Of a stretch of 39,453 bases of DNA, positions 1 to 39,453 are shown one piece after another. Under the pieces are notes generated by a model, which worked only from the letters and a program-made list of their open reading frames with translations, did not search any database and had not been told where the DNA came from. Within the stretch, counting starts at the first letter, position 1, and every line of letters starts with the position of its first letter. Source of the DNA: Clostridiaceae bacterium (GTDB lineage Bacteria; Bacillota; Clostridia; Acetivibrionales; DTU013); the NCBI GenBank assembly GCA_012519745.1, contig JAAYPO010000030.1, positions 1 through 39,453 of the forward strand. Reading direction: 5' to 3'. The position numbers were made by a program, and so were the translations under genes.

Positions 1-32
1 CAAAAGAGATTTTTCGATGGCAGAAAAATTTC

Positions 33-62
33 CTGACCTCAGTAGTGTTACAACGCTATAAT
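33..62 (+). promoter_or_regulatory. Candidate sigma-A promoter for the tsaC operon
   Basis: CTGACC (33-38) is followed after 18 bases by a perfect TATAAT (57-62), about 30 bases before the TTG start at 93. The spacing is slightly long and the -35 is imperfect. The first 60 bases also contain open frames that could be the tail of an upstream gene, so the promoter may lie at the end of that gene. Confidence 0.5.
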
Positions 63-92
63 TAACGACATTTAAGTAAGGGAGTACATATT

Positions 93-1181
93 TTGAAGAC
101 AGAAATAATTAAAGTAGATACAGCTGTTCAAGATTGGGACAAGCAGCTCGACTACGCAGCTCAGGTATTAAGCTCCGGAGGGTTGGTAGCCTTTCCGACT
201 GAAACTGTATACGGTCTGGGAGCAAATGCACTGGATCAGACCGCCGTAGAGGGCATTTACAGAGCAAAGGGCCGCCCATCTGACAACCCGCTTATAGTCC
301 ATATTGCAAATACTGATTCGGTCAAGGAACTGACAGACAGTATCCCTTTTGTCACGACTGTTCTCATGGAGGCATTCTGGCCGGGGCCGCTGACTCTGGT
401 AATGCCAAAGTCGGAAAAAGTACCGGACATTATTACCGCGGGCCTTGATACAGTTGCCATCAGAATGCCCTCCCACCCCATTGCGGCAGCATTGATCAAA
501 AAATCGGGAGTGCCTGTGGCCGCTCCGAGCGCAAACAGCTCCGGCAGGCCAAGCCCGACTCTGGTAAAGCATGTGATCGAAGACCTTAAAGGCAAGGTGG
601 ATGTCATTATCGACGGAGGCATCTCGAATGTTGGCGTGGAGTCAACAGTGCTGGATATAACAGTCACTCCCCCAATGATATTAAGACCAGGAGGAGTTAC
701 TCTGGAGCAGTTGCGCAGCGTTCTAGGTGCAGTCTGCTGGGATCCGGAGTCCGTGGACATGTACACCGGCACTTCGTCGGATGCATCCCTCGCCCCTCCC
801 AGATCACCGGGCATGAAATACAAGCACTATTCCCCAAATGCAGCACTCCTTCTTCTCCAGGGCGATCCTGAAAGGGTAGCAGCAGAGATAAGCAAAAGGG
901 CAGAGCTTTACCACAGGGAAGGCACCTCTATCGGAATACTCAATACCGATGAAACGGCCTCTTTTTATGAGCCCTCCCTGCACACCTACTGCAAGATCAT
1001 ATCACTTGGGAGCAGGGAGAATCCGGAGACTTTGGCATCAAACCTCTTCCGGTGTTTACGGGATTTTGACGAAAAAGCTGTTGAGATGATAATGGCTGAA
1101 GCTCCCGACGAGAACGGCATCGGACAAGCAGTGATGAACCGGTTGCTGAAGGCAGCAGGGGGAAATATCATAAAACTTTGA
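93..1181 (+). CDS. tsaC: L-threonylcarbamoyladenylate synthase (Sua5/YwlC type)
   Basis: Makes threonylcarbamoyl-AMP from threonine, bicarbonate and ATP, the first step of t6A37 modification of ANN-decoding tRNAs in the cytoplasm. The 362-residue length fits the long Sua5 form. A YrdC domain fills roughly residues 15-205 (FPTETVYGLGANA, KGRPSDNPLIVH, APSANSSGRPSPT). It is followed by the linker motif PRSPGMKYKHYSP near residue 235 and a C-terminal Sua5 domain. The start is TTG, chosen because GGAG lies 8 bases upstream and no better ATG is near. It is first in a seven-gene plus-strand run, 9 bases before the phosphatase gene, an order also known from the ywlC-ywlE-rpiB-upp region of Bacillus subtilis. 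Family assignment is secure. Confidence 0.95.
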   Translation: MKTEIIKVDTAVQDWDKQLDYAAQVLSSGGLVAFPTETVYGLGANALDQTAVEGIYRAKGRPSDNPLIVHIANTDSVKELTDSIPFVTTVLMEAFWPGPLTLVMPKSEKVPDIITAGLDTVAIRMPSHPIAAALIKKSGVPVAAPSANSSGRPSPTLVKHVIEDLKGKVDVIIDGGISNVGVESTVLDITVTPPMILRPGGVTLEQLRSVLGAVCWDPESVDMYTGTSSDASLAPPRSPGMKYKHYSPNAALLLLQGDPERVAAEISKRAELYHREGTSIGILNTDETASFYEPSLHTYCKIISLGSRENPETLASNLFRCLRDFDEKAVEMIMAEAPDENGIGQAVMNRLLKAAGGNIIKL

Positions 1182-1190
1182 GGAGATCAG

Positions 1191-1652
1191 ATGAAACAGA
1201 TTTTGTTTGTATGTACAGGCAATACCTGCAGAAGCCCGATGGCTGCGGCACTGTTCAACCGCTTGGCGGCACGGGAGCTGCAGGGCCGCGGGTATGAAGC
1301 AGTATCAGCCGGACTTTCTGCAATGGACGGGGCTCCTGCAAGTAAAAACGCTATGAGAGCAATGGACAGTTATCCCGATGCCGATCTGTCGCACCATCGC
1401 TCAAGACAGCTGATGCATGATGATGTTAAAAACGCCTTCCTGGTATTAGCAATGTGCCGGAGCCACAAGCAGCATATACTTTCTATGTACCCCGAAGCGT
1501 ATCAAAAGGTCTACACATTGAAAGAATATTCATATGGTGCGCAGGCCGACATAAATGACCCCTTTGGAGGCGACGAATCAGTCTACAGGCAAAGTGCAGA
1601 GGAAATAGCACGGGCAGTTGAGAAGCTTGTAGAAAAACTCAAAATTATATGA
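1191..1652 (+). CDS. ywlE: Low-molecular-weight protein phosphatase (YwlE-like)
   Basis: A 153-residue cytoplasmic phosphatase of the LMW-PTP fold. The P-loop CTGNTCRSPMA near residue 8 gives the C-x5-R nucleophile signature, and the general-acid loop is seen as DINDPFGGD near residue 122. Members beside tsaC and rpiB are usually called YwlE. In B. subtilis YwlE is an arginine phosphatase that counters the McsB kinase, and a Thr in the P-loop next to the first Gly (CTGNT) favours arginine over tyrosine specificity. That is family knowledge and not shown here. A GGAGATC ribosome site lies just before the ATG. The gap to tsaC is 9 bases, consistent with co-transcription. Confidence 0.9.
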   Translation: MKQILFVCTGNTCRSPMAAALFNRLAARELQGRGYEAVSAGLSAMDGAPASKNAMRAMDSYPDADLSHHRSRQLMHDDVKNAFLVLAMCRSHKQHILSMYPEAYQKVYTLKEYSYGAQADINDPFGGDESVYRQSAEEIARAVEKLVEKLKII

Positions 1653-1659
1653 TACAGCT

Positions 1660-1688
1660 TTGACTTTAGTATATCAATAATATAAAAT
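1660..1688 (+). promoter_or_regulatory. Candidate internal promoter before rpiB
   Basis: TTGACT (1660-1665), a 17-base spacer and TAAAAT (1683-1688) lie in the 56-base gap after ywlE, giving a very short leader before the rpiB ATG at 1709. This could let rpiB-upp and downstream genes be transcribed apart from tsaC-ywlE. Confidence 0.45.
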
Positions 1689-1708
1689 TGTAACGGAGGC
1701 TAATAAAG

Positions 1709-2167
1709 ATGTTGGCAATCGCAAGCGATCATGCAGGCTTTGACCTGAAAACCGAAATAATCAAGCATTTGAAGGAAATAGACGTCCCGTTTGAGGACCT
1801 TGGCACATGTGACTGTACCACTTCCGTAGATTACAATGATTTTGGCCAGAAGGTAGCGGAAGCGGTAGCTGCCGGGACACATGAACGCGGCATAATAATA
1901 TGCGGCACAGGTATCGGTATTTCCATCACAGCAAACAAGGTACCCGGCATACGGGCCGCTCTTTGCACAGATCCATATATGGCCAGAATGAGCCGTGAGC
2001 ACAATGACGCAAATGTGCTGGCGCTTGGCGCCAGAGTGTTGGGCGTCGGCCTGGCTGTCGATATTGTCGATACGTGGCTGAACGCTTCTTTTTTGGGCGG
2101 ACGTCACCAGAGAAGAGTGGACAAATTCCAGGCTGTAGAGAAAAAATATTCTATAAAAAATACATAA
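1709..2167 (+). CDS. rpiB: Ribose-5-phosphate isomerase B
   Basis: Interconverts ribose 5-phosphate and ribulose 5-phosphate in the pentose phosphate pathway. The 152-residue length is typical of RpiB/LacAB. Visible motifs are the N-terminal SDHAGF, the catalytic Cys in [14 protein letters not shown] (about residues 66-80), and the downstream [19 protein letters not shown] segment (about residues 92-110) with the conserved His. An ACGGAGG ribosome site precedes the ATG. It stands 16 bases before upp, so ribose phosphate supply and PRPP-using uracil salvage are linked in one transcript. The closely related sugar isomerases LacA/LacB are excluded by context and motif match. Confidence 0.94.
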
Positions 2168-2183
2168 ACCGGAGGTACAGCAT

Positions 2184-2813
2184 ATGGAGAAAGTTTTTAT
2201 ATTTGATCACCCGCTGATCCAACACAAAATATCCTTATTGAGGGACAAGAACACAAGCATCAAAGAGTTCCGGGAATTGGTGTCTGAGATTGCAATGCTC
2301 ATGGGCTATGAGGTCACAAGGAATATGCCCTTAAAAGAAGTAGAGATAGAGACGCCTGTGGCCGTTGCCAAAACAAAGGTCATCTCAGGCAAAAAACTAG
2401 GCATAGTGCCGATCCTCAGGGCCGGCCTTGGAATGGTAGATGGTATGCTGAACCTGCTGCCCATGGCAAAGGTGGGGCATATCGGCCTTTACCGCGATCC
2501 GGAAACACTGGAGCCCGTTGAATATTACTGCAAGCTGCCTGTCGACGCCCAGGAGCGAGAGATCGTAGTTCTCGATCCAATGCTCGCCACCGGCGGCTCC
2601 GCATCAGCAGCGATAAGGTTTATAAAGGAAAGAGGCGTAGCAAGTATAAAGCTCATGTGCCTGATAGCCGCAAAAGCTGGAATTGCAAGGATCAACAAGG
2701 ACCATCCTGATGTTGAGATCTACTGCGCAGCTGTAGATGAAAAGCTCAACGATCATGGCTATATCGTTCCCGGCCTGGGCGATGCCGGCGACCGCCTCTT
2801 TGGTACAAAGTAA
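2184..2813 (+). CDS. upp: Uracil phosphoribosyltransferase
   Basis: Converts uracil and PRPP to UMP in pyrimidine salvage. The 209-residue length is standard. The PRPP-binding loop reads [17 protein letters not shown] (about residues 128-144). The uracil-binding C-terminus reads [19 protein letters not shown], ending exactly as in the family. ACCGGAGGTACAGCAT precedes the ATG. It lies 16 bases after rpiB and is followed by a 98-base gap that contains a REP-like palindrome before comEB. Confidence 0.97.
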
Positions 2814-2820
2814 GAATACA

Positions 2821-2864
2821 AGAGACGGTTCATCTGCTTTCATTTGGTCAGAAGAACTGTCTCT
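2821..2864. repeat. REP-like palindrome carrying GACGGTTC
   Basis: Arms 2821-2831 (AGAGACGGTTC) and 2854-2864 (GAACTGTCTCT) pair over 11 positions with a single G-U, around a 22-base loop. No T-run follows, so a rho-independent terminator is unlikely. A second element after the SNF2 gene shares the core G(A/G)GACGGTTCAT. Palindromes with GGGACGGTTC arms are known from memory to be scattered in many anaerobe genomes and tied to REP-associated transposases; I could not search for this. Confidence 0.6.
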
Positions 2865-2870
2865 CAAAGA

Positions 2871-2914
2871 TATTTGGGAGGCAATATATAATGTATTTGG
2901 GAGGCATCACAATG
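2871..2914 (+). promoter_or_regulatory. Duplicated ribosome-binding segment before comEB
   Basis: The 13-base string TATTTGGGAGGCA occurs at 2871-2883 and again at 2893-2905, 22 bases apart. Each copy is followed by an ATG (2891 and 2912). The second ATG gives the family-typical N-terminus MRPSWDEYF and is taken as the true start. The first adds seven residues, and both may be used. Confidence 0.7.
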
Positions 2915-3349
2915 AGACCGTCGTGGGATGAATATTTCATGGAGATCGTTGAGTTGATCAAATCAAGATCGACCTGTATCAGACGACAGGTAGGCGCATT
3001 AGTCGTAAAGGACAAGCGTATACTTGCCACCGGCTACAATGGAGCACCCTCAGGCTGCAGGCATTGCTCCGAGATCGGCTGCCTCCGGGAAGAGCTGAAA
3101 ATACCGTCAGGCCAGCGCCATGAGCTTTGCAGGGCTATACATGCTGAGCAAAACGCTATTGTACAGGCCGCATACTCAGGGACAAGTGTAAAAGGAGGCA
3201 CCCTTTATGTAACACATCAGCCCTGTGTTCTGTGTGCCAAGATGGCCATAAATGCAGGCATCAAGAAAATCGTCTTCAGGGGCGATTACCCTGATGAGCT
3301 GGCCATGGAGCTGTTGCAGGAAGCTAGTGTAAGGGTTATTAAAATTTAG
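2912..3349 (+). CDS. comEB: dCMP deaminase (ComEB-like)
   Basis: Zinc-dependent deamination of dCMP to dUMP, feeding thymidylate synthesis. The 145-residue protein has the CDA fold: catalytic [11 protein letters not shown] (His-Ala-Glu, about residues 78-88) and the zinc ligands PCVLC (about 105-109). A further Cys/His cluster lies near residues 50-60 ([11 protein letters not shown]), as in the dCMP deaminase/ComEB branch. The start at 2912 is chosen because MRPSWDEYF is the family's usual beginning. An in-frame ATG at 2891 has its own copy of the same ribosome site. Despite the competence-linked name, no competence role is implied. Confidence 0.93.
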
Positions 3350-3363
3350 GCAGGTGTGTCCGT

Positions 3364-4527
3364 TTGTCAAGCGTTTATGAATATATAATAACATTTTCTC
3401 TTGCATTCATAGTATCATTCTCTGCAACACCTATAGTAAGAAAGCTTGCTTTCAAGGTAGGCAGCGTAGACATACCAAAGGACAACCGCAGGATGCACAA
3501 AAAGCCCATCGCACTGATGGGCGGACTGGCAATCATTTGCGGCTTTGTTGTCTCACTCGTATTCGATTTGCTGACCACTTCAAGCCTTCTGACACCGGGC
3601 AGGGAAATCGCCGGACTGATGACAGGCATAGCGGTGATCATGCTGATGGGTGTACTGGATGATATAAAAACCTTGAGGGCCTGGGTCAAGCTTGCCTTTC
3701 AAGTAGTAGCCGCAGTATGTGTGGTAGCTATCTCAGGCACACGGATATCGGGACTGACCAATCCGTTTGGAGCTGACCAGTATCTGGAGCTCAGTCCCTA
3801 TATATCGATACCGCTGTCCATACTGTGGATAGTGGGCATAACAAATGCAATAAACCTTATCGACGGGCTTGACGGGCTGGCTGCAGGCGTGTCCTCCATA
3901 TCGTCCCTGTCGCTGTTCTTTGTCTCCTTACTCAGGGGCGACCTGCTGGATCCGTCAAAAGCGATATATACAGCATTGGTCACGGCAGCGCTTTCCGGTG
4001 CTACCCTTGGCTTTCTGCCGTTTAACTTCAATCCGGCGAAGATCTTTATGGGTGAAACGGGAGCGGCCTTCCTCGGGTTCACACTCGGAGTCATTTCGAT
4101 ACAGGGCGTAATGAAATCATATGCTGCCATATCCATCGTAATACCCCTGTTGATATTGGGGCTGCCGTTGTTTGACACATTGTTGGCCATCATCAGGCGG
4201 ATCCTGACCCGTAAATCTATTATGCAGGCAGACAGAGGACATCTTCACCACAAGCTCATCGACATGGGTCTGAGTCAAAGACAGTCTGTCCTGATAATGT
4301 ATGTGGTCAGCGCTTCTCTCGGGCTGTGTGCCATAGTGCTCGCTGACCGCGGCGCACTCAGTGCGGTGATCATGCTCGCAGCCGTATCTGTATTTATCGC
4401 AGGCGGCACAAAGTATATGAATGACAGCAGGCCGCCGGATAACAGCGAGACTGACGGAGATCCAATGGTAAACCAGACCTTGCCGGAAAATGAAATAGAA
4501 AAACCATCTGACGGAGTAACGAAATGA
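3364..4527 (+). CDS. tagO: Undecaprenyl-phosphate GlcNAc-1-phosphate transferase (TagO/WecA)
   Basis: A 387-residue polytopic membrane enzyme that moves GlcNAc-1-phosphate from UDP-GlcNAc onto undecaprenyl phosphate, starting wall teichoic acid or other surface polysaccharide synthesis. Motifs of the MraY/WecA superfamily are clear: the metal-binding GVLDD (about residues 95-100), NLIDGLDGLAAG (about 165-176), FMGETGAAFLG (about 228-238) and the cytoplasmic HxHH-type loop DRGHLHHKLIDMG (about 291-303). About ten hydrophobic segments are visible, ending in a short charged tail. The start is TTG at 3364 after an AGGCAGG-like site. The stop overlaps the wecB ATG by four bases, so the two are translationally coupled. 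Confidence 0.93.
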   Translation: MSSVYEYIITFSLAFIVSFSATPIVRKLAFKVGSVDIPKDNRRMHKKPIALMGGLAIICGFVVSLVFDLLTTSSLLTPGREIAGLMTGIAVIMLMGVLDDIKTLRAWVKLAFQVVAAVCVVAISGTRISGLTNPFGADQYLELSPYISIPLSILWIVGITNAINLIDGLDGLAAGVSSISSLSLFFVSLLRGDLLDPSKAIYTALVTAALSGATLGFLPFNFNPAKIFMGETGAAFLGFTLGVISIQGVMKSYAAISIVIPLLILGLPLFDTLLAIIRRILTRKSIMQADRGHLHHKLIDMGLSQRQSVLIMYVVSASLGLCAIVLADRGALSAVIMLAAVSVFIAGGTKYMNDSRPPDNSETDGDPMVNQTLPENEIEKPSDGVTK

Positions 4528-5669
4528 AAAGGCTGAAAGTAATGCCGATATTCGGCACCAGACCCGATGCGGTCAAAATGGCACCTCTTGTAAAGGAGCT
4601 CCAGAATTGCAGTTATATAGATACTGTAGTATGTACAACTGCCCAGCACAGGCAAATGCTGGACCAGGTCCTTGATGTCTTCAGCATAACTCCCGAGCAC
4701 GATCTGGATATAATGCTTGACAGGCAGACACTGGAACAGATCACCTCAAGGGCTCTTGACAGACTCTCAAATGTATTTGGAAGTGAAAAACCGGATATAG
4801 TGCTTGTCCATGGCGATACCTCCACCTGCTTCGTTGCTTCGCTGGCTGCCTTCTACAAAAAGATAGCAGTAGGCCATGTAGAAGCAGGCCTCAGAACCTT
4901 TGACAAATTTTCTCCTTACCCTGAGGAAATGAACAGAAAGCTGACAGGAGCGCTGGCAGATCTGCATTTTGCGCCCACTGCAGCAAACAGGACAAATCTC
5001 CTCAATGAGGGAATAAAGCCGGACAATATTTATGTCACCGGAAATACCGTCATCGATGCAATGCATACAACTGTAAAAAAGGATTATATATTTCAGAACG
5101 AAGCTCTCAAGAGCATCGATATCAAGGGCAAGCGCATAATCACAGTGACAGCACACAGGCGTGAAAATCTCGGAGAGCCCCTTGAACAGATTTGTATGGC
5201 CATAAATGACATAGCAGAAAGCTATGACGATGTAAGCATCATTTATGCCGTACATCTTAACCCGGCTGTCAGGGAAACAGCGTTCAGGATACTCGGAAAC
5301 AGACCTCGTGTACATCTCATCGACCCTTTGGATGTACAGGATATGCACAACCTGATGAACATTTCCTGCATAGTAATGACGGATTCCGGAGGCCTTCAGG
5401 AGGAAGCTCCGGCGCTGGGCAAACCGGTACTGGTCCTCAGGAGGGAAACCGAACGCCCCGAGGCGGTGACAGCCGGTACTGTAAAGCTGGCAGGCGTGGA
5501 ACGCGGCAACATCAGGCACCTTACATCCCAACTGCTGGATGATCCCACGGAATATAACAAGATGGCAAAGGCCGTTAACCCGTATGGCGACGGCAAAGCT
5601 TCGGAGCGCATAGTGAAGGCGCTGCTATATGAATATGGAATATCAAAAGAAAAACCGGCTGAATTTTAG
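4524..5669 (+). CDS. wecB: UDP-N-acetylglucosamine 2-epimerase, non-hydrolysing
   Basis: Interconverts UDP-GlcNAc and UDP-ManNAc, the donor for the second sugar of teichoic-acid linkage units or ManNAc polymers. The 381-residue length is normal. Seen are the N-terminal FGTRPDAVKMAPL, VHGDTSTCF, VEAGLRT followed by YPEEMNR, TAHRRENLGEPL (catalytic His about residue 213), and the UDP-binding MTDSGGLQEEAPALGKPVLVLR (in two parts, about 286-307). It overlaps tagO by ATGA and is the last gene before a terminator. In many Bacillota a comparable cluster runs into the atp operon, but here it stops and a convergent gene follows. Confidence 0.95.
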   Translation: MKRLKVMPIFGTRPDAVKMAPLVKELQNCSYIDTVVCTTAQHRQMLDQVLDVFSITPEHDLDIMLDRQTLEQITSRALDRLSNVFGSEKPDIVLVHGDTSTCFVASLAAFYKKIAVGHVEAGLRTFDKFSPYPEEMNRKLTGALADLHFAPTAANRTNLLNEGIKPDNIYVTGNTVIDAMHTTVKKDYIFQNEALKSIDIKGKRIITVTAHRRENLGEPLEQICMAINDIAESYDDVSIIYAVHLNPAVRETAFRILGNRPRVHLIDPLDVQDMHNLMNISCIVMTDSGGLQEEAPALGKPVLVLRRETERPEAVTAGTVKLAGVERGNIRHLTSQLLDDPTEYNKMAKAVNPYGDGKASERIVKALLYEYGISKEKPAEF

Positions 5670-5685
5670 CCGGTTTTATTTTCGC
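5651..5685 (+). terminator. Rho-independent terminator at the end of the tsaC-wecB operon
   Basis: AAAACCGGCT (5651-5660) pairs perfectly with AGCCGGTTTT (5668-5677) around a 7-base loop, followed by ATTTTC. The hairpin overlaps the wecB stop codon (5667-5669). The A-rich 5' flank means the reverse strand could also stop transcription of the convergent rhomboid-like gene. Confidence 0.85.
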
Positions 5686-5696
5686 ATTGTTCGCTG

Positions 5697-6521
5697 TCAT
5701 TGATTTTCGCCGGTACTGTCTGTGCCGGACTGTCCTTCTTTGACATGTTCGTGATCATAAAGGTGATCCATACAGTATTCGTAGTCACCCTCACAATCCA
5801 CACAATACCTGAAGTCCATCTTCCTGTCCTCCACGTCGGTTTTTCCGCACACCGTACAGCGGTGCATCACATGTATCTTCGGGATCTTTGATCTGAAATT
5901 CTGTCTGTTCCTCTGGGCCTTCTGTCTGAACCTCAGTCTGTAATATACATCCTTCCAGAAAAACAGTATGAAATTCAAGGCCGAACCGAGGATCGTTATC
6001 AGTCCATAGAGCGGCGAGAAGCCGAAGCTCAGCACAAGGAACGCCGCATAGACTATAGCCAGGTACTTGATCTTCACCGGTATGAAGAAAAACAGCATCA
6101 GCTCATAATTGGGAAACAGGAATGCAAATGCAAATATCAGTGAAAGATTCAGGTACTGCGCCGATCCTGCTCCTCCCAAAAAGGCTCCTGCAATAGTTCC
6201 AAGTATTCCTATAAGGTAATACACATTGAATTTGAAGGAACCCCACTCGTTCTCCAGTGACGAGCCTATCAAATAATAAAAGTAAAGCGTGAACAGTATC
6301 CATATAGGACTAAAGTTCATCGGTATGAACAGGAAGGTCACAAGCCTCCAGACTTCGCCTTCCAGTACCAGGGACGGCACCAGCGCCAGCTTGTTCAGAA
6401 TATTCAACTCGGGAGCTAAAAACGAAAGAACGAATACAGCACCATTCAGCGTGGTTATATAAAGCATCAGGTTTCTGATACTATATTTACCGATCCTTCT
6501 TTCCAGTCTATCCAGCCACAA
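5697..6521 (-). CDS. Rhomboid-fold membrane protein, catalytically dead, with C-terminal zinc ribbon
   Basis: A 274-residue membrane protein with about six transmembrane segments in residues 15-195 and the rhomboid-type L1 stretch EGEVWRLVTFLFIP near residue 55. The GxSG serine motif of TM4 is absent (that region reads YLNLSLIFAFAFLFP), and no TM6 His is in place. It therefore resembles derlin-like pseudoproteases and not an active rhomboid. The cytoplasmic tail carries CTVCG and YCVDC pairs plus CMDH, a probable zinc ribbon. The start is put at TTG 6521, with GGGGAGG nine bases upstream; TTG 6530 abuts that site. It lies 50 bases after the DUF975 gene and is probably co-transcribed. Function is unknown. 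Confidence 0.75.
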   Translation of the reverse strand: MWLDRLERRIGKYSIRNLMLYITTLNGAVFVLSFLAPELNILNKLALVPSLVLEGEVWRLVTFLFIPMNFSPIWILFTLYFYYLIGSSLENEWGSFKFNVYYLIGILGTIAGAFLGGAGSAQYLNLSLIFAFAFLFPNYELMLFFFIPVKIKYLAIVYAAFLVLSFGFSPLYGLITILGSALNFILFFWKDVYYRLRFRQKAQRNRQNFRSKIPKIHVMHRCTVCGKTDVEDRKMDFRYCVDCEGDYEYCMDHLYDHEHVKEGQSGTDSTGENQ

Positions 6522-6571
6522 CTGTACCAACCTCCCCTTTCGGCATCATCATTTGTTTATCATTCTCCTTA

Positions 6572-7330
6572 TCAGAAATTATACTCCTCCTGACCGGGAT
6601 AATAAAGGTTCAATTCAGAAAGACTGCACATCCCGCTTTCGATGGCATTCTGCCTCAGTGTCAGGTACAACTCCGCAAATGTGGCATCCTCGTAAGGACG
6701 AACAAATAACCCGCCGATGAAAAAGAATAATGCACCTAGCAAATACCACCCGATGAATGATAGCTGAAGCACAAACATATCCAGCTTGTGCCCGCGGGTC
6801 ATGTTATCACTGAGCTCGATGGCCCTTTTGGCTCCGATATTGGGGTTGTCGGCAAGGATATACGGCACCATGCTGTACGCGTAACCTTTTATAATGCCAG
6901 GTATTATCAACAGCAGGGTCCACAGAAAAATATACAGATTCTTCAGAAACATCGAACCAACAATGCCCTTCCAATTGTAGCCGTCAAACGCGAATCTGAA
7001 GCATCCCCTATTGTCAAAGTACTGGGCTGACTGTATGAAGTACCTTCTGCCCCCCACCTGCAGTGGATTCAGTAGTAATACATTGATTGCGATCCCAACT
7101 AAGAATGCAAATACAGCCGCGCTTATTATAAGTACTATTAAAGCAGACATGTCCGAAGAACTGATCCCATATCTGTCAAGCTCCGATAAGCCTCCTGTTC
7201 TCCAACTGGATCCGCCGCCGCTCGATCCCCCTGTTGAAAGTCCGATCACCAAGCTTATAAGAAAGGCCTTCCAGTAGTTGCCTCTCAGTACCGCTTTAGC
7301 TCTTGCCTTCAGTTCCGCCCTGGTCCACAT
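6572..7330 (-). CDS. DUF975 family membrane protein
   Basis: A 252-residue integral membrane protein beginning MWTRAELKARAKAVLRGNYW, the family's usual amphipathic start. It is followed by TM segments near residues 22-35, 65-90, 130-155 and 190-225. A Gly/Ser-rich loop (TGGSSGGGSSW, about residues 33-43) separates the first helix from the rest. DUF975 proteins are widespread in Bacillota without a defined biochemical role. ATG 7330 is preferred over TTG 7336 because the GGGGG site (7338-7342) is seven bases upstream of it. A TATAAT element lies about 48 bases upstream. Confidence 0.8.
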   Translation of the reverse strand: MWTRAELKARAKAVLRGNYWKAFLISLVIGLSTGGSSGGGSSWRTGGLSELDRYGISSSDMSALIVLIISAAVFAFLVGIAINVLLLNPLQVGGRRYFIQSAQYFDNRGCFRFAFDGYNWKGIVGSMFLKNLYIFLWTLLLIIPGIIKGYAYSMVPYILADNPNIGAKRAIELSDNMTRGHKLDMFVLQLSFIGWYLLGALFFFIGGLFVRPYEDATFAELYLTLRQNAIESGMCSLSELNLYYPGQEEYNF

Positions 7331-7383
7331 ATACAAACCCCCGCTTTCAAAAAAATAACCTGCCGATTTACATCATATATACG

Positions 7384-7389
7384 ATTATA
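7384..7389 (-). promoter_or_regulatory. Candidate -10 element for the DUF975/rhomboid-like pair
   Basis: A perfect TATAAT on the minus strand stands about 50 bases before the DUF975 start, with no convincing -35. No terminator is visible between the giant protein gene and this point, so read-through from the pilus operon is also possible. Confidence 0.4.
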
Positions 7390-7473
7390 CAAAAGTATAC
7401 CGGATAAATAAAGGTTATGTCTGCGGAATAAGGCAAATCTACGGGATAACTCTATAACCAGGCTTAATATAGT

Positions 7474-10400
7474 TCAGTCCTTAGGCTGAATATAAGTCAA
7501 ATCATACACATTTCCGGTTATATCAATATCATCCACTACATAAGTTGCAGTGTTGCTCCCTTTATATGCCGTGACAGCCATGCTGTACTGCGGTCTCAGC
7601 CTGTTATTATTCCAATCCTTGCTGGATGGTGCCAGCGGCAGATGATATTCCCAGTGGGCGTGGTTATCTGAAACCGGTATCGTAGAATCCCCAGGGAAGC
7701 TAACCCGGTAGCCCATGAAATCGGCGCTGTAGTCATATGTGTGGCCATTGGGATCGGTATAGTGCATAGACTCAAGCTCCGGACTGAATCGTACAGTCAC
7801 TTTATCGGGATCGCCCAGAGTAGTGACATCGACATTTACACATTCCAATGACAAGAACCTATGCGGCTCTATAGTCATCTGCTTTCCAAAGATGTCCGTC
7901 TGACCTCTCCAATGATTCCAGTAACCGCTGATCTTAACATCAGTGATAGCCAGATTTACCAACTTGAATGATACATCCCTGCTTTGGGTTGTCCCATTGG
8001 GTGCAGCCGCAACAAATCTTGCCACATATTCCCCGTCCGGTATACCTGTAGGTATAGACAGGCTTCCTTTCCATTCCTTGCTCCCTCCGCTTGCTCCACC
8101 GGTATTGGCCAGGTTGTATGCTCTTGCGTTCGCCGTACTGTGGAACAATGTCACATTGACAGATTCCGCATATATGGATGTACTCGCAGCTACATCAATA
8201 ACAGCTCCGCCTGATGCTTCCGAAGGCATATTGGGTACTAGTCCAAGCGGTGTTGCAACTCTCACAGAAAAGCTTCGCACAGCGCTCCTGCCATCATCAC
8301 CCGCAGCAGATATCCTGAAATCATAAGTTTTATCAGGCAAGGTTTCAGGTATCTGGTATACTATGTTGTTCCAGTTGATATCATTACCGGTCCTGGTCCC
8401 CGTCTTATCTCCGGAAGCAGCAGTTTTCAGAGGTGAGACTCTGGAGGTACCATCGTATAAGGCCATCTCCAGCTTGACATCGCCTGGGTAGCGTGTCCAC
8501 AGATCATATGCCTCAAGCTTTTCCGACGCGGGGATCCCGGTAAGCCCGAAACGACTGTCCAGCGCCCGCAGCGAAGCATTGAACTGGATCAGAGGAGCTT
8601 CCTCAAGCGTGAAGTTCATTAGCATAGGTTCAGACCAGGTGTTTTCCAAGTCCCTTACATAATATCGCAGCTCATAAGTACCGGGGCTGAGCTTATCCGG
8701 AATAGTATAGATCCACTCTCCTCCTGTCACCCTGTACATTATCTTCCTCTCGATGATGCCTTTGTCTTCCCTGCTGTACTGGTGGTCCGGATCATATGAT
8801 CCATCCACCCAGGTTGTTCGATATACCATTTCTTCCTGGTCATAATCCCAGTCCAGTATTGCACTGGCCAGCGGCCTCCTGTGGGCATATATCTCTATGA
8901 ACGGTGTCCCGGAGTAACGTGAGAAGCTTTCGAAGGCAGGATCATCCGAAGGGTCATCCTTTACCCTCCTGTATATAGTGTATTTGCCTGGCTTTACAAG
9001 CTTGTCGGCAAGCATGTCCACCCAGCCTTCATGCTCGGAGTACTCGCTTACAGCAAATGATTCAAGACCGCATCCGTTATCAAAATAATCAGCATCATGG
9101 ACATAAAGCATCTTTCTTTCTGCTATACTGTCGTTCTCCTCGTCAAAATCCGCAACACTGAGGCACAAAGGCTCTTCTCCTGCCAGAAGAGTATATTTTT
9201 CGGCATCGCCTGTTTCGGCAACAATATCAAGGGCCTCCTGCATCAATATGCCTATATCCCGGTTGTTTACTATGAAATTCTCATTACCCACCTGCCTGCT
9301 GACGCTTGCCGGACCCACAAGTATTAGTTTTGCTCCGCTTCTGTTCAGCGCTGTACTCAGATCATTCATATTGTTTATCTTATCATCAGTTATGTAGATG
9401 ATATATTTCTTAGAAGTTGGCCTGAAGGGGTCTGTGTAAGGCTGCTTTACTTCTTTTCGGATGGTACCCTCATAAAAGCCTGTATAGTCATCATGCCATC
9501 TAAGGTCAGGCACCCACACCTGTACAGTCCTTGACACTTCACCGCTGTAATAGCCTGTAAATGTTCTTCTGCGGGTGTAAGTCTGGCCAATGACACCTGT
9601 TCCTGAAGGTACACCATTATCTGAATCAGTGGTATATGATACCTTATACAAAGTCCCTTTAAAGCCATCACTATCGTAGCTCATACTCGGCTGGTCAGAG
9701 GCACTTGATGAAACAAGCCTCCATCCGCTTGCAGTGTAAGTATAGTTTGCAGTTGCCCAACCGCTCAATGTCCCTGTAACTGTCTTACTCTCTACTCTAT
9801 TGGTATAGGAGCCTTCATCAGTCTGGTACCGGTTATTGGAAACACTTTTTCTTTCTAGTACACCATAATACCCGTTGCTTGTGTATTCTGTGGTTTTGGG
9901 CGGAGTGCTGCTGCCTGTCCTTACAGTACAGCTTGCAGGCTGAGTGTACTCATACGTATGAAGGTCCCATGTATCCACATTTGACTGAATATTGCATGAA
10001 CGCAGATAATTGTTGAATTCCAGTCTGTTATCCTTTATATACTTTACCTTTTCGCCTGCAAGAGATGAGTCCATCATTATAAAGGTATCTGCCTGAGTTC
10101 TGCTCAAGGGCATCTGTACATACAATCCTGTCATTGGCTGAATATTGTCCACCAGGATCTCACGCTCTACTGTCCTGCTCACACGATCTGCATCAGTGAT
10201 AAATTCTCTTATGGTGTCCTCGCCAAAACTCTCTTCCACCGTATTAATAAATTTGTATCTGCCCAGTCCTACAGGATGGAATTCAGGGAAGCCTTTGCCC
10301 CCGTCATAGGTTTCCAGCAGCTTATCATAGGTACCGTCATTGTTGCTGTCATACCAAAGCTCGATGGTGTTTTTACTCACAATATCGTTATCTGTGCTGC

Positions 10401-12291
10401 AGGCATTGTAATTCCAGGCACTGATTGTCTCCAGCCTCGAGATGACAGAGTTGTCAAGATCGATCTCCAGTGCAGGCTCATAGTCGGGGAAAACCTCAAA
10501 CCTCACTACATATGGGTCGGAAACCCGTCCAAGAGAGTTTTTGACGATCAGCTCCGCCTCATAGGAGCCAGGAGTTTTGAACAATAGATCTTTCTGAGTG
10601 ACGCTGATATCCTTCTTTTTAATTGATTCCTCACTTCCGCTGACAGCCCTGAATTTCCATGTGTATGAACTGATCGGGTATGCGCTGTTGACGATGGCGC
10701 ATCCTCCGATGCCGGATATGTCGGAAACAGTCAGCTTTCTGTTCTGTTTATATGTACCGGAAAGCCTGAACTGTGCTGTAGGCTTTGTGTCATATATATA
10801 TGTCCACGCTGTATGGAACGCAGTTTTTCCTTCGTTATCGGTATAGAAAACATCAATTTTCTTCAGACCATCCTGGCCTATACCGAATACATAATTACCG
10901 CTGAAAAACTGTTCATCATCGACTTCGATACCATTTATCAGCACCTTGCGCTCTGCGATCCCGCTCATATCTGTATTGTCACATGCATCAAACTTGACTA
11001 TATCAAAGCCCTTCTGAGGTATCACACATTTTGGGTCCATCAAAAAGGGCACCTTTTTCTCAATTATGTACTCCTTTATCGTGAAGTCCGCGCTCCCGCC
11101 GCTGCTTCCCTCGTCATATCTTTCATCAAAGTAAATGCATCGGGCGGTCGCCCTGAAATTGATGCCGTCTCCATTTAAAGACTTTATCTGACCTTTTGTC
11201 ATGGGGATAGTGAATATTGTTTTCGCATAATTGTCATATATCTGAATATCATCTTTCCTGGCCTGCTCGCCATTCAATGTGATCTCCCAGCGGTCCCTGT
11301 CTGCTCTTGTATAATAAACAGCCCTTGCCAGCTGGTCCTTCATGTGTTCTTCATCCTTGAGCGTGGCAATGACCTCTACCCTGACATCAATAGTCTGCTT
11401 CTCAAAGCCGTCTGGATTATCCTCTCCATAATCAATGAATTCCAGTTCACTTTCATTTTGCACATTGACTGAGACCTCAACCGGAGTATGCTCCTTCTGG
11501 TACTTCTTGATAGTGAAGCCCATGTAGAACAGCTTGCCCGCTTTATCAAACCTGAACATCCTGCCTTCTCCGTTGAACTTCGCCGATGGCGCCGACTGGA
11601 CATTGATAAAGTTATGAAAATCCCACGTCCCATCAGCCTTTCGCTCCGGCGCTGGGTTTTTGAGACCAGTGTCTTTAACACCATTTCTAATTCTAAACTC
11701 AGTCATGCCGTTGTTAATCCACTCACGCGTCTTTTCACCAAGAAAGTTTCCGTCTTTTTGTGCAGCTGTATTGTAAATACTGGCTTTCATTGTGGGCTCG
11801 CCTTTAAATATAGAGCTGATATAATCACTGTCCCAATAGCGGTATATCCAAGCGATATCCTCCAATGGTGTGGTTCTCTCTACATCTAAAGGAAAGTTTA
11901 TGTTGGCATATAGATTTCCTTCAAGTGTATACCCATCGTACCTGTACTCACCACGTTTATATCCAGCCTTTTTATAAAAGCCGATACCATTATCACTAAG
12001 TGTCTTTTCCTTATAATTCTTTCTGTAACTGCCGTCTGAATTTGCCTGCTCCGGTGTGCCATACACAACAATTCCTTTGCCATACCATATTCTGTAGTTA
12101 AAAGGCCTCCCCATAGAGGTAGGAGTAACACCATATGGCAGACCTGAAAGGTTTTCAAACAGATCAGGATTATCAAAATACGTCTCCCATTTACAACTGC
12201 TTTCATAGTATCTTGTATCATTCTTTGCCGTGGTAATATTTGGAAGTATAAAAGAAAAAACTAATATACAGATGAAAAATTTCTTTTTCAT
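7474..12291 (-). CDS. Giant secreted surface protein with Ig/PKD-like modules and a split vWA-like domain
   Basis: A 1605-residue exported protein. The signal peptide MKKKFFICILVFSFILPNIT is probably cut near residue 22 (TTA-KN). An N-terminal unknown region (about 25-260) is followed by beta-rich modules; the one near 505-610 looks PKD-like. A strand-helix start ADTFIMMDSSLAG (D741, S743) resembles a vWA metal site with the last Ser replaced by Ala. The matching strand KYIIYITDD (D969-D970) and GAKLILVG come only after an insertion of about 200 residues with four GYYG/GFKG/GYYSG/GFYEG repeats. More Ig-like modules fill 1100-1605. There is no LPXTG, SLH or C-terminal membrane anchor. It is last in the Tad operon, 32 bases after the SLH gene, with a weak ribosome site. 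I infer a pilus-linked adhesin or surface scaffold; the family resembles large uncharacterised proteins of cellulolytic Clostridia. Confidence 0.75.
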   Translation of the reverse strand: MKKKFFICILVFSFILPNITTAKNDTRYYESSCKWETYFDNPDLFENLSGLPYGVTPTSMGRPFNYRIWYGKGIVVYGTPEQANSDGSYRKNYKEKTLSDNGIGFYKKAGYKRGEYRYDGYTLEGNLYANINFPLDVERTTPLEDIAWIYRYWDSDYISSIFKGEPTMKASIYNTAAQKDGNFLGEKTREWINNGMTEFRIRNGVKDTGLKNPAPERKADGTWDFHNFINVQSAPSAKFNGEGRMFRFDKAGKLFYMGFTIKKYQKEHTPVEVSVNVQNESELEFIDYGEDNPDGFEKQTIDVRVEVIATLKDEEHMKDQLARAVYYTRADRDRWEITLNGEQARKDDIQIYDNYAKTIFTIPMTKGQIKSLNGDGINFRATARCIYFDERYDEGSSGGSADFTIKEYIIEKKVPFLMDPKCVIPQKGFDIVKFDACDNTDMSGIAERKVLINGIEVDDEQFFSGNYVFGIGQDGLKKIDVFYTDNEGKTAFHTAWTYIYDTKPTAQFRLSGTYKQNRKLTVSDISGIGGCAIVNSAYPISSYTWKFRAVSGSEESIKKKDISVTQKDLLFKTPGSYEAELIVKNSLGRVSDPYVVRFEVFPDYEPALEIDLDNSVISRLETISAWNYNACSTDNDIVSKNTIELWYDSNNDGTYDKLLETYDGGKGFPEFHPVGLGRYKFINTVEESFGEDTIREFITDADRVSRTVEREILVDNIQPMTGLYVQMPLSRTQADTFIMMDSSLAGEKVKYIKDNRLEFNNYLRSCNIQSNVDTWDLHTYEYTQPASCTVRTGSSTPPKTTEYTSNGYYGVLERKSVSNNRYQTDEGSYTNRVESKTVTGTLSGWATANYTYTASGWRLVSSSASDQPSMSYDSDGFKGTLYKVSYTTDSDNGVPSGTGVIGQTYTRRRTFTGYYSGEVSRTVQVWVPDLRWHDDYTGFYEGTIRKEVKQPYTDPFRPTSKKYIIYITDDKINNMNDLSTALNRSGAKLILVGPASVSRQVGNENFIVNNRDIGILMQEALDIVAETGDAEKYTLLAGEEPLCLSVADFDEENDSIAERKMLYVHDADYFDNGCGLESFAVSEYSEHEGWVDMLADKLVKPGKYTIYRRVKDDPSDDPAFESFSRYSGTPFIEIYAHRRPLASAILDWDYDQEEMVYRTTWVDGSYDPDHQYSREDKGIIERKIMYRVTGGEWIYTIPDKLSPGTYELRYYVRDLENTWSEPMLMNFTLEEAPLIQFNASLRALDSRFGLTGIPASEKLEAYDLWTRYPGDVKLEMALYDGTSRVSPLKTAASGDKTGTRTGNDINWNNIVYQIPETLPDKTYDFRISAAGDDGRSAVRSFSVRVATPLGLVPNMPSEASGGAVIDVAASTSIYAESVNVTLFHSTANARAYNLANTGGASGGSKEWKGSLSIPTGIPDGEYVARFVAAAPNGTTQSRDVSFKLVNLAITDVKISGYWNHWRGQTDIFGKQMTIEPHRFLSLECVNVDVTTLGDPDKVTVRFSPELESMHYTDPNGHTYDYSADFMGYRVSFPGDSTIPVSDNHAHWEYHLPLAPSSKDWNNNRLRPQYSMAVTAYKGSNTATYVVDDIDITGNVYDLTYIQPKD

Positions 12292-12323
12292 AATTACACA
12301 AACCTTTCAATTTGGTAGATTAA

Positions 12324-13601
12324 TTACTCCAGACTGTTGATAGAGAGTGAGAACCCATCATCTCCGCCAACTTTGTAAAAGAACATGAGGCGGCCATTAT
12401 ATGTTATCCTATCTATACGATGCTCTTTGTCATTTGATGTTGCGTATCCAAGATACCTATCAAATTCTTTCATAGCTTTATCAGCATCTTGTTCAAACCA
12501 GAACTTGAACATCTCATATATTGCATCTCTATGAATCCTATTAACAGCATCTGCATCATACAATGTTATATGGTATGGATTTCTCAATATATCAATATCG
12601 TTCAATGTTTCAATATCAACTGCCATTTGCATATTATGTATACTATTTTGTATATACATTTCCTCGTTTTCATAGAAAACGTAGACAATTCGATGGCCAT
12701 CGCCACATCCAATTGAACAATAGCCTTTGCTCTTCGGCCATGCTGTCCTAAATGCATTGGCCGCGTCAATAACTTCCTTCTTCATAGGCGGCCAGATTGT
12801 ATCAACAGTCCCATCTTCATATATACAAGTAAAAACCTCATCTGCTGCCGGTGTAAAGGGCACGCGCGAGCCGTCATTGAGATACCTAATCATGATAGTT
12901 GCCGCTTCAGCCCTTGTTAGAGTGCCCGCCGGTCTGAAATAGCCCTCCGATCCCCGGATGAGCCCGATCTCATAGGACTGCAGCACATACTGCTTGTTCA
13001 TATCCTTTATCGCACTATAATCCTTGATCTTCGAGCGTACCAGATTGTCAGGAGTATTATACGGATCATTATAAGGAAATTCCTCCTTCAACAGCGTGGC
13101 CTTTACAATGATCCTCGCAGCCTCCTCCCTGGTAATCGGCCGCTTGTAATCCGAATATTCATTTTGCGATATCAGCTTCTGCCCAATTGCGATATCAATA
13201 TAATTCTGAGCCCAGTACTTCGTATCCTCACCCGGTGCATAGCCCATAGATCTGACGACCATCTTGATATACTGGTCGACCTGTACAGGGTCATTTGGAT
13301 GAAAATTGCCCCCATAGCCCGATATTATATAGAGATATGAGAGCATCCCAACCTCTTTTCGGCTCCAGTGTGATCCCATGTCTCCATATAGTGAAAGAAC
13401 GTTTTCAATATCAGCGTCCTCCAGCGAAGTCAGCTTTTCCTGCAGTGGCTTCACTCTGTATGCCGCTTCATTTGCTTCAACTGCAAATGACTCAGTTGAT
13501 GTTAGAAAAACAAATAAAGCCAGGAGTACCATAGCAAGAATTACTTCAAGACACTTCCTTATCATCGTGTTTCCATACCAGGCATATTTCCCTTTCAGCA
13601 C
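12324..13601 (-). CDS. SLH-domain cell-wall-attached protein
   Basis: A 425-residue exported protein. The GTG start at 13601 has GAGGGGG seven bases upstream. The signal sequence core is ILAMVLLALFVFLTSTESFA. Three S-layer homology repeats follow at about residues 75-245, seen as GNFHPNDPVQVDQYIKMVV, RPITREEAARIIVKATL and GYFRPAGTLTRAEAATIMI. These bind pyruvylated secondary wall polymer in known proteins. The last 170 residues form an unrecognised domain with Cys pair CSIGCG and several aromatic strands. Located between the FHA protein (41-base gap) and the giant secreted protein (32-base gap) in one transcription unit, it may tether pilus or giant-protein components to the wall. That role is inference. 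Confidence 0.8.
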   Translation of the reverse strand: MLKGKYAWYGNTMIRKCLEVILAMVLLALFVFLTSTESFAVEANEAAYRVKPLQEKLTSLEDADIENVLSLYGDMGSHWSRKEVGMLSYLYIISGYGGNFHPNDPVQVDQYIKMVVRSMGYAPGEDTKYWAQNYIDIAIGQKLISQNEYSDYKRPITREEAARIIVKATLLKEEFPYNDPYNTPDNLVRSKIKDYSAIKDMNKQYVLQSYEIGLIRGSEGYFRPAGTLTRAEAATIMIRYLNDGSRVPFTPAADEVFTCIYEDGTVDTIWPPMKKEVIDAANAFRTAWPKSKGYCSIGCGDGHRIVYVFYENEEMYIQNSIHNMQMAVDIETLNDIDILRNPYHITLYDADAVNRIHRDAIYEMFKFWFEQDADKAMKEFDRYLGYATSNDKEHRIDRITYNGRLMFFYKVGGDDGFSLSINSLE

Positions 13602-13642
13602 AGCAAGTCCCCCTCACTAACTATCGTGCATACCGTCCGCTA

Positions 13643-15160
13643 TCATGACTGATTGCACAAGTAAACAAATTCACTGTTTGCAAACTGAAGACTGTCATTA
13701 TTCCTGAGCTCAACTTCCTTATTGCTCTCTATCCGTATGTCGTTCACAAATGTACCGTTGATGGAATTCAAATCCTTTACAAAGCAGGAACCGTTCCTGC
13801 ATATCAGCTCCGCATGCAGCTTGCCCACAGCATTGTTGAGCAGCACATGGTCCACATGTCCCTGCAGCCTGCCAATGATGATTTCCTCCCTATCGATCAT
13901 AATATCCCGGTCATTGGCAAAGCTCCCCTTGCTCTTGAGCATATGGATCTTCTTGTTGTTGTTGCTGAGTATTTCTGTCTTCTGCATATACCTCGACAAG
14001 TTATCCTCCTGGACCACTTTGTCTGACATATCAGCAATCATACTCTCAGCAACAGGATCCTTCTCCTTTATCCCGCTCCCTGTCAAGCACCTCAGTCTTT
14101 CATACGCTTTCGCTGCAGAAGTCTCCTCACGACACGGCATTATGCCTCCATATTTTTCTGCTCTATCCGGTTGGACCGCTCCAGTCTTTTGTACATTATC
14201 CTCTGCAGGATCAGGCATGTCCCTTTGCTCTGGCTGTTTGGCACGGCTGACATTGTATGCCCCAAACAGCTTCAATGCCTGGAGCTTTCTGAAAACGAGC
14301 ACATCGATGGCTATAACGATCATCAAAACAGCTGCGTATGTTGCAGTTCGATTTTCTCCGATATTATCGAGAAAGCCTCGGCAAGTAAAAATGATTCCCC
14401 CCATAACAATTTGTAAAAGAACTGCTGGAATTATTACAGATAAAGATATTTTTGTATCTTTGCTTTCTTTATTCTCCTTATCTTCCTGTTTTTCCTCTAT
14501 TTTATCTTTTTTACAACTCTTTTCAAGTGTTTTTTCGCTAAAATCCTGCTCCGGCAGTTGGACGGGTGATTTGGCAGCTCCTTCCCCATATAAGAGCTCA
14601 TTTATGAGTATCATGAAGCTCCTGAGATTGAACATCTCGCTGCTGACCTCTGACAAAATGCGCTGAACGATGTTTCCGCCAAACCCTGCTTCATTTATAT
14701 GCAGCATGAGCACATCAGAAACCAGGCTCTGAAAAGTCCTCCCGCTGTGGCCTCCCTCTTCTGCAGGTATGTAAATCAGCCTGGTTTCCATCGTATCCGG
14801 TTCAATAAACACATATTCCGGATCCAGGACGAAGTTGGATGAGGACAGCAGATAGCCGGCAGAATTATTGATGCAGGACGACAGATTCAACAGCAGCTTT
14901 AGAAATTCCATACGGCTGAGCTTATATCTCTTAAGATACATCAGCAGAGAGATCCTTGATGTTATGTTGTAATAAAAATGACAGGTTCCTTCAAACTTCA
15001 CCCTTTCTACAGGCACGATATACCGTATGGCATTATTCTCAAGCATTTTTGCCTGAAACTCCAATATCCCGGTTCCGCATCTAATCACAAGAAAGCTGGA
15101 CGCCGCATTGCTCTCATACCGAATTTCCAAACCCTTTGAATTCTCACAGTCCCAGGACAT
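13643..15160 (-). CDS. Membrane FHA-domain protein with DUF6382-like N-terminus
   Basis: A 505-residue protein. Residues 1-190 match the globular N-terminal domain found with FHA in Bacillota (DUF6382-like, from memory). A Lys/Glu-rich linker (205-237) leads to two TM helices (about 238-260 and 273-291). A polar linker of about 120 residues follows, then a C-terminal FHA domain (about 415-505) with GR, NAVGKLHAEL, and NSINGTFVND, the phosphothreonine-recognition loops. Both soluble ends would face the same side, presumably the cytoplasm. A GGAGGGGAGG ribosome site precedes ATG. It sits 81 bases after the pilin gene. By analogy with FHA proteins of other secretion systems it may dock phosphorylated assembly factors, but no Ser/Thr kinase gene is in the window. 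Confidence 0.8.
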   Translation of the reverse strand: MSWDCENSKGLEIRYESNAASSFLVIRCGTGILEFQAKMLENNAIRYIVPVERVKFEGTCHFYYNITSRISLLMYLKRYKLSRMEFLKLLLNLSSCINNSAGYLLSSSNFVLDPEYVFIEPDTMETRLIYIPAEEGGHSGRTFQSLVSDVLMLHINEAGFGGNIVQRILSEVSSEMFNLRSFMILINELLYGEGAAKSPVQLPEQDFSEKTLEKSCKKDKIEEKQEDKENKESKDTKISLSVIIPAVLLQIVMGGIIFTCRGFLDNIGENRTATYAAVLMIVIAIDVLVFRKLQALKLFGAYNVSRAKQPEQRDMPDPAEDNVQKTGAVQPDRAEKYGGIMPCREETSAAKAYERLRCLTGSGIKEKDPVAESMIADMSDKVVQEDNLSRYMQKTEILSNNNKKIHMLKSKGSFANDRDIMIDREEIIIGRLQGHVDHVLLNNAVGKLHAELICRNGSCFVKDLNSINGTFVNDIRIESNKEVELRNNDSLQFANSEFVYLCNQS

Positions 15161-15197
15161 ATTTTCCTCCCCTCCGACACTCTACTCAATTGAACTT

Positions 15198-15222
15198 ATG
15201 GCACTTTACCCGTCACTGCCAT
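15198..15222 (-). other. Intercistronic stem-loop after the pilin gene
   Basis: ATGGCA (15198-15203) and TGCCAT (15217-15222) form a 6-bp stem with a 13-base loop, without a T-run, in the longest gap inside the operon. It could protect the upstream pilin message or set a lower level of downstream genes. Evidence is only the inverted repeat and its place. Confidence 0.3.
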
Positions 15223-15241
15223 TGCCTCGACAACAAAATAA

Positions 15242-15460
15242 TTAATTGATGATTTTGTTGTTGGCCCTGATACTGCCGCTGTCAACATCATTAATGATAG
15301 ATTTGTCATCAAAGGCACTTCTCAAAATATCTGTGACAAACTTGATGATCGCATCCCTGAATATCAGCGCTATCCCCACCAGCACAGCAACTATCACTAC
15401 GATCTCTACAGTTCCCATTCCGTCCTCCTCACTGAGAAAGCTTTTCAGAAAACGTTTCAC
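15242..15460 (-). CDS. Flp-type (type IVb) pilin
   Basis: A 72-residue prepilin. A short basic leader MKRFLKSFLSEEDG ends in Gly14, followed by MGTVE, so Glu sits at position +5 of the mature form, the signature of type IV prepilins. A single hydrophobic helix of about 18 residues follows (IVVIVAVLVGIALIF) and then a short polar tail, as in Flp1-like pilins. The GTG start at 15460 is chosen because GGAGGTGAT lies five bases upstream; the open frame extends 18 codons further without a ribosome site. It is flanked by tadC (16 bases) and the FHA gene. It is the only pilin seen, and no prepilin peptidase gene is in view. Confidence 0.85.
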   Translation of the reverse strand: MKRFLKSFLSEEDGMGTVEIVVIVAVLVGIALIFRDAIIKFVTDILRSAFDDKSIINDVDSGSIRANNKIIN

Positions 15461-15476
15461 AATATCACCTCCGATC

Positions 15477-16337
15477 CTATATATTACGCAACGCAAGTAC
15501 AGCCGGCATCCCAACGATCAACAGTATTGCCGTGAGCATCAGCATCATAGGAAAAAGCAGTTTTGTGGACGCCTCTTCTCCAAACTTTTTAGCCGTCGAT
15601 TTTCTCAGCTCCCAGCATTCACTGGCAAAAAGCCGAAAAACAGGTACAAGCTCATCATTACCTTTCCTCATGTTCTGCAGCACAACAGATACAAAACGGG
15701 TTATCACCGGCACATGACATCGTTGGGCAAATTCCTCAAATGCCTTATATTCAGGTACTCCCGACCTAATATCCAGCACCGAGACCCCCAACTCTATATA
15801 AAGGGGAGTCTGTCTGTTAGTATCTAAAGCCGCCTTTTCCCATGCCCTTGAAACCGTCATCCCTGCGTTGACCAACAGCGTGAGCTTATTAACGAAGTCC
15901 GGAAAGTCCAGTTGTATCGATTGTCTTCGTTTCTTTACCCTTTCCATCAGATCCCTGTCGCTGAATATGATAATGCCTGCCTGCAGTAATATGCAAAATA
16001 CTGCATACCCCGTATCAAGCTTGGTCGTGGTTCCGACAAACAATAAAAAGACCAATGATATCATCATCAATGATATTTTGCCGCCCCAATGGATGCGCAG
16101 CATATCCAAAGCCTTCTTGTGGCCGTACAGTTCAGCCTCGGCTATCAGCAGCTTCCTGTCATAGCCGGTATTATAGCCGTATTTGAAGGTATCGAGAATG
16201 TAGAGTCCTATTGGAAGGAGCCCTTTTAGCTGAAACTCTCTTTTATCCAGCCCTTCGATGATTTGCGAATAGCTTTTGTACGATACAATATACAAAAGGA
16301 CAAGGATAATGATGTATACGGCCAAAACTATGATCAT
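15477..16337 (-). CDS. tadC: Tad pilus inner-membrane platform protein TadC
   Basis: A 286-residue T2SSF-type membrane protein, partner of TadB in the pilus assembly platform. There are TM segments at the N-terminus (MIIVLAVYIIILVLLY), two in the middle near residues 90-130, and one at the C-terminus. The cytoplasmic T2SSF core near residues 145-240 contains FVNKLTLLVNAGMTVSRAW and GNDELVPVFRLFA. ATG 16337 is preferred over GTG 16346 because GAGGTGG lies about six bases upstream of it. It follows tadB after about 24 bases and precedes the pilin by 16. Confidence 0.88.
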   Translation of the reverse strand: MIIVLAVYIIILVLLYIVSYKSYSQIIEGLDKREFQLKGLLPIGLYILDTFKYGYNTGYDRKLLIAEAELYGHKKALDMLRIHWGGKISLMMISLVFLLFVGTTTKLDTGYAVFCILLQAGIIIFSDRDLMERVKKRRQSIQLDFPDFVNKLTLLVNAGMTVSRAWEKAALDTNRQTPLYIELGVSVLDIRSGVPEYKAFEEFAQRCHVPVITRFVSVVLQNMRKGNDELVPVFRLFASECWELRKSTAKKFGEEASTKLLFPMMLMLTAILLIVGMPAVLALRNI

Positions 16338-16361
16338 GGCAACCACCTCTGAGATATTATG

Positions 16362-17111
16362 CTAGAGCTTTATATCACACACCTTTGATGAAATAAACCA
16401 CGCAGCGGCTATCAATATGATCGATACACTCATGGTAAGCCTGCCGGCAACTGTACTGAAAACTGGATATATATACTCCGGAGAGCTTACAGAAAGCAAC
16501 AGTATCATCAGTACAGGCACTGCATTGAGCACCTTCTGCTCAAATTTGCGCTCCGCCAGCATCATATCTACCTCCTGTCCCACCTCTATCCTGTCGCTGA
16601 TGATCGCCGATGTATTTCGTATGATTGCCGATATGTTGCCCCCGGATCTTTTACTGATGTTAATGACGCTGACAAAGTTGTCTACATCCTCAAGAGAAGC
16701 CCGCTCAGCAAATTCAGACAGGGCATGCTCAAGGGTTTCATTCATATCCAGCCTGCTTATGATCCTTTTTATCTCAACAAGTATAAACGTCGACGGCTCC
16801 GGATACAGCACCGACAGGTCTCTTAACGCTTCCTTGAAAGCATGCTCGATGGTTCTTCCGGCAGATACGGAGGAAGCCAGTGAATACAGCATATCCTTGA
16901 ACTGAATATTAAGCTCCTTTTTGCGACGCTTGATTATCTCCTTTGTTTTTATTCTCGGGTACAAAAGTGCAAGGGGTGTCAGAAGCAGTGAGAAAACGAC
17001 ACTCCTGTAGAAAATAAAAGCAATGGCGAAAATAAATACGCCTGCACATGCCGTATAGAAAAGCCTCTCTCTTATACTCATCTCATACGAATCATAGCTC
17101 TGGATCATCAC
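16362..17111 (-). CDS. tadB: Tad pilus inner-membrane platform protein TadB
   Basis: A 249-residue T2SSF-domain protein. Two N-terminal TM helices (about residues 15-50) precede a cytoplasmic helical core with FKDMLYSLASSVSAGRTIEH and ISKRSGGNISAIIRNT, the latter being the most conserved T2SSF stretch in TadB. Two TM helices follow at the C-terminus (about 195-245). The start is GTG 17111 or ATG 17108; the gene overlaps the tadA stop either way, implying translational coupling. TadB and TadC form the platform that TadA drives. Confidence 0.9.
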   Translation of the reverse strand: MMIQSYDSYEMSIRERLFYTACAGVFIFAIAFIFYRSVVFSLLLTPLALLYPRIKTKEIIKRRKKELNIQFKDMLYSLASSVSAGRTIEHAFKEALRDLSVLYPEPSTFILVEIKRIISRLDMNETLEHALSEFAERASLEDVDNFVSVINISKRSGGNISAIIRNTSAIISDRIEVGQEVDMMLAERKFEQKVLNAVPVLMILLLSVSSPEYIYPVFSTVAGRLTMSVSIILIAAAWFISSKVCDIKL

Positions 17112-18445
17112 ACACCGCCCAATCTGCAGCTAATGCCTGCCATCCTGAGTTTCACGGTATTGATAAGCATATTGCCGGTTGGCTTCAGGCTTCCTCTTAC
17201 CATTCTGTCATCCTCAGATGTGCCACAGCTGTTCTTCTCATTCTCACACCCCTGGTCCCTGTGCTCCTCGAACAGATAGAGGGGATTCAGATGTATCATA
17301 CCGCCTGCATATCCGGATACTTCGCATATTTCAAGGACCCGTCTGGATTTGTCCCTCAATCTTGAAAGGTGGACGATTATATCTATCGCTGAGGCTATCT
17401 GCTGACGTACTGCCTCCAGCGGCAGCGACGCCGCTGATATGACCATTGTTTCAAGACGCTTGAGCATATCGGCAGCAGAATTCGCATGGCCCGTGGATAG
17501 TGAGCCGTCATGGCCGGTATTCATTGCCTGCAGCATGTCCAGCGCCTCCTCGCCCCTCACCTCTCCGACTATTATCCTCTCAGGCCTCATCCTGAGTGAT
17601 GTTTTGATGAGCTCTCTAATGGATATCCTTCCTCTGCCTTCACTGTTGGCAGTCCTGGCCTCAAGCCGGACTATGTTCTCAACTCCCTTTATCTGAAGCT
17701 CAGCAGAATCTTCTATGGTAATGATCCGCTCATCCGGAGGTATCCTTCCTGCCAGGGCATTGAGAAATGTAGTTTTGCCGCTTCCGGTACCGCCACATAT
17801 GAAAATGTTGTATTTCGCTCTGACCAGACAGCTCAGCACCTCCTCCGCCTCGGCACTCAATGATCCCAGATCGACAAGCTGCTCCAGGGTCATGGGGCTG
17901 TCCGGGAACTTTCTAATCGTCATTATCGGCCCATTCAGCGCTACAGGCTTCAAAACCACATTTACCCTTGATCCGTCCGGCAGCGTAAAGTCAACAATGG
18001 GAGATGCTTCATTGACTATCCTGTTTGTGCGGGACACCATATTGTGTATCACATCCTCCAGTCTCTCAAAGCTGTCAAATGACCGTTTAGACCTGCTGAT
18101 CCGCCCTCCCCGCTCTATAAAGAGCTTGTCCGGTCCGTTGATCATGATCTCGGTTATACTCTTGTCCTCTATGACCGGCTGCAGTATATCGAGTCTCCTC
18201 ATGGAGTTGAACACCAAATCGGCCAGTTCCCGTCTTTCCCTTATATTCATATTAGCGCACTCTGGTTTGCGGAAAACCGCCTCTGTGATGGTATCCATCA
18301 GTTCTTCATCAGATATCTCCCTTGAGCTGTCAAGACCCTGTTTTATCTCCGATCTGATATCCTCTGCAAGGGCCCTGCCCTCTGCGGCCTGGCCGCAGGG
18401 ATCGATGAGTGATATCGTGTCCGTGGCATCATACAATGAACTCAC
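17108..18445 (-). CDS. tadA: Tad pilus assembly ATPase TadA (CpaF)
   Basis: A hexameric secretion ATPase of the CpaF/VirB11 group, 445 residues, cytoplasmic, powering Flp pilus assembly. The N-domain (about 60-200) contains the family sequence [19 protein letters not shown]. The Walker A is [14 protein letters not shown] (about residues 217-230). The Asp box reads [10 protein letters not shown], the Walker B region [20 protein letters not shown], and the His box [16 protein letters not shown]-terminal tail of about 45 residues is variable. The annotated GTG abuts its GGGGG site; TTG 18436, three codons in, has better spacing. It overlaps the tadZ end by 8-17 bases. Confidence 0.93.
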
Positions 18446-19706
18446 CCCCGTCCCATAAACCCGCCGCTTCGTTTCCTAAAGCCGCAGCTGCCCCTGAAGC
18501 AGTTGCCCCGTCCCATAGGGCTGCTGTCCGATCCACAGAGGCTGAAACCCCTAATGACCCCTCTGTCCCTTCCCATAAGGCTGCCATCCGATCCATTGAG
18601 GAAGCTTCCTGTTTCTTGTCAGGCAGAAAGTGATTGACAGCTTTGTTCAATTCAGCTAGAAATGCCGGGTTCTCCACAGGCCGGATGAAAGCTTTGGTAC
18701 CGGATGATACCGAATGGTCCGATATCTCGGCAATAGGTCTGTAGCTTGAGACTCTGCTGCAATTTATCTGTTTCTTTGAGAAATTCATTATTGGCATTAG
18801 CTTGCTTATGAGATTTATATTCAGTCTTTCTTCAAACATCTCCAGGCCTTTGCCGAATTTGTCGATGCTGTTCTGCAGCCTGAGATCCGGTGTCAGGATC
18901 ATAAGGATCACATCGGAATATTTCAGCACAGAGGAATTCCTTTCATTGAGCCCGGTTGGCAAATCGATAAAGACAGCGCTATAGGCGGAGCTTTTCCTGA
19001 ATTCAAAGAGGAGTCTTGAAATATCCTGCTCTGTGAGCTCATTCATGTCAAGTATATTTGCAGCCGGCCTGAAAAAGTGCACACCGGTCCCGGCATCGAT
19101 ACACCTGGCAGCCTCCAGCTTCAGCCACAGATTCGGGCTGCTGCCCTTCAGCTGATATATCACATTGGAAAAGCTTTGCCTGGAGTCTCCATGAAAGAAC
19201 ATCTCGGTAGAGGGTATGTCTTCAAGGTTCATATAGAACGTTCTCATTCCCCTGCCGGTACATAAAATGCTGCATCCGGCCGCTATGCTGCTTTTACCCG
19301 TTCCCCCGGCAGGTGACACGACGCTTACTACCTGCGTGCCTCCATTGCCGTATACCGGACATTCCTTTCTGCTGCACAGAGTGTAAAGCCTGATCACCTC
19401 AGAGATCAGCCTGTCCATATGCTGATATTTTTGTACGGCTTCCAGCCCGGAGGGTGCGGCCGATTCATTCTCTGAGAGTATCAGGACTATTTCCTGCTTC
19501 TCCGTATTGATTATTTCCTTATACATTTTACTGCTGACAAGAAGAACATCTATTTTGTGTGATTCACCAAGATAGGCATTGAGTGGCTCTGCGGCTGAAA
19601 ATGACGCTAAATCAAACCGCTTTGGATGGTATGTAATCAAATATTTCTCGAAATTCTGTAAATATTCCGCATCATAATCTGCTATAACAAGACTGAGCCT
19701 TCCCAA
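18429..19706 (-). CDS. tadZ: TadZ/CpaE-like pilus-localising ATPase with Trp-repeat tail
   Basis: A 425-residue protein. A degenerate receiver-like domain fills residues 1-110 (VIADYDAEYLQNF at the start). A MinD/ParA-type ATPase follows with SPAGGTGKSSIAAGC (residues 131-145) and IDLPTGL. The usual signature Lys two residues into the deviant Walker A is Ala133 here; only Lys138 remains. TadZ proteins place the Tad machine at a site in the cell. The last 55 residues carry three AALWEG/AALWDG/AGLWDG motifs with Trp378, 398 and 418, exactly 20 residues apart, which I do not know from TadZ proteins. It is the first gene of the operon, with TTG start after GGGGGGAG, about 63 bases downstream of the predicted transcription start. 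Confidence 0.82.
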   Translation of the reverse strand: MGRLSLVIADYDAEYLQNFEKYLITYHPKRFDLASFSAAEPLNAYLGESHKIDVLLVSSKMYKEIINTEKQEIVLILSENESAAPSGLEAVQKYQHMDRLISEVIRLYTLCSRKECPVYGNGGTQVVSVVSPAGGTGKSSIAAGCSILCTGRGMRTFYMNLEDIPSTEMFFHGDSRQSFSNVIYQLKGSSPNLWLKLEAARCIDAGTGVHFFRPAANILDMNELTEQDISRLLFEFRKSSAYSAVFIDLPTGLNERNSSVLKYSDVILMILTPDLRLQNSIDKFGKGLEMFEERLNINLISKLMPIMNFSKKQINCSRVSSYRPIAEISDHSVSSGTKAFIRPVENPAFLAELNKAVNHFLPDKKQEASSMDRMAALWEGTEGSLGVSASVDRTAALWDGATASGAAAALGNEAAGLWDGGEFIV

Positions 19707-19775
19707 AATCGCTCCCCCCTGTACTTACATTTACAACAATGTCCAAAAATAATGTAAATATATGGTTGTGCAATT

Positions 19776-19804
19776 ATTATATGGAAAAACTCTCTATCTG
19801 TCAA
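19776..19804 (-). promoter_or_regulatory. Consensus sigma-A promoter of the Tad/FHA/SLH operon
   Basis: On the minus strand TTGACA (19799-19804), a 17-base spacer and TATAAT (19776-19781) match the housekeeping consensus at all 12 positions. Transcription should begin near 19769, giving a 5' leader of about 63 bases with a weak TTACATT/AATGTAA hairpin before the tadZ ribosome site. This predicts strong basal transcription unless repressed. Confidence 0.88.
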
Positions 19805-19866
19805 TTCCTATTTTTCAATTATTTACCATTATGCCTTTGAAAATATACGGCATACTACAGCAAGCA

Positions 19867-20478
19867 CTACCTTTCATACTTGCCGATAAGCTCATCCTGT
19901 TCCTTTTTGACAAAGGTCTTGATATGATTGAAGACAATAGGACCGTTATGGCGGATTTTCAGACCATACTCATAATAGCCGTCCCATTGGACCTGTCTTA
20001 CGATCTCTGCAGTAAGTGAGAGGATATCTCTTGCAAGATATATATCTATCATCAGCGTCAGCCCTTTGAAATGCGGCTCCCTGGAGTATATCATAAGGCC
20101 GTAATCACTTATGTCCTTTACAAGTGCAAGGTATTTTTTATTTCCCGGTGCTTCAGCCACCCTGTAGTCGGCATACAGCGAAACGGGAAATCGCTCATAT
20201 GACCTCATTCTGCTGCCCTCATCAAATTCATCCTCTGAGTATTCCAACAGCTCGTCTCTCCTGTTGAATCCCAGGATCCTGCCTCCCCGGATAAATGCTT
20301 TCGAATCTTTTTCAAAGGATGTAACTATGGGATCGCCTGCAAGAAAGGTTGATTTCATACATTCCTTCGGGAGCCTGATCACTATGGACTGTTCCCTGAC
20401 CTGTTCTACAATAGCGTTGAACAAGCTGATCATAGAGTAATGTCTTACCGCTACAACGATGCCCTCAGCCGGTTTCAT
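19867..20478 (-). CDS. PilZ-domain protein, probable c-di-GMP receptor
   Basis: A 203-residue cytoplasmic protein. An N-terminal beta-rich YcgR-like domain (about 1-85) precedes a C-terminal PilZ domain (about 90-200) with both c-di-GMP motifs intact: RxxxR as RSYER (R92, R96) and DxSxxG as DISDYG (D122, S124, G127). ATG 20478 is chosen since GGGGGTG lies just before it; the longer frame has no ribosome site. It lies 160 bases upstream of tadZ on the same strand with no clear terminator between. c-di-GMP control of the adjacent pilus genes or of motility is an inference from position and motifs. Confidence 0.85.
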   Translation of the reverse strand: MKPAEGIVVAVRHYSMISLFNAIVEQVREQSIVIRLPKECMKSTFLAGDPIVTSFEKDSKAFIRGGRILGFNRRDELLEYSEDEFDEGSRMRSYERFPVSLYADYRVAEAPGNKKYLALVKDISDYGLMIYSREPHFKGLTLMIDIYLARDILSLTAEIVRQVQWDGYYEYGLKIRHNGPIVFNHIKTFVKKEQDELIGKYER

Positions 20479-20521
20479 TCCGCACCCCCGTATACCAGCA
20501 TTTATTGTATCTCGCAATATA

Positions 20522-20527
20522 ATTATA
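20522..20527 (-). promoter_or_regulatory. Candidate -10 element for the PilZ gene
   Basis: A perfect minus-strand TATAAT is 44 bases before the ATG, without a recognisable -35. The rest of the roughly 300-base divergent gap to the first small peptide gene (20545-20777) shows no gene I can support. A plus-strand TTGACA at about 20678 has no good partner. Confidence 0.4.
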
Positions 20528-20777
20528 CAATATCTGTGCATCACATGAAAGATTTCTGTCTTTTTTTTTACACCACCAGCCGTTTTTCATTGCTTCTTCA
20601 CCGGACCATCCCTGACGATCGGAGGCATATGTCTATTTTGATGTCACCGACTAGAAGCGGCATTAATATAATGGTATTGACAGCCGGGGATGCGAGTAAC
20701 AATTTTGACCTAAGATGAATAAATTAGATTAGCGGAACAATTTATGTTACCTCAATGGTCGAAAGGAGGCCTCAACA

Positions 20778-20882
20778 ATGTCGGAAAGAGGATGCGGTAA
20801 TTTTTTTGATGACAATTGCACGATTTTGTTCTTTATTATTCTGTTCCTGCTGCTATTCTTCGATAATAAGCATTTCTGCTGA
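20778..20882 (+). CDS. Small hydrophobic YjcZ-like peptide 1
   Basis: A 34-residue peptide starting MSERGCGNFFDDNC and continuing into one hydrophobic helix TILFFIILFLLLFF, ending DNKHFC. AAGGAGG stands eight bases before the ATG. Peptides of this make (Cys/Gly head, Ile/Leu/Phe helix) are common in spore-forming Bacillota and are often annotated as YjcZ-family sporulation proteins. The hydrophobic block is nearly the same as in the second peptide, showing duplication. A terminator follows. Confidence 0.72.
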   Translation: MSERGCGNFFDDNCTILFFIILFLLLFFDNKHFC

Positions 20883-20929
20883 ACAGCGGCATTAAGGGAA
20901 GAAACCGGCAATTAATGAGTAAGTCGAAG

Positions 20930-20957
20930 AAACCACCCATCACGGGTGGTTTTGCTT
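20930..20957 (+). terminator. Terminator after small peptide 1
   Basis: AAACCACCC (20930-20938) and GGGTGGTTT (20944-20952) form a perfect 9-bp stem with a 5-base loop, followed by TGCTTT. It separates peptide 1 from peptides 2 and 3. Confidence 0.8.
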
Positions 20958-21056
20958 TATGCCCAAAAATGCTGCCTGCAAGTAACACATATCTGCGCAT
21001 TTGAATATGATATAGAAGGCAGCATGGTCGAACATGCAGATAAAGGAGGTATAGCA

Positions 21057-21182
21057 ATGTCAAAAGGATTCGTCGGCGGAGCATTCGACAATTGCGCGCT
21101 TTTGTTCTTCATTATCCTGTTTCTCCTGTTATTCACAGACCGCAGGTTTTTTACAAGAGCTGATACAAGTATAGTCGAGTAA
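21057..21182 (+). CDS. Small hydrophobic YjcZ-like peptide 2
   Basis: A 41-residue paralogue of the first peptide: MSKGFVGGAFDNCALLFF followed by IILFLLLF and a charged tail of about 16 residues (TDRRFFTRADTSIVE). AAAGGAGGT lies eight bases before the ATG. One TM helix is predicted, with the basic tail probably cytoplasmic or toward the forespore side. The protein differs from peptide 1 mainly by the longer tail. Peptide 3 follows after 30 bases. Confidence 0.7.
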   Translation: MSKGFVGGAFDNCALLFFIILFLLLFTDRRFFTRADTSIVE

Positions 21183-21212
21183 CAACTTTATTATATGAAG
21201 GGAGTGTATAGC

Positions 21213-21353
21213 ATGGCAGATAATGAAAGAGGCGGGCTCTTCGGGTGCGGGTTCGGTACAAACTGGATATGGATCATCATAATCATACTGGTCATCATAC
21301 TGTTGTTCCCCGCCATTTTCGGAAGAGAAGAAGAGGGTTATTACAAGGAATAA
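21213..21353 (+). CDS. Small membrane peptide 3
   Basis: A 46-residue peptide: MADNERGGLFGCGFGTN head, a TM helix of Ile/Val/Leu (WIWIIIIILVIILLFPAIF) and an acidic tail REEEGYYKE. It has a ribosome site GAAGGGAG. The Gly-Cys-Gly head resembles the two upstream peptides, but the helix is different, so it is a related type and not a recent copy. No function is known; a spore-envelope role is a guess from similar peptides in spore formers. Confidence 0.65.
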   Translation: MADNERGGLFGCGFGTNWIWIIIIILVIILLFPAIFGREEEGYYKE

Positions 21354-21407
21354 AAAATTAACGGTACGTTCAGCTTACCCATGACACCAGTTATATACTT
21401 ATGCCTC

Positions 21408-21460
21408 AGAGGACAGTATTACCGGCCTGAAAAGGGCTGATGATGCTGTCCTCTTTGTTT
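21408..21460 (+). terminator. Hairpin terminator after small peptide 3
   Basis: AGAGGACAG (21408-21416) pairs with CTGTCCTCT (21446-21454) around a 29-base loop, followed by TTGTTT. The rest of the 332-base gap to the SLH-transglutaminase gene holds only its promoter and leader. Confidence 0.65.
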
Positions 21461-21526
21461 AGACTCAGATGTGAATCATAAATTGTCAAATTGTAGCCCG
21501 GCTTTTCCTCGTTTCAAATCGAAAAC

Positions 21527-21555
21527 TTGCATAATTTACCTATTAATGCTATAAT
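21527..21555 (+). promoter_or_regulatory. Sigma-A promoter of the SLH-transglutaminase gene
   Basis: TTGCAT (21527-21532), a 17-base spacer and perfect TATAAT (21550-21555). Transcription would start near 21562 and leave a leader of about 124 bases, which contains a small TCTATT/AATAGA hairpin near 21625-21642. Confidence 0.7.
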
Positions 21556-21685
21556 ACCGATGTGTTATGTATAATTTATAACCTTGCATATTAATTGAGG
21601 TCGATTTTTTACCCTGATTTTTTGTCTATTTATGCGAATAGATGTATTAGCAGCGTAACTGTAAAGGGTCATGAGGATGTAATTA

Positions 21686-23422
21686 ATGAGGTTATATTCA
21701 GTCAAGTTGTCTTTCCTGGTAATACTGATTTTTTCGACCATCGTTGTTCCGGTGCAGTCAAAGGCTGCTGTACTGCCCTATTCAGACGCGCAGGCAATCA
21801 GCTATGAAAAAGCCATCGATCTGAAGATACTGGGACTATTCGCAAACCATCCTGATGATTTTGAACTGGACCGTGCTCCAACAAGGGCAGAGGGCGCAGT
21901 AATGCTTGTCCGTCTATTGGGAATGGAGTATCAGGTAAAACAGGGGGAATACTCCCACCCATTCACCGATGTACCGTCCTGGGCCGATAAGTATGTAGGC
22001 TATCTCTATCAAAGCGGCATCGCCAATGGGGTCAGCGATAGCCGGTTTGGATCCTCCAGCCTTATGTCGGCAGCCCAATATGCCACTTTTGTGCTTCGTT
22101 CGATGGGCTATGAAGACAATATTGACTTCAGCTATTCCAACGTGTTGGACAAGGCTGCGGAGCTGCGGCTCCTATCCGCATCCGAATCAAAGCGCCTCAA
22201 GAGCAGCTCCAGTTTTCTGAGAAACGATCTGGTAGATATATCATATAATGCACTGAATGTCAGAATAAAGGGCTCAAGCCAGACCCTGCTTGAAAAGCTG
22301 GTGGACAGCGATAAAGCAATATTTAAGCCGGCCGCACAAATACTTGGGCTGTACCCTTCCGATTTCAGCAGACATTATGGAAATGTAGAATTATTTGATC
22401 CTCCTTCGACAAAAAGCGGCCTTGCCATCAAGAATAAGACCGAGTTGGTAAGGATCATTACAAAAGCGCTGTTGAATAATGACACCAGCCTTAATATTGA
22501 CATATCGGAATATGAGGGCAATATTTCAGTTGATATCGTTTCCGCCTTCGATATATCATATGATGCGGCAGAGGAAATCACATCTGTCGATGATTTTGTA
22601 AAAGAATGGGGACGTATATACAATAGCCGGCATATGAAGCTGGAATTCATATATAGATACGATAAAAAGGAATATAACAGCAAAAGGAGTAAGGTCAGGG
22701 CCGCAATCGACAAAGCCCGCTATATAGTAGCAGAAAACATCAGTATAGATATGCCAGAATTTGATAAGGAAAAGATCCTGCATGACAATATAGTCAACAA
22801 CACTAAATATTATAAGGGGACTCAGCCAAACGTTATGCCGGCCGAAGATGCTTATGAAGAATACGGCAGCCTTCTCTTCGGATATGCAGTCTGCAAAGGA
22901 TATGCTGAGACAATGAAGCTGCTCTGTGACCTTTCCGGTATCGAATGCATGATAGTAACAGGCGAGACAGTAACCGACGGCAAAGCAGTTGGACATGCAT
23001 GGAATATTGTAAAAATCGACGGTGAATATTACCATGTCGACGTTACGAATGACGATCCCCTTCCAACGGACGGCTCGCAGGTCCAGATTCTCACATACTC
23101 CTATTTTAACCTGACGGACAGCGAAATGATGAAGAAGTCCACGTGGGACAGGACAGCCTATCCGGCATGTACCAGTATAGCAAACAGCTATTACTACAAG
23201 TACAACAAAATCGCAGACAGCAGGGAGGATTTGAGAAAGGTACTTACCCAGGAGCTCGAAAAAAGAAGCCCTGTTATCGAACTAAAGGTTACAGATTACT
23301 CAAAAAGCACCTATTCCAATCTCTCAGATCTGATTTTCAGAACTAATATCGTTTTAAGATACTATTATACTATAAATGACGATTTAGGCATTATCAGAAT
23401 ATTCGATATCAAGTACTCCTGA
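21686..23422 (+). CDS. SLH-anchored transglutaminase-like exoprotein
   Basis: A 578-residue exported protein. The signal peptide is LSFLVILIFSTIVVPVQSKA, cut near residue 28. SLH-type repeats fill about 30-210 (APTRAEGAVMLVRLLGM, HPFTDVPSWADKYVGYLYQ, SSLMSAAQYATFVLRSMGY). An unknown alpha/beta stretch follows at about 245-350. A transglutaminase-like core has the full Cys-His-Asp triad: C403 in YAVCKGYAE, H437 in GHAWNIV and D452 in HVDVTND. Such domains act as cysteine peptidases or cross-linking enzymes on the surface. GAGG lies about nine bases before ATG. It is a single-gene unit on the opposite strand from the pilus operon, so wall binding is shared but co-regulation is not shown. Confidence 0.88.
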   Translation: MRLYSVKLSFLVILIFSTIVVPVQSKAAVLPYSDAQAISYEKAIDLKILGLFANHPDDFELDRAPTRAEGAVMLVRLLGMEYQVKQGEYSHPFTDVPSWADKYVGYLYQSGIANGVSDSRFGSSSLMSAAQYATFVLRSMGYEDNIDFSYSNVLDKAAELRLLSASESKRLKSSSSFLRNDLVDISYNALNVRIKGSSQTLLEKLVDSDKAIFKPAAQILGLYPSDFSRHYGNVELFDPPSTKSGLAIKNKTELVRIITKALLNNDTSLNIDISEYEGNISVDIVSAFDISYDAAEEITSVDDFVKEWGRIYNSRHMKLEFIYRYDKKEYNSKRSKVRAAIDKARYIVAENISIDMPEFDKEKILHDNIVNNTKYYKGTQPNVMPAEDAYEEYGSLLFGYAVCKGYAETMKLLCDLSGIECMIVTGETVTDGKAVGHAWNIVKIDGEYYHVDVTNDDPLPTDGSQVQILTYSYFNLTDSEMMKKSTWDRTAYPACTSIANSYYYKYNKIADSREDLRKVLTQELEKRSPVIELKVTDYSKSTYSNLSDLIFRTNIVLRYYYTINDDLGIIRIFDIKYS

Positions 23423-23444
23423 CAGTCCTTCTGCCCTTTCCGAT

Positions 23445-23480
23445 ATAAAAAAAACCGGTTTACATAAACCAGTTGTGTTT
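23445..23480. terminator. Possible bidirectional terminator after the SLH-transglutaminase gene
   Basis: AACCGGTTT (23453-23461) and AAACCAGTT (23466-23474) make a 9-bp stem with one C-A mismatch on the plus strand (G-U on the minus strand) and a 4-base loop. An A-run of eight precedes it, so it looks better as a minus-strand terminator, although no minus-strand gene is seen there. Confidence 0.45.
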
Positions 23481-23601
23481 CGATTCTCCACCATCTTCAT
23501 TTTTATCGTACTTTCTGATTCTATTTTGACATCAAAGCAGCAAATTGTCAAGATAAACCGGGAAAGATTAAGAAAAACATATAACATGGTCATCATTCAT
23601 T

Positions 23602-23630
23602 TTGACGGGTATGCCGGCCTCTAATATATG
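23602..23630 (+). promoter_or_regulatory. Candidate promoter for helD
   Basis: TTGACG (23602-23607), 17 bases and TATATG (23625-23630), about 107 bases before the helD ATG. The rest of the 314-base gap has no supportable gene; a 70-residue minus-strand frame overlapping it looks spurious. Confidence 0.4.
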
Positions 23631-23736
23631 ATTAAAAGGCCCTTTATTTTATTCCCTGCTTTTGGTAAAATCTTATTCCGCGCTTAAAAATACTCTCTGC
23701 AGAAACAATACAAATCGACGACGGAGGTGACAAACA

Positions 23737-26022
23737 ATGCCTGCAATAAACCACCCGGATTATAAGGAAGAGCTGGAAAGGTGCAATTACACACTTGAGT
23801 ATGTCAATAAGAGCCTTGAAACCACATTGTATAAAAAGGGCACTGTTGATTCTACCCTTGAGCGGGCCAGAAAGCATTTTAATGCCGAAAGCAGTCAGGA
23901 CTATATCGACATCATTATCAATTCACTGCTGCAGGGCAGTATGGATGTCAAACTGAAAAATCTGATGGCCGCTAAAAGCAAGCCATATTTTGCACGTATC
24001 GATTTCACTGAAAAAGCCAGATCCTCACCGGAGAAGCTCTATATCGGGAAAATGTCGCTGATCCGCGATGAAGACCAGAGGCTTATCATCGTCGACTGGC
24101 GCGCACCTGTAGCAAATCTCTATTACGAGGGAAGGCTGGGCGATGCTTCTTACGAATGCCCTGACGGCAAAATAGAGGGGACCCTGGAGCTGAAACGACA
24201 GATCTCAATAGAAAAAGGTGAGCTAAAGGGGATATTCGATATAGATATCACCACAAATGATGAATTCCTACAGAGCAGCCTGGGGGCAAATGCCGACAAC
24301 AGACTCAAGGACATAGTCACCACGATACAGGCTGAACAGAATGCTATTATCCGGGCCGATATGTGGCGGCCGTTGATTGTCCAGGGTGCGGCGGGAAGCG
24401 GCAAGACGACCATAGCGCTGCATCGTATCGCGTATTTGATCTACAATTATGAGAAGACCTTTTATCCGGAAAACTTTATGATAATAGCACCAAACAAGCT
24501 GTTCCTCAACTACATATCCGATGTGCTGCCTGAGTTGGGCGTTGAGAAGGTACGCCAGACTACATTTGAAGAATTTGCTCAGGATCTGATCGGAAAACGG
24601 TTCAAGCTTCGGGATGCAAACGAGAAGCTGCTGGAATTTGTCGATCATACAAACACCAAAGAGGAAAAGCTACGGCTCACAATGGTACGAAGGACCTCCG
24701 AGTTCAAGGCCTCGATGTATTTCAAAGAGGCACTGGACAGCTATCTGAGGGTAATTGAGAAGAATTTCATACCAAAAGAGGATTTTATATTTGGTTCTAC
24801 ACTGATTTATAAGTATGAAGAATTGAATGAGCTATTCATAAATCAATACAAAATGTGGCCCATAGCCCGCAGGATCGATGAGATAAAAAAGAATCTGAAA
24901 ACCAGGATCAAGGCCAAGAAACAGGCCATCATAAACCAGCTTTATGAAAGCTGTGATAAAAGGATAGCATTTCTCAAGCTCACGGTACAGGATGAAAATG
25001 AACGCCGGAAGCTTGCCACACAGGCTATAGACAAAAGAGATCACGACATCCGCAATCTGGAAAAGGAATCAGGCACCGCAGTAAAGGATTATATAAAGAA
25101 AATATCGCGTCTCAGCCCATATGAGTATTACAATGACCTGATCAATGATCCCCGGATGTTTGAAGAGGTCGTCAGCCCCTGGCTTGATGAGGAAATGGCG
25201 CGGTTTGCCCGAAGCTATACCGCTCAAATGCTGAAATCAGGCCGGCTTGAGATCGAAGACCTGGCCCCGGTCATCTATCTAAAATTCTGTATATACGGTA
25301 TAGATGAAAAAATACCCGTCAGGCATGTTGTCATTGACGAGGCACAGGATTTCAGCGCATTCCAGATTTTCGTCCTTAAAAAGATCATCAAGGACAGTTC
25401 CTTTACCATACTCGGTGACCTCAACCAGGGCATCCACTCATACAGAGGCATACAGGACTGGAATGAGATAACGGAGCATGTGTTCAGCGACAGGAGGAAC
25501 GAGTTTCTGTCTCTGGAGCAAAGCTACAGGACGACTGTGGAGATCATGAACGCAGCAAATATCGTCCTGGACAAGATAAAGAGCCGCCAGGTCAACAAAG
25601 GACGACCGGTCATCCGCCATGGCCAGGAGGTCAGGATCAGGGCAATGGCAGATAAAAAGGGTATCATAACTGAGATACTGAAGGACCTTAAGGAATTCAA
25701 GCCGCTGTCCTATAAATCTGCAGCCGTTATCTGTAAAACCCTCAAGGAATGCAGGGAGGTACATTCCCTTCTGTCCAGACAAACAAAGGACATCACCCTC
25801 ATCACAGGCAAAGAGGAGGTCTATAAAAGCGGCATTGTCGTTCTTCCCTCATGTCTTGCAAAAGGCCTTGAGTTTGATGCAGTAATAATATTCAACGCAG
25901 ATGCTGCCGGATATACAGAAGACGAGCTTGATATAAAGCTTCTATATGTCGCCATGACCAGACCGCTTCATAGACTCCATATCTATCATACGGGAGAGGT
26001 GACCCCGCTGCTCAGACCATAA
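23737..26022 (+). CDS. helD: HelD, RNA-polymerase-recycling helicase-like ATPase
   Basis: A 761-residue superfamily-1 protein. The N-terminal coiled coil (about 1-75) is followed by VDWRAPVANLYYEG, a sequence typical of HelD before the ATPase. Walker A is GAAGSGKTTIALHR (about residues 217-230). A long insertion with coiled-coil charge pattern lies at about 330-470. The remaining motifs are VIDEAQDF (about 532-539), GDLNQGIHSYRG, QSYRTT and YVAMTRPLHRL. Known HelD proteins bind RNA polymerase and release stalled complexes. GGAGGTGA precedes ATG by six bases. It is 105 bases upstream of the SNF2 gene on the same strand. Length and motif order fit the Bacillota class; UvrD/PcrA is unlikely because of the N-terminal region. 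Confidence 0.9.
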   Translation: MPAINHPDYKEELERCNYTLEYVNKSLETTLYKKGTVDSTLERARKHFNAESSQDYIDIIINSLLQGSMDVKLKNLMAAKSKPYFARIDFTEKARSSPEKLYIGKMSLIRDEDQRLIIVDWRAPVANLYYEGRLGDASYECPDGKIEGTLELKRQISIEKGELKGIFDIDITTNDEFLQSSLGANADNRLKDIVTTIQAEQNAIIRADMWRPLIVQGAAGSGKTTIALHRIAYLIYNYEKTFYPENFMIIAPNKLFLNYISDVLPELGVEKVRQTTFEEFAQDLIGKRFKLRDANEKLLEFVDHTNTKEEKLRLTMVRRTSEFKASMYFKEALDSYLRVIEKNFIPKEDFIFGSTLIYKYEELNELFINQYKMWPIARRIDEIKKNLKTRIKAKKQAIINQLYESCDKRIAFLKLTVQDENERRKLATQAIDKRDHDIRNLEKESGTAVKDYIKKISRLSPYEYYNDLINDPRMFEEVVSPWLDEEMARFARSYTAQMLKSGRLEIEDLAPVIYLKFCIYGIDEKIPVRHVVIDEAQDFSAFQIFVLKKIIKDSSFTILGDLNQGIHSYRGIQDWNEITEHVFSDRRNEFLSLEQSYRTTVEIMNAANIVLDKIKSRQVNKGRPVIRHGQEVRIRAMADKKGIITEILKDLKEFKPLSYKSAAVICKTLKECREVHSLLSRQTKDITLITGKEEVYKSGIVVLPSCLAKGLEFDAVIIFNADAAGYTEDELDIKLLYVAMTRPLHRLHIYHTGEVTPLLRP

Positions 26023-26066
26023 TAAAAATAAATTATCTGCATGATTAAAAAGCCCTGGAAATGTTG

Positions 26067-26096
26067 TATAATAGTAGGATATGGATTTTATCCATA
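26067..26096 (+). promoter_or_regulatory. Candidate -10 element and leader hairpin of the SNF2 gene
   Basis: TATAAT (26067-26072) is followed about eight bases later by TATGGAT/ATCCATA (26080-26086, 26090-26096), a 7-bp stem with a 3-base loop that would form the very 5' end of the transcript. There is no good -35. AGGAG lies before the ATG at 26128. Confidence 0.45.
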
Positions 26097-26127
26097 CTAT
26101 TGCTAAGCATTTATTCAGGAGAAAATA

Positions 26128-29100
26128 ATGTTTGATTTATCAATGGAATCCATCCTTGCAAAAACACAACGGCAGGAGTTTGAAGCAGGCCGGGAATATT
26201 ACAGAAGCGGTCGTATAAAATCCGTACAGTTCAATCAGCAGCGCCGCAGCTTCACATCTGTTGTATTTGATTCCAAACCGCATACTCAGCGTATGAAGTT
26301 CGACGCTGCAGGCAATCTTACAGAAGCAGAATGCTCGTGTCCTGTCGGAAATGACGGTTGGGGCTTGTGCCGGCATATGGTCACTGTATTGCTGTTGATC
26401 CAGGAAAAGGACAGCAAGGGCTTTTTCCGTGAGCTCCACTTCCGTCAGGCTGCAAAGGATATATTCAATTTCTTTTCTGACAGACAGATCGCGCTCAAGT
26501 CAGCTGTGGTGCTTGAGCCTGTTTTCGAGCTGAGCAGGGCAACCGGGATCGACAATGCCCTGCTGCCTTCATTAAAGTTCCGCATAGGGCAGGAAAGGCT
26601 TTACATAGTCAAGGATATAAAGAAACTGCTCTTCCATATGGAAAACAACATGGACCTGAATTATGGAAAGCGTTTCACCTATTCACCGTCCAGACATGAA
26701 TTCAAGGGTAAGGATCTGGAGCTGGCGGAAATGCTCAAGGAGCTCTATGAGACAGAAAAGCTCATAGAGGGGCTTGGCCGCGGCAGGATGGACGCGAGCA
26801 TTTTCTCTGACGGCAGGGTTTATCTGACAGACCGATATCTGAAGAGATTTTTTGAGATTTATGAAAACACACCTTTTAGGGGAATTATTCTTGGAAACGA
26901 AAATGAAGGTCTGACAATAAAGAAGCAGGATATGCCCGTCAGCTTCCTGTTGACTAATGATGGCCCGGACCTGGTGCTGAATATTGAATTCGAGGGTGCG
27001 ATGCTGCCCTTGACAGCAGACGGCGAATACTTCTGCTTCCAAGGTGTGATACACCGTATCTCCAAACAGCAGAGCGAGTATCTGAAGCCGTTCTATATGG
27101 CTATGATGTACCAGAAGGGCCGCAAGCTGAGATTCATCGAAGAAGACAAGCAGCGATTCGTATCAGAAATACTTCCCTTTGCCGAAAAAGCCGGAAGCCT
27201 GATTATCAGCGAACAGGTCCAGTCAACCATACAAAAGCTTCCGTTGTCAGCCGAGGTCTATCTGGACAGGGACGGTTCGGATATCACAGCCGATGTCAGG
27301 TTCATGTACGGCGACAATATGATCAATCCGTTCCTTCCGGTGATCAGAAGTTCTTCCACAGCGCAAAAACTCCTTATCCGGGAGATAAAAAATGAGGAAG
27401 CGATTCTTGACATACTCGGTATGGCTGACTTCAAGGTAAAGGAAGGCCGGATCCATCTGACCGGCGATGACAATATCTACGATTTTGTGTTCAGGCTGGT
27501 CCCCCTGCTGCAGGATTACGCTATAGTATACTATTCGGAAAGCCTGAGGAACATGAAGCTAAAGCAATCCCTGTCTTTCTCAGCTAAATTCAGGCTCAAC
27601 AACGATACCAACCTGCTGGAATTCTCCTTTGGCGCAGAAGGCATAGACCCCTCAGAGCTGGCTGAGATATTTGCATCCATCCGCAAAAAGAAAAAATATT
27701 ACCAGTTGAGAAATGGCAGCTTTATTAACCTTGAAGCAAATGAACTGATAAAAGCAAATGACTTTATGGAGAAGCTGGAGGTCGATACTTCTGAAATAGG
27801 AAAAGAATTTATTGAATTGCCAAGGTTCAGGGCCGCATATCTGGACCAGAGCATCCGGGAAACAGGTATCCACAATGTGGAGCGTGATATGCTCTTCAAG
27901 GAATTAGTCCGTAACATCAAAGAGCCTGAGGATATGTCCTTCCGTTTGCCCGATGGTCTGAGAGGATCCTTGAGAGACTATCAGAAATTCGGCTTCAAAT
28001 GGCTGAAAACCTTGAAATATTATGAGATGGGCGGCATTCTGGCTGATGATATGGGACTTGGTAAGACTCTGCAGATACTGGCCCTATTATTGTCGGACAA
28101 ACAAGAAAACGGGGCGTTCCCCTCTCTTGTTATCGTCCCCTCATCACTTGTGTTCAACTGGTGTGCGGAAATTGAAAAGTTTGCGCCGGGGCTGAAATAT
28201 GTTGCGGTGACAGGTAATAAGGAAAACAGGCGCAAGCTGATCGAAAGCATTCCGCAATGTGATGTGGTGATCACCTCCTATCCCCTTATCAGAAGAGATA
28301 TCGACCTCTACAGACCATATACCTTTAGGTACTGTATACTGGATGAAGCCCAGCACATAAAGAACGGCGCGTCCAGAAACGCCCGGTCGGCCAAGCTGAT
28401 AAATGCCAGGACCCGGTTTGCTCTCACCGGCACTCCGATCGAAAATAATCTATACGAACTGTGGTCTATCTTCGACTTCGTCCTTCCGGGTTATCTATAT
28501 TCGTACAGGAGATTCGAAGAAAAATATGTGCGTCCTGCTTCAGGCGAGGATGGGGGCGATTTGCTGGCTGACCTTAACAAACAGATAAGACCGTTTGTGC
28601 TCAGAAGACTAAAAAAAGATGTTCTCCGTGAACTGCCCGAGAAGATGGAAAACACCATGACCGCCGAACTGACAGATGAACAGAAGAAGATCTATATGGC
28701 CTACCTGTCGGATATACGTGGAGAAATAAAGCAAGAGATAGAAGCATCGGGTTTTGAAAGGAGCAGGATCAGGATATTGGCGGCATTGACTCGTCTCAGG
28801 CAGCTGTGCTGCCATCCCTCACTGTTTGTGGAGGATTACCATGGCGGCAGCGGCAAGCTGCAGATGCTTGAGGAGATCATTCAGGAGTCTGTTTCAGGCG
28901 GTCACAGGATACTGCTTTTTTCCCAGTTCACAGCTATGCTGCAGATAGTGAGAAAAAGACTCGACGAACTTGAAATACCATATCTCTATCTCGATGGAGC
29001 GACCCCTGTCTCGGAAAGAGGCTTCCTTGTAAACTCCTTCAATGAAGGAGCGGGAAAGATCTTCCTGATATCCCTCAAAGCCGGCGGTACCGGCCTAAAC

Positions 29101-29358
29101 CTGACTGGCGCCGATACTGTGATACACTACGACCCCTGGTGGAACCCTGCTGTGGAAGATCAGGCCACTGACCGCTCCTACCGCATCGGCCAGAAAAAAT
29201 CCGTATACGTGATAAAGCTGGTCACCAGAGGCACTATCGAAGAAAAAATACTGGCGCTGCAGGATAAGAAGCGAAGCCTCATCGACGCTGTTATCCAGCC
29301 CGGTGAGACACTGCTGTCCAAAATGACCCCCGAAGAAATACAGTCCCTTTTCGACTAG
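26128..29358 (+). CDS. SNF2-family helicase with N-terminal SWIM zinc finger
   Basis: A 1076-residue Swi2/Snf2 ATPase. Residues 69-84 (CSCPVGNDGWGLCRHM) give the CxC...CxH SWIM zinc finger. A large beta-rich region (about 130-590) matches the bacterial SNF2-associated domain. The motor begins with LRDYQKFGFKWL. Walker A is DDMGLGKT (about 638-645), motif II LDEAQHIKN (about 737-745), motif III ALTGTPIENN. The C-lobe shows LLFSQFTAMLQ, SLKAGGTGLNLT and DRSYRIGQKKSVYVIKL. Such proteins remodel protein-DNA complexes; the bacterial relative RapA acts on RNA polymerase. AGGAG precedes ATG. It follows helD, so two polymerase- or DNA-directed motors may be produced together, which is inference. Confidence 0.9.
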   Translation: MFDLSMESILAKTQRQEFEAGREYYRSGRIKSVQFNQQRRSFTSVVFDSKPHTQRMKFDAAGNLTEAECSCPVGNDGWGLCRHMVTVLLLIQEKDSKGFFRELHFRQAAKDIFNFFSDRQIALKSAVVLEPVFELSRATGIDNALLPSLKFRIGQERLYIVKDIKKLLFHMENNMDLNYGKRFTYSPSRHEFKGKDLELAEMLKELYETEKLIEGLGRGRMDASIFSDGRVYLTDRYLKRFFEIYENTPFRGIILGNENEGLTIKKQDMPVSFLLTNDGPDLVLNIEFEGAMLPLTADGEYFCFQGVIHRISKQQSEYLKPFYMAMMYQKGRKLRFIEEDKQRFVSEILPFAEKAGSLIISEQVQSTIQKLPLSAEVYLDRDGSDITADVRFMYGDNMINPFLPVIRSSSTAQKLLIREIKNEEAILDILGMADFKVKEGRIHLTGDDNIYDFVFRLVPLLQDYAIVYYSESLRNMKLKQSLSFSAKFRLNNDTNLLEFSFGAEGIDPSELAEIFASIRKKKKYYQLRNGSFINLEANELIKANDFMEKLEVDTSEIGKEFIELPRFRAAYLDQSIRETGIHNVERDMLFKELVRNIKEPEDMSFRLPDGLRGSLRDYQKFGFKWLKTLKYYEMGGILADDMGLGKTLQILALLLSDKQENGAFPSLVIVPSSLVFNWCAEIEKFAPGLKYVAVTGNKENRRKLIESIPQCDVVITSYPLIRRDIDLYRPYTFRYCILDEAQHIKNGASRNARSAKLINARTRFALTGTPIENNLYELWSIFDFVLPGYLYSYRRFEEKYVRPASGEDGGDLLADLNKQIRPFVLRRLKKDVLRELPEKMENTMTAELTDEQKKIYMAYLSDIRGEIKQEIEASGFERSRIRILAALTRLRQLCCHPSLFVEDYHGGSGKLQMLEEIIQESVSGGHRILLFSQFTAMLQIVRKRLDELEIPYLYLDGATPVSERGFLVNSFNEGAGKIFLISLKAGGTGLNLTGADTVIHYDPWWNPAVEDQATDRSYRIGQKKSVYVIKLVTRGTIEEKILALQDKKRSLIDAVIQPGETLLSKMTPEEIQSLFD

Positions 29359-29367
29359 CAAGCGGGG

Positions 29368-29405
29368 GCAAAGGGACGGTTCATTTACTTGCACCCTCCC
29401 TTTGC
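29368..29405. repeat. Second REP-like palindrome carrying GGGACGGTTC
   Basis: GCAAAGGGA (29368-29376) and TCCCTTTGC (29397-29405) pair perfectly with a 20-base loop that begins CGGTTCATTT. It shares GGGACGGTTCAT-like sequence with the palindrome at 2821. It sits between the convergent SNF2 and ABC permease genes and might also end transcription, though no T-run adjoins it. Confidence 0.55.
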
Positions 29406-29427
29406 TTCCCTTCTTTGTAACGCATCG

Positions 29428-30573
29428 TTAAATGAATTTCCTCACATTGCTGGTCCTGGAGAATTTATATACCGCCGCCAGCGTAAGTGTCAGTGCAAAC
29501 GCTGCAAGTACAAGCAGATTCAGGTTTATGTCTCCAATATCACTGCCGGTCTGCATTTTAGTAATAGCATCGATGACCCACCTCTGGGGTACAAAAAAGC
29601 CGATCTTCTGCATGAACTCAGGCATAAAATTTACATCCCAGTAGCAGCCGCCCAGCATACAGGTCGGTGTAATAATGAGTGTGCTCAGTGTGCCTGCCAT
29701 ATAGGATGAGCTTGTGAAAGCAGTTATTACAAGACTCAGTCCAATGGACACTGTAGCGAATATCAAAAGTATGAAAAACATATATAGATCGTTGACACCT
29801 GTATCGATCCTGATGACGAACCTCATCACAGCAAGCAGGAAGACTATCTGAACAATGCTTATCAGAAGACTGGTGATCGAGTTCGCCAGAATATACTGCC
29901 TTGCGCTGACCGGGGCTGAACAGATCCTATGGTAGGTCCTGGTCCTCTTTTCATTCAATATGATCCCAGAGGTGAATCCTGTCCCAAGCATGAGAAACAA
30001 TATCAGGAAACCGACGGAAGTGACTGTCATTGATTTGCCGATTGCCCTATCCTCAACAGTCTCAAGCTTCAGTTCGATGGTCCCTTCCTTCACCTGTCCC
30101 AGCATCCTGTCAAAGGCAGCCTGATCGCCGCCCGAAGCGTCAGACAGACGGAGCATCGAAGATGTATAGGTGTTGATCACCTGCTCTATCCATACAGTCG
30201 TCTCCTGCCCCTTAAGTGAAAAGATCTCAATATCGGCTGCATTCCCGCTGTATATGCTGTCCGTATAATTTTCCGGCACGACTACTACAGCATCCAGTTC
30301 GAAGGAAAGCAGCTTATCGCTTATCTCCTCCTCCCTGACATCCGATATCGTAAAGCCTTCCACGGTGCCAAATTCTTCCTTCAGCTCTGCTGCCAGTACC
30401 TTTCCGTCATGGTCCGCAAAACCGATATCAAGCTTTGCTACAGATGTGTCGCCATACATCAGCATTGAGATCAGCACACCTGTTAAAGGCAGAAAAACAT
30501 ATACCACGATATTTCCCTTTTTTCTGAATGTGACCTTCAAATTGTTTAATATAAGAAGCAATAGATTACGCAT
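29428..30573 (-). CDS. ABC-2 type transporter permease
   Basis: A 381-residue membrane subunit. One TM helix near the N-terminus (VYVFLPLTGVLISMLMYG) is followed by an extracellular domain of about 150 residues and five TM helices in the C-terminal half, including SVGFLILFLMLGTGFTSGIIL with the nearby NEKRTRTYHRICSAPVSA coupling loop. This is the YhgE/LinearmycinR-like ABC2_membrane_3 layout used for exporting lipophilic compounds. It overlaps the upstream permease gene by eight bases and forms with it and the ATPase a likely heterodimeric exporter. Substrate is unknown. Confidence 0.88.
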   Translation of the reverse strand: MRNLLLLILNNLKVTFRKKGNIVVYVFLPLTGVLISMLMYGDTSVAKLDIGFADHDGKVLAAELKEEFGTVEGFTISDVREEEISDKLLSFELDAVVVVPENYTDSIYSGNAADIEIFSLKGQETTVWIEQVINTYTSSMLRLSDASGGDQAAFDRMLGQVKEGTIELKLETVEDRAIGKSMTVTSVGFLILFLMLGTGFTSGIILNEKRTRTYHRICSAPVSARQYILANSITSLLISIVQIVFLLAVMRFVIRIDTGVNDLYMFFILLIFATVSIGLSLVITAFTSSSYMAGTLSTLIITPTCMLGGCYWDVNFMPEFMQKIGFFVPQRWVIDAITKMQTGSDIGDINLNLLVLAAFALTLTLAAVYKFSRTSNVRKFI

Positions 30574-31702
30574 AAGCTTTATTCCTCCTTGAAAGTATTG
30601 CGGAAAGCGTTATGAACAGCAGTGCAATGCCAAGGTTTATACCGACAGCTTCCGCCACACCGGAATTACTCCCATCAAAAATAACATTGAATAGGGCTGA
30701 ATTGACCCATTTAACAGGTGAAATATCAGAAATCTTGGATAAGCCCTCACCCATTACTGACAATGGAACGTAACCTCCGCCCAGAAAGGCCATGATCGGA
30801 ATGATCGTATTCAATACTCCGCTGGCAGCCTCACTGCTCTTCATCAGGTAGGCCAGCGCAACGCCCATGCTTACCGGCATGATGGAGTATGAAGTGATCA
30901 GCAGCGCAACAGCAAACGGGTTTTCTCCCCAATAGGCCTTTAGTATAAAGCTGCTGAACAAAATTACCACCAGCCCTTGCAGCAGTGTTACTACAACATC
31001 GCCGAGAACCTTGCCCGTCATAAGTTGATAATTGAATGTCGGTGAACATAATATCCTTGCAGCTGTCTTCTCCTCTTTTTCGTTCCTGATGCCCCAGAAG
31101 CCGGTGAGTGAGGAATAAAGCAATATAAGCGTCAGCATAGTGATCGAATAGTAATCCGTAGAGCTCGGCTGCCTTTTCCGGTCAATGGAGCTGATCATTA
31201 CATGGCTGCTGCGTCCTGAACTCTGCTGTGAAAGCGCTGCAGGGTTATTTCGTGCAATAACGCTCATGGTCACATAGGTGTCAAGAAAGCTGCCCAGTGC
31301 GTTTTCGACAATACTTGCAGAATAACCTCTTCTTTCATTCTTGTACATATCCACCCTGATAGGATCGCCGGTAATATGAAAATATGCATTGTACCGATTG
31401 TCTTCTATTCCGGCCATTCCGACAGCGATGTCGTTAGTTTCAATAAACTCTATGCCGGTCTCATCCGACATTCCTTTGCAAAAGCTGCTGAAGGCAGACC
31501 TGAATGCCGGATCTCCTGCATTTTCATCAATAGTGTAAAGCACCTGGACATCGCCAAGATTTATGGTGCTGTCAAATGCACCCTTGAATGCCGCGCCTAA
31601 AATGATTATCAGTAAGATCGGAAAAAGTATCATCATCACATTGGACTTAAAATTGCGGACATTATGTTTCATTTCCTTTAAAAATATCAATAACACCTTC
31701 AT
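30566..31702 (-). CDS. ABC-2 type transporter permease
   Basis: A 378-residue paralogue of the next gene with the same layout: N-terminal TM helix (MMILFPILLIIILGAAF), extracellular domain (about 45-190), and C-terminal TM bundle with the cytosolic loop NEKEEKTAARILCSPTFNYQ. The start is set at ATG 31702, six bases beyond GGGGGG; ATG 31708 directly abuts that site. It lies 12 bases after the ATPase stop. Two different permeases plus one ATPase indicate a heteromeric exporter, commonly for antibiotics, bacteriocins or lipids. Confidence 0.88.
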   Translation of the reverse strand: MKVLLIFLKEMKHNVRNFKSNVMMILFPILLIIILGAAFKGAFDSTINLGDVQVLYTIDENAGDPAFRSAFSSFCKGMSDETGIEFIETNDIAVGMAGIEDNRYNAYFHITGDPIRVDMYKNERRGYSASIVENALGSFLDTYVTMSVIARNNPAALSQQSSGRSSHVMISSIDRKRQPSSTDYYSITMLTLILLYSSLTGFWGIRNEKEEKTAARILCSPTFNYQLMTGKVLGDVVVTLLQGLVVILFSSFILKAYWGENPFAVALLITSYSIMPVSMGVALAYLMKSSEAASGVLNTIIPIMAFLGGGYVPLSVMGEGLSKISDISPVKWVNSALFNVIFDGSNSGVAEAVGINLGIALLFITLSAILSRRNKAYA

Positions 31703-31714
31703 ATCCATCCCCCC

Positions 31715-32653
31715 TTAATCCCTGAGCTTTCTTCCGGTCATCGACAGGAATACGGACTCCAGATCCGGCGTTTTGCTCTCGACACTTTTTATCGCGATAT
31801 TGTTTTTTACAAAGTATTGTATGATCTTGTCGAGGTTTGCCACTTCCATGGCGCTTGTTATCTTTACAGTGATCTCGTTTGTTTCCACATTCTCGACACC
31901 GGATATTTCCCTGATTTTCTCTTTACTGACCATGGACATCGGATCACTTATCGTCACTTCCACTACATCCTTGTCATTGATGAGATTCTTGAGTTCCTCG
32001 CTGGTACCAAGTGCTATCACCTTTCCGTGATCCATGATAGCTATGCGTGTGCATATCTCTTCGACCTCTTCCATATAGTGGCTGGTGTAGATAATGGTAC
32101 TGCCCATATCGTTGAGCTTCTTGACAGACTGCAGGATGTGGTTTCTCGACTGGGGATCTATTCCCACTGTCGGCTCATCCATTATTATGAGCTTTGGCTT
32201 GTGAGCTATCGCGCATGCAATATTGAGGCGTCTTTTCATACCTCCTGAAAAGTTCTTCGGAAAGTCTTTTTTCTTATCCGACAGACCTGCGAACTCCAGC
32301 GCTTCCAGCGCAGCCTCCTCAAGAGCCTTCCCCCTTAGTCCGTAAAGGCTGGCAAAAAATTTGACATTTTCCAGACTGGTAAGGTCCTCGTAAATGGCAA
32401 TGTCCTGGGGAACGATGCCTATATTAGACTTAGCGGCTTTTTTGTCCTTCCTGATGTCCTTGCCGAGTATGCTGATGCTTCCCTTATCGATGGTCAGCAG
32501 CCCGGTTATCATATTTATAGCCGTGCTTTTGCCTGCGCCGTTAGGACCCAGCAGTCCGAATATCTCACCCTCTTCGATTTCCAGCGTCATTTTGTCTACT
32601 GCGGTGATCTCACCGAACTTTTTTGTCAACTGTTCCAATTTGACTATACACAT
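31715..32653 (-). CDS. ABC transporter ATP-binding protein (drug/lipid exporter type)
   Basis: A 312-residue ATPase. Walker A is LLGPNGAGKSTAINM (about residues 35-49), Q-loop IVPQDIA, signature FSGGMKRRLNIA, Walker B KLIIMDEPTVGIDPQ, and H-loop TSHYMEEVEE. The C-terminal ~90 residues form the DUF4162-like domain typical of ABC-2 exporters. ATG 32653 (MCIVKLEQLTKKFG) is chosen for its AAGGAG site eight bases upstream; the longer frame has none. It heads the ATPase-permease-permease set. The 153-base gap upstream may hold a terminator and its own promoter. Confidence 0.93.
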   Translation of the reverse strand: MCIVKLEQLTKKFGEITAVDKMTLEIEEGEIFGLLGPNGAGKSTAINMITGLLTIDKGSISILGKDIRKDKKAAKSNIGIVPQDIAIYEDLTSLENVKFFASLYGLRGKALEEAALEALEFAGLSDKKKDFPKNFSGGMKRRLNIACAIAHKPKLIIMDEPTVGIDPQSRNHILQSVKKLNDMGSTIIYTSHYMEEVEEICTRIAIMDHGKVIALGTSEELKNLINDKDVVEVTISDPMSMVSKEKIREISGVENVETNEITVKITSAMEVANLDKIIQYFVKNNIAIKSVESKTPDLESVFLSMTGRKLRD

Positions 32654-32708
32654 TCTCAACACTCCTTGATCTATAAACAGATTCATTTATCATTCACTTC
32701 ACAGTCTT

Positions 32709-32756
32709 ATTATAAAAAAACCCGGCTCCCCTTGATAGTACAAAAGGTCACCGGTT
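32709..32756 (-). promoter_or_regulatory. Hairpin with T-run then TATAAT between the GNAT genes and the ABC operon
   Basis: On the minus strand an imperfect AAACCGG/CCGGGTTT stem (32721-32756) runs into a T-run at 32714-32720 that overlaps a TATAAT (32709-32714). It could end the kinase-regulator-GNAT transcript and start the ABC one. Stem pairing is imperfect and the -35 poor. Confidence 0.4.
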
Positions 32757-32806
32757 TATATGACTAAAGTAATATTCTTGATCCCACCGATAGGGCAATA
32801 GCCCAT

Positions 32807-33412
32807 CTATTGCTGCGATCTCCCTGCCGTCTGGCACCACTTCGCCGACTGCCGGCTCTGCTCATAATCCTCTCTGACAAGGCCGTATATCGCGTAATCG
32901 CAGATCCCTTGATTGTTCCAGTCTCCTTGCTTTACAGTACCTTCATGTTTCAGTCCGCACTTTAGCATGACCTTGCCCGAATTCGGGTTCATCGGATCAT
33001 GTCTGGATTCGATACGATTCACACCCACTTCATCAAAGAAAAACCTGACAAGCTCTGCCAACGCTTCGGAGGTTATTCCCTGATGCCACCATTTCCGCCC
33101 GATACAGTATCCGATGTGGACCATTTCCAATCTGTCATCCATATCAACTACACTGATACAGCCGACAGGTTCGTTTACATTCGGCTTAAGTGTGATAGCC
33201 CATTGGTAGAATTTCTTATCATCGTATTTTACGATCCATTCCTTCAATATATTCTCTGAAACACTCACGTTCTTGTGAGTCGGCCACATCAAAAATTTGG
33301 TCACTTCGTCATCACTTGCCCAATTCCTGAAAATGGCTTCGGCATCGGACAGCTCAAACCTCCTCAGTACCAGGCGTTGTGTCTCCAAACGCTTTGTCCC
33401 AAGATGATCCAT
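32807..33412 (-). CDS. GNAT acetyltransferase, RimJ/RimL type
   Basis: A 201-residue GNAT-family enzyme. The N-terminus LETQRLVLRRFELSDAEAIF is the RimJ/RimL signature. The acetyl-CoA region reads IGYCIGRKWWHQGITSEALA (about 100-119), followed by VNRIESRHDPMNPNSGKVM and LKHEGTVKQGDW. Relatives acetylate protein N-termini or small amines and include resistance enzymes; the substrate cannot be told. GGGGG lies before ATG. It starts 12 bases after the other GNAT gene and ends 153 bases before the ABC ATPase. Confidence 0.88.
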   Translation of the reverse strand: MDHLGTKRLETQRLVLRRFELSDAEAIFRNWASDDEVTKFLMWPTHKNVSVSENILKEWIVKYDDKKFYQWAITLKPNVNEPVGCISVVDMDDRLEMVHIGYCIGRKWWHQGITSEALAELVRFFFDEVGVNRIESRHDPMNPNSGKVMLKCGLKHEGTVKQGDWNNQGICDYAIYGLVREDYEQSRQSAKWCQTAGRSQQ

Positions 33413-33424
33413 ATAAAAATCCCC

Positions 33425-33970
33425 CTAATTCAACATTTTATAATAACATAAAAAATCATACCCATACCTGAAAACCTCTCCTGTTTTCCTGAATCCAAAC
33501 TTATCATAAAGAGCTAATGCGCTGTAATTGGTTTTACTCACAAGAAATCTCATACCATTATAACCTCTGTTTTTGCAATCCTCGACCACCGCGCTCAATA
33601 ATTCTGATGCGATACCTTTCTTCTGTAACGAAGGTGTGACCCCTATTCTCGCCAGCTCACAGGGCTTTGTCATTTGCGGATCCCATTCCAGGTCCGAAAG
33701 CTCGTCCAGCGGCCCGGCAGCTGCAGCAGCAATAATATGCCCTTTATTGTCCGTCATGCAGTATAATGACCTCATCTCTGTATCATTGATAATTTCTTCC
33801 ATTGTCGGGTAATCTTCAGACCATGTACAACCCGGTGTCCCGATAATACTCCTGTACAGCTTCAATATCTCCTTACTGTCTTTCGGTTCAGCCAACCTGA
33901 AAATACAACAACTTTCTATATCCAGCCATGAATCAGAATACTTTCTGATCATTTGCCCGCGTTCATTCAT
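33425..33970 (-). CDS. GNAT acetyltransferase
   Basis: A 181-residue GNAT protein with the acetyl-CoA loop as VTPSLQKKGIASELLSAVVE (about 114-133) and the C-terminal NYSALALYDKFGFRKTGEV, the usual last helix and strand. The family is broad and the substrate is unknown. Start choice is uncertain: ATG 33970 comes one base after the regulator's stop (TAAcATG), while GTG 33979 or 33991 would overlap the regulator gene. Either way it is coupled to the response regulator. Confidence 0.82.
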   Translation of the reverse strand: MNERGQMIRKYSDSWLDIESCCIFRLAEPKDSKEILKLYRSIIGTPGCTWSEDYPTMEEIINDTEMRSLYCMTDNKGHIIAAAAAGPLDELSDLEWDPQMTKPCELARIGVTPSLQKKGIASELLSAVVEDCKNRGYNGMRFLVSKTNYSALALYDKFGFRKTGEVFRYGYDFLCYYKMLN

Positions 33971-33971
33971 G

Positions 33972-34619
33972 TTAGTCACCGCACCCCTCACCCTTCTCGC
34001 CTGTCAGATAATATATGGCAAGCTGGGTCCGATGCTCCAGGCCTGTCTTTCCAAGAATGGCGGATATATAGTTTTTGACTGTTCCCTCCGACATAAACAG
34101 CCTGGCGGCGATATCTTTGTTTGACAGCCCCTTCGCTATCAGCGCAGCGATCTCTGTCTCCCGTTCTGTCAACAGCCCTTCGGGAATGCCGCCCTTCTTG
34201 CCTGATGACAATTCCCCCTTGATTATGTCCATCGCCACGTCCTGCATCACAGTCCCGCCCTCGTGCACGATCCGTATAGCATCCATGATCCTGGCCGGCG
34301 GGCTCCCCTTCAGCAGGTAACCTCTGGCGCCGTACTTGACGGCATTCAAAATGAAATCATCATCGTCGAAAGTGGTCAGTATAAGCGGCTTTGTCTTTGT
34401 TTTTGCCGATATCTCCCTGGCGGCCTCGAGGCCGTCCATTACAGGCATCCTTACGTCAAGCAGCGCAACATCCACCTGCTGCCTGCTGCAGTATTCCAAG
34501 GCCATTGCACCGTTATCCACACATTCCATCACTTCAAAGCGGTCGTCCGTCTGCAGTATGATTTTCAAACCTTCCCTGATCAGTGCGTCATCATCTGCTA
34601 TCAAAACCTTTATAGCCAT
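33972..34619 (-). CDS. NarL/LuxR-type response regulator
   Basis: A 215-residue regulator. The receiver domain has the acidic pair ADDD, phosphoacceptor Asp in VALLDVRMPVMDG (about residue 55), Thr in LILTTFDDD and Lys in YLLKGSP. The C-terminal LuxR helix-turn-helix (about 145-205) reads LTERETEIAALIAKGLSNKD followed by MSEGTVKNYISAIL. ATG 34619 is chosen for AGGAGG upstream; the longer frame adds nine residues without support. It pairs with the kinase 89 bases upstream and may control the ABC exporter genes further along, as in YdfHI- or LiaSR-like systems (inference). Confidence 0.93.
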   Translation of the reverse strand: MAIKVLIADDDALIREGLKIILQTDDRFEVMECVDNGAMALEYCSRQQVDVALLDVRMPVMDGLEAAREISAKTKTKPLILTTFDDDDFILNAVKYGARGYLLKGSPPARIMDAIRIVHEGGTVMQDVAMDIIKGELSSGKKGGIPEGLLTERETEIAALIAKGLSNKDIAARLFMSEGTVKNYISAILGKTGLEHRTQLAIYYLTGEKGEGCGD

Positions 34620-34708
34620 TTCGGACCTCCTGAAATCAATATACATATAAAGGCCGGTCTATGTCTGGACCGCAATAAAATAACCCGGTCCATTCAGCCT
34701 GTTGCAGC

Positions 34709-35812
34709 CTAAACAGGCAGCAGTGTTATCACAGAGAAACCGGCTGTACCGTCAACGATCAGCTTGCCGCCTGCAGAGCCTGTCCTCTCTTCCATTCCGG
34801 ACAAGCCCATTCCGTTGACTATCTCCGATGCTCCCTTTCCGTTATCCTTTACTTCCAGCTTTATCAGCTTATTCATGACCTCAAGCCGGACTTCGATCAA
34901 AGTTGCGGATGAATACTTCAGCGCGTTTGTCAGCGCCTCTTTGACATTATCGGTCATTATTCTCCACTGTACATGGGTGATGACATCGAGCCTGCCGTCA
35001 AAAGAAAGGGATGTTTCTATACTGTTGTTGAGTGTGAACTCCTCGAGGATGAGCTTGAGCCTGTTTATACCCAGTTGCTCTGAAGCCGGCTTTATCGTCC
35101 TTAGAGTGGAACGGATGCTCTCCATCCCTTCCTTCAGGTTCCCGGTCACATTCCTGATCAGTTCACCTGCTTTAGCGCTGTCCTTTTCCATGATCATTCC
35201 GGCCGCTTCCAACTGAATAATGCTTCCTGCCAGGGTGTGTCCGACCTTGTCATGAATGCTCTGGGCGATGCTGTTTCGTTCCTCTATCTGCGACAAATAC
35301 CGCAGATGGGCCTCATACTCGCTGCCGGCATTCAATTTCCCCGCCAGATCCTCTATCCTGTCACGAAGATCTTCATTTGCTTTTCTCAGTTTTTCTACAG
35401 TTTTTGCATGAGTTTGAGCTATCAAGAAAACCAGCAGTACAAGCAGGCTGACAGCAATATATTCCATAATCAGCCCCGAGCCACTAATAATCAAACCCGG
35501 CAATACCGCAAATACGGGCAGGGCCCTCCAATCCGCTGTAAAATCTGCGGCCAGTTCATATATGTCCGCCGAAATCAACAGTATGTAGAGCTGCTGTACA
35601 TAAAGCGCCGAGTATACTAAAACAGCGATGGATAAAATTCGAAGGCACCTTTTAAGTACGGCCTTCTTGAATATATAGGCAGATGTGACCGCTGATATAT
35701 ATATCAGCATGAACAATACGACCATGGCCGTATTCTCCATATTGCCCTGGAAATAGCACAATACACAATACAGCAGTATTATCAGCCTTGTACCGATCAT
35801 CCAGTTTTCCAT
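34709..35812 (-). CDS. Sensor histidine kinase (HisKA_3 type)
   Basis: A 367-residue membrane kinase. Five to six TM helices fill residues 1-135 with short loops and no large sensor domain, suggesting sensing within the membrane. A coiled coil lies at about 137-165. The H-box EERNSIAQSIHDKVGHTLAG (about 177-196) carries the phospho-His in SIHD. The HATPase_c domain shows NVKEALTNALKYSSA, DNGKGA and GMGLSGMEER. It is the NarX/DesK class and partners the adjacent NarL-type regulator. GAGGT precedes ATG, and a two-tier palindrome stands just upstream of that site. Confidence 0.92.
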   Translation of the reverse strand: MENWMIGTRLIILLYCVLCYFQGNMENTAMVVLFMLIYISAVTSAYIFKKAVLKRCLRILSIAVLVYSALYVQQLYILLISADIYELAADFTADWRALPVFAVLPGLIISGSGLIMEYIAVSLLVLLVFLIAQTHAKTVEKLRKANEDLRDRIEDLAGKLNAGSEYEAHLRYLSQIEERNSIAQSIHDKVGHTLAGSIIQLEAAGMIMEKDSAKAGELIRNVTGNLKEGMESIRSTLRTIKPASEQLGINRLKLILEEFTLNNSIETSLSFDGRLDVITHVQWRIMTDNVKEALTNALKYSSATLIEVRLEVMNKLIKLEVKDNGKGASEIVNGMGLSGMEERTGSAGGKLIVDGTAGFSVITLLPV

Positions 35813-35826
35813 AAGACCTCACTGAG

Positions 35827-35876
35827 TCACAGGTAACAGTCCTTTTGACTTGCTTCGGAAAAGGACGATCCTGTGA
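35827..35876. promoter_or_regulatory. Two-tier palindrome upstream of the histidine kinase gene
   Basis: Outer arms TCACAGG (35827-35833) and CCTGTGA (35870-35876) enclose inner arms GTCCTTTT (35839-35846) and AAAAGGAC (35859-35866). All 15 pairs are perfect, with a 5/3-base internal loop and a 12-base apical loop. It lies 14 bases before the kinase ATG, next to its ribosome site. It may be an operator or an RNA element; no T-run follows. The rest of the 146-base gap shows nothing else. Confidence 0.6.
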
Positions 35877-35958
35877 TCCTATAACACTTCAAAGAATTTC
35901 GCACCCGTCGCTAATAAAGCAGTGATATCTATCTCGCAGTCATATTATCTGTAGCTGT

Positions 35959-37074
35959 TCAGATCAGGTTTTCCGGATTCAGCGATTCCAGCTCTTTGAG
36001 TACAAAAACTCCGTCCTTCCTTACAAGCACATCGTCGAACCATATCTCTCCGCCGCCGTATTCAGGTCTCTGGATACATACAAGATCCCAATGTACCGCG
36101 GATTTATTGCCATTATTGCATTCATCATAACAGCTGCCGGGGGTGAAATGGAAGCTCCCCTTTATTTTTTCATCGAACAGCGTATCCTTCATCGGCTTTA
36201 CAATGTACGGATTGAATCCGAATGAAAATTCGCCCACGTATCTGGCCCCCTCATCTGTATCAAACACCTTATTTATCTTGGCCGTATCATTTGCCGTGGC
36301 ATTTATTATCTTTCCATCCTTGAATTCCAGCGTTACATTCTCATATGTGAAGCCCTGATATTTTGAAGGAGTGTTGTAGCTGATCCTGCCGTTGACAGAA
36401 TCCTTCACAGGGGCAGTGAAAACCTCTCCGTCAGGTATGTTTCTGTGACCGTCGCATTTGATTGCCGGTAAGCCTTTGATGGAGAATGACAGATCAGTGC
36501 CGTTCCCGACTATCCTGACCCGGTCTGTCCTGTTGGTCAGCTCGACCAGTCCGTCCATTGCCCTGGACATTTTTGAGTAGTCCAGATTGCATACATCAAA
36601 ATAAAGGTCCTCAAATGCTTCCGTTGACATTTCAGCCATTTGAGCCATTGCACTGTTGGGATATCTCAATATCACCCACTTTGTATGCTCGACCCGCTGC
36701 TCGGAATGGACCGGCTTGTTGAAAAGAGTGCTGTAAAGCTTCATCTTGTCCTCGGGGACATCACCGAGTTCATTGGAATTATCGGCATACCTTATGCCGA
36801 TATAAGCATCCATCTCCTTCATCCTGTCCAGTTCGAAACGGGCCATGAGGCGGATCTGTTCTTCCGTACACCCCATGAGCTGCACCCGCAGTATCTCATC
36901 ATTTTTCACCGTGACAAACGGCAGTCCTCCGGCATTGTACACTTCCCTTACCAATGCCTTTGTCAAAGGCAGTTCGAAGCCCTTTGTCTCTATAAGCACT
37001 TTTTCTCCCGGCTTCACGCCGCAGGAGTAATTAACAAGATTTTTTGCCAATGTAATTATTCTTGGATCGACCAT
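35959..37074 (-). CDS. M29-family aminopeptidase (AmpS/PepS-like)
   Basis: A 371-residue cytoplasmic dimetal aminopeptidase, a little shorter than the usual 400-410. The N-domain begins VDPRIITLAKNLVNYSCGVKPGEKV, quoted in parts as VDPRIITLAK and GVKPGEKVLIETKG. Metal and catalytic positions of the family are seen in NIPDGEVFTAP, GARYVGEFSFGFNP, FHFTPGSCYDE and NKSAVHWDLV (final His and Asp ligands). It removes N-terminal residues from peptides. GGAAG precedes ATG. It starts 41 bases after pepF, so endopeptidase and aminopeptidase are probably co-expressed to finish peptide breakdown. Confidence 0.9.
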   Translation of the reverse strand: MVDPRIITLAKNLVNYSCGVKPGEKVLIETKGFELPLTKALVREVYNAGGLPFVTVKNDEILRVQLMGCTEEQIRLMARFELDRMKEMDAYIGIRYADNSNELGDVPEDKMKLYSTLFNKPVHSEQRVEHTKWVILRYPNSAMAQMAEMSTEAFEDLYFDVCNLDYSKMSRAMDGLVELTNRTDRVRIVGNGTDLSFSIKGLPAIKCDGHRNIPDGEVFTAPVKDSVNGRISYNTPSKYQGFTYENVTLEFKDGKIINATANDTAKINKVFDTDEGARYVGEFSFGFNPYIVKPMKDTLFDEKIKGSFHFTPGSCYDECNNGNKSAVHWDLVCIQRPEYGGGEIWFDDVLVRKDGVFVLKELESLNPENLI

Positions 37075-37115
37075 TGCTATCTTCCTTTCTTCATCCCAGT
37101 ATCGCTGCAGTCCCC

Positions 37116-38918
37116 TTACCCTATTACTTCCTCTAGTTCGTCCAGTACCTTCCCGAAGGTCTTCAGCGCATCCTCCACAGGCTCGGGCTTTGTAAGGTCG
37201 ACTCCTGCCTTTTTCAACAGCTCGAGTGGGTAATCGGATCCGCCGCTTCTGAGGAAATTTGTATAGCGGTCCACCGCAGGGACCCCTTCCTTCAGAATCT
37301 GCTGTGATAAAGATGTAGCCGCTGAAATACCGGTAGCATATTTATATACATAAAAACTGGAATAGAAGTGCGGTATACGCGCCCATTCCATATCAATATC
37401 CTCATCGATCACAACCTCAGGCTGGAAATACTTCTCGTTGAGCCCGCGGTAGATCCTGCAGAACTCCTGTGCGTTGAGCGCTTCCCCGCTCTCGATCATG
37501 CTGTGGGTGATCTTTTCAAACTCTGCAAACATGGTCTGTCTGAACAGCGTGCCCCTGAATTCCTCAAGGTAGTGGTTCAGCAGATACGCACGTTCCTTCT
37601 TGTCCTGTGTGACCGAAAGCAGGTAATCCATCAGCAGTGACTCATTGACTGTTGAGGCAACCTCAGCCACAAATATCCTATATTCAGAGTAAATATAGGG
37701 CTGAGTCTGATTCGTATAGTAGGAGTGCAGGGCGTGTCCCATTTCATGGGCAATAGTGAACACATCATTGATAGTATCTTGATAGTTCAGCAATACATAA
37801 GGATGTGTAAGGTGAGTCCCCCATGAATATGCGCCGCTGGTCTTGCCCTGGTTCTCGAATACATCGATCCAGCCTGAAGCAAATGCATTTTCCAGATCAG
37901 TGATATAGGAGCAGCCAAGGGGAGCGAGACCTTTTTTGACCATGTCGAGGGCCTGCTCGTAACCGACCTGCCTGGGAGGTTCCTCAACAATAGGCACATA
38001 CAGGTCATACATATGCAGCTCATCCAGCTTGAGAGCCTTTTTGCGGAGCTTCAGATACCTGTGGAGCAGCGGGAGGTTCCTGTTTACCGTATCGATGAGG
38101 TTATCATATACGCTGACATTGACATTGTCATTATCAAGTGATGCGCTCAGGCTCGAATCATATTTTCTGACAGTTGAATAGAATCTGTTCTTCTTGATAT
38201 TGTTGCCAAGAGACGATGCCAGTGTGTTTCTCATCGCACTGTAGGAGCTGTAAAGGGTATGGAAGGCATCCTCTCTGACTCTTCTGTCCCTTGACTCCAG
38301 AAATTTGATATAGCGGCCCTTTGTGACCTCGACTTCCTCGCCGTTCTCATCCTTGATGGTACCGAATTTAATGTCCGCATTGTTGAACATCGTAAATATA
38401 TCGGATGGAGCCTCGGCGATTTCAGCCGTTAGCGCCAGCAGCTCCTCTTCCCTGTCGGAAAGGATGTGCTGCTTCTGCCTGAATATTTCATTAAAATAAT
38501 GTCTATACAACGACAGGCCTTCAACCTCATCCAGGCTCTTCTTTAAAAGAGCCTCATCTATTGAAATTATCTCAGGCACGATAAATGATACCGAGGCATA
38601 TACCTCTGTGCTCAGAGCCATGGCTCTGTCAGTCAATGCCTGATATTTGGATTCGGCATTGTTTTCATCACGCCTCATCCTCGCATATACAAAAACCTTG
38701 TCATTCAAGGCCAGCATTTCATCACTCAGCTTCAGGCACTCCAGAAGCGTCTGCATATTGCCGGCCAGCTTGCCTTTGTAACCGGCCGCCCTGCCCGACA
38801 GCTCCCTGACCTTCTTAAAATCCTCCTCCCAGGCAGCATCGCTTGGGTAGATATCTTCAAGCTTCCATTTGTATTTAGCCTCGATCTCATCTCTTGCCGG
38901 AAGTGCATTATTTGCCAT
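37116..38918 (-). CDS. pepF: Oligoendopeptidase F
   Basis: A 600-residue cytoplasmic zinc peptidase of family M3B cutting oligopeptides of roughly 7-17 residues. The zinc site HEMGHALHSYY lies near residues 391-401, and the third ligand Glu is in the region YRIFVAEVASTVNESLLMDY (two helices on). The N-terminal lobe starts with PARDEIEAKYKWKLEDIYPS, matching PepF. The C-terminal FYVYKYATGISAATSL contributes the substrate-binding Tyr. AAAGG precedes the ATG. A minus-strand TATAAT 85 bases upstream is its likely promoter, and repeat arrays lie beyond that. Confidence 0.95.
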   Translation of the reverse strand: MANNALPARDEIEAKYKWKLEDIYPSDAAWEEDFKKVRELSGRAAGYKGKLAGNMQTLLECLKLSDEMLALNDKVFVYARMRRDENNAESKYQALTDRAMALSTEVYASVSFIVPEIISIDEALLKKSLDEVEGLSLYRHYFNEIFRQKQHILSDREEELLALTAEIAEAPSDIFTMFNNADIKFGTIKDENGEEVEVTKGRYIKFLESRDRRVREDAFHTLYSSYSAMRNTLASSLGNNIKKNRFYSTVRKYDSSLSASLDNDNVNVSVYDNLIDTVNRNLPLLHRYLKLRKKALKLDELHMYDLYVPIVEEPPRQVGYEQALDMVKKGLAPLGCSYITDLENAFASGWIDVFENQGKTSGAYSWGTHLTHPYVLLNYQDTINDVFTIAHEMGHALHSYYTNQTQPYIYSEYRIFVAEVASTVNESLLMDYLLSVTQDKKERAYLLNHYLEEFRGTLFRQTMFAEFEKITHSMIESGEALNAQEFCRIYRGLNEKYFQPEVVIDEDIDMEWARIPHFYSSFYVYKYATGISAATSLSQQILKEGVPAVDRYTNFLRSGGSDYPLELLKKAGVDLTKPEPVEDALKTFGKVLDELEEVIG

Positions 38919-39002
38919 ATTATCACCTTTCCTTGTTTATCTCTAAGCCTCAGTGCAGAGGAAGCATCTCTCCACCGCCAAAGCCGATTTTTCCCTTTAT
39001 CT

Positions 39003-39008
39003 ATTATA
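39003..39008 (-). promoter_or_regulatory. Candidate -10 element for pepF-M29 operon
   Basis: Minus-strand TATAAT preceded by GGAGGG, about 85 bases before the pepF ATG, with a weak -35. It is the only good -10 between pepF and the tandem repeats. Confidence 0.45.
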
Positions 39009-39054
39009 CCCTCCGGCAATTGATATTACCAGTATTTATGTATTGTCATCATCA

Positions 39055-39196
39055 CTCTTACCTCTACCCGTGACCCTTACTTCTGCATGACCCTTACTTC
39101 TGCATGACCCTTACTTCTGAATGACTCTTACTTCTGTATGTGACCCTTACTTCTGCATGACTCTTACTTCTGTATGTGACCCTTACTTCTGAATGG
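39055..39196. repeat. Tandem array of eight 17/19-bp units
   Basis: Units CCCTTACTTCTGCATGA (17 bp) and CTCTTACTTCTGTATGTGA (19 bp) follow one another without gaps: 39055-39073 (degenerate), 39074-39090, 39091-39107, 39108-39124, 39125-39143, 39144-39160, 39161-39179, 39180-39196. The last four form two 36-bp 19+17 pairs, showing higher-order duplication. No gene overlaps it. It lies about 45 bases upstream of the pepF -10 element. Confidence 0.88.
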
Positions 39197-39239
39197 TCCC
39201 CTTCCTTGCGGCATGTGGATTACAAAAGCGATTTCCACC

Positions 39240-39354
39240 CTCCCATCTGGATGATTTTGCAGGTATGGGCGGCTCCTTCACATCCAAATGGATGATTTTT
39301 CAAGTAGGGGCAGCTCCTTCATATCCAAATGGATGATTTTTCAGCTAGGGGCAG
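39240..39354. repeat. Three 41-bp direct repeats with a CATCC/GGATG palindrome
   Basis: Unit A (39240-39280, diverged), unit B (39281-39321) and a partial unit C (39322-39354). Each has ATCCAAATGGATGA-type sequence, in which CATCC and GGATG face each other across four bases (shorter in unit A), followed by TTTTTCA and AGGGGCAG. The remaining sequence to the window end is AT-rich with no gene seen. TAGGGGCA in unit C (39346-39353) recurs inverted at the very edge (39446-39453). Confidence 0.82.
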
Positions 39355-39453
39355 GATAGCTAGCTGAGTTATTGCAAATAATCCATAATCAAGATACATA
39401 ATTTGATATATCTTGCATTATGTCACCATAGTATACTAAAGCTGTTGCCCCTA

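Follow-up and report, generated by a model that had tools for sequence, protein, structure and literature searches.

Association of a minimal Tad pilus operon with an SLH protein and a giant exported protein in Clostridia

Gram-positive Tad pili are widespread among Clostridia but have hardly been studied, including their passage through the wall and the make-up of their tip. Imam et al. reported that the prepilin peptidase TadV is encoded in most, but not all, Gram-positive tad loci and that C. cellulolyticum has tad-like loci without pilins (Imam et al. 2011, PMC3244431). TadG, CpaL, and Kil are proposed adhesive or sensory tips of Gram-negative Tad pili, and CpaL has a vWA domain (PMC12607857, PMC12075869). 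Tad-like loci consistently bear TadEFG-like tips according to the Kil study (PMC12075869), whereas the locus described here has none. Among large exported proteins, CmoA of Paenibacillus sp. NAIST15-1 combines vWA and Ig-like (IPT) domains and is required for surface behaviour (PMC5072692). Athe_2463 and Athe_2464 of C. bescii are found outside the cell, and growth on xylan and xylose strongly induces both, Athe_2463 becoming almost 16-fold more abundant on these substrates; both were proposed as possible xylanases, and Tad was unmentioned (Poudel et al. 2018, PMC5865380).

The window analysed in this study is the whole 39,453-nucleotide contig JAAYPO010000030.1, which is part of a 3.07 Mb draft genome of a Clostridiaceae bacterium. 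Its Tad locus has in common with the Tad loci of Lachnospiraceae and Paenibacillus the gene order tadZ-tadA-tadB-tadC-flp and a terminal DUF6382-FHA gene, and the TadA proteins are 55-61% identical. Between flp and the FHA gene, the loci of Lachnospiraceae and Paenibacillus encode TadE, a DUF5702/Tad-domain protein, a second TadE, and often TadV; the window locus has none of these and, unlike those loci, continues into genes for an SLH protein and a giant exported protein. The giant also differs from the proposed Gram-negative tips: TadG, CpaL, and Kil are minor pilins with prepilin-like N-termini, whereas the giant begins with a conventional signal peptide and matches no curated vWA family. 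The gene of CmoA lies in a flagellar cluster without an SLH partner or a link to Tad, while the giant has both. No description of the combination of SLH protein, giant, and Tad genes was found in the open-access literature, and the locus genes were not found mentioned in the main text of the R. cellulolyticum proteome paper.

Gene content and transcription signals of the locus

The open reading frames and their Pfam matches bear out the order tadZ-tadA-tadB-tadC-flp-FHA-SLH-giant given in the initial annotation, with all eight genes on the minus strand and neighbouring genes separated or overlapping by no more than 81 bases. The spacings from tadZ to the giant gene are -17, -4, +15, -38 (+16 with the later flp start), +81, +41, and +32 bases. 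The first gene, tadZ (18429-19706), has a TTG start and encodes a 425-aa protein with a receiver-like and a MinD/ParA-like ATPase part. Its match to the receiver family PF21194 is weak and under the cut-off (E 2.6e-4), it matches CpaE/MinD families, and its placement 5' of tadA is kept among relatives. Core components of a Tad system are present, with the TadA/CpaF motor ATPase (17108-18445; T2SSE, PF00437, E 3.8e-59) and the two platform proteins TadB (16362-17111; T2SSF, PF00482, E 1.2e-7) and TadC (15477-16346; PF00482, E 2.5e-7). TadA also matches TIGR03819 (E 2.4e-89, under the family cut-off), and a tree and BLAST comparisons place it in a short, DUF6382-FHA-linked lineage, here called type A.

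The lone pilin of the locus is one Flp (15242-15460, minus strand; Flp1_like, PF16982, E 2.6e-17), for which a GTG start at 15460 is likelier than that of the longest reading frame from 15514 (15242-15514). It has a class III signal peptide with the prepilin site EEDG/MGTVEI (the slash marks the site), in which Glu is at +5 and Ile, not Tyr, at +6. Because Ile replaces Tyr at this position, the protein is "Flp-like" as Imam et al. define it. No TadE, TadF, or TadG minor pilin was found between tadC and the FHA gene or elsewhere in the operon, and no TadV in the locus; the genome has one Peptidase_A24 prepilin peptidase gene, which is located elsewhere. A second Tad locus of this genome, classical in kind, includes a CpaB-like and one TadE-like gene (L147, G000 contig 99), and another contig has two adjacent T2SSE motor genes of the PilB/PilT type (L148, G000 contig 11). 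One prepilin peptidase was found in the genome for all three loci together.

The gene following flp (13643-15160, minus strand) had been labelled as FHA; the FHA domain is present (PF00498, E 1.7e-13), and the label is incomplete, as the protein also has a DUF6382 domain (PF19909, E 4.3e-29) and a transmembrane segment. The SLH gene (12324-13601) and the giant gene (7474-12291) complete the operon on the same strand. The perfect promoter claimed for it was likewise found: a TTGACA-N17-TATAAT element with 12/12 consensus positions lies at 19776-19804 on the minus strand, 70 bases 5' of tadZ, and a motif scan of 6400-21800 gave this single 12/12 site. Terminator-like elements were not in excess (13 observed against 10.3 expected), and no strong one was found within the operon. 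Judging from the gene spacing, the Tad-FHA-SLH-giant block is probably co-transcribed. Genes for a DUF975 (6572-7336) and a rhomboid-like (5697-6530) membrane protein follow directly downstream of the giant gene in this order, and since no clear terminator or other sign of an operon end lies 3' of the giant gene, they could be transcribed with it. Two genes of similar size likewise lie 3' of the giant gene in a sister genome (L119). The whole gene block is kept at the genus, family, and order levels.

A PilZ gene (19867-20544, minus strand; PF07238, E 1.3e-8) is directly upstream with the intact motifs RSYER (RxxxR) and DISDYG ([DN]xSxxG), as had been noted from the sequence. Control by c-di-GMP had been considered on this ground. 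This idea retains the adjacency of PilZ within the genus, where the gene is upstream in all three loci with that side resolved, and the 16 GGDEF matches in the genome; it is weakened by the absence of PilZ upstream of about 20 other Tad loci of the same type with upstream sequence (0 found). The neighbour survey thus rules out PilZ as a member of the conserved system beyond the genus, and the suggested c-di-GMP link is a weak one that depends on a genus-specific neighbour. Adjoining the PilZ gene, at 21686-23422, is a gene for a divergent exported protein with SLH and transglutaminase-like parts; an SLH-bearing gene is placed likewise in L119.

The SLH protein and the giant exported protein

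The SLH protein has a signal peptide, three SLH repeats (PF00395, E 5.7e-14; 52.3 bits over two repeats) with a TRAE-type motif, the third repeat reading LTRAE in alignment A2, and a conserved C-terminal domain (residues ~250-425) that is confined to giant-linked orthologues. No LPxTG motif or C-terminal membrane helix was found in it, and its C-terminal domain had no match in a PDB sequence search. In the order of the host, a profile of the orthologues gives full-length matches essentially only beside giants; the other SLH proteins of these genomes match the repeats alone. The SLH and giant genes are adjacent in 23 loci, with gaps of -7 to 143 bases. The two PS_pyruv_trans (pyruvyl-transferase-family) genes of the genome are compatible with SLH binding to a pyruvylated wall polymer. 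In three loci (L140, L129, and L313), a PF07833 (Cu_amine_oxidN1) protein fills the SLH slot, immediately preceding the giant or the Athe_2463 protein. This position therefore seems to require a surface-retention protein, with PF07833 presumably serving in that role.

The giant (1605 aa) has a signal peptide and, having neither LPxTG nor a C-terminal membrane helix, is not itself anchored to wall or membrane. The Pfam search gave no curated domain. Residues 64-260 (11512-12102, minus strand) match the Athe_2463 domain NF047340 (E 4.2e-45; 154 bits against a cut-off of 36), the same domain as in Athe_2463 of C. bescii, which has 572 aa and no giant body. Residues ~535-620 (10432-10689, minus strand) match collagenase PKD profiles weakly (E 0.005-0.05) as a PKD/Ig-like domain, and PKD was found in 17 of the 24 members of the giant family.

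Residues ~734-1027 may form a vWA-type α/β domain split by an insert. The suggested first half (residues ~734-785, ADTFIMMDSSL; 9937-10092, minus strand), which reads VDIVILTDYTGT in relatives, and the second half (residues ~960-1027, KKYIIYITDD...AKLILVG; 9211-9414, minus strand), proposed from an hhalign comparison, are separated by a Tyr-rich β insert of ~175 aa. In relatives whose giant is split into two proteins, the second protein starts with VDIVILTDYTGT or a similar sequence. The profile support is weak (P 0.005-0.01), with hhalign giving P 0.005 over 37 columns of the second half only; VWA does not appear among the families that Pfam lists for the 24 members, and the MIDAS of the window protein is degenerate. 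The most conserved core, with a PKD-like end, spans residues 985-1245 (8557-9339, minus strand; 17 invariant columns in the A3 profile).

At the C-terminus, residues 1441-1605 (7477-7971, minus strand; GYWNHWRGQ...DIDITGN.YDL.YIQP) form a module of class C1, one of four unrelated classes found at this position among relatives. It is 48-78% identical across families, above most remaining regions of the giant, and had no match in a PDB sequence search. AlphaFold gave no confident fold, with a pLDDT of 35.6 for residues 640-1245 with one relative (L153) and of 33.4 for the C1 module alone. That relative, which is 40% identical, is encoded at the left end (1-3738) of an IMG/VR contig listed as viral and is followed by many short unknown genes; the contig is possibly host sequence or cargo. 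Scans of viral contigs for further relatives of the giant gave this one locus and then none.

Recurrence beside several Tad lineages

The initial annotation proposed that the SLH and giant genes belong with the Tad genes, a proposal that would be contradicted if every relative lacked both genes at this locus. The survey of gene neighbourhoods gave the opposite result: the pair is kept behind Tad operons across families. Relatives of the giant are present in 31 of the 60 genomes of the order, and the giant core in 28 of the 391 genomes of the class. DUF6382-FHA proteins occur in 57 of the 60 genomes of the order, usually as a single copy, and most of their loci are Tad loci. Type A Tad loci take three forms. 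The first has TadE-DUF5702-TadE-TadV and no giant, as in Lachnospiraceae and Paenibacillus; the second is minimal and has the SLH-giant pair (the window, L119, L124, L125, L142, L155, and L157, together with L156, L164, and L174 at contig ends); and the third has neither set. One locus (L139) carries both sets. Replacement of TadE and DUF5702 by the SLH protein and the giant was considered and is not claimed, because the Fisher test gave p 0.003 per locus but p 0.6 by family, and L139 has both.

Sixteen of the 23 adjacent SLH-giant pairs sit behind Tad genes, which corresponds to a binomial p of about 1e-19 at a rough chance level of p=0.03 per locus; this 3% level was estimated by us, and although there is some dependence among the loci, the excess is very large. 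The pair is carried by at least five TadA lineages, with identities of 23-32% from one lineage to another and 50-94% inside a lineage. Besides type A, these are B1 (L126, L130, L135, L332, and L333), B2 (L120, L132, L137, and L330), B3 (L123), C (L128 and L321, with L140 having the PF07833 protein instead of SLH), and D (L307, with L305 lacking SLH). One genome (G007) has two SLH-giant pairs behind two Tad operons of different lineages (L120 and L157). In a sample of 398 genomes drawn evenly from the phylum, 9 of the ~17 readable Athe_2463-domain loci have a Tad motor gene within ~10 kb. The association of the SLH-giant pair with Tad genes is not due to chance.

A genome with an Athe_2463-domain protein at 2.60 Mb, which we take to be that of Caldicellulosiruptor bescii, encodes in order a 627-aa protein, the Athe_2463-domain protein, TadZ, a prepilin peptidase, a CpaB-like protein, TadZ, TadA, and TadB. 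As this Tad gene cluster is directly downstream, Athe_2463 proteins of the C. bescii type are also linked to Tad; their partner is not an SLH protein by Pfam, unlike that in the window. The data give a functional context to this domain, which so far had no more than its name; its C. bescii members belong to the proteins with the strongest induction on xylan.

The last ~165 residues of the giants follow the Tad lineage and not the giant body (permutation p=0.0008, for 12 lineages that were grouped by hand and assumed independent, with TadA groups checked by tree and BLAST). Class C2 accompanies Tad B2 in three lineages, one of which has the divergent giant of G049; class C3 accompanies B1, and class C1 accompanies A and C. 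The giants of L126 and L132, which belong to one genus and follow different Tad operons (B1 and B2, respectively), are 83% and 88% identical in the N-terminal and middle parts but 10% identical over the final 165 residues. Classes and lineages do not pair off uniquely: C4 and C1 are each found with two Tad lineages, and some genomes with an orphan C2 giant have no close B2 Tad. Because otherwise similar giants have unrelated ends that follow the Tad lineage, the giant may touch the Tad machine through its end. This correlation is the best evidence for such a contact and is not proof of it. The C-terminal domain of the SLH protein was also considered as a binder of the module, which the data do not support, as SLH domains are similar where modules differ; since this domain does not track the C-terminal class, it is uninformative on the contact region of the giant.

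In lineages B3 and C, the giant-linked operons of L123, L128, and L140 open with a Ser/Thr protein kinase-like gene; type A operons have an FHA domain, which binds phospho-Thr. Behind the B1 Tad operons of L332 (G045) and L333 (G040), several frames interrupt the giant genes and, in L333, the SLH gene as well; both genomes have intact copies elsewhere.

Possible function of the SLH-giant pair

We propose, as a reading with an even chance of being correct, that the operon produces a minimal Tad filament and a docked giant adhesin held at the wall. The filament would be of the Gram-positive Tad (type IVc) kind, with the giant and the SLH protein as surface partners. TadA, together with TadB and TadC, would polymerise Flp after its processing by the sole prepilin peptidase of the genome, and TadZ, probably along with the DUF6382-FHA protein, would position or regulate the machine. 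The giant, a putative chain of Ig/PKD-like and possibly vWA-like domains, would leave the cell via Sec as the adhesive part, and its C-terminal module of ~165 residues would dock on the filament or its base. The SLH protein would bind the secondary cell-wall polymer and retain the giant or the exit of the pilus at the wall. Requirements of these steps are present in the host, namely one prepilin peptidase gene and two pyruvyl-transferase-family genes of the type that the SLH ligand requires. We infer docking, the tip or base position, adhesion, and co-transcription. The data make the giant a specific candidate for the adhesive part that this Gram-positive Tad pilus otherwise lacks, and its C-terminal module a candidate for docking.

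PilY1 of type IVa pili is a large Sec-exported non-pilin protein that is tied to pilus genes, and the giant is like it in this respect, in its possible vWA-like domain, and in having an end region through which it may bind the pilus. The giant would act like PilY1 but is not homologous to it, and its setting is an SLH partner and a Tad machine; Pfam did not detect the PilY1 β-propeller in the window giant, nor does it appear among the families listed for 24 relatives.

More broadly, it is conceivable, although we hold it tentatively and think it rather doubtful as a whole, that unrelated Tad lineages of Bacillota adopted a common modular partner, consisting of an SLH or PF07833 protein and an Athe_2463-type giant with an exchangeable C-terminal module that fits the given Tad machine. 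In the minimal version seen in the window, this partner would replace the TadEFG tip, and the non-pilin giant would cap the filament or be driven out by it.

It is somewhat unlikely that the SLH protein and the giant instead form a static, wall-anchored adhesin, and that the Tad pilus is a separate structure expressed from the shared promoter for surface life without contact. In favour of this, the giant is itself unanchored, its pairing with the SLH protein is tighter than the linkage to Tad, and five Ruminiclostridium-like loci of one genus (L127, L131, L134, L136, and L138) have the pair without a nearby Tad gene; given these loci and the genomes with an orphan C2 giant and no close B2 Tad, the pair is able to stand apart. 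Linkage to at least five Tad lineages and a C-terminal module that tracks the Tad lineage, not the giant body, would be unexpected without interaction.

We consider it improbable that the Tad machine is an exporter, in which a short Flp/TadE-like pseudopilus drives the Sec-exported giant through the wall and S-layer in a manner similar to type II secretion and the SLH protein receives it. Such a role would suit the cargo size of 1400-2700 aa, the single pilin of the window locus without TadE, TadF, or TadG, and the loci of the B1 type, which have no recognisable pilins, as reported for C. cellulolyticum (Imam et al. 2011, PMC3244431). Type A loci, however, retain a canonical Flp with a prepilin site, which elsewhere is a Tad pilus subunit. 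Large proteins also pass Gram-positive walls without machines of this kind.

A neutral neighbourhood, in which a Tad operon and an unrelated SLH-giant pair were merely inherited together, would fit simple descent within the genus and a genome with about 30 SLH proteins, and is refuted in practice, with very little probability left to it, by the recurrence of the pair next to Tad operons of unrelated kinds in many families, the Athe_2463-domain relatives across the phylum, and an SLH orthologue specific to giants.

Elsewhere in the window, an ordinary-looking export and response cluster on one strand (29428-35812) encodes two ABC-2 permeases, an ABC ATPase, two acetyltransferases, and a LuxR-type two-component pair.
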